From assembly GCA_024278215.1 (NCBI GenBank), contig JAJRTR010000174.1:44292-108291 (forward strand): a stretch of 64,000 bases of DNA. Direction: 5' to 3'. The notes under the pieces were generated by a model that made no database searches, was not told the DNA's origin, and saw only the letters and a program-made list of their open reading frames with translations. A program made the translations under genes and the position numbers. Shown here in pieces: positions 1-64,000 of the stretch (its first letter is position 1; every line of letters starts with the position of its first letter). Source of the DNA: a bacterium. GTDB lineage: Bacteria > UBP15 > UBA6099 > JAJRTR01.

Positions 1-714
1 CTCGCTGATATATTTCTGGTATTGCGCCTGCACCGTGAGCACATAAGCGCTCCCGAAAACTGCGCAGAATATGATGCTGCGCCACACAGCTGGGTTTTCA
101 GGCACCGATATGTTGCCGTTGACGACAAGACCGGCGGCACAGGATACGACGCCAACCGTCAGCAACTGTACAATCGAAAACAGCGCCGCGTCGATATGAT
201 TTATCATTCGTCCCACCATCAGGATGTGCGCCGCAAATGTGAACGCGCATAACAACGCCCACAAATCGCCCCGGTTTACTGAATATCCATCTTTGAGTGT
301 GAGCAGTCCGAGGCCGATGAAGGCCGCAATTATCGAAAGTATCTGAATGAGGCCCGGCAGCTTCCTGTCGATAAAAGCAACATATATGGGAACTATAACA
401 ACGCATAAACCTGTGATGAATGCCGCGTTGGAGGCAGTCGTATATTTTATTCCGATTGTCTGAAAGATAAATGATATGCCGAGCACATAACCGATTATTA
501 CACCCTTTTTGATGATCTCAAGGTTAATATCGGAAAAGCGCCGAAAAAATATAACGAACAGAATCAGCACTGCAATAAAAAACCTGAAAGCAATGAAAGA
601 AAAGGCATCAATAGTCTCTAATGATTCCTTGATTAAGACGAATGTTACGCCCCAGAAGAATACTCCGATCAGAAGGAGTATTGTCGGAGCGCATTGGTTT
701 TTCGGTTTATTCAT
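1..714 (-). CDS. EamA/DMT-family transporter, truncated by window edge
   Basis: The minus strand is open from an ATG at 714 to base 1, 238 codons with no stop, so the C-terminus lies outside the window. The product begins MNKPKNQCAPTILLLIGVFF and continues with alternating hydrophobic segments and short charged loops typical of the first 6 to 8 helices of a drug/metabolite transporter. Family hallmarks are the early W-G-x-T/S-F pattern (GVFFWGVTFVLIKESLE), an F-R-F helix, and the AQ-Y-K-Y-S stretch that in EamA proteins precedes the conserved E-P. The substrate cannot be read from the sequence. It is an inner-membrane protein transcribed leftwards, away from the neighbouring operon. Confidence 0.8.
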   Translation of the reverse strand, partial: MNKPKNQCAPTILLLIGVFFWGVTFVLIKESLETIDAFSFIAFRFFIAVLILFVIFFRRFSDINLEIIKKGVIIGYVLGISFIFQTIGIKYTTASNAAFITGLCVVIVPIYVAFIDRKLPGLIQILSIIAAFIGLGLLTLKDGYSVNRGDLWALLCAFTFAAHILMVGRMINHIDAALFSIVQLLTVGVVSCAAGLVVNGNISVPENPAVWRSIIFCAVFGSAYVLTVQAQYQKYISE

Positions 715-758
715 ATTTTTAATAGCATCATCATCTGTGTTGATCGAGAAGAATTTCA

Positions 759-787
759 GCCCGCATTGATGAGATATGCGGGCTTTT
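759..787 (+). terminator. Terminator-like hairpin
   Basis: GCCCGCAT at 759-766 pairs perfectly with ATGCGGGC at 776-783 over a 9-nt loop, and a short T run follows on the plus strand. No plus-strand gene is visible to its left, so it may protect the leftward EamA promoter from read-in or be part of a dispersed repeat. The rest of 715-992 shows no convincing gene. Confidence 0.5.
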
Positions 788-992
788 CCCCCTCGGCACA
801 GGAAAGCTTTTCGTGAAGCTTTTCTTGATGAGATACTGGAAGAAATAGTCGTTTCGAGCCGTGGCCGTCGAAATCCGAGGGGGTATTAAACGAAAGATGA
901 TCAATTGGCCGGTACGTCCAAAGCCTGTTGGCCCAACGCTACGAATCGAGTACAAGTGCAACATATTGATTCTTAACTAAGCAGTATTGGGG

Positions 993-1628
993 CTAAATAT
1001 CCTTCACCAGCGCTTCTTCATCGCAGTCTGGGAAATGTACGCATCGCACACATTCGAACCACACTTTTTTCGGCAGATCGTTCACGTCGACACGATAGAA
1101 GCCCAGCTTCTCGAAAAAACCCGCCTGAAACGTCAACGTAAATAATCGTGTTATGCCCAGTTTTTTCGCCTCGCGAGTAGCCTTCCCGACAAGCATCGTG
1201 CCGTATCCGTTTTTCGCATGTTTCGGATAGACAGCAAGTGATTTTACCTCCGCAAGGTTGTCCCAGCAGACATGCAGACTGCCGCACGCAACTATGCGGT
1301 CGTCTTTTTCTATTACGGAGAAGTCTCTGATGTTTTCGTATATCTCATTTAGCGAACGCGGCAACATTTCTTCTCGTTTCGCATAAAACATTACAAGCTT
1401 CTGTATGTCGGTGGCGTCTTTCATCTCGGCCTTGCGCATTACTGCTTTACTACTGTTCTTCACTTTTTTCTTCGTCGCTGCTTTCTTCGCCGTCTGTTTT
1501 CTCTTTGTGGATTTTGCCTTTACCGAGGAGGACTTTGATGAGCGTTTCCGAGAGTCCGGGTTGCTGCTTGCTTTCTCCGTTTTTGCTTTCTTCGCCGGTG
1601 TTGTCATTTTCTTTTTTATCTGTACCAT
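993..1628 (-). CDS. GNAT N-acetyltransferase (N-acetylglutamate-synthase-like) with basic N-terminal tail
   Basis: Residues from about 64 on form a complete short GNAT acetyltransferase. The acetyl-CoA loop is G-Y-G-T-M-L-V, preceded by an E-V-K-S-L-A-V strand, and the end FFEKLGFYRVDVNDLPKKVW followed by C-V-R-C-x(4)-D-C-D-E is typical of stand-alone N-acetylglutamate synthases of arginine biosynthesis. Residues 1-63 are a Lys/Ser/Ala-rich, histone-H1-like tail. The first ATG (1628) has a GGAG ten bases upstream. The ATG at codon 64 (1439) lies just past the upstream gene's stop but has no good ribosome site. If the long start is used, the first 179 bp overlap the previous gene in another frame. 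The role in arginine synthesis is inferred from the family; no other arg gene is nearby. Confidence 0.8.
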   Translation of the reverse strand: MVQIKKKMTTPAKKAKTEKASSNPDSRKRSSKSSSVKAKSTKRKQTAKKAATKKKVKNSSKAVMRKAEMKDATDIQKLVMFYAKREEMLPRSLNEIYENIRDFSVIEKDDRIVACGSLHVCWDNLAEVKSLAVYPKHAKNGYGTMLVGKATREAKKLGITRLFTLTFQAGFFEKLGFYRVDVNDLPKKVWFECVRCVHFPDCDEEALVKDI

Positions 1629-2478
1629 TTTTTTCTATCTCCGGTTGCTGCGTTTTTGCAGGCGACTGTACGACTGGGGGTTTCGGACCCGCTATTTTAA
1701 ACTCTTCGTCACTGTCTCCCCGCCTGAATCTATCAAGCCCCAGCGCCGCCGACGCATCAAACGGACTTCTCCCCACCCTGTTTTTCATTTCATATAAAGT
1801 GTATAGCGTGTCCGCACAAAAGTTAATAGTTCGGTTGATGACGTCCTGTGTCTGTCTTTCAATCTGCCGGTATGTCGCACCATCCCGATATGCCTTATAA
1901 ATAACATCCGCCGTTTTTGACGAATGCTCGAGCTCCGAGCTGATACGTTTCGGAAACGAACTGATCAGCTTGCGCGTAACATAAAAATATCTGTAGCGAC
2001 CGATGTTCTGCTCCGCGTCGTCCAGAAAGAAAATCCTGTTTGCGGAAATTCCGATAAAACGGAACGCTGATGATTGCGGCAACGGTTCGAGAAGGTCCGA
2101 GGCGGAGCGCACAAGTTTTCCGGCCTCGTAGGCAGTTGTCCTGTCGCCTGGCTTTCGTTCCATAAGAAACTGGACACGCTTATAGTTGAAGTAGAATCTT
2201 TCGATGCCGAGATTCCTGAGATAATCGACACTGAAATCGTCTTTCTGTTCAAGTGCTCTGTCGAACAGTTCTTTCTCGTCGGTCACGCCTTTCAGGAAGT
2301 CGCGCTTATTCTCGTTCAGGAAATCTTTTAAAGCTGCCGGCAACAGAACGATGGTCTCCTCCGCAATCCGTTCATGCACCGGCAGAGTCCATGCAAAACA
2401 ATCTGAAGCCTTAAAACATACAAACACCGCAAGGAAAAACAACAGTGCGCCAAGTCTGAAACACTTGCTTGTGCGCAA
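1450..2478 (-). CDS. Secreted protein of unknown function
   Basis: 342 residues. A signal peptide is clear (MRTSKCFRLG, hydrophobic core, then a likely cleavage before WTLPVHERIAEE near residue 30). The N-terminal part (W-x-x-P-V-H, an A-E-E-T-I helix, L-P-x-x-L, F-L-K-G) recalls zinc-dependent phospholipase C/S1-P1 nuclease folds, but most metal-binding histidines are missing, so I make no enzyme call. The last 90 residues are low-complexity Pro/Gln/Lys/Glu/Asp sequence ending in an acidic tail. That tail is encoded by the same DNA as the basic N-terminus of the next gene. It is third in a leftward operon, 58 bp after hspR. Confidence 0.65.
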   Translation of the reverse strand: MRTSKCFRLGALLFFLAVFVCFKASDCFAWTLPVHERIAEETIVLLPAALKDFLNENKRDFLKGVTDEKELFDRALEQKDDFSVDYLRNLGIERFYFNYKRVQFLMERKPGDRTTAYEAGKLVRSASDLLEPLPQSSAFRFIGISANRIFFLDDAEQNIGRYRYFYVTRKLISSFPKRISSELEHSSKTADVIYKAYRDGATYRQIERQTQDVINRTINFCADTLYTLYEMKNRVGRSPFDASAALGLDRFRRGDSDEEFKIAGPKPPVVQSPAKTQQPEIEKNGTDKKENDNTGEESKNGESKQQPGLSETLIKVLLGKGKIHKEKTDGEESSDEEKSEEQ

Positions 2479-2536
2479 GTTGAAATCACCAGTTGAAATA
2501 CTTGACGAAAAAACAGTTGTCGATGGAGAATGAGGT

Positions 2537-2839
2537 TCATTTTGACTTCAACTGCGCTTCCAGTTCGGCAATGCGCCGATTCGCGGCCTCAAGCTCGCGC
2601 TTGAGTCTGATAATCTCCTTGACGCCTGCGAGATTCACACCATCCTCTCGGGTAAGCTTCCTTATTTCTCTCACATCGTCGAGATCGCGCAGGGAATAGA
2701 GTCTCTGCTGCGTATCGGTTCGCTTAGGCTGAATTAGTCCTTTGCGCTCATACATTCTGAGCGTCTGCGGGTGTGCTCCGAGCAGCTCGGATGCCACCGA
2801 AATCACATAAACAGCCTCTTCATACAAGTGGAGTTCCAT
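2537..2839 (-). CDS. hspR: HspR-type MerR-family heat-shock repressor
   Basis: 100 residues, the usual HspR length. The MerR-type winged helix is complete: [20 protein letters not shown], then [12 protein letters not shown], the R-L-Y-S-x-R-D-L wing and [10 protein letters not shown], followed by a short Leu/Glu coiled coil (about 78-100) for dimerisation. HspR represses chaperone genes, usually together with DnaK, and commonly its own operon. No dnaK, grpE or clpB is in the window, so the regulon must lie elsewhere. A CTTGAGT half-operator sits just downstream of the operon's likely promoter, which supports autoregulation. Confidence 0.9.
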
Positions 2840-2869
2840 AAAATATCCTGAAAGTTATACTTAGAATAA

Positions 2870-3055
2870 TTATCCGGAAATGCTTTTCACAAACGGCACA
2901 CCCCATCGGAATACCCATATCCAGATCAGCGCAATCAGCGCTATGCCGACAACAGACAGGGCGATCATCTTCCAGTCGTCGCCGCCCGACGCATCATCCG
3001 CGGGTATCTCATGCACCAGTCCGCACTTCTCACAAACCTTTTTTTCAATCATCAT
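2870..3055 (-). CDS. Small CxxC-containing single-pass membrane protein
   Basis: 61 residues. It begins MMIEKKVCEKCGLVHEIPAD, a CxxC knuckle of zinc-ribbon type, followed by an Asp/Gly-rich linker and one transmembrane helix (about 32-52, rich in I, A, L, W), then a short tail. The start at 3055 is chosen because GGAG lies nine bases upstream. An ATG at 3073 is also in frame but lacks a ribosome site. It is first in the leftward operon with hspR, 30 bp upstream of it. Function is unknown. One CxxC alone would bind metal only as a dimer or with another protein. Confidence 0.6.
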   Translation of the reverse strand: MMIEKKVCEKCGLVHEIPADDASGGDDWKMIALSVVGIALIALIWIWVFRWGVPFVKSISG

Positions 3056-3084
3056 GGTCTCCCGCTCCGCCATAACAGCATTGG

Positions 3085-3091
3085 ACTCAAG
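3085..3091 (-). promoter_or_regulatory. HAIR-like half-site (candidate HspR operator)
   Basis: The minus strand reads CTTGAGT, identical to one arm of the HspR operator (HAIR, CTTGAGT-N7-ACTCAAG). The second arm is not present at the right spacing. The site falls just downstream of the predicted -10 box of the operon that encodes HspR, where a bound repressor would block transcription. Confidence 0.4.
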
Positions 3092-3102
3092 CTTTTGTAA
3101 AT

Positions 3103-3131
3103 AATATACTGAATTTATGCGTTTTTGTAAA
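3103..3131 (-). promoter_or_regulatory. Sigma-70-like promoter of the hspR operon
   Basis: On the minus strand TTTACA (3126-3131) is followed after 17 bases by TATATT (3103-3108). The expected start of transcription is near 3096, about 40 bp before the first gene of the operon. Confidence 0.5.
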
Positions 3132-3155
3132 TGGTAATTGTATTTCCGGGAACAT

Positions 3156-3179
3156 CCGGAATTAAATGGCAAATTCCGG
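3156..3179. promoter_or_regulatory. Perfect 8-bp inverted repeat in divergent promoter region
   Basis: CCGGAATT (3156-3163) and AATTCCGG (3172-3179) are separated by 8 bases, between the leftward hspR operon and the rightward Rrf2 gene. The dyad size suits a dimeric regulator. Its partner is unknown. Confidence 0.35.
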
Positions 3180-3272
3180 TCATGTCCCAGAAGTTTACAG
3201 GTAATATTGAAAAACATATAAGATCAGATAATTTTACAATCGGCTCTCCTGATAGATATTTTACCAGTTTAC

Positions 3273-3300
3273 TTGACAAAAAGAGTAATACATTTAAAAT
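3273..3300 (+). promoter_or_regulatory. Sigma-70-like promoter for the Rrf2 gene
   Basis: A consensus TTGACA (3273-3278) is followed by a 16-base spacer and TAAAAT (3295-3300), placing the transcript start some 35 bp before the Rrf2 ATG. Confidence 0.6.
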
Positions 3301-3325
3301 ACCAGTAAAACGATAAAGTTTATGA

Positions 3326-3344
3326 TAGACATGGGTTTAGTCTA
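3326..3344. promoter_or_regulatory. Candidate Rrf2 autoregulatory dyad
   Basis: TAGAC (3326-3330) and GTCTA (3340-3344) form a spaced dyad between the transcript start and the ATG, overlapping the first base of the start codon. Rrf2 regulators often bind such dyads at their own promoters. No strong Shine-Dalgarno is seen here. Confidence 0.35.
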
Positions 3345-3829
3345 TGAAGATCAACACACGTGCAAGGTACGCGCTAAGACTCATGATTGACATGGCGCTG
3401 AATACGACTCCGGATAAACCTCTCAATCTCAAGGATATATCAGAGAGGCAGGGTATATCTAAAAGGTATCTAGGCCAGATTATCGTTTCACTCAGGAACA
3501 ATTCACTTGTAAAGGGAATGCCGGGTAAGAGTGGCGGTTACATTCTGGCACGCAAACCCGAGGAAATAACTATCAGGAGAATATTTGAGGCTGCTCTAGG
3601 CCCGATAAATATGGTCGATTGCGTTATGAATCCTGAAAGTTGCATCAAGTCGGATTATTGCGAATGCAGGCCTGTGTATGAGTTGATAAACAGCAGGGTA
3701 ACGGAGTCGCTGAGTGAATTCACACTCGCGGACCTCGCGCTCGCGTCGAAAAATGCCGGGCACAGAGCGATTCAGGATGATGCACAGGTTGATTTCGGAA
3801 TAGACCTGTGCAGTTCACCCGGCAAATAG
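3344..3829 (+). CDS. Rrf2-family transcriptional regulator
   Basis: 161 residues, standard for the family. Residues 1-85 are the Rrf2 winged helix (MKINTRARYALRLMIDMAL, the recognition helix region ISKRYLGQIIVSLRNNSLVK, and the wing G-K-S-G-G-Y-I-L-A). The Fe-S-type cysteine region follows at C93, C100, C106 and C108 (VDCVMNPESCIKSDYCECRP), resembling IscR/NsrR-type cluster sites. It lies about 100 bp upstream of the membrane redox genes and reads the same way, so it probably controls them in response to redox, iron-sulfur or NO status. The sensed signal is inferred. Confidence 0.88.
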   Translation: MKINTRARYALRLMIDMALNTTPDKPLNLKDISERQGISKRYLGQIIVSLRNNSLVKGMPGKSGGYILARKPEEITIRRIFEAALGPINMVDCVMNPESCIKSDYCECRPVYELINSRVTESLSEFTLADLALASKNAGHRAIQDDAQVDFGIDLCSSPGK

Positions 3830-3858
3830 ACTGTAGGCGACATATTTATACTTTCATG

Positions 3859-3879
3859 CCGGTTTGTTCATGGAACCGG
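3859..3879. promoter_or_regulatory. Inverted repeat upstream of redox operon
   Basis: CCGGTT (3859-3864) and AACCGG (3874-3879) flank a 9-base spacer in the 103-bp gap between the Rrf2 gene and the cytochrome-b-like gene. It could be an operator or a weak attenuator hairpin. Confidence 0.3.
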
Positions 3880-3932
3880 ATCAGGTGAATTTTTAAATAA
3901 ATGGAAAAATCAAATTAAGACAGGAGGCTTTG

Positions 3933-4874
3933 ATGGGACCTATACTGCACCTATTGACCTACGTATGTATGATCGTTTTTGTTGTGGCGGTTGTGCATAA
4001 ATTCAACGAGTACAACAAAATGCCGATGCATCTGCGATGGGAACTCTACCCGGTTGCCCACGAGGGGAAGAAGGCGAGCTATGGCGGTTCGTATTTTGAA
4101 GAAGTCGACTGGTGGGAAAAAGAACGCACCGTAGACATGGGTACGGAAATGAAGCAGATGTCGCAGGAGATTTTATTTCTTGCCGCCGTGAAGGAACACA
4201 ACCCGAAACTGTGGCTTCGGACATTTCCGTTTCATTTCGGCATGTACAGCCTGATCGGTTTTCTTATGCTTCTTATAGCGGGGGCGCTGCTGGGTGTGGC
4301 CGGTGTCGATATGAGCGGAGGCGGCTTCGGAACTGTGGTGGGCACACTGACAGCCATCGCAGGCTTTGCAGGCGCTGTGCTCGGCGCAATCGGTGCGCTC
4401 GGACTGATCGCGCGCAGGCTTTTCGACGAAGACCTCAAGGACTTCACAAAACCGTCGGATATTTTCAACCTTGTTTTCCTGCTGTCGGTTTTCCTGCTTA
4501 TGGCGGCAACAGGAGCGTCCGATCCCTATTTCACCGGACTTCGCGAATATGTTCAGAGTATTATCACTTTCAATATAAACTACGTTCCGTCGAACCCGGC
4601 TGCTGTCGGAGCGATCGCGCTGGCATCGCTTGTGGTCGCATACATTCCTCTCACGCACATGGCGCACTTTGTCGTTAAATATTTCACCTACCACAACATC
4701 CGATGGGACGACAGGCCCAACGTGCCCGGTAAGGACCCGATGGGCGATCAGATTGCCGAAGTTCTTCAGTATGAAATAACATGGGCTGCGAGCCACATAA
4801 ACCCAAACGGCACGAAGAAGACCTGGGCCGAAGCAGCCACGGAAAATCCAGAAGAGTTAAAGGAGAGCAAATAA
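3933..4874 (+). CDS. NarI/DsrM/TmcC-like cytochrome b membrane subunit
   Basis: 313 residues from an ATG preceded by AGGAGG five bases upstream. An upstream TTG is possible but poorer. About five transmembrane helices are visible: residues 3-22, two around 100-160 (LIGFLMLLIAGALLGVAGV and a Gly/Ala-rich helix), one near 185-200, and a last one with VAYIPLTHMAHFVVKY. Histidines in HFGMYS and HMAHF are placed as in the haem b ligands of the nitrate reductase gamma family. Such subunits pass electrons between the quinone pool and the HdrD-like partner encoded 1 bp downstream. DsrM and TmcC are the nearest known roles, and I cannot separate them by eye. Confidence 0.8.
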   Translation: MGPILHLLTYVCMIVFVVAVVHKFNEYNKMPMHLRWELYPVAHEGKKASYGGSYFEEVDWWEKERTVDMGTEMKQMSQEILFLAAVKEHNPKLWLRTFPFHFGMYSLIGFLMLLIAGALLGVAGVDMSGGGFGTVVGTLTAIAGFAGAVLGAIGALGLIARRLFDEDLKDFTKPSDIFNLVFLLSVFLLMAATGASDPYFTGLREYVQSIITFNINYVPSNPAAVGAIALASLVVAYIPLTHMAHFVVKYFTYHNIRWDDRPNVPGKDPMGDQIAEVLQYEITWAASHINPNGTKKTWAEAATENPEELKESK

Positions 4875-4875
4875 C

Positions 4876-6495
4876 ATGGCAAAACCCAAAGACACTAAAC
4901 TTTCGCTGAACGATTTTGGGAAACCATGTGACCGCCTTGCGCACATGAACCCTGAAAACCTGATGCCTATGTCCAGGCCGCTCGACTGCCGGGAGCCCGA
5001 GTGGAGTCCTCTCAAGGAGGAGACAAAAGAAAAGTACATGGCATCTCTCGACGACACTCTTGTGCTGAATATTCCCAGACCTCAGAGCAAACGAGAAGAG
5101 CAGGAACTTGTCAGAAAATTTCTTTCCGGTGTGGAAAAGTTGTTTCAGAAGAACAATAACTGGACGTTCCTCCAGCCGCTGGTTTCTACGGTCGAGCACT
5201 GTGCAAAATGCCAGACATGCAGCGATTCGTGCCATATTTATGAATCGAGCGGAAAGCATGATATGTACCGGCCTACATACCGCTCGGAGATATTCAGGCG
5301 CATCTACCAGGATTACATTCATCCTTCGGGCAGGTACCACAAAACGTGGAAAAACGGTGGTGAGATAAAACTAAGCTGGCTGACGGTGGCCCGTCTGGGC
5401 GAACTCTCCTACAGGTGTAATATATGCCGGCGTTGCGCCCAGTCGTGTCCGATCGGCGCGGATAATTCCGTAGTGGCGCGTGAGATTCGCAAAGTTTTCA
5501 GTCAGGAACTCGGCATCCATACCGTCGAACTGCACGACAACGGCTCGATGCTTCAGCTCAAGGTCGGCTATTCCACGGGAATGAATCCTGAGATCGTGAA
5601 AGACAATATCGAGTTTATCGACGAAGACATGAGCGAAAAAACAGGTATGAAACTCGAGACGCCATGGGATAAGAAAGGTGCCGACATCCTGCTGATCCAC
5701 AATGCGGGCGAGATAATGGCATGGCCTGAAAACATAGGCGCGTTCACGGCTATATTCCAGAGCGCAGGCCTCAACTGGACGATGTCCAGTGAAGCGCTCG
5801 GCTACGACAACATCAACTACGGACTCTTCTACGACGACGTGCAGTTTGCGCGTGTAGTGATCAAGCATTTCCAGTGTGCGCAGAAGCTGGGTGTGAGGAA
5901 GATAGTTTTCGGCGAGTGTGGACACGCGACAAAGGCGGCGATGATTATCGCCGACCGCATTCTTACCGGCGACTTGAATATTCCGCGCGAAAGCTGCTTC
6001 CCGCTTTTGAAACAACTCGTCGAGGGCGGCTCTCTGAAGCTCGATCCTTCCAGCAATAACTTTCCGGTCACTCTGCACGATCCGTGCAATCTCGTCCGCC
6101 TGATGGGCATCGTCCAGCCGCAGCGCGACGTTATAAAAAAGATTTGCCCGAAATTCCGCGAGATGACGCCCCACGGCGTGAACAACTACTGTTGTGGCGG
6201 CGGAAGCGGGTTCGCCATCCACTCGGGGCACAACTTCGAAGAGTGGCGTTTCAAGATTTCAGGACGCAAGAAACTTTCGCAGATTCTCAATGCCTTCAGC
6301 GACTGCATCGAGCCGGAAACAAAGAAGTATGTCTGCGCCCCATGCTCGAACTGCAAAGGCCAGATACGAGATATTCTCGGGCATTACAATCTCTGGAACG
6401 ATGCGGGCATCACTTATGGAGGGCTCGTCGAGCTTATCGTCAACGCTATGACGGATGTGAAGCCGAACTATATCGACTGGGACGAAATCATCTGA
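4876..6495 (+). CDS. HdrD/DsrK/TmcB-like iron-sulfur CCG-domain protein
   Basis: 539 residues. Two [4Fe-4S] ferredoxin motifs, CAKCQTCSDSC (C109, C112, C115, C119) and CNICRRCAQSC (C181, C184, C187, C191), are followed by two CCG-type halves: FGECGHATKA, then HDPCNLVR, N-N-Y-C-C-G-G-G-S-G and C-A-P-C-S-N-C-K near the end. In heterodisulfide reductases these hold the non-cubane cluster. The start lies one base after the stop of the cytochrome b subunit, so the two are translated together and probably form a quinone-linked thiol/disulfide oxidoreductase facing the cytoplasm. Only the two-subunit core is here; no multihaem cytochrome, DsrJ/O/P or TmcA/D partner follows. DsrMK of Gram-positive sulfate reducers is the closest known arrangement. 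Confidence 0.85.
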   Translation: MAKPKDTKLSLNDFGKPCDRLAHMNPENLMPMSRPLDCREPEWSPLKEETKEKYMASLDDTLVLNIPRPQSKREEQELVRKFLSGVEKLFQKNNNWTFLQPLVSTVEHCAKCQTCSDSCHIYESSGKHDMYRPTYRSEIFRRIYQDYIHPSGRYHKTWKNGGEIKLSWLTVARLGELSYRCNICRRCAQSCPIGADNSVVAREIRKVFSQELGIHTVELHDNGSMLQLKVGYSTGMNPEIVKDNIEFIDEDMSEKTGMKLETPWDKKGADILLIHNAGEIMAWPENIGAFTAIFQSAGLNWTMSSEALGYDNINYGLFYDDVQFARVVIKHFQCAQKLGVRKIVFGECGHATKAAMIIADRILTGDLNIPRESCFPLLKQLVEGGSLKLDPSSNNFPVTLHDPCNLVRLMGIVQPQRDVIKKICPKFREMTPHGVNNYCCGGGSGFAIHSGHNFEEWRFKISGRKKLSQILNAFSDCIEPETKKYVCAPCSNCKGQIRDILGHYNLWNDAGITYGGLVELIVNAMTDVKPNYIDWDEII

Positions 6496-6531
6496 ATCGG
6501 TCGATTGTAATGTTATGTGAAGGAGAAGCAT

Positions 6532-7971
6532 GTGATTCCCGAGCAGGTCGACAACTGGATTCGCGAGGAGATTTTCGACCGTGTACCCGTCAGTATATGC
6601 GTGATTGACAGGGACTTCGGAATAGTCAAAGCGAACGAATATTTCCGTCGCAAATTCGGCAGGATACGGGGCAGGCGTTGTTACGAGGCTTACAAGGGTA
6701 ACGACGCCCCCTGCGACGACTGCCGGGCGATGAAAACATTCAGCGACGGCGAAGTGCGCGTAACTCAGGAACTGGGCATAGACCGCGACGGGAATCATAT
6801 TCTATACGTTGTCAGGCTCGCGCCGCTCGTCGAGAAAGACGGCTCGATCCCCTATATCATCGAGATGGCCACGGATATTACCGAAGTTAAATTTCTCCAG
6901 AACCAGCTCCGCGAAAAACAGGAACGCTACCGGCTGCTGTTCGACGAAGTTCCATGTTACATAACGATACAGGACCGCGATTTCAAACTTCTCGAAACGA
7001 ACCGGATGTTTAAAGATCATTTCGGAGACCACAAGGGAGAACACTGCTACGAAGTCTACAAACAACGCACAGAACAATGCTACCCCTGCCCCGTTGCGCA
7101 GACGTTCGAGGACGGGAAAGTTAATCGCAGTGAGATGGTGGTAACGTCTAAAGCAGGCGACACTATAAATGTTGTGTCGTACACAGCACCTATCAGGGAC
7201 GCGGCCGGCGACATCATGGCCGTCATGGAAATGTCGACGGACATCACGCAGATACGGCAGTTGCAATCCCAGTTGACCAGTCTCGGCCTGCTCATCGGAT
7301 CGATATCTCATGGGATAAAGGGCCTGCTCATGGGGCTCGACGGCGGCATCTATGCGATGGAAACGGGTTTTGAAAAGAACGACCAGCAAAAAATCGCCAA
7401 GGGCTGGGAAATGGTGAAGCGCAATGTCGGTCGTGTGCGCAGCATGGTTCTCGACATCCTTTATTATGCGAAAGAGAGGGCATCTGTTCCTGAAACGATA
7501 GAAGCGCACGTGCTTGCCGGGGAAGTCGCGGAGATCATGCGGCCCAAAGCTACTACATTCAATATCGTTTTCAACACCGACATTCATGATATCTCCGGAG
7601 ATATGGAAGTCGACTACAAGGCGGTTCGCTCGATGCTCGTCAATATTATTGAAAATGCTTTCGAAGCTTGCAGAGTCGACAAGGAGAAAACCATACACAA
7701 AGTCGATTTCATTTTGCGTGAATCTGGCAATGATGTGGTTTTTGAAATAGTCGACGACGGTATCGGTATGGACAGGGACACAAGGAATAAGATATTCACA
7801 TTGTTCTTTTCGACAAAAGGGACTTCGGGAACCGGACTTGGCCTCTTTATTTCCAATAAGATCGCGCGTGATCATGGAGGAAGCATCGAGGTCGAGTCGA
7901 CACTCGGCAAAGGCTCAAAGTTCACAATAAGACTGCCGAGGGATATGCCCTCCGCAGTATCTTACGACTGA
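6532..7971 (+). CDS. PAS-PAS sensor histidine kinase
   Basis: About 479 residues from a GTG with AAGGAG six bases upstream; a GTG at 6517 is the alternative. It has two PAS domains (about 10-125 and 125-250), a dimerisation/phosphoacceptor helix with ISHGIKGLLMGLDGG (H in S-H-G-I-K), and a complete HATPase: N-I-I-E-N-A-F-E-A, D-D-G-I-G-M, F-F-S-T-K-G-T-S-G-T-G-L-G-L. Each PAS carries a matching cysteine set, RCYEAYKGNDAPCDDC and HCYEVYKQRTEQCYPC, which could bind a metal, cluster or haem or form a disulfide. No transmembrane helix is seen, so it is probably cytoplasmic. It starts 36 bp after the redox subunit and probably reports redox state to the receiver protein encoded downstream. Confidence 0.88.
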   Translation: MIPEQVDNWIREEIFDRVPVSICVIDRDFGIVKANEYFRRKFGRIRGRRCYEAYKGNDAPCDDCRAMKTFSDGEVRVTQELGIDRDGNHILYVVRLAPLVEKDGSIPYIIEMATDITEVKFLQNQLREKQERYRLLFDEVPCYITIQDRDFKLLETNRMFKDHFGDHKGEHCYEVYKQRTEQCYPCPVAQTFEDGKVNRSEMVVTSKAGDTINVVSYTAPIRDAAGDIMAVMEMSTDITQIRQLQSQLTSLGLLIGSISHGIKGLLMGLDGGIYAMETGFEKNDQQKIAKGWEMVKRNVGRVRSMVLDILYYAKERASVPETIEAHVLAGEVAEIMRPKATTFNIVFNTDIHDISGDMEVDYKAVRSMLVNIIENAFEACRVDKEKTIHKVDFILRESGNDVVFEIVDDGIGMDRDTRNKIFTLFFSTKGTSGTGLGLFISNKIARDHGGSIEVESTLGKGSKFTIRLPRDMPSAVSYD

Positions 7972-8013
7972 AATGCTACGCATGATGGTAAAGAAATGAT
8001 GAAAAAGAGATCG

Positions 8014-8195
8014 GTGAACGCGGAGCGTTCAGTCCCTGCGTTCCGGGTCGGAATCAGGATCGATGAAAAACCGGTGTGGACGAGTGTGAGTGTGATGACT
8101 GTGGGAATGATGAAACCATGTGTGCCGTGCTCAAACCGCATTTGTTTGGGCACGAAAATGCGGCCTTTTTGTTCCGGCTTTGCCGGGTTAGGAAT
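8014..8195 (+). repeat. Composite dispersed repeat, fullest copy
   Basis: The left part (8014-8052) matches 33565-33603 at 38 of 39 bases. The right part (about 8074-8195) matches the reverse complement of 62790-62933 with mostly third-position differences. Its last 40 bases recur at 22801-22840 reversed, and 22 bases around 8117-8138 resemble 49055-49076. It contains a terminator-like hairpin and a GTG-started Cys-rich frame (DECECDDC at its start). It separates the kinase gene from the receiver gene. Confidence 0.7.
8136..8170 (+). terminator. Intrinsic terminator inside the dispersed repeat
   Basis: CCGCATTT (8136-8143) pairs with AAATGCGG (8156-8163) over a 12-base loop and is followed by CC and five Ts. 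It would end transcription of the redox/kinase genes before the receiver gene. Confidence 0.55.
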
Positions 8196-8230
8196 ACGGT
8201 AAATATACGGGTGAAAGATGGAGAAGTTCG

Positions 8231-8629
8231 ATGCAGGATAAGAAAAAGATTTTCATTATTGACGACGAGCCGGATACCGTTGACTTTCTGTCAATGATAT
8301 TCGAGGATGGCGGTTTCGACGTTATTTCCGTTACTAATCCCGACAGGGCGGTCGAGATCATCGCTGCTGAGAATCCGGACCTGATAACGCTCGATATTGT
8401 CATGCCGCACAAAACCGGCGCGAAAATATATAACGAACTACGCACTAAAATCGAATACGCGAATATCCCCGTTATTGTCATTTCCGGCGTTGAACCCGGA
8501 GATTACATCCACAACATATCCGTCAATGATTCGACTGAAAACTCGATAGCAGGCCCCTGCGCTTTCATTGAAAAACCCATCGATAAATCTTTTCTTTTGA
8601 ACACTGTCCGCAAGCTGCTTTCCTGCTGA
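8231..8629 (+). CDS. Stand-alone CheY-like receiver protein
   Basis: 132 residues, a single receiver domain with no output domain. Acidic pocket D11-D12 (FIIDDEPD), phosphoacceptor D55 (LITLDIVMP), S85 (VIVISG) and K115 (FIEKPID) are all present. It is the probable phosphorylation partner of the PAS kinase 260 bp upstream, although a terminator-bearing repeat separates them. It must act by protein contact or pass phosphate on. An insertion-like loop (about 90-110) before the last helix differs from CheY. Confidence 0.88.
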   Translation: MQDKKKIFIIDDEPDTVDFLSMIFEDGGFDVISVTNPDRAVEIIAAENPDLITLDIVMPHKTGAKIYNELRTKIEYANIPVIVISGVEPGDYIHNISVNDSTENSIAGPCAFIEKPIDKSFLLNTVRKLLSC

Positions 8630-8747
8630 AACCGGCCCCGACTTCGACACCTTTTCATGATATATGTGCCGCATCCACGCATTTAGGCTCTTGTCACTAT
8701 TGATTCGATTGTAAAAACGCGCCGCTATCGGTGTGTGCAGGATTGTT

Positions 8748-9326
8748 CTACATTGTGAACATGACAAGATTTGTCAGGTATGCGGGGATGATAAAAAGTA
8801 TGAGGTAGAGTACTGCGGTGAATATGAAAGAGAAGAACAGTGCGAGTGTGGACGATATCCAGTCGACGTTGAACACTTCCCTTGTGCCGATGATAATGAG
8901 GATTATCGCGTAGGTGTGCGTAACGATGTTTATGTATGGCAGGAACTGGAAGAGCGAAAGGAAAAGTATAAATGCAAGAATTTTATATGCGCCTTCAAGG
9001 TTTCCGATGCCGCCGAAGAAATTGCTGATTCGGTACAGAAAAATGGATTGAGAATAGATGATGAGCAATAAAAGAAAAGGTATCATGCCGATGAATATTG
9101 CCGCGGCAATTGTGACCGGCGGGATCGTCTGGAAACGCGGCGAGAAAAAATAGCCCTGGTTGTAGCTGATCAGAAAGTAGATTACGCAGCGTATGTAATA
9201 TATCATCAGCGCGAAGTATGTGGCTCGCCGTATTCCTTCTGTTATGGACATGCCTCGGAAGAAGTTTATCGGGGTCAGCAATATATCTCTGGCTATTGTT
9301 ATATATTCTACGAACGATTCCCTCAT
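8748..9326 (-). CDS. Yip1-domain integral membrane protein
   Basis: 192 residues. A short soluble N-terminus with I-A-R-D-I-L-L-T-P-I-N-F-F-R-G-M matches the opening of bacterial Yip1-domain proteins (Pfam PF04893 type), where a P-x-x-F-F/W-x-x-M motif precedes the membrane part. About five hydrophobic helices follow, dominated by I, F and L. The biochemical role of bacterial Yip1 proteins is not established. It converges on the receiver gene; 118 bp without an obvious terminator lie between them. Confidence 0.75.
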   Translation of the reverse strand: MRESFVEYITIARDILLTPINFFRGMSITEGIRRATYFALMIYYIRCVIYFLISYNQGYFFSPRFQTIPPVTIAAAIFIGMIPFLLLLIIYSQSIFLYRISNFFGGIGNLEGAYKILAFILFLSLFQFLPYINIVTHTYAIILIIIGTREVFNVDWISSTLALFFSFIFTAVLYLILFIIPAYLTNLVMFTM

Positions 9327-9493
9327 CTACAGGGCCTTTCGATTTGTTTACATCCGCCGTATTTTATGAACCGCAAACTTAATAATAAGGTTATTTCAGT
9401 TTCGCTTCCATAATTGATGCACACATTCTAATAGTTCATTTTATTCGTTTCCATCGTGCTGTACAAGTAAAACTCAAGGTTGCCGGTTATTTT

Positions 9494-9522
9494 TTTACAT
9501 ATAACGTGCAAAATGCTACAAT
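9494..9522 (+). promoter_or_regulatory. Promoter of the flavin reductase gene
   Basis: TTTACA (9494-9499), 17-base spacer, TACAAT (9517-9522). The ribosome site GGGAGGA and the ATG at 9552 follow 30 bp downstream. Confidence 0.5.
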
Positions 9523-9551
9523 CGAATAAAAGAAAACCGGGAGGAATCTAT

Positions 9552-10100
9552 ATGAAAGAATATACGCCTGAAGGTGGTTTGAGGATAATAAATTCGGGAC
9601 CTGCCGTGGTGGTAACGTGCGGCCCGCTGGAAAAACCTAACGCTATAACGATTGCATGGAGCACAGTCGTCAGCCGTCAGCCGCCGCTTGTGGCTGTTTC
9701 GCTGGCGACGACACATTATTCGACAGAAATTATAGAAAAAAGCGGTGATTTCATCATAAACGTGCCGTGCGCCGACCATCTCGATGAATTGATGTATTGC
9801 GGCAGGCACAGCGGCAGGGACGGCGACAAGTTCGAACCGGCGGGGATCACGGCAGCACCTGGGGAGAAAGTCGCTACCGCATATATTAAAGAATTTCCGG
9901 CGCGCCTCGAATGTTCTTTGCATAAAGCGATAACGGTCGGCGACCACACGCTTTTTATCGGGGAAGTCAGGGGCGCGTTTGCCGAGGAGGAAGCCTTCAA
10001 CGGCAGTTGGACGCTCGACGGTCGCGGGCGCACGCTACACCATCTGGGTGGCCCGAAATTCGGCATCCTGTCTGAAATGGTCACATATTCCGCGAAGTAG
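9552..10100 (+). CDS. Flavin reductase-like FMN-binding protein
   Basis: 182 residues. The start at 9552 is set by GGGAGGA seven bases upstream; an in-frame extension to 9480 has no ribosome site and overlaps the promoter. The protein is a single split-barrel flavin domain: NAITIAWSTVVSRQPPLVAV, H-Y-S-T-E-I-I-E-K-S-G-D-F-I-I-N-V-P, a Y-C-G-x-x-S-G-R-D-x-D-K-F loop, and a C-terminal G-E-V. These proteins bind FMN and serve as flavin reductases or small electron carriers in anaerobes. It stands alone with its own promoter. Confidence 0.85.
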   Translation: MKEYTPEGGLRIINSGPAVVVTCGPLEKPNAITIAWSTVVSRQPPLVAVSLATTHYSTEIIEKSGDFIINVPCADHLDELMYCGRHSGRDGDKFEPAGITAAPGEKVATAYIKEFPARLECSLHKAITVGDHTLFIGEVRGAFAEEEAFNGSWTLDGRGRTLHHLGGPKFGILSEMVTYSAK

Positions 10101-10204
10101 TTTCAGGGAATCTATGTCCATCATTAAACTGTTTTCTCATAGTTCCGAAGCTCTGCCCCTGAAAGTACGGAATGATCGCTTTGCATTCTAAGTTCTTTTC
10201 TTAT

Positions 10205-10234
10205 TTGGAAATACACGTGCGATGATATGATAAT
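10205..10234 (+). promoter_or_regulatory. Possible promoter of the giant propeller gene
   Basis: TTGGAA (10205-10210), 18-base spacer, GATAAT (10229-10234), 26 bp before the ATG at 10261. The ribosome site is weak. Confidence 0.4.
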
Positions 10235-10260
10235 GTTAAAAAATAAAACGATGTGAAAAT

Positions 10261-13200
10261 ATGCAAAAATCTAATTTGAAACATTTTGTTGTTGCAATTT
10301 TCATGATCTGTGCAATCTCTGTGCATGCATCGGCTTCCGCCGATTTTACGTCGAGTTGGACAAGTATCGAAACGAATGAAAGCACGTGCTCGGCGTGGGG
10401 CGATTATGACGGGGACGGCGACCTGGACGTTGTAGTCGGCGACGCAAATACCGGCACTATGCTTTACAGCAACGCGGGCGGCGCGTCTTTCAGTATCGTG
10501 TGGCAGTCGGAGGACGCCGACCTTGTCGTCTCACTTGCCTGGGGCGATTACGACCGTGACGGCGACCTGGATATACTTGTCGGCAACAATCCCGGAAACA
10601 ACAGGGTTTACAGCAACAGCGGCGGCGGAGTTTTCACGCTCGCCTGGACTTCCAGCAGTGTCAGGAGAACAGTCAGGGCGGAGTGGGGAGATGCGGACGC
10701 CGACGGTGACCTGGACTTTCTCGCGGGCGTCTACGATGAACCTGCAAGGGCTTTCAGGAACACGGGCGCGAGCCAATTTGAATTGATATGGAGTTCGCAG
10801 GAATCCGATCCGACTACATGTATCGACTGGGCCGACGCCGATGCGGACGGCGACCTCGATTTTGTAAAAAGTGCGAACAGCGCCGTCGACCGGGTGTACC
10901 GGAATGAAGGCGGTTCGGCCTACACTCTTATGTGGTCTTCCGCAAGATCGGATAAGGCGTATTTCACCGAATGGAGCGATTACGACGGCGACGGCGACCT
11001 TGATTTCGCGGTCGCCAATTACGATGAAAAAGACCGTGTCTACAAAAACTCCGGCAACTGGTATTTCGATATGGTCTGGGCTTCGGCGACCGACTCTCCC
11101 TCAATCGGACTGGCATGGGGCGACTACGACGGCGATGGTGACAGCGATTTGCTCTTCGGCAACTACGCTGCAAGCAATAATGTTGTTGCTTACGCCGGTT
11201 CCGATAATTTCACTGATTCATGGTCTTCGCCGGAAGCCGATTATACATACCAGGTGACATGGGCCGACTACGACGGCGACGGCGATCTCGACCACTTCGT
11301 TTCAAACATCAGCAGCCAGTCAAACCGACTCTACAAGAATAATCTTTCCATATCCAATTCACCGCCTGCGGCCCCGGTGATTACCGGACAGCCGGACGGT
11401 CTGCCCGGACTCATCACGCTTAGCTGGTCCGCCGCATCCGACGACATCACACCCGCTGTGGACCTCACTTACCAGGTGCGCGTGGGCACTTGCTCTGGGT
11501 GTGGCGGCATAATATCGGGCGCTTTCGCGCCTCCTTTCGGCAATTCGCGACAGACGGAATTCCATAAACTTAATATCCAGGACGACGGTACGTATTACTG
11601 GTCAGTGGCCGCCGTCGATAGCGCTGGGTTCTCGACCTCGACATGGTATGTCGAGGACTCGTTCACAATATCTGCTCCGAGCGGAACTCCGTACCAGTCT
11701 ATATGGACCGGTCCGTCGTCTGACCAGACAACAGCTATTGCGACCGCCGACTACGACGACGACGGTGACCTCGATTTTATTGCCGCCAATGACTCTGAAG
11801 TCAATACAGTGTACAGGTATAACGGTAACAATACTTTCACCGCCGTGTGGTCGTCTCCGGAAACAGACGCCACGAACGACGCGGCATGGGCCGACTACGA
11901 CGGGGACGGCGACCTCGACCATGCTGTCGCCGACAACGGCGCGAACCGCGTCTACTCCAAAACGGACGATTACAACTTCAGCCTCGTCTGGTCATCGACG
12001 GAAACCTCCAACTCACTCGCGACAGCCTGGGGAGACTACGACCGCGACGGCGATCTCGATTTATTTGCGGGCAACGTCGGCGCGAACCATCTGTACAGAA
12101 ACAATTCGGACGACACATTTACTCTCGTCTGGACTTCGACAGAAACAGACACGACTTCGGGCGCGGTATGGCTCGACGCCGACGCCGACGGCGTTCCGGA
12201 CATTTTCTGCGCCTCCGACGGCACTTCCGACAGGCTCTACTTGAACAACGGTGACGACACTTTCACTCTCGCATGGTCATCGACTCAGACAGACGCGACA
12301 AAAGACGCGGCGGCGGCGGATTATGACGGGGACGGACTCGTGGACATTTCCGCGCCTGCGGTCGGCGCGACACAAAACAGGCTCTACTCAAATAACGGCG
12401 ACGGCACTTTCACTCTCGCATGGTCATCGACTCAGACAGATGAAACATATTCGTGCACATGGGGCGATTACGACGGTGACGGCGACTGGGACCTGCTTGC
12501 CGGCAACAGCGGCGTCAACAGGGTATACGCGGGCGACGGCGCGGGCGGCTTCACGCTCGAGTGGTCATCCGCTGAAGGCGAAGTCACTTACGCTGCCGCA
12601 TGGGGCGATGTGGACGGCGACGGCGACCTTGATATAATCTCCGGTAACAACACTTCGGCCAACAGGCTATATCTTTACACCTCCGATATCTCGAACCTCA
12701 ACCCGGCCGCGCCCGTTTTAGTCGCCGGGAGCAACGCGACACTTTCCGGCGCTACCGTTTCCGTTACTTTCAACTGGAACGCTGCCGTCGACGACACGAC
12801 CGCCCCTGTCTCGATGATGTACCATCTGCGTGCCGGCACATGTTCCGGTTGCGACGACATCGTTTCCGGAGCTTACGCTTCACCAGTTCCCAATGTCGGC
12901 GCGACAACTTCCATTTCCATCGTTTTCGATGCTACCGGCACATACTACTGGTCTGTTGCTGCCATCGACAACACTTCTCTAAGTGCGTCATCATGGAGTT
13001 CGGAGGATAGCTTCGAGATTATCGAGCCCACGGGAACACAAACGCCGTTCGAGTCGATATGGACCGGAACGGATATCAACCTGACTCGAGATGCCGCGTG
13101 GGGCGACTACGACGGCGACGGCGATCTTGATTTCTTTGCAGCGAACTATACGCAGGGAAATTTCGTATACCGCAACGACGGCAGCGCTACTTTCAATAAA

Positions 13201-16200
13201 GTTTACGAAGACAACCTTTTCTCATATACAACATCCGGTGCGTGGGGTGACTACGACGGCGACGGCGATCTCGATTTGCTGTTCTCAAACTATAATGAAA
13301 GCAATTACGTTTTTAAAAACACGGGAAGTGACGATTTCGTGTCGGCATGGTCCACAACGCAGGCGAATTCAACAAACGACGCCGAGTGGGGCGATATGGA
13401 CGGCGACGGCGATCTCGATTTCATCGCGGGCAATGACGGCCAGTCGATTTTAGTTTTCAGCAACAACGGATCGGGCGGTTTCACGTATGGCTGGGGCTCG
13501 ACGGAAACGAATAATACGAGTTCTATTTCAGTGGTCGATTTCGATAAGGACGGTGACCTCGATTTCATCGCGGTGAACAACGGACAGTCCGATATTATCT
13601 ACGATAACGGCGGAGGCGGCACTTTCAGCGTCGCCTGGACGTCTGCTGAAACAGACAGCGGCAGCGGCGGCGCGTGGGGTGACTATGACGGCGACGGCGA
13701 CTACGACATAGCCGTAGCCAACAACACGCAGTCGAATCGCGTTTACTCGAACGCCGGGGCCGCAAACTTCACATCGGTCTGGACATCCACGGAGGCGGAT
13801 GCGTCGCACACTGCCGCGTGGGGCGACTACGACGGCGACGGCGATCTCGACCTGCTTTTCGGCAACTATTATACGACTTCCGACACCGACAGAGTCTACA
13901 CCAACGCAGGCGGCGACAATTTCCCGCTGGGCTGGTCGGCGACAAATCAGGAATACACGCGCGCGGCGGCCTGGGGCGATTACGACGGCGACGGCGATCT
14001 CGATTTCATCGCGGCCAACGAAGACGGCTCCGACAGGATTTACAGAAACAATCTTTCCATCTCCAACACCGCTCCGCCCGCTCCCACACTGACGTTAATT
14101 GACGACGGTGACCCGGGTACGGTCGTTTTTCAATGGGCTGCCACTTCCGATGACATCACCCCCGACAGCCTGCTTGCATTCCAGTTGCGCGTCGGCACGT
14201 GCACGGGCTGCGACGACATTATAAGCGGCGAATTCGCGCCTCCTTTTGTCAACATGGGCGCTACCGGCTCCTACCCGATGATACTCGGCAACGGCGATTA
14301 TTACTGGTCCATTGCTTCTGTCGACACCACAGGTTTCTCTGTTTCCTCGTGGAGCACAGAAGACGACTTTCACCTCGAACATATACCGGCAGTCCCATTC
14401 GAGTCCACATGGCAAAGCACCGAAAGCAACAGGACGGCGGCACTCGCATTGGGCGATTTCGACGGCGACAGCGACCTCGACCACATTGCTGCCGACTCCG
14501 ATTCGATTCGCCTTTACCGCAACACAGGATCGTATTCTTTCACGCTCGCCTGGTCATCGTCGTCGATGACAAACAACATGGATGCCGCGTGGGGCGACTA
14601 CGACGGCGACGGCGATCTCGATTTCGCTGTTTCCACCGGCTCGGGCGGTTACGTGTCGGTCTATGAGCAGACAACTTACGCCGCCTTTTCATCCGTATGG
14701 GCTTCGTCTCAAACAGATAAAACATACAGTGTCGCGTGGGCCGACTGCGACGCGGACGGCGACCTCGACCTTCTAACCGCCAATCTCGCGGACGGCTCGA
14801 CTGGTTCGAACAACAGGGTATACCGTAACGAAGGCCGCGGCGACTTTGTCGTCAACTGGACATCTGCCGAGGCCGACATAACTTATGATGCCGCGTGGGG
14901 CGATTACGATGGCGACGGCTACAGGGATATTGTCGCGGGAAACGACGGCGCGAACAGGATTTACCGAAATGTCGCATGTGACTACTTCACCATCGTGTGG
15001 ACTTCCGTCGAAAGCGACAGGACGACCGGCGTCGCGTGGATGGACTACGACGGCGACGGCGACCTTGATTTCGCCGCGGGCAGCGCGGACGGCAACGACC
15101 GTGTTTATAATAACGACGGCGCGGGCGGTTTCTCCGCCGTGTGGACTTCCACCGCCACATCGACGACTTCATCAGTCGCATGGGGCGACTACAACGCCGA
15201 CGGCTACCCCGATCTCGCTTCAGTCAACAACAGTTCTATCGCCGATTCGGAACATGTTTACGGCAACAACGGCGACGATACCTTTTCGACAGCGTGGAAC
15301 TCGCCTCTCGATGAGGAATCGCAGGACGTCGCATGGGGCGACATCGACGGCGACGGCGACCTCGACCTGCTCATAGCTTCCGGCGGCGACACATCGGCGG
15401 ATGCGAATATCCTGTATGTCAATTACGTCGAGCCGGCGAACAACGCACCTACTACTCCGTCCGTAACCGTGGTTCCAGACGGTTTCACCGGCTATGTCGA
15501 CCTGCAATGGACTGCTTCAACTGATGATGTTACTCCGTCTGATGAAATCCGCTACATCGTCCGGGCCGGTACTTGCTCCGGTTGCAACGACATCATTTCC
15601 GGCCTCTATTCGCCGCCTCTGACCAATGCCGGTACGGCAACTAGTTACAGGGTACATATCGCCGGTGCGGATACATATTACTGGCAGGTTAAGGCGATAG
15701 ATATGGCAGGCTTCCGCGAATCAGGCTGGTCGAACGCCGATGATTTCGTCTTGACAGACCGTTTCTCATCCGCATGGACCGGAAGCGCATATTACAATAT
15801 TGAAGATGTCGCGTGGGGCGACTACGACGGCGACGGCGACCTCGACATAGCTGCGGCGGTAAACGGTACGCCCAACCTTGTTATCGAAAACAGCGGTGGC
15901 GGCAGTTTTTCGACGGTTTGGTCTTCTTCCGAAAGCGATTACACACGCTCCGCCGCCTGGGGCGACGCGGACAACGACGGCGATCTCGATATTCTCGTGG
16001 GCAACACCGATTCGGCTTCGGGCGGCGACCAGAACCGCGTCTATTCCAACAACGGCGACGGCACGTTTACTGTCACATGGTCCACCTTTGAAATGAACCG
16101 TACTTACGATGCTGTGTTTACAGACTGCGACGCGGACGGCGACCTCGATATTGTCGCCGCTAATGAATATGAAAACATAATTTACACCAATAATGGCGGT

Positions 16201-19200
16201 AGTTCGTTCACTTCAAGTTCATTGTCTTCACACCAGGAGCGGACACGGGCGCTATCTCCCGCCGACTTCGATGCCGACGGCGACTTCGACTTGCTCGAAG
16301 GCAACTACGGCGCGCCCAACAGGGTATTCAGAAACGACGGCTCGGGCAATTTCTCCGAACTGTGGGCCTCTTCCGGCAGTGAATATACCTCTGCTGTCGC
16401 ATGGGCCGACACAGACGGCGACGGCGACCTCGACGCTTTCTTCGGCAACAGTTACGTGGGTGCACTGAACTATATTAATGTTAATGACGGCGCGGGTTCG
16501 TTCTCCGCCTCATGGACATCGCGCGACGCCGACGAAACTTATGACGCCGCGTTCGGCGACACAGACGGCGACGGGGACCTCGACCTGATTACCGCCAACA
16601 GCGATTCTGATTCCACCCGCGATAATTACAGGCTCATCCGCGTTTACTCGAATTCCGGCGGCAACTTGTTCGCGGCATCGGCAAACATGGGAGCCGGCGA
16701 TTATGCCGTTGCTGTCGCGCTCGGCGACTATGACGGCGACGGCGACCTCGATATCCTCGAAGGTTCGAGCGACGGCGGCGACGACATGCCTGTTCGTGTG
16801 TATATGAATAACATGGACCCGTCGAATGCCGCTCCATCCGCGCCGTCTGTTATCAAAACAGACAACCAGGTTCTCTCAGCCGCTACTTCTCCGATCTCCA
16901 TAGCGTGGTCCGCACCGTCCGACGACATCACAGTCACCGCGCTCCTGTCATATCAGTTACGTATCGGCACATGCCCCGGCTGCAGCGATGTTATGTCGGG
17001 CGCTTTCGCGCCTCCCGGCGGCAATATCGGCGCGACGACTGCTGTCAATATCAACATGTCCGATTCTGGCACGTACTACTGGTCGGTCGCGGCGGTGGAC
17101 AACACAGGCTTCGCGACAGGCGCATGGTCGGACGAGGAATTTTTCGCCGTTTCACTTCCCCTGTTCGATACAGGTTGGACGAGTCCCGAAGGTGGAACAT
17201 GCAGGGATGCCGCGGCAGGTGACTTCGACGGCGACGGCGACCTCGATATTGCATCGAGCTTCGACGCGCAGAATATGGTTTATGAGAATAACGGCAGTGG
17301 CTCTTTCAGCGACGCATGGACATCCGCCGAGTCTGAAAACACGATGGAAGTCGCATGGGGCGACTACGACAACGACGGCGACCCGGACATACTTGTCGCC
17401 TCCGCAAACGGGCCTGCGAGGATATATAAAAACACTGGCGGCACCTTCTCTACTGCATGGTCATCCATTATGAGCGTGCAGGGCGGCGGCGTCTCATGGG
17501 CCGACCTCGACAACGATGGCGACCTCGACTTCGCCGCCTCGAGCTACGGCATAAACAATCTCGTCTACAGAAACGACGGCGGCGATTCTTTCACCCTTTC
17601 ATGGCTTTCCAGCGACACAGACAACACAACTGACGTCGAATGCGCCGACTTCGACAATGACGGCGACAGCGACATTGCCGCTGCGAATGAGTCCGGACCT
17701 GTGAAGCTTTACGCAAACGACGGCGCGGGCAGTTTCATTGCTGTCTGGACATCCTCCGACACCGGCTACACAAGTGGGATTTCGACCGGAGATTACGACG
17801 GTGACGGCAATTTGGATATGCTCACGGTGGCTGGTTCTTCATACTACAACAGAGTGTACCGGGGCGGTGGCGGCGGCACATTCACAGCCGTGTGGACCGC
17901 TGGAGAGGACGGTCCGTTTTCCGGCGGCGCGTGGGGCGACTACGACGCGGACGGCGACCTCGATTTCTTCGTCTCCTACAGCGGCACAGACAGTCGTGGC
18001 AGCCACGTTTATCGCAATACAGGTAGTGATTCCTTCAACCTCGTGTGGGCGTCGCTGAATGATGACGCGTCGTACAGCGCCGCCTTCGGCGATTTCGACG
18101 GCGACGGCAATATCGATCTGCTCTCGGCGAATACCGGCGTAAGAACATGGACGAATATGTCCACCGTATCGAACAGCGCGCCCGCGCAGCCGACTGTAAC
18201 AGCCGTCGGCGATCAGGAATTCCACATCTCGGCCACTCCTGCCGTAACACTGTCATGGACCGCGCCCTCCGACGACTACACACCCTCGAATTCACTCACA
18301 TACCAGGTGCGAGTCGGCACTTGTTCGGGATGTAGCGACATCGTCTCCGACACTTTCGTGCCGCCGTGGGGCAACGCCGGCCCTTCGACGTCATACACTT
18401 TCAACGCGACCGCATCCGGCACTTATTACTGGAGTGTATCCGCCGTGGACACTTCGGGGTTCCTCGTGGGCGCGTCGAGCGCGGAGGATGTCTTCGATGT
18501 TTCATTTTCGATGCTCGGCACAAGGACACCGTTCGATTACTCGTGGTACGGCAGCGCGTCCGACTACAGCAGCGGCAGCGCCTGGGGCGACTACGACGCC
18601 GACGGCGACCTCGACATCCTGATTTCAGACGCCGGCGCGTCCGCCGGCAACAGGATATACTCGAACGACGGCGGCAACACCTTCACGCTCGCGTGGACGG
18701 CGACTGAATGGAACACAACGGAAGCCGCCGCCTGGGCTGACTACGACGGTGACGGCGACCTCGACGCTGTTTTCGTTTCAGGCGGTTCGGGCGAGCCGAA
18801 TTATGTTTACCGAAATGTTGGCGCGGGCGGCTTCGTAGTCGGTTGGACTTCGACGGAAACCGAGCCTTCGCAGGCCGTTGCCATCGGCGATTTCGACGGC
18901 GATGGCGATCTTGATATCTTCGTCGGAAATAACAGCGCGTCTGTTCCTGACCGCGTTTATAAAAATGTTTCCACAGGTTTCACCACCGCCTGGACTTCGT
19001 CTTCATACTACACGACGCGCGCCGTGGATATGGCAGACTACAACCTCGACGGTCGCCCCGACTTACTGCTCGGCAACAGCGGCTCTGCCATGGAACCGAT
19101 TGTCATATATTCGAACAAAGGCGGCGAGTGTTTCACCGAAGCCTGGACTTCGTCCGAGCAGGAATACACTTCCGCCGTCGAGTGGGGCGACTACGACGGC

Positions 19201-21768
19201 GACGGCGACCTCGACATCGCCGCCGGCAACTGGATGGGCGACGAAACTATCAGGATATACGCCAACATCAGCGGTAATTACTCTTCCGTCTGGACCCGCT
19301 CCAGCGTCGACAGAACCGTCGATGTCGCCTGGGGCGACTACGACGGCGATGGCGACCTCGATCTGCTCGCCGGCAACGCGGAAGTCAACTATAAATATAA
19401 TCGCATCTTCACAAACGACGGCGGCGATTCTTTCTCTCTCTACTGGTCTTCTGCCGAAGACGAGAGTACCGGTGATGTCGACTGGGCGGATTACGACAAC
19501 GACGGCGACCTTGACTTCTTCGCTGCAAACAACGGTATCGACAGGGTTTATACGAACAACGACAACCCGTCGAACACCCCCCCGTCCGCGCCGGTCGTCA
19601 ATGCTGTGCCGGACGGCTATACCGGTCGAATATCCTTCTCGTGGTCGGCGGCTTCGGACGACATAACAGGCGGCAGCGCACTTAACTACCAGGTGCGCAT
19701 CGGCACATGTTCAGCTTGCGACGACATCATGCCGGGCGAATTCTCACCACCACGCACGAATGCAGGAGCGACTACTTCCATCACTCTCGGCATCGCCGAG
19801 ACCGGAACATATTACTGGTCGGTAGCCGCCGTTGACGCCACCGGTTTCTCCGTATCGTCATGGAGCGCGGAGGACACTTTCACATTGACTGAGCCCTCGG
19901 GGACATTCTCGACATTCTGGCTGGACATGACTTCTGACGAGACGCGCGGCGTCGCCTGGGGCGATTACGACGGTGACGGCTACCTCGATTTCGCCGCTGG
20001 TAATTACGGGCAGCCCAACCGGATTTTCCGAAACAGCGGCGGTACTGCTTTCGTGTTTACGTGGAAAACCACTGAGGCCGACAACACTACCGGCGTCGCA
20101 TGGGGCGACTACAACGGCGACGGCTACCTCGACCTGCTCGCACCTTCTTACAACAGCAAAAACCGCGTTTACCGCTACGACGGCGGCGACTTCACACTCG
20201 CATGGTCTTCGGATAATTCGGATACGACCACGGACGCCCTGTGGGGTGACAGCGACAACGACGGCGACCTCGATATTTTCGTTGCCGACAAAGGACAGGC
20301 ACTTCGCGTTCTCAACAATTCTAATGGGAGTTTCTCTTCCGTGTGGACTTCGCTTCAGGCCTACAATACGAATTCTATTGACTGCGGTGATTTCGACGGC
20401 GACGGCGACCTCGATATCATTGCAGGCATCGGCGGTTCCGCTTCGAACAGAATTTATGAAAATTCAGGCAGCAACTTATTTGTGCTTGTCTGGTCGTCCG
20501 CGCAGACTTACTCGACTGAATATGTGCTGTGGGGCGATTACGACGGCGATGGCGACCTCGATATTTTCTCTGCAAATACCGGCGGTTCGGACCCGAATGT
20601 CATTTATTCAAATTACGGTCTGCGCACCTTTGTGCAAACGTGGGCCTCTGCTGAAATGGAAACATCACAGGCAGCCGCACACGGCGACTACGACGGCGAC
20701 GGCGATTTCGACATCGTTGTCGGAAACACCGATGAAACTTCCAACCGCGTCTACAGCAACGACGGTTCCGGCAGTTTCACTCTCCAGTGGACATCCCCGC
20801 ATACGGAAGACACGTACAGCATCGCTTTCGGCGACTTAGACAACGACGGCGACATCGACATGCTCGCGGGCGGCGACACGCTGCGCGTTTATGAAAACAA
20901 CACAGACCCCGCGAACACCGCGCCCGTCGCTTCGGATTTAACCGCTGTTTCGGATGCGGAAATTCAGGGAGATTCTCTCGATGTCGCTTTTCTGTGGTCC
21001 GACGCCGGCGACGATCTCACCGCGGCACCCCTGCTGTCGTATCAACTCCGAATCGGCACATGCTCGGGTTGCGACGACATCGTATCCGGCACATTCGTGC
21101 CCCCGTCCGGCAATATCACCGCCACTCAAACTTTTATAACTTTCAGCACTGCCGGTGATTACTACTGGTCTGTGCGCGCTGTGGACAGCACGGGCTTCTC
21201 CGCCGGAAGCTGGAGTTCGGAGGACACTTTCACACTCACTTTCGGCGCTCAGCAGACGACAACATTGACCTCCGGCTGGAATCTCATGACATTCCCCGGC
21301 GACATAGCTTCGAGCACTATCAGCTCATCTCTCAGTACTTACTCTGATGTCGGCGACACATTCGGTTTCTCCGGCGGCAAACTTATTGAAGGAACAAGCG
21401 TTAATGTCGAACTCGCTTCAGGCTACTGGGTATACGCGGAAAACTCCGTGGAAATAACACTCGGCGGCGCGTCGGCTACGCCAGACTCTCAAACCGTCAC
21501 TGTCTCTCCACTCGACAACGGCTGGAACCTCGTCGGAAATCCTTATGTGAAATATCTGAAATGGGCCGACAACATAACCATCGACTGCGGCTCAGGAGAC
21601 ACAGTTCTTTCCGGTGCCGTGACAGCAGGATATACCGACGGCAACATATATGAATATTCGGGGTCAGGGTATGAAAAAATATCCAGCGGCGACTACATAA
21701 AACCATGGAACGCATTTTTTATTAGGATCGAGCAAACCTGCTGCTCGATGAAGCTCACACTTGATTAA
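10261..21768 (+). CDS. Giant secreted protein with eight 7-bladed FG-GAP/VCBS propellers and Fn3-like linkers
   Basis: 3835 residues. A signal peptide (MQKSNLKHFVVAIFMICAIS, cleavage near residue 27) is followed by eight superunits of about 455 residues. Each holds exactly seven repeats of about 48 residues built on W-T/S-S ... A-W-G-D-Y-D-G-D-G-D-L-D ... N-R-V-Y-x-N-x-G. The D-x-D-G-D-G-x-x-D loops are calcium sites of FG-GAP/VCBS blades, so seven suggest one closed integrin-alpha-like propeller. One Fn3-like domain of about 105 residues follows each set; the eight begin near 366, 814, 1269, 1727, 2188, 2637, 3104 and 3554. Each carries G-T-C-x-x-C and Y-Y-W-x-V/I. The C-terminus (about 3664-3835) has two GWNL modules, shared with the secreted protein at 49187. 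No LPxTG or PEP-CTERM anchor is seen. An adhesive or surface-scaffold role is inferred. Confidence 0.88.
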   Translation: MQKSNLKHFVVAIFMICAISVHASASADFTSSWTSIETNESTCSAWGDYDGDGDLDVVVGDANTGTMLYSNAGGASFSIVWQSEDADLVVSLAWGDYDRDGDLDILVGNNPGNNRVYSNSGGGVFTLAWTSSSVRRTVRAEWGDADADGDLDFLAGVYDEPARAFRNTGASQFELIWSSQESDPTTCIDWADADADGDLDFVKSANSAVDRVYRNEGGSAYTLMWSSARSDKAYFTEWSDYDGDGDLDFAVANYDEKDRVYKNSGNWYFDMVWASATDSPSIGLAWGDYDGDGDSDLLFGNYAASNNVVAYAGSDNFTDSWSSPEADYTYQVTWADYDGDGDLDHFVSNISSQSNRLYKNNLSISNSPPAAPVITGQPDGLPGLITLSWSAASDDITPAVDLTYQVRVGTCSGCGGIISGAFAPPFGNSRQTEFHKLNIQDDGTYYWSVAAVDSAGFSTSTWYVEDSFTISAPSGTPYQSIWTGPSSDQTTAIATADYDDDGDLDFIAANDSEVNTVYRYNGNNTFTAVWSSPETDATNDAAWADYDGDGDLDHAVADNGANRVYSKTDDYNFSLVWSSTETSNSLATAWGDYDRDGDLDLFAGNVGANHLYRNNSDDTFTLVWTSTETDTTSGAVWLDADADGVPDIFCASDGTSDRLYLNNGDDTFTLAWSSTQTDATKDAAAADYDGDGLVDISAPAVGATQNRLYSNNGDGTFTLAWSSTQTDETYSCTWGDYDGDGDWDLLAGNSGVNRVYAGDGAGGFTLEWSSAEGEVTYAAAWGDVDGDGDLDIISGNNTSANRLYLYTSDISNLNPAAPVLVAGSNATLSGATVSVTFNWNAAVDDTTAPVSMMYHLRAGTCSGCDDIVSGAYASPVPNVGATTSISIVFDATGTYYWSVAAIDNTSLSASSWSSEDSFEIIEPTGTQTPFESIWTGTDINLTRDAAWGDYDGDGDLDFFAANYTQGNFVYRNDGSATFNKVYEDNLFSYTTSGAWGDYDGDGDLDLLFSNYNESNYVFKNTGSDDFVSAWSTTQANSTNDAEWGDMDGDGDLDFIAGNDGQSILVFSNNGSGGFTYGWGSTETNNTSSISVVDFDKDGDLDFIAVNNGQSDIIYDNGGGGTFSVAWTSAETDSGSGGAWGDYDGDGDYDIAVANNTQSNRVYSNAGAANFTSVWTSTEADASHTAAWGDYDGDGDLDLLFGNYYTTSDTDRVYTNAGGDNFPLGWSATNQEYTRAAAWGDYDGDGDLDFIAANEDGSDRIYRNNLSISNTAPPAPTLTLIDDGDPGTVVFQWAATSDDITPDSLLAFQLRVGTCTGCDDIISGEFAPPFVNMGATGSYPMILGNGDYYWSIASVDTTGFSVSSWSTEDDFHLEHIPAVPFESTWQSTESNRTAALALGDFDGDSDLDHIAADSDSIRLYRNTGSYSFTLAWSSSSMTNNMDAAWGDYDGDGDLDFAVSTGSGGYVSVYEQTTYAAFSSVWASSQTDKTYSVAWADCDADGDLDLLTANLADGSTGSNNRVYRNEGRGDFVVNWTSAEADITYDAAWGDYDGDGYRDIVAGNDGANRIYRNVACDYFTIVWTSVESDRTTGVAWMDYDGDGDLDFAAGSADGNDRVYNNDGAGGFSAVWTSTATSTTSSVAWGDYNADGYPDLASVNNSSIADSEHVYGNNGDDTFSTAWNSPLDEESQDVAWGDIDGDGDLDLLIASGGDTSADANILYVNYVEPANNAPTTPSVTVVPDGFTGYVDLQWTASTDDVTPSDEIRYIVRAGTCSGCNDIISGLYSPPLTNAGTATSYRVHIAGADTYYWQVKAIDMAGFRESGWSNADDFVLTDRFSSAWTGSAYYNIEDVAWGDYDGDGDLDIAAAVNGTPNLVIENSGGGSFSTVWSSSESDYTRSAAWGDADNDGDLDILVGNTDSASGGDQNRVYSNNGDGTFTVTWSTFEMNRTYDAVFTDCDADGDLDIVAANEYENIIYTNNGGSSFTSSSLSSHQERTRALSPADFDADGDFDLLEGNYGAPNRVFRNDGSGNFSELWASSGSEYTSAVAWADTDGDGDLDAFFGNSYVGALNYINVNDGAGSFSASWTSRDADETYDAAFGDTDGDGDLDLITANSDSDSTRDNYRLIRVYSNSGGNLFAASANMGAGDYAVAVALGDYDGDGDLDILEGSSDGGDDMPVRVYMNNMDPSNAAPSAPSVIKTDNQVLSAATSPISIAWSAPSDDITVTALLSYQLRIGTCPGCSDVMSGAFAPPGGNIGATTAVNINMSDSGTYYWSVAAVDNTGFATGAWSDEEFFAVSLPLFDTGWTSPEGGTCRDAAAGDFDGDGDLDIASSFDAQNMVYENNGSGSFSDAWTSAESENTMEVAWGDYDNDGDPDILVASANGPARIYKNTGGTFSTAWSSIMSVQGGGVSWADLDNDGDLDFAASSYGINNLVYRNDGGDSFTLSWLSSDTDNTTDVECADFDNDGDSDIAAANESGPVKLYANDGAGSFIAVWTSSDTGYTSGISTGDYDGDGNLDMLTVAGSSYYNRVYRGGGGGTFTAVWTAGEDGPFSGGAWGDYDADGDLDFFVSYSGTDSRGSHVYRNTGSDSFNLVWASLNDDASYSAAFGDFDGDGNIDLLSANTGVRTWTNMSTVSNSAPAQPTVTAVGDQEFHISATPAVTLSWTAPSDDYTPSNSLTYQVRVGTCSGCSDIVSDTFVPPWGNAGPSTSYTFNATASGTYYWSVSAVDTSGFLVGASSAEDVFDVSFSMLGTRTPFDYSWYGSASDYSSGSAWGDYDADGDLDILISDAGASAGNRIYSNDGGNTFTLAWTATEWNTTEAAAWADYDGDGDLDAVFVSGGSGEPNYVYRNVGAGGFVVGWTSTETEPSQAVAIGDFDGDGDLDIFVGNNSASVPDRVYKNVSTGFTTAWTSSSYYTTRAVDMADYNLDGRPDLLLGNSGSAMEPIVIYSNKGGECFTEAWTSSEQEYTSAVEWGDYDGDGDLDIAAGNWMGDETIRIYANISGNYSSVWTRSSVDRTVDVAWGDYDGDGDLDLLAGNAEVNYKYNRIFTNDGGDSFSLYWSSAEDESTGDVDWADYDNDGDLDFFAANNGIDRVYTNNDNPSNTPPSAPVVNAVPDGYTGRISFSWSAASDDITGGSALNYQVRIGTCSACDDIMPGEFSPPRTNAGATTSITLGIAETGTYYWSVAAVDATGFSVSSWSAEDTFTLTEPSGTFSTFWLDMTSDETRGVAWGDYDGDGYLDFAAGNYGQPNRIFRNSGGTAFVFTWKTTEADNTTGVAWGDYNGDGYLDLLAPSYNSKNRVYRYDGGDFTLAWSSDNSDTTTDALWGDSDNDGDLDIFVADKGQALRVLNNSNGSFSSVWTSLQAYNTNSIDCGDFDGDGDLDIIAGIGGSASNRIYENSGSNLFVLVWSSAQTYSTEYVLWGDYDGDGDLDIFSANTGGSDPNVIYSNYGLRTFVQTWASAEMETSQAAAHGDYDGDGDFDIVVGNTDETSNRVYSNDGSGSFTLQWTSPHTEDTYSIAFGDLDNDGDIDMLAGGDTLRVYENNTDPANTAPVASDLTAVSDAEIQGDSLDVAFLWSDAGDDLTAAPLLSYQLRIGTCSGCDDIVSGTFVPPSGNITATQTFITFSTAGDYYWSVRAVDSTGFSAGSWSSEDTFTLTFGAQQTTTLTSGWNLMTFPGDIASSTISSSLSTYSDVGDTFGFSGGKLIEGTSVNVELASGYWVYAENSVEITLGGASATPDSQTVTVSPLDNGWNLVGNPYVKYLKWADNITIDCGSGDTVLSGAVTAGYTDGNIYEYSGSGYEKISSGDYIKPWNAFFIRIEQTCCSMKLTLD
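10339..21240 (+). repeat. In-gene tandem repeat array: 8 superunits, 56 blade units
   Basis: At DNA level the coding region repeats a motif of about 145 bp (core gacggcgacggcgacctcga and variants) 56 times, grouped in eight superunits of about 1.34-1.40 kb. The core stays close at nucleotide level while the rest of each unit diverges, which favours recombination or slippage and makes the region prone to assembly errors. Confidence 0.85.
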
Positions 21769-21785
21769 TCGCATTTCCATGCAAT

Positions 21786-22730
21786 CTACTGCAACGGGTT
21801 CTCGCTGCGAGGTATCTCCTTAGCGTCATCCTGAATCTTCATGATTACCGGCAGGATACGCTGGAATGCAAACGTCGTCTCGGAAGAGATATGTTCATAC
21901 ACAAACGGTTTGCCCGTTTCCGCCGACTTTGCGACAATCGGGTCGAGCGGGATACTGCCAAGGTAAGGGACGTCGAGATCTTCGCACATTTCCCTGCCGC
22001 CGCCAACGCCGAATATTTCGATCTCCTTCTTGCAGTGCGGGCACACAAGGCCACTCATATTCTCGATAACGCCGATAATCGGGATGTGGATTTTGCGGCA
22101 GAATGTAATAGTCTTTCTCACGTCGGTAATAGATATACCCTGCGGCGTAGTGACAATGACGGCACCGTCGATATTCGGTATCAACTGGCAGATCGTAAGG
22201 GGTTCATCGCCTGTGCCCGGCGGAGAGTCGATAATCAGGAAATCGAGATCACCCCACTGCACCTCGCGAAGGAACTGCTGCAGGAAGGATATCTTCGACG
22301 GGCCGCGCCATATTACCGCGTCGTCTTTCGATCTCAGCATGAATCCAAGCGACATAACCTTAAAATACTTTTCGTATTGTTCCGGCAATATTATCTGACC
22401 GGCGGTTTTCACCACACCGTCTTCCATATTCAACATCCTTGGAACACTTGGACCATGCAGGTCTGTATCCATCAGTCCCACTTCCCTGCCCGCGAGCGAA
22501 AGAGCCATTGCCATATTCACAGCAACCGTGCTTTTCCCCACACCGCCCTTGCAACTCATAACGATTACCTTATGTTTTATGCGGCCAAGACTGCGGGCAA
22601 ACTCACGCCTGTCTATCGAGCCTTCAACCGACCTCTGTTCAATTTCTTCCTGTTCCTTCGGTGACTTCTGTTCACTACTTTGCCCACAGCTTGTTCCCGA
22701 GCAACTCTCGCATAAGTTTTCTTCAGTCAT
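21786..22730 (-). CDS. mrp: Mrp/Nbp35-family Fe-S cluster carrier ATPase
   Basis: 314 residues. The deviant Walker A is CKGGVGKST (60-68), Walker B and switch are D-S-P-P-G-T-G-D (168-175), and the bridging cluster motif is C-P-H-C (230-233). An N-terminal stretch with C7, C10 and C15 may hold a second cluster, as in Nbp35. These ATPases act as dimers to load [4Fe-4S] clusters on apoproteins, a sensible partner for the many Fe-S and radical SAM proteins in this genome. It is transcribed toward the giant propeller gene, with only 17 bp between the two stops. Confidence 0.92.
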   Translation of the reverse strand: MTEENLCESCSGTSCGQSSEQKSPKEQEEIEQRSVEGSIDRREFARSLGRIKHKVIVMSCKGGVGKSTVAVNMAMALSLAGREVGLMDTDLHGPSVPRMLNMEDGVVKTAGQIILPEQYEKYFKVMSLGFMLRSKDDAVIWRGPSKISFLQQFLREVQWGDLDFLIIDSPPGTGDEPLTICQLIPNIDGAVIVTTPQGISITDVRKTITFCRKIHIPIIGVIENMSGLVCPHCKKEIEIFGVGGGREMCEDLDVPYLGSIPLDPIVAKSAETGKPFVYEHISSETTFAFQRILPVIMKIQDDAKEIPRSENPLQ

Positions 22731-22800
22731 TATTCTTCACCTCGAAGTCATATATATAGCAGGATTCACCCGCCAATCCAATAAAAATCGAAAAACAAAT

Positions 22801-22840
22801 CCCGACCCGGCATAGCCGGAACCAGAAAGGTCGCATTTTT
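22801..22840 (-). repeat. Fragment of the composite dispersed repeat
   Basis: Read on the minus strand, these 40 bases match 8155-8193 with a handful of changes, including the CCGGCT-TGCCGG hairpin. The fragment lies upstream of mrp in the divergent region. Confidence 0.6.
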
Positions 22841-22965
22841 CACCGATCTCTTTTCAACATTTCTTTACCACCTTGCGCAGGATCTCATTATTATTCAATC
22901 CAGTTGATAAATACCACCTCACTGTGCAAGTATATCTGAAACCGTAAACTATTAAGGATATTTTT

Positions 22966-24735
22966 ATTAACAAAACTTTTCTTATCACTGTATACGCGGC
23001 ACTGTGCGTCACTTTCTTTTTTTCACATACCTCTCTTGCAGACCGGTGCGCAGAGGGCGCATGGGAGTGTTCGGAAGACGGATATACGCTGAAAACATGT
23101 ACGAAAGGCACATGGATCACGCGGGAGTGCATGAGGGAAAGCGGTATGCTGTGCGAGGAAGGCGCATGTGTGCAGCCGTGGCGCTATGGCGATCCCGAGT
23201 GGTCCCGCGCCGGGGACGAGCCGCTCGCCACACCCGAATCACTGTCTGAGAAAGCTGCTTACTATGAGGAGATATCAAGACGACTGCATGTGCATCCGGA
23301 ATTGAAATGGATGATGGGCGCTGAATTGCCCTGCAAGGAGATCGAATGCGGCGCGGGCCAGTCGCCGCCGTGCCTCGATTGCTCAAAATCCGATATATCA
23401 ATTGATGAAGCTACCTGGCGCGATGTCGTCAGATGGCGTTCGAGCGAAAACGACGGCCTGTGGAGCGCTCTCTACATGGCCGCTGAAGCGTTCAGGTACG
23501 CCGCCACACGCGACGACGAGGCGCTCTCTATGATCAGGACGCTGCTCGAAGGCGACAACACCAGGATGGAAATCACAGGTGTGCCGGGAAATTTCACAAG
23601 GCAGTACATACCTCCCGGAATAAATGGGCTTTCATGTCCGGAGAATAAAAGCAGCTATATACCGGATGTGGAAAAAGACGATAACAAGTGGGTGCGTATC
23701 GGCAATGACGGATGCGCTGAATATGTTGACGCAGAAACATTGGAATGGGTTACGACCGACCACTGCATCGACAAAAAATACGCCGGTTGGTGCTGGCTGG
23801 ACAACACGAGCAAAGACGAGTATAGCGGCAACATGTTCGCGCTCGGCGCGGTCTATAAACTCGTTGACGATCCGCAAATACGGGAGATGGTCAAAGGCCT
23901 GCTCTACAGGATCGGAGTCCACCTTGTCAAAAACGATATGGCTTTCACCGACTGGGACGGTCGTATATGCGAACACGGACGCATCTTCGCAGGCACGTTC
24001 GGCGACTATCCCGGCTTCAACGCCGCCATGGCGCTCGATTTCATGAAGATCATTGCTGTTGCAACCGGCGACGCGCGATTTCAGAAGTATTTCGACACCT
24101 GCCTGATGCAGAAAAACAAACGGCGGCGCTGCTTTAAAAAGTCGATGTCCGCGCCAAGGCCATATACGGAATTTCTCCCTTTCAACGGCATGTTTCCCGG
24201 CTTCGAAGGCTGCAAGGCGAACTACAACAACATCTCGATGCACATGCTGAGCATGCACAACCTTGTCTGGTTCGAGCACGACCCTGCCCTGCGCGAAAAA
24301 TACCAGGTAAGCCTCGACAGGGACGTGTTCAGAGCGCCGGGCCGGCCCCGCGCCGTAATAAAACAGAACAATCCATGGTTCGATTTCATCTGGGCATCGC
24401 AGAAAAAACTCGGCCCGCTCTCCGACGGACCCGCTTTCGATGTCGTAGATAACGCGGTCCGCATGCTACGCCAGTTCCCGGCGCGCCAGCACCCCATGAA
24501 CATTGAATGCCCGCCTGATAAATGTAAAAACTATTGCAATGACCGCTTTAAAAGGCCTGTGTCGGATTACCCGAGACAAGCGGCGGAAAGGTGTCCCGGC
24601 AGATTCCTGTGGTGGTCCGATCCCTACCGCATGGGCGGCTGCACCGAAAACACGCGCATAATCTACCCACCTGCCGACTATCTCCTGCCCTACTGGATGG
24701 GGCGCTACTACGGATTCATCAAAGAAGATCAATGA
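22966..24735 (+). CDS. Secreted protein of unknown function, probable ATT start
   Basis: The first ATG in frame (23131) would discard an obvious signal peptide. The frame stays open upstream to a stop at 22945, and an ATT at 22966 has AAGGA seven bases before it. From there the product reads MNKTFLITVYAAL, a hydrophobic core and S-L-A, a good signal peptide of 25 residues, then DRCAEGAWECSEDG. Mature residues up to about 75 are a Cys-rich module (C-x-x-G-x-W-x-C-x-x-D-G spacing) like those on secreted proteins of Myxococcota and Desulfobacterota. The remaining 500 residues hold many W, Y and paired C, with MALDFMKIIAVATGDARFQK suggesting an alpha-helical, possibly alpha/alpha-barrel, fold. 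No catalytic motif is recognised. If 23131 is the real start the protein is 534 residues. Confidence 0.65.
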   Translation: MNKTFLITVYAALCVTFFFSHTSLADRCAEGAWECSEDGYTLKTCTKGTWITRECMRESGMLCEEGACVQPWRYGDPEWSRAGDEPLATPESLSEKAAYYEEISRRLHVHPELKWMMGAELPCKEIECGAGQSPPCLDCSKSDISIDEATWRDVVRWRSSENDGLWSALYMAAEAFRYAATRDDEALSMIRTLLEGDNTRMEITGVPGNFTRQYIPPGINGLSCPENKSSYIPDVEKDDNKWVRIGNDGCAEYVDAETLEWVTTDHCIDKKYAGWCWLDNTSKDEYSGNMFALGAVYKLVDDPQIREMVKGLLYRIGVHLVKNDMAFTDWDGRICEHGRIFAGTFGDYPGFNAAMALDFMKIIAVATGDARFQKYFDTCLMQKNKRRRCFKKSMSAPRPYTEFLPFNGMFPGFEGCKANYNNISMHMLSMHNLVWFEHDPALREKYQVSLDRDVFRAPGRPRAVIKQNNPWFDFIWASQKKLGPLSDGPAFDVVDNAVRMLRQFPARQHPMNIECPPDKCKNYCNDRFKRPVSDYPRQAAERCPGRFLWWSDPYRMGGCTENTRIIYPPADYLLPYWMGRYYGFIKEDQ

Positions 24736-24924
24736 ATCTGAAATTCCGCTTTTCATTTATACATCAATGAAACAAAAGCCTTCGCGGCGGGAACTTATAT
24801 ATATATTTGTTTGTCTGTATTTGATGCCACATTATTAACTGAACTTGTGCGTTTTTATAAAAGGTAGTGCCATGGCAACATAGAAAAAATGTAAGATGGG
24901 GTAGCGTAAAAACTATTAAAGTGT

Positions 24925-25199
24925 AGGGCGGGGGCACCGTACCCAGCCTCAACTTGTGAGCCAGTTGCAAAATCATGTTCGAAGCGAGGTCGAGCGAAAT
25001 TGGTCGGAAGCAAGGCGGAGGTGCAAAATCCCCGCAGGCGTACTTGTAAAGTACGTCGAGGATGATTTTGTGCCAACAACGCAGCTGTTGCCAATTGCAG
25101 CCGACCGTAGCCGAATCAGAATTTTGCAATTGGCTCTTGTGCCTGTACAAATTGTTTTCGCGAGAAATATGTTCAGGCGGGCTACGGTGCCCCCGCCCT
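24925..25199. repeat. Outer perfect 17-bp inverted repeat flanking the hairpin element
   Basis: AGGGCGGGGGCACCGTA (24925-24941) and its exact reverse complement (25183-25199) enclose the element at 24958-25136. The arms look like a GC-rich bidirectional terminator or an older repeat split by a later insertion. Confidence 0.7.
24958..25136. repeat. 179-bp palindromic MITE-like element, copy 1
   Basis: It starts GAGCCAGTTGCAAAAT and ends ATTTTGCAATTGGCTC, near-perfect 16-bp terminal inverted repeats. The two 86-base halves are imperfect reverse complements round a central GTACTT-GTA-AAGTAC hairpin, so the whole element can fold into one long stem. A second copy lies at 48805-48982. It has no coding capacity of its own. 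Confidence 0.85.
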
Positions 25200-25338
25200 T
25201 CCCGCGTCATTACAATCCTGACGTGACAGTAGTCGAATTTATGGAGACACGATCCGGAACTAAGGTCAAATTTCTGTTATGTCCCCTAAATTCTCACAAT
25301 ATATTGAAAAACGCACATGTTTAGCTATTAAATTGTAA

Positions 25339-27495
25339 ATGGAGAAAAACGTGAAGCAGGTTTTAATACAGAACGGGCAGGCGGTCGTTGAAGATGTGCC
25401 GCCGCCACAACCCGAATCCGGCACAATTGTTGTCCGTGTACTGAACTCGTGTATTTCGCCCGGCACAGAAGGCAGCGGAATGAAAGAGTCGGCGGAACCA
25501 CTCTGGAAGCGTGCCCTGAAGAATCCCGGCAAAGTGAAGCAGGCGCTTCATATGCTGGCGACTTCAGGTTTTTCGCACACAAGAAGTGTCGTGCAGGGCA
25601 AACTCCAGTCCGGGTATGCTACGGGCTATTCGGCAGCTGGCAGAGTAATGGTCGTCGGCGCTGGTATAGACGACATCAAGGAGGGCGACATCGTGGCCTG
25701 CGCCGGCGCTCAATGCGCCCATCACGCCGAGATCATCAGGGTACCGCGCAACCTCGCCGTGCAGGTGCCAGACGGACTCGACGCCTCGCACGCAAGCACC
25801 GTAGCACTCGGCGCTATAGCCATGCAGGGCGTGCGCCGCGCGAAACCGTCGCTTGGTGAAAACTTTGTCGTCATCGGGCTCGGCGTTATCGGGCAACTTA
25901 CCGCTCAATTTCTCAAAACGAACGGCTGCCGGGTTATCGGCGCAGATCTCGATCCCGAAAGATCACGCATCGCCATGGAACTCGGTATGGACATCGAACT
26001 CAAGCCGGACGACGGTCCCGGCGTCGAGAATGTGATGCGACTGACCGGCGGCCTCGGCGCGGACGGTGTCATCATTACAGCTTCCACAAGCTCGCATGAA
26101 GTCCTCTCCACCGCGTTTCAGATGTGCCGCCGCAAGGGCCGTGTCGTACTTGTCGGCGTTGTCGGCATGACTATGAACAGGGAAGACATTTACGCGAAGG
26201 AACTCGACTTCTTTATTTCCACCTCTTACGGCCCGGGCCGCTACGACAACAATTACGAGGAAAAAGGACACGATTATCCGCCATCTTATGTGCGCTGGAC
26301 CGAAAACAGGAACATGTGGGAATATCTCCGCCTGCTTGCCGACGGTAGAATAAATATCGAGCCTCTAATATCCGCAACGCATGTTATAGACGATGCTCCC
26401 ACAGCTTATGCGGCGATAGCGGACGGCGAACACAGGCCGATGATCACACTTCTTTCTTATCCCGAAAACAGCAACGCGGCCACCGGCGGCAGGTTACTCA
26501 ATCCTTCCGCTTCGCCCTCACAAAAGAGTGTTCTTAATCTCGCGCTTGCAGGAGCGGGCGGCTTCGCGCACGGGATGCACCTTCCCAATCTGAGCAGAAT
26601 GAAGAACCTTTATTGTCTTCATGCCGTTATGAGCCGCACCGGTCACAACGCGAAGGCGACAGCGAAACAGTTCGGCGCAAAATATGCGACGACCGATTAC
26701 CGCGAGATCGTCTCCGACGCGGATGTCGACGCTGTTCTTATCTGCACACGGCATGACTCACACGCGAAGATGACACTCGACGCACTTCGAGCCGGAAAAC
26801 ACGTTATCGTCGAAAAACCGCTTGCCCTCGACCGCGATGAAATGAGTGCTGTCGAAGAGTTCTATAATAACGCCGGCGGCGAATCCGGCGCGCCGGTCCT
26901 GCTGACCGGCTTCAACAGGCGCTTTTCGAAATTCTCGAGGCGTATCGCAGAAATAATTGCAGGCAGGAAAAACCCGATAATCATCAACTACCGTATGAAC
27001 GCAGGCTATATCCCACTCGACAGCTGGCTCCACAACGAACAGGGCGGCGGCCGCAATATAGGCGAAGCCTGCCATATTTACGACCTGTTCACGTTTTTCA
27101 CGAACGCGAAAGCCGTTGCAGTTGACGCAAGATCAATCACCGCCGAGCCCGGTTATTACTCGAACAGGGACAATTTCATCGCCACTGTTTCCTTCGACGA
27201 TGGCTCGATTGCAACCCTCACATACACTGCGCTCGGATCGAAAGACTTCCCTAAAGAGACTATGGAAATATATTGTGACGGAAAAATACTTTCGATGTGC
27301 GATTACAAAAAACTTACTGTTTACGGCACGAACCTGAGCGGCATCGAATCATCAGCGTTCGACAAGGGGCACCGCGAAGAACTCGAAGAGTTCGCGCGCG
27401 CTGTGAAGGGCGGCGGCGCGTGGCCGATACCGTTGTGGCAGCAGCTACAGGCAATGGAAATAGCTTTCAGGGTTGAAGAAATGTTGACGCGGTGA
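25339..27495 (+). CDS. Two-domain oxidoreductase: zinc-type dehydrogenase fused to Gfo/Idh/MocA dehydrogenase
   Basis: 718 residues. Residues 1-375 are a medium-chain dehydrogenase: a GroES-like domain (NSCISPGTEGSGMKES, Y-S-A-A-G-R-V) and a Rossmann fold with G-L-G-V-I-G and G-L-G-A-D-G-V. After a linker near 385, residues 395-718 are a Gfo/Idh/MocA protein (A-L-A-G-A-G-G-F-A, C-T-R-H-D-S-H, the E-K-P-L-A-L signature, and an N-I-G-E-A-C-H-I-Y-D-L-F sugar-binding region). This two-domain enzyme is common in surface-polysaccharide loci beside heparinase-like and AsnB-like proteins, as here. It probably oxidises, reduces or epimerises a nucleotide-linked or glycosidic sugar. It is the first gene of a four-gene operon. 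Confidence 0.88.
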   Translation: MEKNVKQVLIQNGQAVVEDVPPPQPESGTIVVRVLNSCISPGTEGSGMKESAEPLWKRALKNPGKVKQALHMLATSGFSHTRSVVQGKLQSGYATGYSAAGRVMVVGAGIDDIKEGDIVACAGAQCAHHAEIIRVPRNLAVQVPDGLDASHASTVALGAIAMQGVRRAKPSLGENFVVIGLGVIGQLTAQFLKTNGCRVIGADLDPERSRIAMELGMDIELKPDDGPGVENVMRLTGGLGADGVIITASTSSHEVLSTAFQMCRRKGRVVLVGVVGMTMNREDIYAKELDFFISTSYGPGRYDNNYEEKGHDYPPSYVRWTENRNMWEYLRLLADGRINIEPLISATHVIDDAPTAYAAIADGEHRPMITLLSYPENSNAATGGRLLNPSASPSQKSVLNLALAGAGGFAHGMHLPNLSRMKNLYCLHAVMSRTGHNAKATAKQFGAKYATTDYREIVSDADVDAVLICTRHDSHAKMTLDALRAGKHVIVEKPLALDRDEMSAVEEFYNNAGGESGAPVLLTGFNRRFSKFSRRIAEIIAGRKNPIIINYRMNAGYIPLDSWLHNEQGGGRNIGEACHIYDLFTFFTNAKAVAVDARSITAEPGYYSNRDNFIATVSFDDGSIATLTYTALGSKDFPKETMEIYCDGKILSMCDYKKLTVYGTNLSGIESSAFDKGHREELEEFARAVKGGGAWPIPLWQQLQAMEIAFRVEEMLTR

Positions 27496-27566
27496 GCTGC
27501 ATGTTACGTACCTTTACTCACAGTGAGTGCGAACAGACTCATATCATTTTGAATGGATAAAACAAG

Positions 27567-29465
27567 ATGTGCGGAATCACAGGAGCGCTGACTTTTAAAA
27601 ACAGCGCTTTCGAAATAACGGAAGAATACATAACGGCAATGCGCGACACGATGATACATCGCGGCCCCGACGGCGCGGGCACATGGGTGTCGGGCGACAG
27701 GTCTGTCGGGCTCGGACACAGGCGGCTCTCGATCATCGACCTATCGGAATCCGCCGCGCAGCCGATGTGCAGCCACGACGAATCCGTGCAACTTGTGTAC
27801 AACGGCGAAATATATAATCACGAGGAAATACGCAGGGAACTCGATGCGATTCGTCCGCGCAAATGGAAAACCCACCACTCGGACACCGAGGTAATTATCC
27901 ACGCTTACGAAGAATGGGGTGTCGACTGCCTCGAAAAGTTTCGTGGCATGTTCGCCTTCGCCCTGTGGGACACGCGACTCGGTCGCCTGTGGCTCGTCAG
28001 GGACAGGATCGGCATCAAACCCCTCTACTACAGCATCCATCACGGCAGGATCACCTTCGCATCCGAGATAAAAGCACTGCTCGAAGACCCCGATCAGAAA
28101 AGGGTTCTCGACGAGCGCAGTTTCTTTCATTTCCTCTCTATGATCTTCTCTCCCGCGCCTGATTCGCTTTTCGAAGGGATAAATAAGATTCCCGGCGGCT
28201 GCTGGCTGATGGTGGACAGAAACGGCAAATCGGAACTCAGACGATACTGGGACGTGCTCGAAAGAACGACACCGCTGACGGATGCGAGCGAAGATGAAAT
28301 CGCCGAAATGATTATCGAGACACTTCGCGAGGCCGTGCAGCTGAGAAAGGTAAGCGACGTGCCTGTCGGTGTGTTCCTTTCGGGCGGAATCGATTCGAGC
28401 ACCAACACAGCCCTGTTTTCCGAAGGCGCGCGCGAGCCGGTAAAAACATTCACTATCGGCTACGACACGGATTACGGCTCATACAAAAACGAAATACATT
28501 ACGCGAAGATGATGGCCGAATACGGAGGCGCGATTTATCACGAGAAACTTCTTAATATCGATTACCTCATTGATTTCCTGCCTCAGATGGTTCACCTCCA
28601 GGACGAACCGATTGCAGACCCCGTATGCGTCCCAGTCTATTATGTATCGAAGCTCGCGCGGGACAACGGCGTCATCGTCTGCCAGGTGGGCGAAGGCGCG
28701 GACGAACTGTTTTTCGGCTACGGCCACTGGAAACACCTTCTGCAATTGCAACAGTGGGACAACCTGCCCGTGCCGCGTTTTATGAAAAAAATGGGGCTCG
28801 CGGCCTTGCGTTCCATCGGCAAAGAGGACAATCTGCCGTTCGAGTGGCTGCGGCGCGGCTCGCTCGGACAGCCTGTCTTCTGGGGCGGCACAGACTATTT
28901 CACCGACTACCAGAAACGGAAACTTCTATCAGATCGCCTCAATAAAAACTTTTCAGACATTACCACCTGGGATGTCATGCGTCCCCTGCGACAGCGGTTT
29001 ATCGAGAAAGACTGGGAAAAATCGGACATGAACTGGATGTCTTTCATCGACCTTCACCAGCGATTGCCCGAACTGCTCCTTATGCGCGTCGATAAAATGA
29101 GCATGGGCGTAAGCCTCGAAACTCGCGTGCCTTTTCTCGATCATAAATTCGTCGAACTCGCCTTCAGCATCCCGCAGTCTCTCAAACTGAAGAACGGCAC
29201 ACTGAAATATATGCTGAAAAAATCAGTCCGCGGCGTGATACCCGACGAACTGATCGACAGACCCAAACAGGGCTTCGGCGTTCCTCTTCACGAATGGTTT
29301 TTCGACAAACTCGGCGACAGGGTCAAAAATGAAATCAAATACTTTTGTGAACAGACCGACCTGCTGGACAAACAATATGTCGACTCTCTTTTCGATTCAC
29401 AGAGGTTCACGGACCTGTGGTTTGTTTTCAATTTCGCGCTCTGGTGGAAAGAATTTTTGGAATGA
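27567..29465 (+). CDS. asnB: Asparagine synthase (glutamine-hydrolysing)
   Basis: 632 residues. The class II glutaminase begins MCGITGALTF with Cys2 as nucleophile and contains HRGPDGAG, G-H-R-R-L-S-I-I-D and Y-N-G-E-I-Y-N. The synthetase domain has the PP-loop S-G-G-I-D-S-S and the C-terminal R-V-D-K-M-S-M-x-x-S-L-E-x-R-V-P-F-L-D. In glycan loci such proteins often amidate uronic acids or other sugar carboxylates instead of making free asparagine. The neighbours here make that the likelier role, but the sequence cannot prove it. Confidence 0.92.
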   Translation: MCGITGALTFKNSAFEITEEYITAMRDTMIHRGPDGAGTWVSGDRSVGLGHRRLSIIDLSESAAQPMCSHDESVQLVYNGEIYNHEEIRRELDAIRPRKWKTHHSDTEVIIHAYEEWGVDCLEKFRGMFAFALWDTRLGRLWLVRDRIGIKPLYYSIHHGRITFASEIKALLEDPDQKRVLDERSFFHFLSMIFSPAPDSLFEGINKIPGGCWLMVDRNGKSELRRYWDVLERTTPLTDASEDEIAEMIIETLREAVQLRKVSDVPVGVFLSGGIDSSTNTALFSEGAREPVKTFTIGYDTDYGSYKNEIHYAKMMAEYGGAIYHEKLLNIDYLIDFLPQMVHLQDEPIADPVCVPVYYVSKLARDNGVIVCQVGEGADELFFGYGHWKHLLQLQQWDNLPVPRFMKKMGLAALRSIGKEDNLPFEWLRRGSLGQPVFWGGTDYFTDYQKRKLLSDRLNKNFSDITTWDVMRPLRQRFIEKDWEKSDMNWMSFIDLHQRLPELLLMRVDKMSMGVSLETRVPFLDHKFVELAFSIPQSLKLKNGTLKYMLKKSVRGVIPDELIDRPKQGFGVPLHEWFFDKLGDRVKNEIKYFCEQTDLLDKQYVDSLFDSQRFTDLWFVFNFALWWKEFLE

Positions 29466-29519
29466 CGACGGGCTCCACGCACCTTTCGCACATTGTCCGG
29501 CCTGTTCCAGTTGGAATGA

Positions 29520-31142
29520 TTGACTTTGAATAGAAAAAAACAGTTCATCCTCGACCTCGATGATGTCGGAGACCGCGCCGCAGCCCCTGCCGGTTCCACA
29601 TACTACGATATTTATTCGCTCAGAGAAATACTAAGCCCCCGCGAACTCCTGAAACATATATTCAGATACTCTGAATCGACTGTCCTTGTCTACATCAACG
29701 ATTCCTTCCGTCGCCCTCTGTTCGTTTCCGTTCTGCTGCGTCTCATGAGCAGGGGCAGGTGTTTTTCTCTCGATTGCAACGGCCATAGAAAGAACATTAC
29801 ATTTTTCAACATCATTGGCTTTGCTTCAAAGTTCGCTATTGATTATTTGCGCAGTAAAAAAGTTGTCCGCAATGCAGAAAACGATGAGCGGGAGATAAAA
29901 TATAAATATGCTAGCATTGCCAATAAGCAATTACGTATAGACATGTCCGCGTCACCCGTTTATATGAGAACCGACCTTAAACTCGGACTCACCGCGGGCG
30001 GTTCCGTAGGCCACATCGCCGGTGTGTTGAACAATCTCGACTGTTTCTGCGCAACACCCATATTCATTACTTCGGATAATATACCCACAGTTCGAGACGA
30101 CATCGAAAAGCATATTGTAGATGCCGGGCCGGATTTCCGCGACTTCACCGAAGTGCAGTTCCTTCACTATTCAGCAATATTCTTCAATCGTTCACTCGAA
30201 ATATTGAGCGGCGCAAAACCATCATTTATATACCAGAGATACAGTCTCGGCAATATGTCGGGAATAATGCTTGCGCGGCATTTCGGGGTTCCGCTCGCAC
30301 TCGAATTCAACGGCTCGGAAGTATGGGTGAGCCGTAACTGGGGCAAGCCGGTGAAATATGGAGACCTGCTCGAAAGGATCGAGTCGACCGTCAACCTTGC
30401 TGCCGATGTCGTTGTTGTTGTCAGCAGGCCGCTGAAGGAACAACTTGTCGCGGCGGGCGTCGAGGCTGGGAAGATACTTGTCAATCCCAACGGAGTCGAT
30501 CCTGCGAAGTATTCACCCGGCATCGACGGCTCGAAAATAAGGAATAAATACAGGCTCGAAGGAAAAACCGTTATTGGATTTATCGGTACTTTCGGGATGT
30601 GGCACGGCGCGGAGGTTCTCGCGGAAGCATTCGGAAAACTTCTAGCGAAACGACCCGAACTGCGTCATAAAACAAGTCTCCTTATGATAGGCGACGGCGT
30701 GATGATGAAGCAGGTTCGCGAAAACCTGAATAAATATGATGTGATGAAATATGCAACGCTAACCGGCATTGTGCCGCAGAGCGAAGGACCTGAACACCTT
30801 GCCGCCGCAGACATCCTTGCGTCGCCTCATGTGCCTAACCCGGACGGATCGCCTTTCTTCGGTTCGCCGACAAAGCTTTTCGAGTATATGGCGATGGGCA
30901 AAGGGATAGTCGCTTCCGATCTGGCGCAAATCGGCGAGATACTCGACGACAACCACACCGCTGTACTTGTCGAGCCGGGCAACTCCGACGATTTCATGCA
31001 CGGACTTGAAGTTTTACTCGACGATAAAAACAAGAGAGAATCGCTCGGCCATGAAGCTCGCAGGGTAGTTGTCGAAAAATATACATGGAAAGAACACACT
31101 CGCAGGATAATCGAAAAACTGAAGGAAAGATGCGGTGCGTGA
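29520..31142 (+). CDS. GT4-type glycosyltransferase
   Basis: 540 residues from TTG 29520 or TTG 29526, with GGAA just upstream; the in-frame ATGs lie too far inside. The C-terminal half is a GT-B donor domain: V-V-V-V-S-R-P-L-K, N-P-N-G-V-D-P, V-I-G-F-I-G-T-F-G-M-W-H-G, and the E-x7-E region S-P-T-K-L-F-E-Y-M-A-M-G-K-G-I-V-A-S. The first 180 residues are a less typical acceptor domain with an extra N-terminal segment. It probably adds a sugar to a lipid-linked or growing polysaccharide on the cytoplasmic face. The ORF is followed 23 bp later by the heparinase gene. Confidence 0.85.
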   Translation: MTLNRKKQFILDLDDVGDRAAAPAGSTYYDIYSLREILSPRELLKHIFRYSESTVLVYINDSFRRPLFVSVLLRLMSRGRCFSLDCNGHRKNITFFNIIGFASKFAIDYLRSKKVVRNAENDEREIKYKYASIANKQLRIDMSASPVYMRTDLKLGLTAGGSVGHIAGVLNNLDCFCATPIFITSDNIPTVRDDIEKHIVDAGPDFRDFTEVQFLHYSAIFFNRSLEILSGAKPSFIYQRYSLGNMSGIMLARHFGVPLALEFNGSEVWVSRNWGKPVKYGDLLERIESTVNLAADVVVVVSRPLKEQLVAAGVEAGKILVNPNGVDPAKYSPGIDGSKIRNKYRLEGKTVIGFIGTFGMWHGAEVLAEAFGKLLAKRPELRHKTSLLMIGDGVMMKQVRENLNKYDVMKYATLTGIVPQSEGPEHLAAADILASPHVPNPDGSPFFGSPTKLFEYMAMGKGIVASDLAQIGEILDDNHTAVLVEPGNSDDFMHGLEVLLDDKNKRESLGHEARRVVVEKYTWKEHTRRIIEKLKERCGA

Positions 31143-31165
31143 CTGCCGCGTGATAATTTTCTGCT

Positions 31166-33493
31166 ATGGGAATCACATCTTATGTGAAAAAAGCGTTTTC
31201 GATGCCGCCCGGCATGTTGTTCAGGAAGGCGGCGGCACGTGTGCTTCCCGGCTGGAACCAATTCAAAAGGAAACGTCATGATCTAAGGCATACTACATAT
31301 ATATGCGAAACTCCATTTAAGAATAATTCGTTTGATCTTAACCTGCCGGACATAACAATATCCGCCGAACAATTGGTGCCGCATTCGGAATGGATCGCGG
31401 GAACAACGGAAAATTATCTGGCCCATCGTTTCGACCTTCTCGGCTCGGGCTGGACGTGCGTCGCGCACGGGATACGCTGCCGGGGCTTCGAGGGCTCACG
31501 CTATGACAGCGGCTGCGCGGTCGACACCAAAACAGGCGACAGCCGCTTCCGCGACAGAATCAACAAATCCAATTCGGCTGAATCTCATAGAATATGGTCG
31601 CTTATCGGCAATGATTACGATCACATAGATTGGCATATCGATTTCAAGTCCGGCCGGCGCTGGAGCGAAGCCGCCTGGTACCGGAATATCTGGTACGGGC
31701 ACAAGCGAGGCGTCGATGTGAAAGTGCCCTGGGAACTCGCCCGCATGCAGCACCTGCCGCATCTCGCTTATGCTTTCATTCTCGCCGCCGGCGGCACAGA
31801 CGGATTTGATGAACCGGCGCGGTACGTGCATGAGTTCCGCAATCAGGTTCTTGATTTCGTTGCCGGCAATCCGCCCCGCTTCGGCGTCAACTGGACATGC
31901 ACAATGGACGTTGCGATACGTGTCTCTAACTGGATCATGGCACGCGCTTTATTCGAATCCGGCGGAGCGGACTTCGACAGCGATTTCATTTCCGTTTTCA
32001 ACAGGAGCGTCTATGAGCACGGTGTTCACATAATCAACAATCTCGAATGGAACCCCGAACTGCGCGGGAATCATTATCTGTCGGACATCGCCGGGCTGAT
32101 ATTCGTTTCAGCAGCTCTGCCGTGTGTGCCGGAGACAAACGCATGGCTCGCGTTCGGAGTGCAGGAACTGATCTCGGAAACAGAGAAACAATTTTTCAGG
32201 GATGGCGGCAATTTCGAATGCTCGACCGCCTACCACAGGCTGTCCGCAGAACTCGTCGCGTATTCCGCGGCTGTGATTCTTGGACTGCCGCCTGAAAAAA
32301 TCGACGCGCTCTGCGAATACGACAATAAATTGCACAAAACCTTACCCCCGCTGAAACCCGCGCCGATTAAACTGTATGACATTCCGGGCCTGAACATGAC
32401 CAGCCCCCTGCCCCGCCGGTTCCTCGACAGAATGCACCGTATGGCGACATTCAGCATCGACATTACCAAACCGTGCGGCCACATTCCACAGTTCGGAGAC
32501 AACGACAGCGGCAGGTTTTTCAAGTTTAACCCGATATACAATAAAATGGCGGTTTCAGATGCTCGCGGCCTGTACGGCAATCTCTGTGATTACAAAGAGC
32601 TCGACGATGATGCCGTTTATTGGGACGAAAACCATATCGATCACCGCAGTACAGTTTCAGCGATAAACGGTTTTTTCCTCGACCGCCGTTTTTCTGCCTT
32701 TACAGGCAGCAACATACTGGATGAAATCGTAATCAGAGAGCTTGCGGGTTTTTCACCTGGACAGTCACTTCCGAGAGCGGACATTTGCAATCGTCATATC
32801 ATCGCGACTTCGGAACATACGCCGGAAACATGTAACAACATACTGGAATCATTGCCCGACAACAAAAAAAACACGATAGAGATTGAGTTGCCCGGCGTTT
32901 CGAGCGCGGGAGAAATCGTTCTGACGCAGTACCCTGAATTCGGACTGTATATCTTCAGGAATGAGGTGATGTTTCTCGCCGTCCGATGCGGCCCCATCGG
33001 ACAGAACGGGTTCGGCGGCCACGCCCATAACGACCAGCTTGCCATCGAGTTACAGCTTGCCGGAAAGGACATTATTGTCGATCCGGGCACATACATTTAT
33101 ACGCCGGTCCCCGAGATAAGAAATAAGTACAGGTCGGTGCGCGCACATTTCGCCCCCAGGCCCGTCAATGCAAAAGAACCCGGCAGGTTGGACCTCGGAC
33201 TGTTCCGGCTCGGCGATGAAGCGAAAGCCGAATGTCTCTACGCAGACGACCACACATTCGCAGGCAGGCACTTCGGCTTCGGCAGCCCTGTCTATCGCAT
33301 GATAAAAATCACACAGGAAAAACTGATAATCACCGACTGGATCGAATCGGATGACGACACGGAGGCAATCGAGTTGCTTACAGTAGACAAACACGCCTCG
33401 GCAGTGAATGAATTGGGTTTTTCACCTGCCTATGGCGTTAAATATACGAAAACAAATGCCTCTTCGCTATTTGGTGTGGATAGAGAAATGTAG
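31166..33493 (+). CDS. Heparinase II/III-family protein
   Basis: 775 residues. The alpha/alpha-toroid part (about 60-430) contains W-x-x-N-x-E-L-x-G-N-H-Y-L-S-D, and the C-terminal beta domain has the family core G-F-G-G-H-A-H-N-D-Q-L-A-I-E-L followed by I-V-D-P-G-T-Y-I-Y-T. The H-x-H-x-D cluster contributes to the polysaccharide lyase site in this family. No signal peptide is seen (MGITSYVKKAFSM), so a cytoplasmic or periplasmic editing role in exopolysaccharide synthesis is more likely than scavenging. It is last in the operon that starts at 25339. Confidence 0.88.
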   Translation: MGITSYVKKAFSMPPGMLFRKAAARVLPGWNQFKRKRHDLRHTTYICETPFKNNSFDLNLPDITISAEQLVPHSEWIAGTTENYLAHRFDLLGSGWTCVAHGIRCRGFEGSRYDSGCAVDTKTGDSRFRDRINKSNSAESHRIWSLIGNDYDHIDWHIDFKSGRRWSEAAWYRNIWYGHKRGVDVKVPWELARMQHLPHLAYAFILAAGGTDGFDEPARYVHEFRNQVLDFVAGNPPRFGVNWTCTMDVAIRVSNWIMARALFESGGADFDSDFISVFNRSVYEHGVHIINNLEWNPELRGNHYLSDIAGLIFVSAALPCVPETNAWLAFGVQELISETEKQFFRDGGNFECSTAYHRLSAELVAYSAAVILGLPPEKIDALCEYDNKLHKTLPPLKPAPIKLYDIPGLNMTSPLPRRFLDRMHRMATFSIDITKPCGHIPQFGDNDSGRFFKFNPIYNKMAVSDARGLYGNLCDYKELDDDAVYWDENHIDHRSTVSAINGFFLDRRFSAFTGSNILDEIVIRELAGFSPGQSLPRADICNRHIIATSEHTPETCNNILESLPDNKKNTIEIELPGVSSAGEIVLTQYPEFGLYIFRNEVMFLAVRCGPIGQNGFGGHAHNDQLAIELQLAGKDIIVDPGTYIYTPVPEIRNKYRSVRAHFAPRPVNAKEPGRLDLGLFRLGDEAKAECLYADDHTFAGRHFGFGSPVYRMIKITQEKLIITDWIESDDDTEAIELLTVDKHASAVNELGFSPAYGVKYTKTNASSLFGVDREM

Positions 33494-33564
33494 TGTGCCG
33501 GAGGATAACCAAATGTTTGCAAAGGCCTATGAAGAGTTTTTCGTGCTCACTGAAGTTTTTTATG

Positions 33565-33603
33565 GTGAATGCGGAGCGTTCAGTCCCTGCGTTCCGGGTC
33601 GGA
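33565..33603 (+). repeat. Left-part fragment of the composite dispersed repeat
   Basis: 38 of 39 bases are identical to 8014-8052. The fragment lies in the 210-bp gap between the heparinase gene and the DUF190 gene, with no associated terminator. Confidence 0.75.
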
Positions 33604-33703
33604 GCCTTGGAACGATGAAAGCTGTTTTACCCACACGATTCAGCGAAGAGCCAAATGAATAAATCGACTTAATGATTTTCACGCATGTTTGCGGTGCGGC
33701 ACA

Positions 33704-34039
33704 TTACTTATTACTGCCGTAGACGACGATATGTGCTTTTTCGAGCGTGACAAGGCCTCCCGGAACCATTTCTTTAACAATTGGAATAAACTCCTGTATT
33801 TTTTCCGTCTTATCGACTATCTCGACAACAAAAGGCAAATCTTCCGACAGACGGAGTATGCTGGTTGTACTGATGTGATTATTTGCACCAAAGCCCATGC
33901 GCCCCCGGATCGCTGTTGCACCCGCAAGGCCATGTTCCCTTGCTTTTTTCACAATGGCTTCGTACAGTGGACGGCCCTTCCATTTCTGAGTCTCGCCTAC
34001 AAATATTCTCAGCAGTTGCGCGTCATCTCTGGCATCCAT
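33704..34039 (-). CDS. DUF190-domain protein, probable CrcB partner
   Basis: 111 residues covering one DUF190 domain: LLRIFVGETQKWKGRPLYEA, then A-G-A-T-A-I-R-G-R-M-G-F-G, P-F-V-V-E-I-V-D and a terminal A-H-I-V-V-Y-G. It is soluble and has a PII-like ferredoxin fold in known members. It lies downstream of crcB on the same strand, a conserved pairing, so a regulatory or accessory role in fluoride export is inferred. The gap to crcB is 161 bp and holds a repeat fragment. Confidence 0.85.
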   Translation of the reverse strand: MDARDDAQLLRIFVGETQKWKGRPLYEAIVKKAREHGLAGATAIRGRMGFGANNHISTTSILRLSEDLPFVVEIVDKTEKIQEFIPIVKEMVPGGLVTLEKAHIVVYGSNK

Positions 34040-34067
34040 TGGAAGCCTCCATTTAATAAGGTAATTA

Positions 34068-34091
34068 GAACCGATTGCAAAATCATGTTCG
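34068..34091 (+). repeat. End fragment of the palindromic element
   Basis: 24 bases (GAACCGATTGCAAAATCATG followed by TTCG) match the left end of the 24958 element with 3 mismatches. The rest of the element is absent. Confidence 0.5.
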
Positions 34092-34200
34092 TCGCAGTTG
34101 AATATCTTATCATTAAGTATAACAAGCTACAGTAAAACAAGAGCTATCGAAAGAAAAAACTGGTGATCGTGACAAAAAGCAGGCTATCGAACAAACCGCA

Positions 34201-34581
34201 TCAGAAATGCAATGATTTCATCATAATCCATCCGGCTGCAACAGCGAAAATGCCGACAATAAGATTAGTGCCGATATTTGCAATCGCAGAAACATACTGA
34301 GATTCGCGCAACAATGCATAAGTCTCGAAACCGAATGTCGAGAAAGTTGTGAACGAGCCAAGAATCCCCGTAAATATAAAAAGACGCGCTTCCGTTTCTA
34401 TCATACGCCTGTCCTCTACCAGAAACATAAGCGTACCGATAATGAAGCAGCCAAGCACATTCACCAGTAGTGTACCGTAAGGGAACGAACCGTTCAGGAA
34501 TCTGTGCGGCACACCGGAAATAACATACCTTGCAATTGCCCCGATAAATCCACCGAATCCTATAAGCAAAAATTTTTGCAT
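34201..34581 (-). CDS. crcB: CrcB/Fluc fluoride channel
   Basis: 126 residues, four transmembrane helices. Family motifs are G-G-F-I-G-A-I-A-R-Y, F-P-Y-G-T-L-L-V-N-V-L-G-C-F, and G-x-L-G-S-F-T-T-F-S-T-F-G-F-E, containing the asparagine and phenylalanine/threonine residues that line the fluoride pathway in known channels. It works as an antiparallel dimer to relieve cytoplasmic fluoride. No fluoride riboswitch is seen upstream. The predicted -10 box lies five bases before the ATG, which suggests a leaderless transcript. Confidence 0.92.
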   Translation of the reverse strand: MQKFLLIGFGGFIGAIARYVISGVPHRFLNGSFPYGTLLVNVLGCFIIGTLMFLVEDRRMIETEARLFIFTGILGSFTTFSTFGFETYALLRESQYVSAIANIGTNLIVGIFAVAAGWIMMKSLHF

Positions 34582-34586
34582 CCGGC

Positions 34587-34616
34587 ATTATAGCAATTTA
34601 TCACGTCTAAAAACAA
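34587..34616 (-). promoter_or_regulatory. crcB promoter implying a leaderless mRNA
   Basis: On the minus strand TTGTTT (34611-34616), an 18-base spacer and TATAAT (34587-34592) are followed by only five bases before the ATG at 34581, so the A of the start codon would be at or near +1. Confidence 0.45.
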
Positions 34617-34818
34617 GTCGGAAATGACAAGAGTATTCAAAACAATTAATGGGAGCATAAACATTCACTTCCTGTTTTCACGTATCTGTTCACAGGCAAC
34701 TGTTTGCAATGGAACATCTGAAATTCCGGGGAGTGCAACGACTGTGTGGTGCAACGGTGAAGAAGTCGCATTTCGCAAAAACTGACGTTTTTGCATTCCA
34801 GAATTTGCTGATAGTACA

Positions 34819-34925
34819 GTTAACCCCAATACCGTTTACTTAAGAAGGTATGTGTATCAATATTCGCGATAAATACAGGCTTTTTACGCATCATTTTTGC
34901 TAAAGCGAACGGTATTGCCGTTAAC
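34819..34925. repeat. 107-bp element with imperfect 23-bp terminal inverted repeats
   Basis: Arms 34819-34841 (starting GTTAACCCCAATACCGTT) and 34903-34925 (ending AACGGTATTGCCGTTAAC) pair at 19 of 23 positions. The left arm and its continuation, ACTTAAG, resemble the reverse complement of 972-996, at the end of the GNAT gene. Confidence 0.55.
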
Positions 34926-35060
34926 CCGCATATTTCACCAATCCGGGCTAAACTCAAAATCCGTATATTGTCATTCTGAGAAAAGCAAATAATTTCCAGG
35001 TGTTTAACGCAATATTTCCAATGCCACCCCTTCGTGAACAGTTACATTTTTCACAGACTC

Positions 35061-36644
35061 TCAATCCGGCAATTCCCCGTTGTTGCCAGCGTTCAGTATT
35101 GTGGTGATATTCATACGGAAACCGCCCTGCGAGGAACCTGCGTACAGGAACTGCCCGTCTGATGAAAAGTTCAGTCCCCTTATACGCCTTCCGATGTAAC
35201 ATTTCGTGATTATCCGCCACGAATGGGCATCCAGAAAATAGAGATGCCCGTCGGCATAACCCGCGACTATTATGGTGTCTCCGTCCGGCGTTACAGCTAT
35301 GTTTCTGACACCCGGCGCTATGAACTTGCGTCTCTCCTCACGGAACTTATCGTCCATTTCCGACAATGTTCCGGCCCACATATTGCTCACAAGAATACTG
35401 CCCGGCTCGATGCCCCTTTGCAGAAAAACGTCCAGCCGCTGATATACCGGAATGTGTATATCCTGCCTGTTTTCAACTACTATCTCACCGGCATCGCCGC
35501 CATCTTCGTAACGAAAACGCACCATACTGTAGTCGGGCTCGGTGACGGCAACGAAATAATCATTTTCAGTATAATATATCCACTCATCAGGACCGGTTAT
35601 CCGGGCAATCGCCTTTCCTCCGGTCCCGGGATAAACGAAAAACGTATGGGATTCGTTCAATGCGTAATAGCGACTTCCGTCACGCGCGGCCTCGATCCTT
35701 GTCGCCTTGAAATCGACAGGTATCGGCGGGCGCGTCGCCTCAGATATATCGTCCGCCCGAATGAAACGGATAGCGCTTGCACCGGAAAAATCCCCTATTG
35801 CGATTTCGTTCCGTTCGCAATCGAGAATCATATTGTCGGAACTCTCGCCTATCACAGTTGAACTTTCCGCCCGGCCCGCCGCCGGTTCGTATTTTATCAG
35901 TCCGCTTTTTCTCCCCCCCTGCATTCCGATATAGATGATATCGCCCCCACAGCCTTCCATCACAAACATTATCTGTTCGCCAATGATTTTACCCACCGGC
36001 TGCTCTCTGTCATAAGTGAACAGTACATCCACTCCAGGCTGGGACTCGATAATCCGCATGTCCGCGTCTCCGTTTATGTTATAAAACCTGAATGCAACAA
36101 ATATTGTAAAAAATGTCATCGCGGCCGATGCAGGCACCCAGGCGGGTACCCTGTATTTGTGCTTTCCGGGTAGTACTTTCGCTATAAGCAAAAGAGCGCA
36201 AAGCACAGCTATTGCAAGCAACAACGACATAAACGGGAAATAAATGAGCCACAGAGCCAAAGCAGGCAGACAGACCGCTATCCTTATCCAAAAAGGAACT
36301 TTACCGCCGATGCACAGTCCAAAAACTGCGGTTCCGCAGGCTATTGCAACCCAAGGATACATCGGGTTCACGAGCCGAATTTCACCGCAGAGTACCAGGC
36401 CCCACAACGGCATCAGAACCAGTGCCGGGCTCCACAACAAAAATACAGGAACACGCGGCTCGCACCTTTTTTTTATCAGGTATACCCACCTCGCAAGATG
36501 CAGCAGCAGCAACAGAACTACCCACCCTGCAAGCAGATCGAAGAATACAATATAATTGATAGCGGGTGGCACGGCCGCGAGCCACAGCGCGAGACACACT
36601 GCCTCAAGCAATAATCTTCTGCCGATCTGCACCACTTTTTTCAT
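35061..36644 (-). CDS. Membrane protein with C-terminal beta-propeller
   Basis: 527 residues from the ATG at 36644 (MKKVVQIGRRLLLEAVC); an in-frame ATG at 36692 adds 16 residues but no ribosome site. About six to seven hydrophobic segments occupy residues 10-195 (short loops, L/A/W rich). A long soluble part follows with WD40/YVTN-like repeats: I-A-V-T-P-D-G-D-T-I-I-V-A-G-Y-A-D-G and L-N-F-S-S-D-G-Q-F-L-Y-A-G-S, ending in a blade. The propeller is predicted outside the membrane. No partner genes are adjacent. A sensing or scaffold role is possible but not shown. Confidence 0.65.
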   Translation of the reverse strand: MKKVVQIGRRLLLEAVCLALWLAAVPPAINYIVFFDLLAGWVVLLLLLHLARWVYLIKKRCEPRVPVFLLWSPALVLMPLWGLVLCGEIRLVNPMYPWVAIACGTAVFGLCIGGKVPFWIRIAVCLPALALWLIYFPFMSLLLAIAVLCALLLIAKVLPGKHKYRVPAWVPASAAMTFFTIFVAFRFYNINGDADMRIIESQPGVDVLFTYDREQPVGKIIGEQIMFVMEGCGGDIIYIGMQGGRKSGLIKYEPAAGRAESSTVIGESSDNMILDCERNEIAIGDFSGASAIRFIRADDISEATRPPIPVDFKATRIEAARDGSRYYALNESHTFFVYPGTGGKAIARITGPDEWIYYTENDYFVAVTEPDYSMVRFRYEDGGDAGEIVVENRQDIHIPVYQRLDVFLQRGIEPGSILVSNMWAGTLSEMDDKFREERRKFIAPGVRNIAVTPDGDTIIVAGYADGHLYFLDAHSWRIITKCYIGRRIRGLNFSSDGQFLYAGSSQGGFRMNITTILNAGNNGELPD

Positions 36645-36984
36645 TACCGGTAAGCTTCTTTCTTTTTTGGGCGAAACACATCTCTCCAGCATTCAGCAAT
36701 GCTTATAAAAGAGTAGTGAGCAACTTCATTTATGCCTCGAACGCCTGATATAAGATGCTTTTCAAGGTGTGTCGGGAGCAACGGTAATATTGCACTCCTT
36801 GTAAACAGTTTTCATAAATGTTTCTTCAGGCAGCTATCCGAAATTCCGATCTGCAATAAAAAACGAATCATCATCATTATATCCCACTTGCAGATTCTAC
36901 GCAGGAAACTTTCATTTTCACTTCAAAGTCATTATATTCAATGTTCAGCAGATTCTTTTTTTTGCTCTGCGGACTGGTGAATCA

Positions 36985-39957
36985 ATGAATACAATTTTTC
37001 CCGCTAATGTGTCTGCGCACTTACTGCTGCAGGCCATGGCAGCTAATTACAATCTCAGGTATCGATACAGGAAGTATCTCAAGAGCACAAACGGCTGGAT
37101 CGACTTCTCGGTGGGTTTCAGAACACGCGACGACACCATCGTTCAGACTATTAGCTTCAAAGACGGTCGTGCCCGTGTGACAGGCCGAATCATAAAAAAT
37201 GTGGATGCGGTGATAGTGTTCGAGGACGATTCCGCTTTCATGAATATGCTCAGCAATTCTTCCGAAGAAGTATTGACTATGATGCTTAAAAACCGTATCC
37301 GCATAAAAGGCAATCATTTATGTGTGCTGCTGTTCTATTTTCTTATGTCCCTTCTTATGAATGAGTTCAAGGGCAAGGGGACGGGTAAGGAGACGGCCCG
37401 CAACGGCAACACGCCGCCTCGCAAAAAAAGTGCATTGCCGAAGCACGTACCGGAGCGCCCCAGTATTCGACGCAAGGCTACCCTCACTATCGAGCGCACC
37501 GGTGAGGGGGTTAAGTATCTCGACGATCCATACCTGTCACAATACTGCCTTGAAGACTTTCCGCGCCTGGGGCGTTTCCTTTCCATTCACTTCGACACGA
37601 TGCCCGAGGTTTGCCCGGAGCGTGCAAAGTTGATCACGGACTGGTATCTGAAAAACGGGTTCGAGAAGAAGCGCAACGGGCAACCGTGGATTCCCGAGAC
37701 GCGCCAGGCTTACGCGTTCAAGCACCTGATGGAAAACAAGAAACCCATCATTCGCGAAGATGACCTTATCGCCGGAACCACCACGACTATGCCGATAGGG
37801 GCGGTAATGTATCCCGATTCGCAGGGTATGTTTATATGGCCCGAACTGTACACTATGTCCAGCCGTGAGATGAACCCGTGCCGCGTTTCACGCAGAACGG
37901 CAAAGGTCCTGCACCACCATGTGTTTCCGTTCTGGATGCGGCGCAACATCAAGCTGTGGGTAGGCGAAAAATACAATAACCCGCTGTGCGAACAAATCGG
38001 TGACCACCTTGTGGTGTACATACTGTCAAAAAGTGTGGCCCTGTCGCACACGATTGCGGATTTCCCAACACTTCTGGCACTCGGCACCAGCGGCATCCGC
38101 CGTAAAATCAGCGAGGAATTGCTGCGCGATACGGCGGCGGACAAGCAAAAACGATATACCCTGGAAGCAATGTCTATATGTCTCGACGGACTGGAATCGT
38201 ATACAAGAAACCTCGCCGGGCACGCGCGTAAACTTGCGCGCAAGGCCGTAAGCACGCAACGACGCGGGGAACTCGAGCGCCTCGCTGAAATCTGCGACAA
38301 AGTTGCTGTTGATCCGCCCGATACCCTTGACGAGGCGATAAATCTCATCTGGATCGCCTGGGTGGCTCTGCACATGGAAAACACCAACGTGGGGCTGTCG
38401 CTGGGTCGTATGGACCAGTGGCTGCAACCGTTCTTCGAGTCCGATATAGAAAAGTGCACAACACAGGAACAACGCGAGAAATATATCAAGCACGCCATAC
38501 GGCTTGTGTGCTGCTTCTTCCTGAGATGTACGGATCATATACCTATGTCGCCGGATGTGGGCAAACATGTGGTGGGCGGTGCGCCTGCCAACCAGGCCGT
38601 TACTCTGGGCGGTGTCACGCCGGACGGCAAGGATGCCGTCAACGACATGACCTATATTTTTCTTAAGGCAACCGAGATGCTCGGCATCCGCGACCCCAAC
38701 GTGAACGCGCGATACAGCCCGGAGAAGAATTCCGACACGTATCTCAAGCGCCTGTGCGAAGTGAATCTGATCACCACCGCTTCACCGTCCATGCACAATG
38801 ACAGCGCGGTGATAACATCGCTTGAAGAGTTCGACTATCCTATTGAAGATGTACGCGACTGGTCGTCCACAGGCTGTGTCGAGCCCACGCTTTCGGGCAA
38901 ACACATCGGGCACACCGGCTGCATGATGATGAACATGGTTGCCGCGCTGGAGATGGCACTCAACGACGGCACCCACCCGCTGATGAAGTGGGACCTCGGC
39001 CCGAAAACAGGGAGTATCGACAACGGCGCTTTCCCCACTTTCGAGGACTTCTTCGAAGCGTTTAAAATACAGTTCGAGTTCCTGATTGCAAACGCCGTGC
39101 AGTACAACAACTACCTTGGCGAATCGCACAGCGTGATGCGCCCTACTCCGCTGCTTTCGGCCATGATCCGCGACTGCATCCGCAACGGAAAAGACCTGAC
39201 CAAAGGCGGCGCACGCTATAATTCATCAGGCATAGCCTGCATCGGACTGATCGACGTTACGGACTCGCTTATCGCTATAAAAAAATTCGTTTACGACGAC
39301 AAACTCATTACGTTCGCGGAACTCAAGGACGCAGTTGATTCCAATTTCAAAAAACACAGTATGCTGTACGCCATGATCCAGAATAAATCCGTCCGGTTCG
39401 GATCGGGCAACGCCGAGGCGCTCGAAATGGCCAACAGGATAACGAAAGTCACGCACGACGCGTTCGCGTCGCACAGGAACTTCCGGGGAGGTATCTACAC
39501 TACCGGGTTCTGGTCGATGTCCAACCATGTGGCGTTCGGAATGCTCACAGGGGCGCTTCCTTCGGGGCGCCTTGCTGGTGCTCCCTTCACACCCGGCCTC
39601 ACGCCGCAGTCGCACGCTTCCAACAACCTGCTCGACAATATCAAGGACGTTGCCGGGCTGGACCCGCACAACATGAACAACAACATCGCCTTTAATATAA
39701 AGGTATTTCCCGCTGCCGGAGAAAGCCATGAGAAATCTGTGGACGATATATATTCTTACGTGAAGACATACTTCGATCTGGGCGGTATGCAGATACAGCT
39801 CAACGTGATCAACACCGAGACGCTGCGCGATGCGATGGCCCGCCCTGAGAATTACCAGAACCTGCTTGTGCGCATTTCGGGGTATAACGCTTACTTCACT
39901 ACACTTACAAAGGAGCTTCAGCTCGAACTCATCCATCGGGCCGAGTTCGGCATCTGA
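36985..39957 (+). CDS. Glycyl radical enzyme with N-terminal SCP2-like domain
   Basis: 990 residues. About 15-125 resemble an SCP2 lipid-binding domain (I-S-F-K-D-G-R-A-R-V-T-G, D-A-V-I-V-F-E-D-D, L-K-N-R-I-R-I-K-G-N). After a basic linker (130-165), residues 180-990 are a complete pyruvate-formate-lyase-type barrel. The active-site motif is S-T-G-C-V-E-P with C631 and E633, as in the eliminating GREs (glycerol or diol dehydratase, choline TMA-lyase, hydroxyproline dehydratase) and unlike the C-C of PFL. The glycyl radical loop is RISGYNAYF with G966. It is expected to abstract a substrate hydrogen and eliminate water or an amine, giving an aldehyde or ketone. The lipid-binding domain suggests a hydrophobic substrate. 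The activase gene follows 2 bp later. Confidence 0.88.
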   Translation: MNTIFPANVSAHLLLQAMAANYNLRYRYRKYLKSTNGWIDFSVGFRTRDDTIVQTISFKDGRARVTGRIIKNVDAVIVFEDDSAFMNMLSNSSEEVLTMMLKNRIRIKGNHLCVLLFYFLMSLLMNEFKGKGTGKETARNGNTPPRKKSALPKHVPERPSIRRKATLTIERTGEGVKYLDDPYLSQYCLEDFPRLGRFLSIHFDTMPEVCPERAKLITDWYLKNGFEKKRNGQPWIPETRQAYAFKHLMENKKPIIREDDLIAGTTTTMPIGAVMYPDSQGMFIWPELYTMSSREMNPCRVSRRTAKVLHHHVFPFWMRRNIKLWVGEKYNNPLCEQIGDHLVVYILSKSVALSHTIADFPTLLALGTSGIRRKISEELLRDTAADKQKRYTLEAMSICLDGLESYTRNLAGHARKLARKAVSTQRRGELERLAEICDKVAVDPPDTLDEAINLIWIAWVALHMENTNVGLSLGRMDQWLQPFFESDIEKCTTQEQREKYIKHAIRLVCCFFLRCTDHIPMSPDVGKHVVGGAPANQAVTLGGVTPDGKDAVNDMTYIFLKATEMLGIRDPNVNARYSPEKNSDTYLKRLCEVNLITTASPSMHNDSAVITSLEEFDYPIEDVRDWSSTGCVEPTLSGKHIGHTGCMMMNMVAALEMALNDGTHPLMKWDLGPKTGSIDNGAFPTFEDFFEAFKIQFEFLIANAVQYNNYLGESHSVMRPTPLLSAMIRDCIRNGKDLTKGGARYNSSGIACIGLIDVTDSLIAIKKFVYDDKLITFAELKDAVDSNFKKHSMLYAMIQNKSVRFGSGNAEALEMANRITKVTHDAFASHRNFRGGIYTTGFWSMSNHVAFGMLTGALPSGRLAGAPFTPGLTPQSHASNNLLDNIKDVAGLDPHNMNNNIAFNIKVFPAAGESHEKSVDDIYSYVKTYFDLGGMQIQLNVINTETLRDAMARPENYQNLLVRISGYNAYFTTLTKELQLELIHRAEFGI

Positions 39958-39959
39958 CT

Positions 39960-40862
39960 ATGGCCGGCGATCCGCTTATATTCGAGATAAAGAGAAATTC
40001 ACTTGACGACGGACCCGGCATCCGCACGGTAATATTCTTCAAGGGCTGCCCGCTGTCCTGCTCATGGTGCCAGAACCCGGAGGGCCGCTGTCCGCGTGTC
40101 GAGATTTCCTTTGATCGGAAAAAGTGCATTGATTGTAAGACCTGCCTTAACATCTGCAAAAACAGCGCGCTGGACCGCCATCCGCTTTATTTCATCGAAC
40201 GCGAGAAGTGTGACCTGTGCTTCGAATGCGCGGACAACTGCCCGACCGAAGCGCTGGCACGTGTGGGCAGGCATATTTCGGTACAAGAAATCATGGACGC
40301 CGTTGTTCGCGACATTCCGTTCTTCAACACTTCGGGCGGTGGCGTCACTCTGTCCGGCGGCGAGGCAACTCTATACATGCCGTTCGCCTCGAAACTCCTC
40401 CAGGCTCTCAAGCAGCAGGACATCAGCACACTGCTCGAAACCTGCGGCCATTTCGATTTCCAGGCCTTCGACGAGCTTATCTACCCATGGCTGGACCAGA
40501 TTTATTACGATTTGAAGTTTTTCGATTCCGGCTTCCACCGGAAATACTGCGGGGTCCCAAACGATCAGATTCTCGAAAACTTCGAGAAGCTCTACGCTCG
40601 CTCGCTTGACGGCGGCGTGCCGATTCTGCCGCGCATTCCGCTCGTTCCGAGACTGACTGCCGTGAAGACGAATCTACGGGCTCTGGCCGCTTTCCTCCGC
40701 AAGAACAAGGCTCGGCAGGTTTCCCTGCTCGAATACAATCCACTGTGGCAGGATAAAATGATTACCGTTGGAATGACCAGTGATTACGACAAGACCGACT
40801 GGATGACAAAAAAGGAAGTGAAAGTATGCCGGTCTTTCTTTAAAAAATTCGACATCATATAA
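39960..40862 (+). CDS. Glycyl radical enzyme activase (radical SAM)
   Basis: 300 residues. The radical SAM motif is C30-x3-C34-x2-C37 (CPLSCSWCQNPEG), preceded by D-G-P-G-I-R-T-V-I-F-F-K-G. An inserted ferredoxin segment has two further cluster motifs, C56/C59/C62/C66 and C84/C87/C90/C94, as in activases of GREs other than PFL. T-S-G-G-G-V-T-L-S-G-G-E follows. It installs the glycyl radical on G966 of the enzyme encoded 2 bp upstream, and tight coupling of the two genes supports this pairing. It is cytoplasmic and oxygen-sensitive. Confidence 0.93.
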   Translation: MAGDPLIFEIKRNSLDDGPGIRTVIFFKGCPLSCSWCQNPEGRCPRVEISFDRKKCIDCKTCLNICKNSALDRHPLYFIEREKCDLCFECADNCPTEALARVGRHISVQEIMDAVVRDIPFFNTSGGGVTLSGGEATLYMPFASKLLQALKQQDISTLLETCGHFDFQAFDELIYPWLDQIYYDLKFFDSGFHRKYCGVPNDQILENFEKLYARSLDGGVPILPRIPLVPRLTAVKTNLRALAAFLRKNKARQVSLLEYNPLWQDKMITVGMTSDYDKTDWMTKKEVKVCRSFFKKFDII

Positions 40863-40950
40863 TCAATCGCGTCGAGCCCATATATGTGCGCCTCAACCAC
40901 GGGCTTCTTCGCATTCAGGAACAGGATTACAGGAAAGAGGATATCGACTC

Positions 40951-43900
40951 ATGCAGAACAGAAAGTGGAACTACGAGGAATATTGCAGGCCGGATTTTGT
41001 GAAGATGCTTCGGGCGCTGAGGCTCGATGTGCATTTCACGAGAGCCGCCGGCGATTACCTTTATTATACCGACGATAACGGGCAGGAGATTGCTATACTC
41101 GACCTTGCGGGCGGCATGGGCTCAACGATACTTGGACACAACAATCCGGCAGTAAACAAAACACTTGCCCGCTGCCTCGAGTCCGGTGTGCCGATGCACG
41201 CCCAGGGCACGGTACGCGAGTCTGCCGGCAGGCTGGCCGCCCGCCTCAACCAATTATATCCCGGCGCACAGAAACGCATTTGTATCTTTACCAACACTGG
41301 CACCGAAGCTGTCGAAACCGCACTCAAACACGCCGAGATGAATCGCATGAAACGCCTGCTTGCAATCGGTAAGGACCTCAAAGCGCACCACAAAAAGATG
41401 CGGGAGTACTTCCGCGACAATACAGGCTACACCCTGCCGGAAAAATATCGCGACAGGGGCTTCGACTCGCTGCTTAACGACATTCTCATGCAGGGGCTGC
41501 TGCTCGAGCAACTCCCGCCGGTCGTTATATCCACAAAAGGCGCGTTCCACGGCAAGACCACCTCGGCGCTGAGCGTGACAGGCAACAAGATGTACCGCGA
41601 GCCTTTCGCCCGTATGAGCGGCATCCGGACAAAGTTCATCGATTTCAACGATGCCGCTCAACTCGAATCAACTCTGGAAAATAATTATTTCGAAATAAAC
41701 AAGATCGTTGTCGAAGACGGCATTGTCAGGCTTGTCCCCGATAAGCATCTGAATATTACGGCATTCATCACGGAACCGATTCAGGGCGAGGGCGGTATAC
41801 ATGTCGCCACACAGGAATTTATCGGGCAGATCGCCGCTCTTCGCGACAGACACGGGTTCGAATGGATCGTGGACGAAATACAGTCGGGCATGGGCCGCAC
41901 TGGTTCTTTCTTCGCTATGGAACGATACGGAATCGACCCGGACACGGTGGACTATGTGCTGCTTTCCAAGTCGCTCGGCGGAGCCGTATCCAAACTCAGC
42001 GTCGCTATGATCCGCGAGCCGATACACGACGGCAATTTCGGGATGCTTCACACGTCTACCTTCGGCGAGGACGCTTTATCATGCGAAGTGGCCCTGACTG
42101 TTCTGGATGAACTTACCGGTAATGATAAAGCGCTGATACGCAACTGCTCCGACATGGGCGACTACCTGATGGCCGGACTGCGCGAACTGAAGGAAAAACA
42201 CCCGGGCGTTGTGTCGGGTGTGCGCGGAGCGGGTCTCATGGCTGGTGTCGAGTTCAATGTGCGACGCAACGGCAAGTCGATCTTCTTCGCCGAACTCGCG
42301 GCCCAGGGCGGACTGGGAATGCTCATTGCCGGATACCTGTTCCACGAGCACCGCATACGCACTCAACCACCCCTCAACTCCATCATCACTAAAAAACCTT
42401 CGAACATACTCCGCATCGAGCCTTCCGCACTTATCGACAAAAAAGACATCGACCGTGTGCTCTTCGCCCTCGACCGCGCATGTGAGATCGTCGAAAAATC
42501 AAATGCTTACGAACTTACAAAATTCGTGATCGACAAGGAAACACCCGGCGAATATGTAGATATTAAGGACTTCTTCGAACCTGTGGAACCGTCCGCGGAG
42601 CAGGCGGACTTCGAGAACGTGCGCCAGATGGGTTTCCAGTTCCACCCGCTGGACGTACACCAGGTGATGGAAGGCTTCGACAAATCGCTGTGCGAGTTCA
42701 GCCGCGAGCCGGACCCCGCAACCGGGCAATCGGAGCGCGACCTGTACTGGGACCGCCTCGTGCCCATTCTGGGCGCATTCGTGCTCAAGGTAATCAATCT
42801 GAAGTCGCCCCGCACCGGCGACAGAGTGCGTGCCACACTGTTCGGACTGCCCTACACAACACGTCAGATGCTGGACCTGCATAAAAACAATCCCCAATTC
42901 CTCATCGACCGCATCCAGGAAGGTGCCGAACGCGCCGCCGCTATGGGCGCGCGCATATTCGGGCTCGGGGCTTTCAACTCCATCGTCACTCACGACGGCA
43001 TGGACCTCGACGACACCAACATCCGCATCACCAGCGGCAACTCATACACCGCCGCACTGATATGGCAAAGTGTCCTCAAGGTTGCCGATTACGCCGAACT
43101 CGATCTGGAAAAATCAACCGCTGCAATCGTCGGCGCCGGCGGCAACATCGGCAGCGTCACAGCCAGTCTTCTGTCCGAAGACATCTCGCACTTTATCCTG
43201 CTGGGCAGCAAAAAAGAGAAATCTATCGAAAAACTCCGCGCTACCGCTTGCTCGATCTATTCCGACACCGTGGACGTCCTTCGCTCGACAAAACCCAGAG
43301 ACCTTAAGGGCCTCGCGAAGGCTCTCGCTCAGGACCTGCTCATTCCATTCATTCCGCTCTACGGGCGCGACTATATTTTCAAAAAAGACGCTATAACTGA
43401 ATACATCGAAGGCAATTACAAGGGCAAAGACCTCGAGGTGGGCCGCCTCATAAAGTCCATCTTCTTTCCGCGTTCAGCTCCCGACATCGGTGAAAAAATC
43501 TACGAAGCCATACAGATCAAGCACGGCACGGACCCGTATATCACACTGGACAACGACCTTGAAAAACACCTCGCCGTGTCCGATATTGTCGTGTCCGCGG
43601 TCAGCTCGGACCGCACTATAATGGAAGCCGAATGGTTCAAGCCCGGCGCCATTGTAAACGACGTGAGCCTGCCCACCAGCGTTTCCGACAAGATTTACAA
43701 AGAACGCCCCGACGTGATTGCGTTCGAGGGCGGCGTCGGACACCTGCCCGAATATATTGACCTCGGCATTCCCGGCCTGGTGCCTGGTGCCACTCTCGGT
43801 TGTGTCGCGGAAACCTTCATGTGTACGATGATGAACATTATAGAAAACTACAGTTTCGGCCCAATCACAAAGAAACAGGTTCTTAAAATATGGGAGATCG

Positions 43901-44013
43901 GCAATATGCTGGGATTCGGGCTGGGCGGCGTCAAATACATGACCGATAAAAAGCTCACACGCAAGATCGCAAAAGAAATCATCGGCAAAAGCTCAACAGC
44001 AGTATTGAAATGA
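40951..44013 (+). CDS. Class III aminotransferase fused to acyl-ACP-reductase-like domain
   Basis: 1020 residues; GAGG lies upstream of the ATG. Residues 1-510 are a class III PLP aminotransferase: F-T-N-T-G-T-E-A-V-E-T-A, D-E-I-Q-S-G-M-G-R-T-G, and L-L-S-K-S-L-G-G with K340 as Schiff-base lysine. An insertion of about 60 residues follows the first motif. Residues about 555-1015 resemble long-chain acyl-ACP/CoA reductases of the cyanobacterial alkane pathway: R-A-A-A-M-G-A-R-I-F-G-L-G-A-F, I-T-S-G-N-S-Y-T-A-A, Rossmann loop V-G-A-G-G-N-I-G (727-734), and C-V-A-E-T in the last part. The reductase half would make an aldehyde from a thioester and the aminotransferase half would interconvert aldehyde and amine. 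It lies 88 bp after the GRE activase on the same strand. The natural substrate is unknown. Confidence 0.82.
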   Translation: MQNRKWNYEEYCRPDFVKMLRALRLDVHFTRAAGDYLYYTDDNGQEIAILDLAGGMGSTILGHNNPAVNKTLARCLESGVPMHAQGTVRESAGRLAARLNQLYPGAQKRICIFTNTGTEAVETALKHAEMNRMKRLLAIGKDLKAHHKKMREYFRDNTGYTLPEKYRDRGFDSLLNDILMQGLLLEQLPPVVISTKGAFHGKTTSALSVTGNKMYREPFARMSGIRTKFIDFNDAAQLESTLENNYFEINKIVVEDGIVRLVPDKHLNITAFITEPIQGEGGIHVATQEFIGQIAALRDRHGFEWIVDEIQSGMGRTGSFFAMERYGIDPDTVDYVLLSKSLGGAVSKLSVAMIREPIHDGNFGMLHTSTFGEDALSCEVALTVLDELTGNDKALIRNCSDMGDYLMAGLRELKEKHPGVVSGVRGAGLMAGVEFNVRRNGKSIFFAELAAQGGLGMLIAGYLFHEHRIRTQPPLNSIITKKPSNILRIEPSALIDKKDIDRVLFALDRACEIVEKSNAYELTKFVIDKETPGEYVDIKDFFEPVEPSAEQADFENVRQMGFQFHPLDVHQVMEGFDKSLCEFSREPDPATGQSERDLYWDRLVPILGAFVLKVINLKSPRTGDRVRATLFGLPYTTRQMLDLHKNNPQFLIDRIQEGAERAAAMGARIFGLGAFNSIVTHDGMDLDDTNIRITSGNSYTAALIWQSVLKVADYAELDLEKSTAAIVGAGGNIGSVTASLLSEDISHFILLGSKKEKSIEKLRATACSIYSDTVDVLRSTKPRDLKGLAKALAQDLLIPFIPLYGRDYIFKKDAITEYIEGNYKGKDLEVGRLIKSIFFPRSAPDIGEKIYEAIQIKHGTDPYITLDNDLEKHLAVSDIVVSAVSSDRTIMEAEWFKPGAIVNDVSLPTSVSDKIYKERPDVIAFEGGVGHLPEYIDLGIPGLVPGATLGCVAETFMCTMMNIIENYSFGPITKKQVLKIWEIGNMLGFGLGGVKYMTDKKLTRKIAKEIIGKSSTAVLK

Positions 44014-44104
44014 CTATCAGCAACAACACTACAAAAAATGCTATTCTGTATGAGCAATTTGAACGCTCGGTTTATGTTGGACGCGCGAGATGCCTTTGGT
44101 CAAT

Positions 44105-45748
44105 TTATTTCTGAGCGGCGTAATACTTTCCTTCGTCGATCAGTTTCGACACAGTTGGTTCCGTCGCTTTCGGAATATACTTGACCGAGGCGAGCGCGCA
44201 TATCGCGAGGAACAGGAAGAACACTCCCTGAAGGAACATCCAGCGATAGCCCAGTGAAGGGTTACTGATTGTAAGGTCGATGATTGCTCCGGCCAGTATC
44301 AGGCTGATGAATTGTCCCAGTCCGGTTACACTCGAATAGAACCCCATATAAAGACCAAGCTTCTCGTCCGGCATAAGTGTCGGGAGAATGGTTGCTGTCA
44401 GAACAAAACAAATCGTGAGTCCTATGGATGTAAATGAAATAATAATGAATGAAATAATCAGGACCTTGCTCGTTTCTTTCTCTATCTGTGCGTTGAGCAA
44501 TGTGATTTTCTTCAAAGTGGCCGCAAATGCAGGGTGGTCTGCGCCCATGACGGCGATGACGGCGTTTCTGCAGGTATTGGCTTCGGCGCTTTCGTCTTTC
44601 ATCGGGAGTTCGCCGCTAAGGCACCAGCGTAGCACCTCCGCCTTTTTGTCCGTCATCTGGTCACCATTCACGTCAAGCTCAGGACTGAAAGGTATCTTCT
44701 CGAACAGGGTAAGGTCTGTGCCGGACATATCAATATTATATAAACCTGCCAATGCAATAACTTCGCTGGGTTTTTCGAGATTATATCCGGAAGCCCTGGA
44801 TGTGGGACCGATTACAAAGTAGCTGATAAGCAAACCAACCATAACGACGGCAAGGCCGAATATCGTCATGCCCTTTCTGCTGATTTTGTCTCCCAGTATC
44901 CCCACAGGTACTGCCAGAAGGATAGAGACGATGACAACAACGCCCAGAACGATACTCGCGGGCTGACCCGGAACATTGACATAATAGATCATGAACTTTG
45001 TGAAGAAACTTATGAACGCGCCGAGTGCCGCCCAGAAAAAGAAATTCATGAGGAGCAATCGGAAAAGGTCGGGATACTTTTTGTAGCGCCAGTCGTTGAA
45101 AACCTCCGCGACACTCATCATTATCGGTTTGATTTTGTTCAACTTTTCAGGAGGTTCGTCAGGCACATCTTCCTTGATGCTGAAATACGTGATCAGAGAG
45201 CCAACAAGTATAACCGTGCTCAACACATAAAACGACATCGGTTTGCTTATTTCCATATAAACCATGCCGAACAGAACCAGATATGCCACCAGGGTTCCCA
45301 GACCACCAAATATGCTGAAAAATGCGTTTGCCGTTCCAAGTTTTTCGTTTGGGACAACCTCGGGAACAAGAGAAAAATAGGGGACGGCGGCGAACTGGAT
45401 GCCGAAGTAAGCTATTGTAAGTACGATAATAAGTCCTATCAGGGACTGCATGTGTGGAATAAGAAAAATCATGGGTACTGCGATAAGAGACCCGAAAAGC
45501 ATGAGGGGGAGCCGCTTGCCTCTTTTCGTTCTTGTGTAGTCGGAATACACACCGAACAGTAAAGAAAATATAATCATTAATTTTCCTATGCCCTGGATCA
45601 ATGTGCCGTTAAAATTCGAAAGTCCGAATTTTATTGTTAGAAAGTGCAATAAATAAGCTCCGTCGAAAGCCCAGAACGCAACCAGTCCGAAGTTAATTAC
45701 GTTCAGAAGTATCATTGTTTTAATAGTGACATTTTTCTTCTGGTCCAT
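44105..45748 (-). CDS. MFS transporter with a large extracytoplasmic insert
   Basis: 547 residues, longer than the usual 400-450. About 12 helices are visible. The cytoplasmic MFS loop S-D-Y-T-R-T-K-R-G-K-R and L-G-D-K-I-S-R-K-G are present, and E-V-V-P-N-E-K-L-G-T-A-N-A-F recalls sugar/cation symporters of the GPH/SLC45 type. Residues about 315-430, between two helices of the second half, form a hydrophilic insert with D359-V-N-G-D-Q-M-T-D367, a dockerin/EF-hand-like calcium loop, and cysteines C376 and C393. AGGAG precedes the start. It converges on the aminotransferase-reductase gene; a link with that pathway is only positional. Confidence 0.8.
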   Translation of the reverse strand: MDQKKNVTIKTMILLNVINFGLVAFWAFDGAYLLHFLTIKFGLSNFNGTLIQGIGKLMIIFSLLFGVYSDYTRTKRGKRLPLMLFGSLIAVPMIFLIPHMQSLIGLIIVLTIAYFGIQFAAVPYFSLVPEVVPNEKLGTANAFFSIFGGLGTLVAYLVLFGMVYMEISKPMSFYVLSTVILVGSLITYFSIKEDVPDEPPEKLNKIKPIMMSVAEVFNDWRYKKYPDLFRLLLMNFFFWAALGAFISFFTKFMIYYVNVPGQPASIVLGVVVIVSILLAVPVGILGDKISRKGMTIFGLAVVMVGLLISYFVIGPTSRASGYNLEKPSEVIALAGLYNIDMSGTDLTLFEKIPFSPELDVNGDQMTDKKAEVLRWCLSGELPMKDESAEANTCRNAVIAVMGADHPAFAATLKKITLLNAQIEKETSKVLIISFIIISFTSIGLTICFVLTATILPTLMPDEKLGLYMGFYSSVTGLGQFISLILAGAIIDLTISNPSLGYRWMFLQGVFFLFLAICALASVKYIPKATEPTVSKLIDEGKYYAAQK

Positions 45749-45892
45749 CAGGGGTGTCTCCTAAAATTGTTTTCTCTATCAGGTATCGGCATTTATATGC
45801 AGAGATAAAGAATATCACGGTCGGGCTAGTTAGTCCAATTCAAATCGTATATTCCTGATTGCCGACATTTTTTCAGGATACTTTTCAAACAA

Positions 45893-48727
45893 CTAATTTC
45901 GAGGAATTCTTATGCCTGCTTTTGCCATGATATGTTTCGATATTTCGTCGTATCTTATCATCGGGTTTGAAAGATAATATATGGAATCCTTGTCGCGCCC
46001 CATCTTTCCGTACAGTTCGCCCAGAAGCAGTGACACCGCCGGCAGCAGCGCCTGTGTGTCGTCGTCGTAAATGATGTTTTTCAGCAATTTCACTCCTTCA
46101 CTCTGTTTGCCGGGTTCGAGATAATAATCCCTGAGCGCCATCAACAGTTCCGGTTCCTTTCGTCTGAGAATATTTGCGATAAGTTTTTTCGGATCTTTGA
46201 TTTTCAACTTCTTTTTTTTCGCCGGCTGATCCTGTCTGATAAGCGTTGCCTTTTTTTTCGTTTTTTCTTGTGTGGGTGTGGGTGTTTTATTCTTATTCTT
46301 AGCACCAATGGCGGCGGATTTGCCAAGCAATTCTTCCGCTTCCAAAATGCTTCGTTCGATCCGCGCGCCGAGCGAATCAGGCGACATATCGACTTCCATG
46401 TCCGGCAGCAAATCCATCTGTGCGTCCAGTTCATTTTCTTCGATCCGGCCTTTTTCGGCCAGCAGTTCGATCTCTCTCCTCATTTCCTTTTCTATCTCAA
46501 GCGCCGCCATCAGGTCCTTATTCCTGTTGCGCAGGTTTTCCGTTTCTTCAATAAGTTCTTCTACCTTCATTTCGAAATTTTCGTTATCAGCTTCGAGTTT
46601 TCTCGCTCTGGCAGCAAGCGCGTTGTATTTTTCCTCGAGCGCGGCTTTTTCGACATTAATCCCTTTCAAGCTCTTATAAGAAATAATAAGTTCATTCATC
46701 CTGTTGGACGCTTGTTCGAGAATAAAATCCTTCTCCTGCATCCGTTTTTTGAACGAGCTGTTCAGTTCGTTCAGCGTGCGTTCGAGCATCGCCGATTTCT
46801 TTCTGTAGCCTTCATTCTCGGAAGCAATCCTGGCGAAAGACCTGCTCTTGTTCTCGAGCCCGGCGACGACTCTATGAAAATCGTTTACCTGCTCTCTCAT
46901 TTCTTTCAGTTCCCGGTCCTTGCTTTTAAGCCTTGTGCCGAGAGATTCCCTTAGAGCTGCAAGTTTTGTTTCGAGTTCTTTCCGCCGCTGTTGTTCTTCA
47001 GGAAGCTGTTTTTTAAGTTCATCAAGTGCGAGTTGGTCTTCTTTCAGCGCGGCGACTTCATCTCTGAATGCTTCGATTCTCCTGTTTGCAACTCGCAGTT
47101 CCTCATCCCTGTCAAGTATCCTGCTGTCGAAGTCGTTTCGCAGTTCGGTGATTTGCTCCCGGTATTTACGCCTTTCATCTTCTTTTTCATCATTCTTGTG
47201 TTCAATGTCGGAGACAAGGCGGTTGTTGACTTCGATCAGTTCGTCGATCTCCTTGTCGAGTTTATCAATTTTTGATAACGCGGCATCCAACACGGATTGC
47301 TTTTCCTGGAGTTGACCGGCAAAATCAGACTCGAGTTGCAATATCTTTTTCCGCAACTGCTGTTCGCGGACAAAAGCAGATTCGACATTCGACTCGAGCG
47401 CGTCCCGCTGTATGCGTCTCTCGGAATCGGTTTTCCGCAGTTCGTCTATCTCGTCCAGGGCTTTTTCGAGCCGCCGTTTGTTATCTTCGAGTTCATTGCC
47501 TGTAAGGACAAGTTTTTTCTCGAGGCCAGCAATCTTCTCTTCGAGTTCTTCCCTTTCTGCCACAGTCTTTTCCAGCTCGGTCCGTACAGTACCGACCTTT
47601 TCTGTTTCCTTCTCTTTTTGTCGCAGTAGTTCAGTTATTTTTTTCAGTTCGTTTTCTTTTTCTTCGAGTTTCTTTTCGTAGTCGTTGCGAAAATCGGATA
47701 GGAATTGCTTGTTTATAAGCACTTCTTTTTCAGAAAGGATTTTGCCTGTATCAAGTTCGGAGATCGTTTTAGTCAGCTCGAATATCCTCTGGTTTGCGTC
47801 CGATAATTCTTTTTCTTTATTGCGGATAATTTCAGCGTTGTGCGTATCGGATTCGTCACGTTTTCGTTCGAGTTCGCTGATTTTGAGATTAGCCGACTTG
47901 ATTTCTTTCTCAAGAGCATCGACCCTCTTGCTTTTCTCGCGCAGCTCACCGGCTTCTTTCCAGAGTTCCTCGGCGCGAGCCATAGAATCATTCAGTGCCG
48001 AGTCCTTTTTTTCGAGACTTTTTTCAAGGATTTCGAGATTTTTCGATTTTTCCTCGAAGCCGGATATTTTTGCACGTTCTTCTTTTAACTCCGATTTCAG
48101 CTTTTCGATCTGCTGTTCGAGGTTTGTCGTGCGTCCTTCAGCTATCGCCTGCTCATATCTGTCATGCGACTTTGCCCTTAATTTTTCTTTCTGGACTTCA
48201 ATGACTTTTCGCAGATGTTCGTTATCCGCTACAACCTTCGCAAGCTCGGACACAGTTTTATCAAGGTCGGATTTCAGATTGAAGTCTTGCGACTGGTGTC
48301 CGGACGCACTGTCGTCATGTGTCGCTGTTTCTTTGCAAAAAGGAGCGGCCACTTCGTCGTCGAGATAGACCAGTATCTTTTTTTCGCCGTCACCGCCCGC
48401 GGCGCTTTCCATGAAATGGTCAGCTAACTCACGCAGCCATCCGGGTTTGACGAAAGCGTCGTAATTCATGACGACGACGATGTCATGGTCGGCGGCGCGG
48501 ATGCCGAAACTTGCCGCAGCACCGAAACCGACCCGTTTTTCCATCTCGAGTATCATTACCGATGGATAGTGCCATTTGACCATATCGGCCGAGCCGTCAT
48601 CGGAACAATCGTCGACAACAATGATGTCCGGCGGCATGGGGTCCTGCGCCAGCAGGGAATTCAGGCATCGCGGAAGATGTGCCCGTCCATTATAATTCGG
48701 TATTATTACGGCGATACGAGAGTCCAT
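45893..48727 (-). CDS. Truncated GT2 glycosyltransferase domain fused to a very long coiled coil
   Basis: 944 residues. Residues 1-105 are the nucleotide-binding half of a GT2 fold (AVIIPNYNGRAHLPRCLNSL, I-I-V-V-D-D-C-S-D-D-G, and V-V-V-M-N-Y-D-A-F-V at the DXD position). The acceptor half that should follow is missing. Instead, about 155-760 is almost continuous heptad sequence rich in E, K, L and R, then an acidic stretch, a Lys-rich linker (about 800-840), and a C-terminal helical part (R-K-E-P-E-L-L-M-A-L-R-D-Y-Y, L-L-L-G-E-L-Y-G-K-M-G-R-D) like TPR repeats. There is no signal peptide or membrane helix. It is probably a cytoplasmic filament or scaffold with a degenerate or non-processive GT head. 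Confidence 0.75.
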   Translation of the reverse strand: MDSRIAVIIPNYNGRAHLPRCLNSLLAQDPMPPDIIVVDDCSDDGSADMVKWHYPSVMILEMEKRVGFGAAASFGIRAADHDIVVVMNYDAFVKPGWLRELADHFMESAAGGDGEKKILVYLDDEVAAPFCKETATHDDSASGHQSQDFNLKSDLDKTVSELAKVVADNEHLRKVIEVQKEKLRAKSHDRYEQAIAEGRTTNLEQQIEKLKSELKEERAKISGFEEKSKNLEILEKSLEKKDSALNDSMARAEELWKEAGELREKSKRVDALEKEIKSANLKISELERKRDESDTHNAEIIRNKEKELSDANQRIFELTKTISELDTGKILSEKEVLINKQFLSDFRNDYEKKLEEKENELKKITELLRQKEKETEKVGTVRTELEKTVAEREELEEKIAGLEKKLVLTGNELEDNKRRLEKALDEIDELRKTDSERRIQRDALESNVESAFVREQQLRKKILQLESDFAGQLQEKQSVLDAALSKIDKLDKEIDELIEVNNRLVSDIEHKNDEKEDERRKYREQITELRNDFDSRILDRDEELRVANRRIEAFRDEVAALKEDQLALDELKKQLPEEQQRRKELETKLAALRESLGTRLKSKDRELKEMREQVNDFHRVVAGLENKSRSFARIASENEGYRKKSAMLERTLNELNSSFKKRMQEKDFILEQASNRMNELIISYKSLKGINVEKAALEEKYNALAARARKLEADNENFEMKVEELIEETENLRNRNKDLMAALEIEKEMRREIELLAEKGRIEENELDAQMDLLPDMEVDMSPDSLGARIERSILEAEELLGKSAAIGAKNKNKTPTPTQEKTKKKATLIRQDQPAKKKKLKIKDPKKLIANILRRKEPELLMALRDYYLEPGKQSEGVKLLKNIIYDDDTQALLPAVSLLLGELYGKMGRDKDSIYYLSNPMIRYDEISKHIMAKAGIRIPRN

Positions 48728-48804
48728 ACTTCCCTTTCCTTATGGATTAACACTGAAAAATTATATATCAAAAACGAAAAATCAGCGAGAACATTTATTT
48801 TATG

Positions 48805-48982
48805 GAGCCAATTGCACAATTATGTTCGTAGCGAGGTCGACGAAATTATTCAGAAGCAAGGCGGAGGTGCAAAATCCCCGCAGGCGTACTCATGGAGTAC
48901 GTTGAGGATGATTTTGTGCCGACAACGCAGCTATGGGCAATTGCAGCCGACCGCCGCCGAATCGGAATTTTGCAATTTGCTC
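48805..48982. repeat. 178-bp palindromic MITE-like element, copy 2
   Basis: It begins GAGCCAATTGCACAAT and ends ATTTTGCAATTTGCTC and is close to 24958-25136 over its whole length. The central hairpin changed from GTACTT/AAGTAC to GTACTC/GAGTAC, a compensatory pair of substitutions that keeps the stem. Confidence 0.85.
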
Positions 48983-49128
48983 AATGGAGTGTGCGACATA
49001 TTGATGGGTTTATCGAATGAGCCTCCTGCAAGGCGTGAACGGTGTCATACAACTCCATGTGTGACATGCTCAAACCATTGTTGTCGGAACGCAAATCAGT
49101 TTGGAATTACCGCGAAAACGTAAATCCA

Positions 49129-49158
49129 TTGTCATATTTTCGATACGAATGTTATAAT
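49129..49158 (+). promoter_or_regulatory. Promoter of the secreted beta-helix gene
   Basis: TTGTCA (49129-49134), 18-base spacer, TATAAT (49153-49158), 28 bp before the ATG at 49187. Confidence 0.55.
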
Positions 49159-49186
49159 GTATTAAATATTTGACCTTTATGAGAGT

Positions 49187-52100
49187 ATGAAGAAAATCAG
49201 CTACTACAGAAAACCAAATATCACAATACATAATATTATTGGAGTTTGTTTTGCGTTGTTGTTTTCAGTAGCATGTATGGAAACCGCATTTTGCGAGGAT
49301 TTTCAGGAAACTTTTTCACCCGGCTGGCATCTTATAACCATACCGTGCGCGCCGTCGAGCAGCGACCCGACAGTTGTTTTCGCGTCTCCTTTCGAGGAGG
49401 TCGTGGGTATAGAATACGATGGTTACGTATATCCGGAAGACATGACGGAAGTTGCGGCCGGTAAGGCGTACTGGGCATATTTCACAAGCACAACAACTGT
49501 GACGATCAGCGGCGATGCTCTGACAGGCGGCACCGAAGACCTGACGCTGTCGCCCGGCTGGAACATGATAGGTAGCCCTTTTGAAATATCATCATGGAGC
49601 GATGCAATGATAGGGGGCGTCCCTGCCGGTGAATCGGATGTGCTCGAATCGGGACTGTTTTATTACGACGCCGCGTCGGGAGGATATATCGAGGAGACGT
49701 CGGCGCTGTCGAGTTGGCGCGGTTATTTTGTTAAAGTCGGCGGCACCGGGACTGTAACGCTGGAAGTGCCTAACGGCGGCACCATTATTCCACAGGGAAC
49801 GATTACGGGCACGGCAAACCTCGAAGGTCTGTCGGACCACACAGGGATAAACATAAATATCGACCCTGACGCGGAGGGCGATTCGATAGATATTGCTTCA
49901 AATTCATCCGGTGCGTTTTCGAAGTCGGCGCTCGCTGTCGGCGGCTACACTGTCACCGCTTCATACTCCGGATTCACGAACGATTCCACACATATTGATG
50001 TGCTCGACGGGGAAAGCACAGACACGGGATTATTGCTGCTCGAAGACACAAGTTATCCGCTTATTGCGTCGCTCGTGCCCGCCGATGGTGCGACGGTCGA
50101 GACAGCCACACCCACTATGTCGGCAACATTCAGCGACACAGGCGCGGGTATAGCCACGTCTACGGTCAAGATTACAGTCGGCGGTACGGATGTCACAGGT
50201 TCGTCGTCGATTCTCGATATGGGGTTCACCTACACACCTTCGGCTGCCATCGAAGATGGAGCGGTGACGCTCGTAGTCGAGGTCGCCGACAGGGCAGGCA
50301 ATCAGACGTCGGCCACCAGCACGTTCACCATCGACACGGGCGGCGCTGTCGACCCTGACCAGCCGTCGAACGTCGTCGCCTCGGAATGCGAACACGGCTC
50401 ACTAACTCTGCTTTGCATAACATGGGACGCGCCCGAAGACCCCAGTGTCACAGGCTATAACATATACGTCTATCACGAAACCGAAGATATACAATCGCCG
50501 TACAACGGCGAGCGTCCCGTGCCTGTAAGCAGGTACACGGTGGGCGGGCTGACTCCCGGCGAGTCTTATGGTATTGAAATAACGGCAGTTGTCGAGGAAG
50601 GCGGCCTGGTTGTCGAGGAAAGCGCACACACGGACAGGGCGTCACGCAGCACAGTGGCGAACTCGGGCAACCAGGCGGTGGTTTCTTTCAGGGCGATATC
50701 CGAATCAGGCACCGGCAGCAGCAGAGTGGCGGCAAAGACAAGCGGCAACCTGCTCTCTGGACTTGTTGCCGTCGCGAGTGCGGCAGTGGTTATTACGGAT
50801 GCGAACGGTGTGTCTCTTGCCACTGCAACCACGGGTGAATTCGGCTGGGTCGAGGTTTCCGCCCTCGATGCAGGCACGTACAATATGGAGATCACCGACG
50901 ACGGCGGAACTCCCGATCCCGGAGATGACATTTTCATCGAAAAGGACGATATCGAACTCGGTGAAGGTGAGGTATACGTAATCGCCACCGCCTATCTGGA
51001 CATGAATGGCTGGGGCGAGTTCTGCGGAGACGGCATCGCCAACGCATGTGAGGAATGCGACGACGGGAACCGCGACGACGGAGACGGCTGCTCCGCTACG
51101 TGCATGGACGAAACACCCGACGCATCCAGGCACGAAGGCGGCATCTGCGAGGACACGACATGGTATCTCGCCGACAGTCCGCATATTGTCGAAGGTCCGG
51201 TTTTCGTGAGAGGATTCAACGATCCAACACTTACAATTGAGGCCGGCTGCGAAGTAAAGTTCGATTCGGGCGCGACGCTTATTATCGGAACGAAACGGGT
51301 CGACGGCGGGCTGATCGCCGATGGTTCCGGCGGCGCGATAACATTTACTTCCAACGAAGCAGTTCCCTCGCCCGGCGACTGGGACGGTATCGTTTTCGGT
51401 CCGAAAACGCTTAACACCGGCAAACTCGACAACGTGACGGTGGAATACGCGGGCGGTTCGACAGGTGCGTCCATTTATGTCGGCGGCGAAATCGACACCT
51501 TCACCGACAGCACCATACAAAGCGGCTCAGGCACCGGCGTATACTTCGCCGACGGCGGCTACGTCGCCGGCGGTTTCGCCACCAACACAGTCACAACACA
51601 CTCACAGAATCCTGTCACCGTGTATGCGGACTATGTAAACTATCTGCTCGGCGGGAACACGCTTACGGGCAACAGCAATGATGTAATCAAAGTCGAAAGC
51701 GATGTGGTAACCACCACGAGTCATTGGCGCAATTTCGGAGTTCCTTATGAAATCGAGGGCGATATGTGGGTCTATGAAGACCTGACTATCGACAACGATC
51801 TGACAATCACCGCCAGAGGCGATATATATGTGGGCTTGATTACCGGACTGCCTGTTTTCACTATCGGATCAGGCGTCACTATGAAATTTGATTCGGGAGC
51901 CGGTCTTAACATCGGCGTGGACTCGGGTACCGGCAACTTCGACCATGCCACCCTAGTCGCCGACGGCACAGACGGTGCCATAACTTTCACCTCCAGCAGC
52001 GACACACCCGCAGCGGGCGACTGGAAAGGGATTCACCTGGGCGAATATACCAAACCCGGCACTATTATCGATAATGCCGTGATCGAATACGCCGGAAGCG

Positions 52101-53596
52101 TCTCCACCGCAAGCGTGATAGTCGAAGGTGAAATCGACTACATCAGAAATACAAATATACGGAACGGCGGCGGCATCGGTGTCGACTTCAAAGAAAACGG
52201 TTATGCCGACTACGGTTTCGCCACCAACACCATCACAGGTCACGCGCTGCGCCCCATAAACATATACGCAAACTCTGTGCCGTGTGTCGAAGGCTCCAAC
52301 ACGATCACAGGCAATGGCGAAGACATCATCAGGGTCGAGGGCGGCACCGCGTCGGTAGCGGGCACATGGCCGAATCTTGGTGTGCCGTACGAGGTCTACG
52401 GAAATGTTGCATTCGATGAGGCGACGACTTTCGACCCGGATTTGACGCTTACTTTCGACGGCGACGTGGCATTTAATGAGGACGGGACATTCGGGAGTAA
52501 TGTTACTGTAATAGTAAAGGGCAATGTATCGGCGGGCGATTTTATCGGCAGGCCCATTGTTACGATCGGCGCAGGCGGAACATGGAAGTTCGATCCGGGA
52601 ACGAAAATGGAGATCGGCATCGACGAGGGCAACAGCGACGACGGCGGCATGATAGCGAACGGCGCGAGCGGCACAATCACATTCACATCCAACAGCGCCG
52701 TGCCTGCCGCGGGCGACTGGGAGGGTATCACATTCGGCACGCGAACACGCCCGGAGAGCCTGCTTGATAATGTGGTTATCGAATATGCGGGCAACTCCGG
52801 CGCGGCACTGACCGTTATGGATGAGGTGGAGTCAATCGACAACACGACAGTGCAATACAGCGGCGGCGTAGGGATGGATTTCCAGTCCGGCGGCTACACA
52901 GGCACAAGCTTTGCCTCGAATACTATAACCGGCAACGATTCCTATCCTATAAACATTTATGCGGGTTATGTGGCGGACATAGCAGCAGGCAATACCTTCA
53001 CAGGCAACGCCACGGACGGTATACGGATCATGGGCGGAACAGTCGTCGCGGCAGGCACATGGCTGAATCACGGCGTGCCCTACGTCATTGAGAACGACGT
53101 GCTGTTTGAAAGAGACGTAACATTTGCAGATAACCTGACGGTAATCGCTTACGGAGACATACAGATCGGGCAGTGGAGTTATCTCCCGAAACTCACGGTC
53201 GGTGCGGGCAGCACATTGAAATTCGCAAGCGGTGCGGGAATAGACTTGCTCGACACACTGCGCGGACGCCTCTATGCCGACGGGACTTCGAGTACTATAA
53301 CTTTCACGTCTAATCAGGCGTCGCCCTCCGCCGGCGACTGGGCAGGCATCACGTTCGGGGTGGACACATACTCCGGCACGGTCATCAACAACTGCGTTAT
53401 ATCTTATGGCGGGGCGAACGGCTACGGCAACATTTACCTGAACGATACCGCCACCAATGTGTCTATAACCAACAACACTATTTCCAACAGCAGCACTTAC
53501 GGCGTCTATGTGGATGTTAACTCGACATTCGATCCGACCGAAGAAACGACAAACACTTTCAGCGGCAACGCGAGCGGCGATGTTTTCAGAGAGTGA
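49187..53596 (+). CDS. Secreted multidomain beta-helix protein
   Basis: 1469 residues with a signal peptide ending near C36. Two G-W-x-x-I modules come first (S-P-G-W-H-L-I near 44 and S-P-G-W-N-M-I near 122), the same module found at the end of the giant propeller protein. Then come a carboxypeptidase-regulatory-like beta domain (about 200-290), an Ig-like region, an Fn3 domain (about 390-490), another beta domain, and a Cys-rich module with C-G-D-G-x-x-N-x-C-E-x-C-D-D-G-N at about 607-635 (DUF4215/Myxococcus type). From about 650 to the end there are four beta-helix repeats beginning near 659, 847, 1061 and 1292, each with I-T-F-T-S-N and A/S-G-D-W-x-G-I. A surface adhesin or polysaccharide-binding role is inferred. 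Confidence 0.82.
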   Translation: MKKISYYRKPNITIHNIIGVCFALLFSVACMETAFCEDFQETFSPGWHLITIPCAPSSSDPTVVFASPFEEVVGIEYDGYVYPEDMTEVAAGKAYWAYFTSTTTVTISGDALTGGTEDLTLSPGWNMIGSPFEISSWSDAMIGGVPAGESDVLESGLFYYDAASGGYIEETSALSSWRGYFVKVGGTGTVTLEVPNGGTIIPQGTITGTANLEGLSDHTGININIDPDAEGDSIDIASNSSGAFSKSALAVGGYTVTASYSGFTNDSTHIDVLDGESTDTGLLLLEDTSYPLIASLVPADGATVETATPTMSATFSDTGAGIATSTVKITVGGTDVTGSSSILDMGFTYTPSAAIEDGAVTLVVEVADRAGNQTSATSTFTIDTGGAVDPDQPSNVVASECEHGSLTLLCITWDAPEDPSVTGYNIYVYHETEDIQSPYNGERPVPVSRYTVGGLTPGESYGIEITAVVEEGGLVVEESAHTDRASRSTVANSGNQAVVSFRAISESGTGSSRVAAKTSGNLLSGLVAVASAAVVITDANGVSLATATTGEFGWVEVSALDAGTYNMEITDDGGTPDPGDDIFIEKDDIELGEGEVYVIATAYLDMNGWGEFCGDGIANACEECDDGNRDDGDGCSATCMDETPDASRHEGGICEDTTWYLADSPHIVEGPVFVRGFNDPTLTIEAGCEVKFDSGATLIIGTKRVDGGLIADGSGGAITFTSNEAVPSPGDWDGIVFGPKTLNTGKLDNVTVEYAGGSTGASIYVGGEIDTFTDSTIQSGSGTGVYFADGGYVAGGFATNTVTTHSQNPVTVYADYVNYLLGGNTLTGNSNDVIKVESDVVTTTSHWRNFGVPYEIEGDMWVYEDLTIDNDLTITARGDIYVGLITGLPVFTIGSGVTMKFDSGAGLNIGVDSGTGNFDHATLVADGTDGAITFTSSSDTPAAGDWKGIHLGEYTKPGTIIDNAVIEYAGSVSTASVIVEGEIDYIRNTNIRNGGGIGVDFKENGYADYGFATNTITGHALRPINIYANSVPCVEGSNTITGNGEDIIRVEGGTASVAGTWPNLGVPYEVYGNVAFDEATTFDPDLTLTFDGDVAFNEDGTFGSNVTVIVKGNVSAGDFIGRPIVTIGAGGTWKFDPGTKMEIGIDEGNSDDGGMIANGASGTITFTSNSAVPAAGDWEGITFGTRTRPESLLDNVVIEYAGNSGAALTVMDEVESIDNTTVQYSGGVGMDFQSGGYTGTSFASNTITGNDSYPINIYAGYVADIAAGNTFTGNATDGIRIMGGTVVAAGTWLNHGVPYVIENDVLFERDVTFADNLTVIAYGDIQIGQWSYLPKLTVGAGSTLKFASGAGIDLLDTLRGRLYADGTSSTITFTSNQASPSAGDWAGITFGVDTYSGTVINNCVISYGGANGYGNIYLNDTATNVSITNNTISNSSTYGVYVDVNSTFDPTEETTNTFSGNASGDVFRE

Positions 53597-53653
53597 TCTT
53601 TCTGTAGAGGTTAAGCGGGATTATATCGAGTACTGCGATTTTCGTCACGTCAA

Positions 53654-54721
53654 TCACCTTTTCGGCGATATTTTTTTCAGTTGTGCTGCAATTTCGAATC
53701 CGAACTGCAACAATTCGGAGGCGGCGTCTTTTACGGATTTGACGATCAGTCCGTCGTCCGGCAGACGATCATCGCCCGGCGGGAATGCGCCCATTGACTT
53801 GTGCGGCTCGGTCTGATACCAGTAGGCGGTGCTGGAGTAGTCAGAGCCGGGCGCATCGTTGGTGCCGCCGTGCTCCATTGTCACGCGGATACTTTTCTTG
53901 AACGGGATCGGGTCCTCGATGTGGAATCTGTAAGCGGAGATGCGAGACCTGAGCCGGTCTTTGATCGTCAGTCCATGGAAGGGGCCTGCGAACTTTCCTG
54001 TAATGAAGTACCAGCCACCGTTGAAATAATCTTCCGTTCCCGTGCCGTGTACCGCCGGTGGGTGCTGTTCACCGTCTACATATATCATTTCGTCGCCTTC
54101 GAGAAACCACAGTGACAGAGGCCTCTTGCCCTGCATATTCAGGTTGCAGCCGACATAGTGGCCTGCGCCTTCGGCTTCGAGCAGTGTGAAGTTCGAGCCC
54201 GGCAATGTTTTTTCGTGCCGCCATCTGGCGTGGAATCGACCGGTTTCCCTGTCGTTTTCCAGTTTGTCGAATCGGTGGTAAGTAATATTGTAGTAAAAAG
54301 CGTTTATGCTTTTCGGACTCTCGTTGACAAGTTCGATTCTCGCGCTTTTCCCGAAGGGCATAGAGAAATAGCAGTAGTAACCGCCGCTTGACATCCCAAG
54401 CGGCAGTGCCGTGAAGTGCCTGTATTGTGAGAAACCCACTCCGAAGAAATCACCCAGCGGCGCTTCCACACTGGGGGCTTCCTCGCCATCCCAGTACATT
54501 CGCAATGTTGCGCGGCGCAATATGTAGAGATCGGGAGACGCGACAGTGACCCAGATGCGTGAGATGCAGCCCGCGCCTTCTATCTCGGCCAGCACAGCCT
54601 TTTCGCCCGGGTCGACGACCACGTAATCATCGTTTCCGCCTGTACGGTCATAACTCGACTCCTGCGCTGAACTGTAGTCTTTCATCAGCGGAAGCTGATT
54701 CAGCATTTTCATCGGGCTCAT
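53654..54721 (-). CDS. Glycoside hydrolase family 172 (DUF2961) protein
   Basis: 355 residues, about family length. DUF2961 hallmarks: A-E-I-E-G-A-G-C-I-S-R-I-W near 48, then L-R-M-Y-W-D-G-E-E-x-P-S-V-E-A-P-L-G-D-F-F-G, and G-T-G-T-E-D-Y-F-N-G-G-W with the conserved glutamate. The fold is two jelly rolls. Known GH172 enzymes act on fructose dianhydrides or arabinofuranosides. No signal peptide is seen, so it would act in the cytoplasm unless exported another way. It probably shares a transcript with the small gene 40 bp upstream. Confidence 0.88.
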   Translation of the reverse strand: MSPMKMLNQLPLMKDYSSAQESSYDRTGGNDDYVVVDPGEKAVLAEIEGAGCISRIWVTVASPDLYILRRATLRMYWDGEEAPSVEAPLGDFFGVGFSQYRHFTALPLGMSSGGYYCYFSMPFGKSARIELVNESPKSINAFYYNITYHRFDKLENDRETGRFHARWRHEKTLPGSNFTLLEAEGAGHYVGCNLNMQGKRPLSLWFLEGDEMIYVDGEQHPPAVHGTGTEDYFNGGWYFITGKFAGPFHGLTIKDRLRSRISAYRFHIEDPIPFKKSIRVTMEHGGTNDAPGSDYSSTAYWYQTEPHKSMGAFPPGDDRLPDDGLIVKSVKDAASELLQFGFEIAAQLKKISPKR

Positions 54722-54761
54722 TATTCACCGCCGTTTTATCAGTTTTCTGTATTGCCGTCTT

Positions 54762-54983
54762 TTAATCTCTTACCGGCCACTCGTCCTGTTCCCGATTCTC
54801 GACATGACAGCAGAACCTGCTCCACTCGAATTCCATATGCGACACCGGGCAGCGAAGTCTAACTTTTTTGTCGTCGACACCAATAACGAGCCAGTCGCCC
54901 GCTCTCGGCCCGTCGGCAATGGTTATCTTCTGTCCAACTTCAAACTCATACATTTTAAAAACTGTAACTTTATGTTTCTCCAT
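54762..54983 (-). CDS. Small protein of unknown function
   Basis: 73 residues from the ATG at 54983; a longer frame to 55025 lacks a ribosome site and would overlap A/T-rich promoter-like DNA. It begins MEKHKVTVFKMYEFEVGQK and contains a beta-rich stretch (I-T-I-A-D-G-P-R-A-G-D-W-L-V-I-G-V) like a small SH3/KOW barrel, then R-C-P-V-S-H and F-C-C-H with three cysteines and two histidines that could bind metal. It lies 40 bp upstream of the GH172 gene on the same strand. No family recognised. Confidence 0.5.
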   Translation of the reverse strand: MEKHKVTVFKMYEFEVGQKITIADGPRAGDWLVIGVDDKKVRLRCPVSHMEFEWSRFCCHVENREQDEWPVRD

Positions 54984-55065
54984 ATTAATATTCTTTCTTT
55001 CAATTGACTGGATTATACTATTCATTTTATACGGTTTGCAGTTAAAATCAAAATATACGAAATGT

Positions 55066-55231
55066 GGTATACACTTGACTCAACCAATACGAATGGCGGA
55101 CTGCGCATTCTTTTAAATGGATTCCCGCTTAAAACGTGCGGGAATGACATAATTAAAAACAAGCTGCCTGAGAATGTCATTCCCGTGAAAACGGGAATCC
55201 ATTATATCCCGGGTTGAGTGATGTGCATACC
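55066..55231. repeat. Outer inverted repeat enclosing the ATTCCC element
   Basis: Arms 55066-55085 (starting GGTATACACTTGACTCAACC) and 55212-55231 pair at 17 of 20 positions and enclose the element at 55117-55202. The arrangement parallels the nested palindromes at 24925-25199. Confidence 0.55.
55117..55202. repeat. 86-bp palindromic element with ATTCCC-N8-GGGAAT core
   Basis: ATGGATTCCCG (55117-55127) and CGGGAATCCAT (55192-55202) are exact inverted ends, with GGGAATGACA/TGTCATTCCC inside. The right half (55179-55198) fits the dRS3-type pattern ATTCCC-N8-GGGAAT exactly. Such elements are dispersed in many Gram-negative genomes. Confidence 0.75.
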
Positions 55232-55246
55232 CCATTAGGAAGCATT

Positions 55247-55966
55247 ATGTGCGGAAGATACTCGCTAATACACAATTATGAATTCATCGAAGACCGTTTC
55301 GAGTTCGATGAATCCGACATTCGGGAGTTCAGTGCGCGCTACAATATCGCCCCCACACAGGAATCGATTGTGATAGCGGCGGATGAAAGCGGCAGGAGAT
55401 TGAAAATGATGCGCTGGGGACTGATACCGGCATGGGCGAAGGATGAAACAATCGGCGGCAGGATGATAAACGCACGCGCGGAAACGCTAACAGGGAAAAG
55501 GAGCTTCTCGAATCTACTTGAGACAAAACGCTGCCTGGTGATCGCCGACGGTTTCTACGAATGGCATCGTGACAAAAGAACAAAAAACACAACCCCTTTC
55601 AGGTTCACCCTCGAGGACGGCAGTCCGTTCGCTTTTGCCGGACTCTGGGACACATGGAATAATGCCGATGGAGAACCGATTTTTTCATATACGATAATAA
55701 CGACTGCCGCGAATGAACTCACAACGGCTGTCCATGATCGAATGCCCGTGATTCTCACGCTCGAATCTGAGCGCGTATGGCTTGACAAAAACACAACAGC
55801 AACACAGGACCTCACTCCGTTGCTTGTTCCTTATGATGCCTGCGCAATGAAGTATTATGAAGTATCACCTATAGTAAATTCCTCTTCAAACGACACCCCT
55901 GATTGCATACAGCCTGCCGCGCTTTTGAAAACAAATTGTCAGGCGGAGCTGCATTTCGATGTATAG
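55247..55966 (+). CDS. yedK: YedK/HMCES-type SOS response-associated peptidase
   Basis: 239 residues. The start at 55247 is required because Cys2 (MCGRYSLIHNYEF) must become N-terminal after Met removal to form the thiazolidine with abasic DNA; AGGAAG lies four bases upstream. Other SRAP motifs: A-R-Y-N-I-A-P-T-Q, R-W-G-L-I-P-A-W, I-N-A-R-A-E-T, D-G-F-Y-E-W-H and H-D-R-M-P-V-I-L with the catalytic histidine. It protects abasic sites in single-stranded DNA. Single gene; no LexA box checked with confidence. Confidence 0.95.
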   Translation: MCGRYSLIHNYEFIEDRFEFDESDIREFSARYNIAPTQESIVIAADESGRRLKMMRWGLIPAWAKDETIGGRMINARAETLTGKRSFSNLLETKRCLVIADGFYEWHRDKRTKNTTPFRFTLEDGSPFAFAGLWDTWNNADGEPIFSYTIITTAANELTTAVHDRMPVILTLESERVWLDKNTTATQDLTPLLVPYDACAMKYYEVSPIVNSSSNDTPDCIQPAALLKTNCQAELHFDV

Positions 55967-56180
55967 GTGCTGAACCCAATTATGTTTTCCTGGCCCGCAT
56001 TGTTGAAATATGCTGGTTTGTCCCTTATCGACCATCGAGGAAACGTCCCGATTACGCCCATCACACCATTGATCGCTTGTTTGCGAAATATTCTGATTGC
56101 AATAAATGTCACATCCGAAAAACGACTGATTTGTTTGCCCTGTCGCTCAAGTTATATAAATTTTTACCGATATAAGTGAT

Positions 56181-56723
56181 ATGAGTATAGATTCGATCAC
56201 ATCGCTTGACGACATCAGGGCGGATATAGTGAATAAACTTCGCTCAGCCCTGAAAATGGACCCCGACGCGCCGCTTTCCGAGGCCGGCAATAACAAGAGT
56301 CTCGAAGAACTGAGGCAGCAGATTCTTGCAAAAGCGCGCGAACAACTGGGCGGCTCGATTTCTGTACCGGGCAAGCCGGCAGGCGACTTTACGGTGGATG
56401 TCGACGACATGCGGACACGGATGCTCTTCTACCGCATTAAAAACGCCAATATATCGCGTGGTCAGAGGGATGCCCTCAGCGGCTTTGTACGCAGCATGGC
56501 CATAGATAAAAAAATAGGTAAAGAAATCGTCAAAAGTGTAAGTGAAATGATTTTCTTCATGGAAACCACAGCCGGAATCAACCGCCGCAACGAGTTGAAA
56601 ACTTTCCCACTCGAAAAAACTGTCGACAACGAAATGAACAGCATATATTCCATGCGCGCACGTCGCGACGCAATGAAGGAAAATCTCGAAAACCTCAGAA
56701 AAAACATATCCCCATCAGATTGA
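56181..56723 (+). CDS. Conserved-looking hypothetical helical protein
   Basis: 180 residues, charged, almost entirely helical, no signal peptide or membrane segment. The N-terminal part has short amphipathic helices (LEELRQQILAKAREQL), a Gly/Pro-rich hinge at 75-88, then a compact helical region with R-T-R-M-L-F-Y-R-I-K-N-A and I-S-R-G-Q-R-D-A-L-S-G-F. I do not recognise the family. The Shine-Dalgarno is weak. It stands alone upstream of the carbamoyltransferase gene. Confidence 0.6.
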   Translation: MSIDSITSLDDIRADIVNKLRSALKMDPDAPLSEAGNNKSLEELRQQILAKAREQLGGSISVPGKPAGDFTVDVDDMRTRMLFYRIKNANISRGQRDALSGFVRSMAIDKKIGKEIVKSVSEMIFFMETTAGINRRNELKTFPLEKTVDNEMNSIYSMRARRDAMKENLENLRKNISPSD

Positions 56724-56919
56724 ATCTCGCATAGCACCCGTTGTTATCAAGTATCACTTTGAGCCGATTGCAATGATTATCAAAAACGGCTAAACTTTAT
56801 TAACGGTTGTGAGTATTGCCGTTCATCGGGGAAAATTCCTGTTATGGAAAACAACACGTTCAGCGGTTAATCTGAAAGATGCTTCGAATCATTTATTGAG
56901 GAGAAAAGGAAAATAGAAA

Positions 56920-58653
56920 ATGTCTGTAATTCTTGGAATAAACGCATATCATCCGGGCGCGTCGGCTGCGATAGTTATCGACGGCAAACCTGTGGCGGCA
57001 ATCGCAGAGGAACGCCTTAACAGAATCAAGTATTACGCGCTGTTTCCGAAACTCGCAATCTTGAAATGCCTCGATATAGCAGGTATAGAACTCAAAGACA
57101 TCGATTATGTCGCAATCGGGCGCGACCCTGATGCCAACCGATCGAAGAAAATCGAGTATCTTGTCAGAAATCCCACTAAACTTCTGAATCTCATAAAAAT
57201 CAAAATGAGCAAGAGTTCTCTAGGCGACATGAAGGAACTTTTCGTCAGAGAACTCGATGCCGACCCGGCGCAATTGCGTTTCGAGCAGTTGCACGTCGAA
57301 CACCATCTTGCGCACATCGCCGGTTCCTATTTTATTTCTCCGTGGGAGCGATGCGCCGGTTTCAGTGTTGACGGCTCGGGCGATTTCGTCACCTGCATGC
57401 TGGCAAAATGCGAGGGCGATCAAATTGACATCAGGAAACGAGTATTTGTGCCGCACTCGCTCGGTTCACTTTATATGATGATATGCGAGTTCATAGGCTA
57501 CCGGAAGTACGGCGATGAGGGCAAGGTCATGGGGCTCGCCCCGCTTGGCGGAGATACATATCATGATACGTTCGAAGATATGGTTAATCTTACAGGCGAT
57601 TCATTCACGCTGAACAGCAAATATTTCATGCCGTTCGGGTCGAATCAGGGTATGAGTTTCGACGAGAACGGCCAGATGAAAATCCACAGGCATTATTCGG
57701 ACTTCATGGTCGAGAAATTCGGCGAACCGCGTGAACCTTATTCAGATATCCCGGACCGCGACCGCGACCTTGCTTTCGGTGTGCAGAGAATATTCGAAAA
57801 AGGCTACATGCACCTTTTGAACATTCTTCATGGTATGGTGCCCGATGAACGTGTGGCAATGGCGGGAGGCGGCATATTAAATAGTGTCGCCAACGGCAAA
57901 CTTTTCGACGAAACTCCTTTCCGCGAAACAGCCATCCAGCCGGCCGCCGGCGACGAAGGTCTTTCCATCGGTGCCGCACTCTATGTCAGCAACTGCATTC
58001 TCAAAGAAGGCAACCGCTACGAAATGCAGAGCGCCGACCTCGGACCGGAATACTCTGATTCTGAAATAAAATCATCCCTCAATCACTATGGTATCAAGTA
58101 CATTAAACTCGACCGTGACGAATTGATAGACAAAACCGCAGACGACATCGAAAAGGGTTGCGTGGTAGGTTGGTTCCAGGGCAGAATGGAATGGGGACCG
58201 CGCGCGCTGGGCAACCGCTCGATCCTTGCAAACCCGGGTCGCAAAGACATGAAAGCCATCCTGAATTCGCGCATCAAACGCCGCGAGTGGTTCCGTCCGT
58301 TTGCGCCTTCGGTGCTTGCCGAGTGCCAGTCCGATATTTTCGATCATACGCACCCTTCCCCATTCATGCTCCACGTATACAAGATCAAACCCGAATGGCG
58401 CGAAAAACTCGTCGCCGTCAATCACGTGGACGACACCGGCAGACTCCAGAGCGTCGCTCGCGACGAAAACGCTCTTTATTACGACCTTATCAAAAAGGTC
58501 GGCGAGAAAACAGGCACACCGGCTGTACTCAACACAAGTTTTAACGAAAATGAACCCATCGTTTGCAGCCCACAGGAAGCGGCGGACTGCTTTACTCGCA
58601 CAAAAATGGACACACTCGCGATCGGGCCATTCTTCTGCAGGAAAGACGACTGA
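56920..58653 (+). CDS. NodU/CmcH-family O-carbamoyltransferase
   Basis: 577 residues, standard size. The N-terminal Kae1-like ATPase-fold domain begins I-L-G-I-N-A-Y-H-P-G-A-S-A-A and contains A-E-E-R-x-N-R-I-K, H-H-L-A-H-I-A-G-S-Y and a metal-binding H/D set including F-S-V-D-G-S-G-D. The YrdC-like C-terminal domain has V-V-G-W-F-Q-G-R-M-E-W-G-P-R-A-L-G-N-R-S-I. These enzymes transfer carbamoyl from carbamoyl phosphate, via carbamoyl-AMP, to hydroxyls of sugars or secondary metabolites. GAGGAG lies upstream. It is coupled to the propeller gene that starts 2 bp after its stop. Confidence 0.92.
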   Translation: MSVILGINAYHPGASAAIVIDGKPVAAIAEERLNRIKYYALFPKLAILKCLDIAGIELKDIDYVAIGRDPDANRSKKIEYLVRNPTKLLNLIKIKMSKSSLGDMKELFVRELDADPAQLRFEQLHVEHHLAHIAGSYFISPWERCAGFSVDGSGDFVTCMLAKCEGDQIDIRKRVFVPHSLGSLYMMICEFIGYRKYGDEGKVMGLAPLGGDTYHDTFEDMVNLTGDSFTLNSKYFMPFGSNQGMSFDENGQMKIHRHYSDFMVEKFGEPREPYSDIPDRDRDLAFGVQRIFEKGYMHLLNILHGMVPDERVAMAGGGILNSVANGKLFDETPFRETAIQPAAGDEGLSIGAALYVSNCILKEGNRYEMQSADLGPEYSDSEIKSSLNHYGIKYIKLDRDELIDKTADDIEKGCVVGWFQGRMEWGPRALGNRSILANPGRKDMKAILNSRIKRREWFRPFAPSVLAECQSDIFDHTHPSPFMLHVYKIKPEWREKLVAVNHVDDTGRLQSVARDENALYYDLIKKVGEKTGTPAVLNTSFNENEPIVCSPQEAADCFTRTKMDTLAIGPFFCRKDD

Positions 58654-58655
58654 TA

Positions 58656-59714
58656 TTGAAATCGCAGTGGAAAATAGAACCGGTATCCAGCCTCCACGGA
58701 TTCACAATCGAGTGGATCGAGCCGGGACGCACTATCATTTCAAGGAAAAACAGATTCTATCTTGCCGATTCGCCGACAGGAAAAATGAAACATGCCGGGA
58801 CAGTGCCCGCGCCACTGTGGAAACAGGCGGCGGCCTCGCTCCGGCTCGGTCAGAGACTTCTGCGGTTCATGGCGTATAATGCACTGCCTCTGCCCGACGG
58901 TTCGCTGTTTGTCACCTTTGGGAAACGATACGGTATTCTCTCAGGCGGCGACTTTCATTCAATCGGCGGCATCGAAAAACCAGGACGCGCACTCCGCGGC
59001 GCCTGCGCGCAGGGACGCGACGGAATGATTTACTTCGGCGAATATATCACCGGCAGAAAACGTGTGCCTATCAGTGTCTATGCCTGCGGCACCGGCAGCA
59101 AATGCGCAGGCACGGTACACAAATTCGAGGTCGGCGAAGTGCGCCATGTACATGGAATATATTGCGATCCTTACACCGGCGATTTATGGTGCCTCACTGG
59201 CGACCTGCCGGAAGAATGCCGCATTATTAAAACCTCAGACTATTTCAAATCAATGGAAATAATCGGTTCGGGCGACGAAACATGGCGCGCCGTCAGCGTT
59301 CAATTTCGCAAAGACGCCGTTTATTATGCCACAGATGCCGAATTCGGCGCGAATTACATTTACCGGATCGACAGGAAAACATGCCGCCGCGATATGCTTA
59401 CCCGCGTCGACGGCCCGGTGTATTATTCGCGAAGCGTCGGCGACGATCTTCTGTTCTGCGTCACAGCCGAGTTGTGTCCCAGCCAGAAAGGAACAGAGGC
59501 TACCCTCTGGCATGTCGACCCGGATGATAATGTCAATAAAGTTTATTCAGTTGGGAAAGACCTTTTTGCTTACAAGAAATTCGTAAAATTCTTTCTGCCC
59601 GGACTCCTGAATTTCCCCGCAGGCCCCGGACTCGATCACGAGACATATTTCAACGCCGCTGCTCTCCGCGGCATCGACAACATGACCTTCAGAATCAGAA
59701 TAAATTGCGACTGA
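58656..59714 (+). CDS. BNR/propeller-like protein coupled to the carbamoyltransferase
   Basis: 352 residues from TTG 58656, which lies 2 bp after the preceding stop and has GGAAAG ten bases upstream. An in-frame ATG at 58563 would overlap the carbamoyltransferase by 90 bp. The sequence has repeated G-x-x-Y/H-x-x-D-P-x-T-G-D-L-W and S-x-D-x-x-W-R-A-V-S turns, as in BNR/six-bladed propellers, with blades starting roughly every 50-55 residues. No signal peptide. The tight coupling suggests it acts on the same glycan or metabolite. Function unknown. Confidence 0.75.
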   Translation: MKSQWKIEPVSSLHGFTIEWIEPGRTIISRKNRFYLADSPTGKMKHAGTVPAPLWKQAAASLRLGQRLLRFMAYNALPLPDGSLFVTFGKRYGILSGGDFHSIGGIEKPGRALRGACAQGRDGMIYFGEYITGRKRVPISVYACGTGSKCAGTVHKFEVGEVRHVHGIYCDPYTGDLWCLTGDLPEECRIIKTSDYFKSMEIIGSGDETWRAVSVQFRKDAVYYATDAEFGANYIYRIDRKTCRRDMLTRVDGPVYYSRSVGDDLLFCVTAELCPSQKGTEATLWHVDPDDNVNKVYSVGKDLFAYKKFVKFFLPGLLNFPAGPGLDHETYFNAAALRGIDNMTFRIRINCD

Positions 59715-59753
59715 ACGAAAATCTGCTCCTACCGGAACATGCACAAATTGCCC

Positions 59754-59790
59754 GCTACCCCGGATTTATTTGTGAGAAACCCGGGGTAGC
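59754..59790. terminator. Bidirectional hairpin between convergent genes
   Basis: GCTACCCCGG (59754-59763) pairs exactly with CCGGGGTAGC (59781-59790) over 17 bases, between the propeller gene and gcvPB. There is no long T run on either side, so its strength as a terminator is uncertain. Confidence 0.5.
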
Positions 59791-59823
59791 GAACCTTATC
59801 AAAGCCACCGACAAGGTGAGCGG

Positions 59824-61281
59824 TCATCTCTCTTTTAACGAAAAATCCATATTTTTCGCCGCGGCGACTTCGTCAAGACGCCCCACAGGTGTAGTAACCG
59901 GCGCGTCGCGACATGATTGCGGATCATTCTCGATTATCACGGCTATCTCTTTCATCGCCTCGATAAATGTGTCCAGCATCTCGAGCGATTCCGTCTCCGT
60001 CGGTTCGATCATCATCGCTTCTTTCACAACGAGCGGAAAATATATTGTAGGTGGATGATAGCCTTTGTCGATGAGCATCTTTGCTATGTCCAGGGCGCGA
60101 ACACCTTTTTTCGCCTGTTCCTGCGCACTCAGGACACATTCGTGCATACACGGCAGGTCGAACGCCGCGCTATAATACTCTTTCAACATATTGAAAACAT
60201 AATTCGCATTCAGCACAGCGTTTTCGCTCACTCGCACAAGGCCCTCCCGGCCCAGTGTGATTATGTATGAATATGCTTTGAGAATGACGCCGAAATTTCC
60301 GTAGAACGGAGCTACGTAACCAATTGATTTCGGGCGGTCGTATTCGAGCGCGTAAGTGCCGTCTTTGCGTTTTACAACGAGTGATATCGGTAGATATTCG
60401 CATAATTTTTCGCACACGCCGACCGGTCCCGCTCCCGGCCCGCCGCCGCCGTGGGGTGTGGCGAACGTCTTGTGCAGATTCAGGTGTATCACGTCGAAAC
60501 CGATGTCGCCGGGCCTGCACTTCCCGAGTATCGCGTTCAGGTTCGCTCCGTCATAATACATCAGGCCGTCGCGTTCGTGGACCATGTCGGCCATCTTCTG
60601 CACATTTTCGTCGAACAGGCCCAGCGTGTTGGGATTCGTAAGCATGACGGCCGCCACTTCATCATCGAGCAGTTCCTCGAACTTATCTATATCCATCCTG
60701 CCCCGCGAATCCGTGGGAACGGAAACAACGGAATAGCCCGCAATCGCCGCGCTTGCCGGGTTTGTGCCGTGTGCCGAATCAGGCGCGAGCACCTTTGTTT
60801 TATTGTTGCCGCGTTCGCGGTGATAAGCGGCGATCAGCATCACGCCTGTCAATTCACCGTGCGCGCCGGCCATCGGCTGCATAGTGAATTCGGCCATACC
60901 GGTGATCTCGCTCAACATTCGTTCAGTCTCATAGATAACTTCCAGCGCGCCCTGGGTGAGCATACCGCCGAGCCGGAGTTGCGGCAGCAGCGGATGCAGC
61001 GCCGCAAAACCTTCGTAGCGCGACACTTCCTCGCCCAGCTTCGGGTTATACTTCATCGTGCACGAACCCAGCGGGTAGAAGCTTGTGTCCACGCCGAAGT
61101 TGCGGCGCGAAAGTTCGTTGAAATGGCGCACCGCGTCGATCTCCGACACTTCGGGAAGCTCCGCAGGTTTCGACCGCATAAACTCTTCAGGTATTTCCAT
61201 CCGGGCGAGCACATCGCTCTGCGGCGGCCTGACACCACACCTGCCCTGCTTGCTTTTTTCGTATATGAGTTTCACAGGCAT
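59824..61281 (-). CDS. gcvPB: Glycine dehydrogenase (decarboxylating) subunit 2
   Basis: 485 residues. The PLP-binding lysine lies in H-L-N-L-H-K-T-F-A-T-P-H followed by G-G-G-G-P-G-A-G-P, and S-F-Y-P-L-G-S-C-T-M-K-Y-N-P is the usual N-terminal signature of the C-terminal-half subunit. With GcvPA it forms the P-protein, which decarboxylates glycine and passes the aminomethyl group to the H-protein lipoyl arm. The start overlaps the end of gcvPA by 10 bp, so translation is coupled. The gcvT and gcvH genes are not in the window. Confidence 0.96.
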   Translation of the reverse strand: MPVKLIYEKSKQGRCGVRPPQSDVLARMEIPEEFMRSKPAELPEVSEIDAVRHFNELSRRNFGVDTSFYPLGSCTMKYNPKLGEEVSRYEGFAALHPLLPQLRLGGMLTQGALEVIYETERMLSEITGMAEFTMQPMAGAHGELTGVMLIAAYHRERGNNKTKVLAPDSAHGTNPASAAIAGYSVVSVPTDSRGRMDIDKFEELLDDEVAAVMLTNPNTLGLFDENVQKMADMVHERDGLMYYDGANLNAILGKCRPGDIGFDVIHLNLHKTFATPHGGGGPGAGPVGVCEKLCEYLPISLVVKRKDGTYALEYDRPKSIGYVAPFYGNFGVILKAYSYIITLGREGLVRVSENAVLNANYVFNMLKEYYSAAFDLPCMHECVLSAQEQAKKGVRALDIAKMLIDKGYHPPTIYFPLVVKEAMMIEPTETESLEMLDTFIEAMKEIAVIIENDPQSCRDAPVTTPVGRLDEVAAAKNMDFSLKER

Positions 61282-62603
61282 CCCTCCATAGCCTCGGCCA
61301 GTCTGCCGATCTCTTCTTTTGTCCTTTTCTCTGTCACAGCAACAAGCATAGACTTCTTCATTCCTTCATAATAGAAACCGAGCGGGAAACCGGCGGCGAA
61401 ACCTTTCTCGATAAGATCGCCCGCCACTTCGCCCGCGTCGCGCGGCAGATCTATGGTAAATTCATTGAATATCGGCGCCGAATATTTTATGTGCACTCCG
61501 GGTATTGCGCTTAGCCGCTGCCGGGCATAAGCGGCTTTTGTCGCGCACAGTTCCGCTGTTTCCACGAGCCCCACTTTACCGATAAGGCACAGGTATACCA
61601 GCGCCGCCAGTGCGCAGAGCGCTTCATTCGAGCATATATTGCTTGTTGCTTTTTCGCGTCTAATATGCTGCTCGCGCGTCTGGAGCGTGAGCACGAAACC
61701 ACGGCGGCCCGCATGATCGGTCGTCGCGCCCACGAGCCTGCCCGGCATCTTCCGCACATATTTCATGCGTGTCGCCATGAATCCGAGATACGGACCGCCG
61801 AACGACAGCGGCAGCCCCAGGCTCTGGCCTTCACCTGTGACAATGTCGAATCCCATCTCACCGGGCGTTTTCAGAATGCCCAGCGAAATCGGGTAGACCG
61901 AAGCAATAGCGAGCGCACCCGCTTCGTGCGCAATTTCGCAGACCGGCGTAAGATCGTCGACACAACCGAAGAAGTTCGGATTCTGCAGTATTATCGCCGC
62001 CGTATCCTGATCAATCGCATCGCCAACTTTCCTCCTGTCCGTGACTCCTTCCCTGGTGGGCACCTCGACAAATTCAAGTGAAAGATTGCTCGTATAACTC
62101 GCAAGCATCTTCCTGTATATCGGGTTGACCGCCGAACTGACGATGATCTTGCGCCGCCGGGTGATTCGTACCGCCATCATGGCCGCCTCGTACAGTGCCG
62201 TGCCGCCGTCGTAGAGCGAAGCGTTCGCGACATCCATCTCGACCAGACGGCATATTGCGGTCTGATACTCATAAATGGCCTGTAGCGTGCCCTGCGAAAT
62301 CTCAGGCTGGTATGGAGTATAAGCAGTATAAAATTCGCCCCGTTGCAGCACAGTGTCCAGCGCGGATGGAATATAATGGTCATAGAAACCGCCCCCGATA
62401 AAATTCACCAGCCCGGTTGCGTTTTTATCCGCGAGGGCCGCAATATGGCGTCTCACATCCATTTCACTTCGACCGGTCGGCAAATTTAACTTTTTCGCGT
62501 GCATTTCCGGGGGTATCTGCCTGAACAGTTCGTCAATGTTTTCGAGTCCGATCCTGGCCAGCATCTTTTCCCTGTCTTCATCTGTATTCGGTATATATGG
62601 CAT
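61272..62603 (-). CDS. gcvPA: Glycine dehydrogenase (decarboxylating) subunit 1
   Basis: 443 residues, the N-terminal-half subunit of split P-protein. It begins M-P-Y-I-P-N-T-D-E-D and has F-I-G-G-G-F-Y-D-H-Y-I-P, Y-T-P-Y-Q-P-E-I-S-Q-G-T-L-Q and S-Y-D/L-Y-D-G-G-T-A-like family motifs. It lacks the PLP lysine carried by gcvPB, as expected. GGAAGGTGAG precedes the ATG. No glycine riboswitch is seen upstream, and the upstream 430 bp are repeat-rich. Confidence 0.96.
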   Translation of the reverse strand: MPYIPNTDEDREKMLARIGLENIDELFRQIPPEMHAKKLNLPTGRSEMDVRRHIAALADKNATGLVNFIGGGFYDHYIPSALDTVLQRGEFYTAYTPYQPEISQGTLQAIYEYQTAICRLVEMDVANASLYDGGTALYEAAMMAVRITRRRKIIVSSAVNPIYRKMLASYTSNLSLEFVEVPTREGVTDRRKVGDAIDQDTAAIILQNPNFFGCVDDLTPVCEIAHEAGALAIASVYPISLGILKTPGEMGFDIVTGEGQSLGLPLSFGGPYLGFMATRMKYVRKMPGRLVGATTDHAGRRGFVLTLQTREQHIRREKATSNICSNEALCALAALVYLCLIGKVGLVETAELCATKAAYARQRLSAIPGVHIKYSAPIFNEFTIDLPRDAGEVAGDLIEKGFAAGFPLGFYYEGMKKSMLVAVTEKRTKEEIGRLAEAMEGCL

Positions 62604-63032
62604 TTCTCACCTTCCATAAAGTCATCTTATGCACATATTTCAGTATAAGGATTTAACATAACAAGTAAATCATTCGAGACTTCGCGCGAAAGAAAAGCCG
62701 GAGCCAGGAAACCAGGGTTCGAGCAAAGAACCAGACTCTTGAAATAACATGCACACAAAAGAAAGAGCATTTTAACCGCATGATACATATTAATCCTGAC
62801 CCGGCAAAGCCGGAACCCAACAAGCCGCATTTTCGTGCCCAGACAAATGCGGTTTGAGCACGGCACACAGAGTTTCGTCGTTCATACAGTCATCGCACTC
62901 GCACTCGTCCACACAGAGTTTCGTCGTTCCCATGGGTCTACCCCGGGAACGTCTGGAACTGGAAGCTCCAGCTTCTTATCGTTTCCAGAAGATGTCGAGT
63001 TGAAAAAGGAAGTGAGAAAAAAACATCAACGA
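62604..63032. other. 429-bp intergenic region with repeats
   Basis: Between gcvPA and the radical SAM gene, both leftward. It holds the reversed copy of the composite repeat and a 20-bp direct repeat (62864-62883 and 62910-62929, CACACAGAGTTTCGTCGTTC) with a 46-bp period. Otherwise nothing is supported. Confidence 0.6.
62790..62933 (-). repeat. Composite dispersed repeat, reversed copy, with 47-codon Cys-rich frame
   Basis: The minus strand matches 8074-8195. From an ATG at 62933 it encodes 47 residues ending in TAA at 62790, starting MGTTKLCVDECECDDCMNDE and containing C-A-V-L-K-P-H-L. Its differences from the 8-kb copy fall mostly at third codon positions of this frame. I list it as a repeat because no ribosome site is convincing. 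Confidence 0.6.
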
Positions 63033-64000
63033 TTACCTATTCGCCCACTGTTCTATGCGGGCGCGGCGGTCGGGGTCGAGTTGAAAGTTGATGCGTTCCC
63101 ATTGGGTTTTGCGGTATTCAGATAGTTCATCGGGTGTGAAGTCGGGTGTGCGGATGTGCCCTTTACCGAAACCGAAGACAAGGTGGTCAAGCGAAAAGTC
63201 TTCGACGAAACAGCCTTCTTTCTCGCATATGTCGAACAGTTCGCTGCCCGGATATGGTGTGGCGATGGAGAAGGAAACGTAATCACAGTCGATGTCTTCA
63301 GCGAATTGTATCGTGCTCCGAATCTGCTCCTTTGTTTCGCCGGGGAACCCGATGACGAACATGCCGATTGTCTCGATGCCGAGGTCTTTAAACTTCTTAA
63401 CATATCGAATTGTTTTATCGAGTTTTAGTGGTTTTCTGATTATATCCGTCAGGACTTCCGGGCAGCCGCTTTCGAAAGCAAGACAGGCGCTGTAGCAACC
63501 GGCAGCCTTCATCTTTTCGATAAGCGTGTCATCCAGCGCATAAAGGGCAAGCCCGTTGGGTGTGGTCCACCCGATATCGAACCCGCGCTCGACCATACCG
63601 TCGAAAATAGCTTCCGCGCGGCGACGGCCCAGTGTGAGGTTATCGTCGAGAAACGCGAGTTCGCGAATCGAATAGTTTTCGACCAGCGACTCGATCTCGT
63701 CCAGCACACGCCCCGGCGAATGCGCCCTGAATTTTCGGCCCATCATATGGTGCGCGTTGCAGAATATGCAGTGGCCCGGGCAGCCGCGTGATGTAATAAT
63801 TGTCGTATGCGGTTTTTCCTTTGGTCCGAATCGGAACGACTTGTCCACATTCGTATAGAGGTCCATCCTGAGCAGGTCGCGCGCAGGCATAGGCAAACTG
63901 TCGAGATCAGAGACAAAACCGGCTCGCGGGATAATCCGCACCTGTCCGTCTTCCCGGAACGCCGTTCCCGGCGGCAGCAATGCAGGGTTGCCGTTTTCTA
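63033..64000 (-). CDS. B12-binding-type radical SAM protein, truncated by window edge
   Basis: The frame runs leftward from the window edge (at least 322 codons) to a stop at 63033. The TTG at 63980 is not the true start, because the frame stays open to base 64000 (E-N-G-N-P-A-L upstream). The radical SAM motif is C-x3-C-x2-C in SRGCPGHCIFCNAHHMMG, with E-L-A-F-L-D-D-N-L-T and G-F-P-G-E-T-K-E-Q-I later in the barrel. The N-terminal I-I-P-R-A-G-F-V-S-D-L-D-S-L-P-x-P-A-R-D-L-L linker is typical of proteins with a preceding cobalamin-binding domain, which would lie outside the window. Such enzymes act as methyltransferases or cyclases. The substrate is unknown. Confidence 0.85.
   Translation of the reverse strand, partial: ENGNPALLPPGTAFREDGQVRIIPRAGFVSDLDSLPMPARDLLRMDLYTNVDKSFRFGPKEKPHTTIITSRGCPGHCIFCNAHHMMGRKFRAHSPGRVLDEIESLVENYSIRELAFLDDNLTLGRRRAEAIFDGMVERGFDIGWTTPNGLALYALDDTLIEKMKAAGCYSACLAFESGCPEVLTDIIRKPLKLDKTIRYVKKFKDLGIETIGMFVIGFPGETKEQIRSTIQFAEDIDCDYVSFSIATPYPGSELFDICEKEGCFVEDFSLDHLVFGFGKGHIRTPDFTPDELSEYRKTQWERINFQLDPDRRARIEQWANR

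Follow-up and report, generated by a model that had tools for sequence, protein, structure and literature searches.

A glycyl radical enzyme with an N-terminal SCP2-fold domain, its activase, and a neighboring TamH-type fusion in a bacterial lineage

Results

Genes and features of the locus

As listed in Table 1, three open reading frames on the + strand of the window (the whole 64,000-nucleotide stretch of DNA that was analyzed) encode a glycyl radical enzyme (GRE), a radical-SAM activase, and a fusion of a class III aminotransferase with an AAR-like thioester reductase. The residues picked out in the GRE by the initial annotation, C631-V-E633 and G966, are exactly as claimed, and its gene order was confirmed on the open reading frames, with the activase 2 bp 3' of the GRE and the fusion, carrying K340, 88 bp further. 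Promoter and terminator scans gave site numbers no higher than chance.

Table 1. Genes, domains, and residues of the locus (positions in the window)
Feature	Position	Strand	Basis
SCP2-linked GRE, 990 aa: SCP2 domain, linker, PFL/eliminase barrel	36985..39957	+	
SCP2-fold domain, N-terminal, residues 1-127 of GRE	36985..37365	+	AF2, Foldseek, VIA-align, PF02036
Linker between SCP2 domain and GRE barrel, residues 128-161, probably flexible	37366..37467	+	pLDDT <50 in full-length model
H355 of GRE, invariant	38047..38049	+	alignment
C631-V632-E633 of GRE: predicted thiyl-radical Cys and acid/base Glu	38875..38883	+	invariant, n=46 members
G966 of GRE, glycyl radical residue, RISGYNAYF	39880..39882	+	invariant
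Radical-SAM GRE activase with extra 4Fe-4S motifs, 300 aa	39960..40862	+	TIGR02494
TamH-type fusion, 1020 aa: class III aminotransferase and AAR-like thioester reductase	40951..44013	+	
K340 of fusion, PLP Schiff-base lysine	41968..41970	+	aligned across homologues covering the site
GAGGNIG (728-734), nicotinamide-nucleotide motif of the reductase domain of the fusion	43132..43152	+	
C951 (GCVAET) of fusion, predicted acyl-transfer cysteine	43801..43803	+	(G/A)C-AET in all aligned homologues

The GRE has an eliminase-type core outside the characterized clades

Pfam placed a PFL-like domain at residues 205-852 of the GRE (E 1e-160, 537 bits) and a Gly_radical domain at residues 868-972 (E 1e-23, 83.9 bits), both above cut-off, and the activase showed radical SAM and 4Fe-4S domains and scored 277 bits against TIGR02494, for which the curated cut-off is 174. 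The closest structures found with Foldseek were glycerol, propanediol, and hydroxyproline dehydratases and CutC. With the eliminase GREs (glycerol and propanediol dehydratase, HypD, CutC, PflD, and YbiW), the window GRE shares the PFL-like barrel, the Cys-x-Glu motif, the glycyl radical loop, and a nearby radical-SAM activase, but it is ~24-32% identical to them, forms a clade of its own, and carries an SCP2 domain in front. Judging from its sequence, the protein is predicted to be an oxygen-sensitive radical enzyme of the eliminase type. A set of 46 SCP2-GRE members from many phyla, 51-61% identical to the window GRE, is invariant at C631, V632, E633, P634, T635, H640, H643, T644, H355, S472, and G966, and this core, together with the level of identity, suggests one conserved reaction. 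At the position of H355, CutC has an Asp, and glycerol dehydratase and HypD have a His. The substrate-contacting residues differ from those of the eliminase GREs: H281/S282 and D447 (C. butyricum numbering), which we take to contact the substrate in glycerol dehydratase, are replaced by V469/G470 and G645 at the aligned positions, so the likeness to diol dehydratases does not reach beyond the catalytic core.

The GRE missed the NCBIfam equivalog cut-offs for HypD (445 bits against 1100), CutC (381/1050), PflD (381/1109), HpfG/HpsG (373/1000), indoleacetate decarboxylase (275/1100), and HPAD (228/1150), and a HypD control (L117) scored 1432 bits against the HypD model. In the phylogeny, which the initial annotation had proposed, the fused SCP2-GREs were monophyletic (support 100/100) within a broader SCP2-linked clade (100/99), and the HypD, CutC, PflD, and YbiW references, some of them on long branches, all fell outside the latter. 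Tree and equivalog scores agree, for the clades tested, that this is an eliminase-type GRE distinct from the characterized ones.

The N-terminal domain has an SCP2 fold and is shared by a widespread family

The assignment of the N-terminal domain to SCP2 is weak when based on the window sequence, since PF02036 matched it with E 0.04-0.09 and 14.6 bits, under the gathering score of 21.3. It is upheld by the family, of which 24 of the 46 members matched PF02036 with E values no higher than 1, the best being 4.8e-5, by the predicted fold, and by separate SCP2-like genes that adjoin homologous GREs. The AF2 model of residues 1-143 had a pLDDT of 84, the modelled domain matched UbiJ-SCP2 (6h6p) in Foldseek with E 1e-5, and comparison with the SCP2 domain of human MFE-2 in VIA-align gave a Z of 13. 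Structure prediction, another of the checks proposed at the outset, thus yielded an SCP2 fold together with an eliminase-like barrel, and by this modelled fold the N-terminal domain is an SCP2 domain. Its fold neighbors also include the C-terminal domain of the alkylsulfatase SdsA1, and both UbiJ and SdsA1 deal with hydrophobic substrates.

In the deeper branches of the 100/99 clade, SCP2 is a gene of its own, placed between the GRE and the activase. The split and the fused forms consist of the same three parts, which were first split and then fused. All full-length fused members that we found retain SCP2, and the sulfate reducer Desulfatibacillum alkenivorans (DSM 16219, L084) is among the carriers of an SCP2-linked GRE. 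A search of the open literature found no report joining GREs with SCP2 or sterol carrier domains, and nothing useful joining them with ether lipids. The SCP2-linked GREs are apparently an undescribed, widespread family of oxygen-free microbes. Searched viral contigs contained no relatives of either the GRE or the fusion.

Carbonyl enzymes are frequent neighbors of the GRE

Genes within 8 kb of the GRE were surveyed in the best 80 of 227 family members. The raw counts were 51 of 80 loci for the activase, 33 for a FadR-like TetR regulator, 14-16 for SDRs, 12 for an acyl-CoA ligase, 11 for an aldehyde:ferredoxin oxidoreductase (AOR; close and co-directional in L053, L107, and L128), 6 for a Zn alcohol dehydrogenase, and 2 for an aldo/keto reductase, several of these counts reflecting one syntenic clade (e.g., AOR with GlpK in L065, L076, L077, L081, L083, L089, L091, and L106). 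A class III aminotransferase lies close to the GRE in L054, L057, and L114, the last also with an AAR-like reductase. The neighbors vary by lineage and are often carbonyl enzymes, and because such enzymes often adjoin the GRE in other phyla, the aldehyde theme put forward in the initial annotation is probable. Glycerol kinase was rejected as a sign of glycerol release, since 8 of its 9 loci belong to a single syntenic clade. Smithella-type genomes have a pair of SDRs downstream of the GRE, which match only the generic families PRK06181 and OleD/HpnA, all under cut-off. Homologues of sphingosine-1-phosphate lyase occur in all seven genomes of the window's order, and inspection by eye of the copies in G000, G001, and G003 revealed no recognizable sphingolipid cluster around them. 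A sphingolipid role, suggested by the SDR pair and the lyase homologues, is therefore a lead only.

The characterized eliminase GREs retrieved here act on small polar substrates, and the linker behind the SCP2 domain is predicted to be disordered, both of which would suit a small, soluble diol or amino-alcohol as substrate, with SCP2 merely anchoring the GRE to the membrane or to a partner. SCP2 folds can also serve as protein-contact modules, which counts against a role in lipid presentation. However, the retention of SCP2 throughout the full-length fused members, its occurrence as a stand-alone gene in the sister groups, and the acyl-CoA ligases and FadR-like regulators among the neighbors make a small substrate, in our view, rather unlikely.

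The fusion is of a known type and rarely adjoins the GRE

Pfam matched Aminotran_3 to residues 27-475 of the fusion (E 6e-68), and the C-terminal half matched AAR (TIGR04058, E 1e-12; SeAAR structure 6jzu, E 8e-5) as well as the AAR-like half of PigE, bearing out the reading as a class III aminotransferase joined to an AAR-like reductase. In an alignment that included this half of PigE, C951 is the counterpart of SeAAR C294 and PtTamH C887. The fusion type has precedents: PtTamH of tambjamine biosynthesis (PMC9594044) and PigE of prodigiosin biosynthesis (PMC8341465) are already characterized aminotransferase/thioester-reductase di-domain enzymes. PtTamH has the same order of an N-terminal class III aminotransferase and a C-terminal AAR-like thioester reductase, a catalytic lysine that is likewise Lys 340, an NAD motif, and the acyl-transfer cysteine, whereas the window fusion is longer (1020 versus 941 aa) and lies behind a GRE operon; by eye, no TamA-like adenylation-ACP partner was seen among the open reading frames flanking it. 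PigE also unites both activities in one protein and gave the best NCBIfam match (E 6.6e-100), but its domain order is reversed, and the fusion scored 336 bits against NF053554, under the cut-off of 850. By sequence, the fusion is predicted to belong to this TamH/PigE type and to convert an acyl thioester via an aldehyde to an amine.

Among seven genomes of the window's order, the fusion adjoins the GRE in two, the window and G002, and does not in G001, G003, and G004; in G003 and in G004, which is 67% complete, no fusion match was found at E 1e-60. In G005 and G006 adjacency could not be judged because the contig ends just past the GRE. The wider scan found the arrangement in one of the best 80 of 227 loci, which is the same relative again, and a search of 33 SCP2-GRE genomes from outside the order did not find the fusion. 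These counts do not support a conserved pathway made up of the three proteins; rare adjacency in related genomes had been named beforehand as refuting that proposal, and such rarity is largely what we observe.

The window and G002 fusions are 83% identical and form their own clade, and the GRE-adjacent copy is a lineage-specific duplicate, with sister copies standing apart from any GRE, e.g., in L009 beside a thiolase/SCP2-DUF35 group. These sister copies favor the view that the GRE and its activase are one unit and the fusion an unrelated fatty-amine synthase that is merely adjacent, which we regard as a serious possibility, somewhat short of even. This concerns the fusion alone and is compatible with a SCP2-tethered eliminase. 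Against mere adjacency, two families of the order (f1 and f3) preserve the gene order and orientation, with different flanking genes. At the other extreme, the three genes could form one dedicated pathway to an amino-lipid or fatty amine, in which a long-chain aldehyde from the GRE is aminated by the fusion or the fusion supplies an aldehyde. The tight same-strand order in both genomes and the close relationship of their fusions would fit this, as would the aminotransferases near the GRE in L054, L057, and L114, the last with an AAR-like gene too, and a fusion copy in G005, which is followed by a homologue of sphingosine-1-phosphate lyase, a type that releases long-chain aldehydes. Set against the GREs that lack an adjoining fusion within the order, its absence from the matches in the 33 outside genomes, and fusion homologues in G034 and G052, where no SCP2-GRE was found at E 1e-150, a dedicated pathway seems distinctly unlikely. 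Within the window's own lineage, the three genes may still be locally linked.

Discussion

By analogy with known GREs, the reading that we tentatively prefer, and hold to be nearly as probable as not, is that of a radical eliminase, tethered to SCP2, that acts at the polar head group of a lipid-like substrate and releases a carbonyl; we infer a vicinal diol, an amino-alcohol, or a glycerol ether as candidate substrate classes. The core would be a two-protein module of SCP2-linked GRE and activase. The activase, judging by its family, would install the radical on G966, the thiyl radical of C631 would take a hydrogen next to a substrate hydroxyl, and E633 and H355 would assist departure of the leaving group from the neighboring carbon, giving the carbonyl product, as in the chemistry of CutC, diol dehydratase, and HypD. 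Held on a flexible linker, the SCP2 domain is what distinguishes this family; it would take up and present the lipid-like substrate, with the GRE acting on the head group. In other lineages the carbonyl product may be passed to whichever oxidoreductase is encoded nearby. A duplicate of the TamH-type fusion would have come to lie behind the activase in the window's lineage, where it may turn acyl thioesters into fatty amines; alternatively, its transaminase half may aminate the aldehyde of the GRE. A functional link between fusion and GRE is conjectural.

What appears to be new is the GRE family, the fusion being a known enzyme type that stands beside the GRE only in the window's narrow lineage. 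To our knowledge, little is understood of how anaerobes degrade the head groups of lipids, and of ether lipids in particular. Alkylglycerol ether lipids are under study in D. alkenivorans (PMC11150832, PMC5552659). A bolder and fairly doubtful reading is that the SCP2-linked GRE is the first GRE to act on a membrane lipid, cleaving or dehydrating its head without O2 and releasing an aldehyde or ketone, with the glycerol, diol, or amino-alcohol heads of ether-type, sphingoid, or other lipids as targets. If true, glycyl radical chemistry would extend from small polar molecules to lipids, and anaerobes would gain a means of recycling lipids that otherwise persist. A widespread GRE with its own lipid-carrier domain is a concrete, testable candidate for the anaerobic breakdown of lipid head groups.

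The GRE locus in the window

The glycyl radical enzyme (GRE), its activase and a TamH-type fusion of an aminotransferase and an AAR-like reductase are present exactly as arranged in the initial annotation, and the catalytic residues named there all lie at the positions assigned to them. Elsewhere in the window, a 3835-aa ORF carries many repeated 'GDYDGDGDLD' (FG-GAP/VCBS-like) units and probably encodes a large surface or secreted protein.

Features of the window and of related loci (L, locus; G, genome, with G000 that of the window; C, contig; the window is G000:C151:44292-108291)
Feature	Location	Coordinates	Remarks
GRE	window	36985-39957 (+)	990 aa; confirmed by domain searches
Activase	window	39960-40862 (+)	begins 2 bp downstream of GRE; confirmed by domain searches
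Aminotransferase-reductase fusion	window	40951-44013 (+)	1020 aa; starts 88 bp after activase; confirmed by domain searches
Repeat ORF	window	10261-21768	3835 aa
Another TamH-type fusion of G000, with its neighbors	L009 (G000:C43)	5280-13544	58% identical
Fusion copy, then lyase homologue	L043 (G005:C156)	2397-5717	same strand
TamH-like fusion cluster	L042 (G034)	7768-13002	
Extended SDR-short SDR protein	L079	12519-14474	
Extended SDR-short SDR protein	L114	11625-13469	
Phosphatase-like gene (by reading)	L035	7605-8471	
Phosphatase-like gene (by reading)	L036	10938-11804	
Phosphatase-like gene (by reading)	L038	3343-4209	
Phosphatase-like gene (by reading)	L045	4263-5693	
Phosphatase-like gene (by reading)	L046	6998-8245	
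Second GRE	L062	4685-7201	
Second GRE	L118	10533-13049	
Second GRE	L108	12674-15187	
Relative of second GRE	L006 (G000)	1486-3885	

A GRE family linked to SCP2

By sequence alone, the N-terminal domain of the window GRE scores under the Pfam SCP2 cut-off. With E-values of 1 or below, 24 of 46 family members matched PF02036, whereas each other family had at most two matches. For residues 1-143, an AlphaFold2 model (pLDDT 84) matched the SCP2 structures of UbiJ, archaea and human, and also the SCP2-like domain at the C-terminus of alkylsulfatases. In the full-length model (pLDDT 88), a linker of low confidence (128-161) connects this domain to the barrel. Homologous GREs of genomes G061, G064 and G046 are without the domain, and a gene of 148-162 aa between GRE and activase matches the SCP2-domain profile there (E 9e-19, 2e-15 and 5e-10 among 302 ORFs).

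SCP2-GREs were present in each of the seven genomes sampled from the order and, among 91 other genomes, in G041, G026 and G050, the last as a fragment cut at the contig end. A scan of named genomes gave 227 relatives. The best 80 of them were retained, and these belong to Desulfobacterota, Myxococcota, Actinomycetota, Spirochaetes, Chloroflexi, SAR324, rumen and other Bacillota, and the window's own group (UBA6099/UBP15, ADurb.Bin236, DeMMO6_30), and among these best 80 every family member with a complete gene kept the SCP2 domain. In the tree, the fused forms group together (support 100/100) within a clade that includes the split forms (100/99), and this clade lies outside HypD, CutC, PflD and YbiW, several reference branches being long. 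The window GRE scored far under the NCBIfam equivalog cut-offs, while a HypD control passed. The catalytic core is invariant in the family, but glycerol dehydratase substrate contacts are not conserved.

Gene neighborhood of the GRE

Neighbors within 8 kb were counted in the 80-locus set (best 80 of 227 relatives), with families assigned by similarity to one representative each and, except those domain-scanned, named by eye. An activase was found at 51 of the 80 loci, a FadR-like TetR at 33, an SDR at 16, an extended SDR at 14, an acyl-CoA ligase at 12, an aldehyde:ferredoxin oxidoreductase at 11, GlpK at 9, a Zn alcohol dehydrogenase at 6, a class III aminotransferase at 4 (one ArgD-like within an arginine cluster) and an aldo/keto reductase at 2. 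Three separate lineages (L053, L107, L128) have an aldehyde oxidoreductase close to and co-directional with the GRE. At L114 the GRE is accompanied by TetR, activase, an SDR-SDR fusion and an AAR-like reductase, and a class III aminotransferase lies upstream. These neighbors, as raw counts of which many are non-independent, point to a carbonyl product and lipid metabolism. In Smithella-type genomes an extended and a short SDR gene follow the GRE; L079 and L114 encode the two as a single fused protein, which suggests that they act together.

Two separate groups of loci (L035, L036 and L038; L045 and L046) have a phosphatase-like gene (HAD type; calcineurin type) immediately upstream of the GRE, and a phosphorylated precursor might be hinted at by this. 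In three loci a second, different GRE with its own activase is close to the SCP2-GRE, with a GCLEN motif in those read; a relative occurs elsewhere in the window's genome, and no NCBIfam equivalog fitted the second GREs scanned.

The fusion is a local addition

The fusion is a known enzyme type. It has the domain layout of PtTamH, which converts C12 acyl-ACP to the aldehyde (NADH) and then to the amine (glutamate) (PMC9594044), its K340, NAD motif and C951 are conserved, and the same activities as in PigE would be expected (PMC8341465). The GRE-adjoining copies of the window and genome G002 are 83% identical and separate from the order's other fusions (50-58% identity), which are located away from the GRE and are 59-71% identical among themselves, one pair reaching 99%. 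Neither activase nor fusion is beside the GRE in G001, G003 and G004; in G005 and G006 the contig stops at most about 220 bp past the GRE, leaving too little sequence to assess adjacency. A ThyX neighbor is common to the G006 fusion and the G001 copy, the latter without an adjoining GRE. A search of 33 SCP2-GRE genomes from beyond the order gave no fusion hit at E 1e-50; in another search the same query matched seven genomes, four through partial matches. With no hit in these 33 genomes and no fusion beside the GRE in G001, G003 and G004, the fusion is therefore a local addition and not a defining partner of the GRE.

The second fusion of the window's genome is oriented divergently from its neighbors, which are thiolases, a DUF35-like protein and one that reads as two SCP2-like domains plus DUF35. 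The second G002 copy (L030, G002:C488) has one TAG within the match, which may reflect a sequencing error or a pseudogene. In L042 a TamH-like fusion adjoins an SDR and a gene reading as an alpha-oxoamine synthase (CqsA/SPT type), a few genes from an acyl-AMP-ligase-like gene, possibly forming another amino-lipid or signal cluster.

Proposed reaction and substrate

Parts, fold, conserved residues, phylogeny and neighbors are shown by the analysis. By analogy with characterized GREs, a thiyl radical would form on C631, hydrogen would be abstracted beside a substrate hydroxyl, and E633 and H355 may assist loss of the leaving group on the next carbon. The SCP2 domain and gene neighbors suggest a lipid-like substrate. 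The presence of the family in Desulfatibacillum alkenivorans (L084), which makes alkylglycerol ether lipids (PMC11150832, PMC5552659), suggests alkylglycerols as one candidate. Sphingoid bases are another, since each of the order's seven genomes carries a homologue of sphingosine-1-phosphate lyase (that of the window has two), and one of these homologues stands directly behind a fusion copy (L043; 3mad, E 1.7e-133).

The proposal that the three genes form one lipid and aldehyde pathway is partly supported: an unusual GRE and a probable aldehyde stand, but a conserved three-gene unit does not, and the fusion is of an established type. The finding worth following is the widespread SCP2-linked GRE family.
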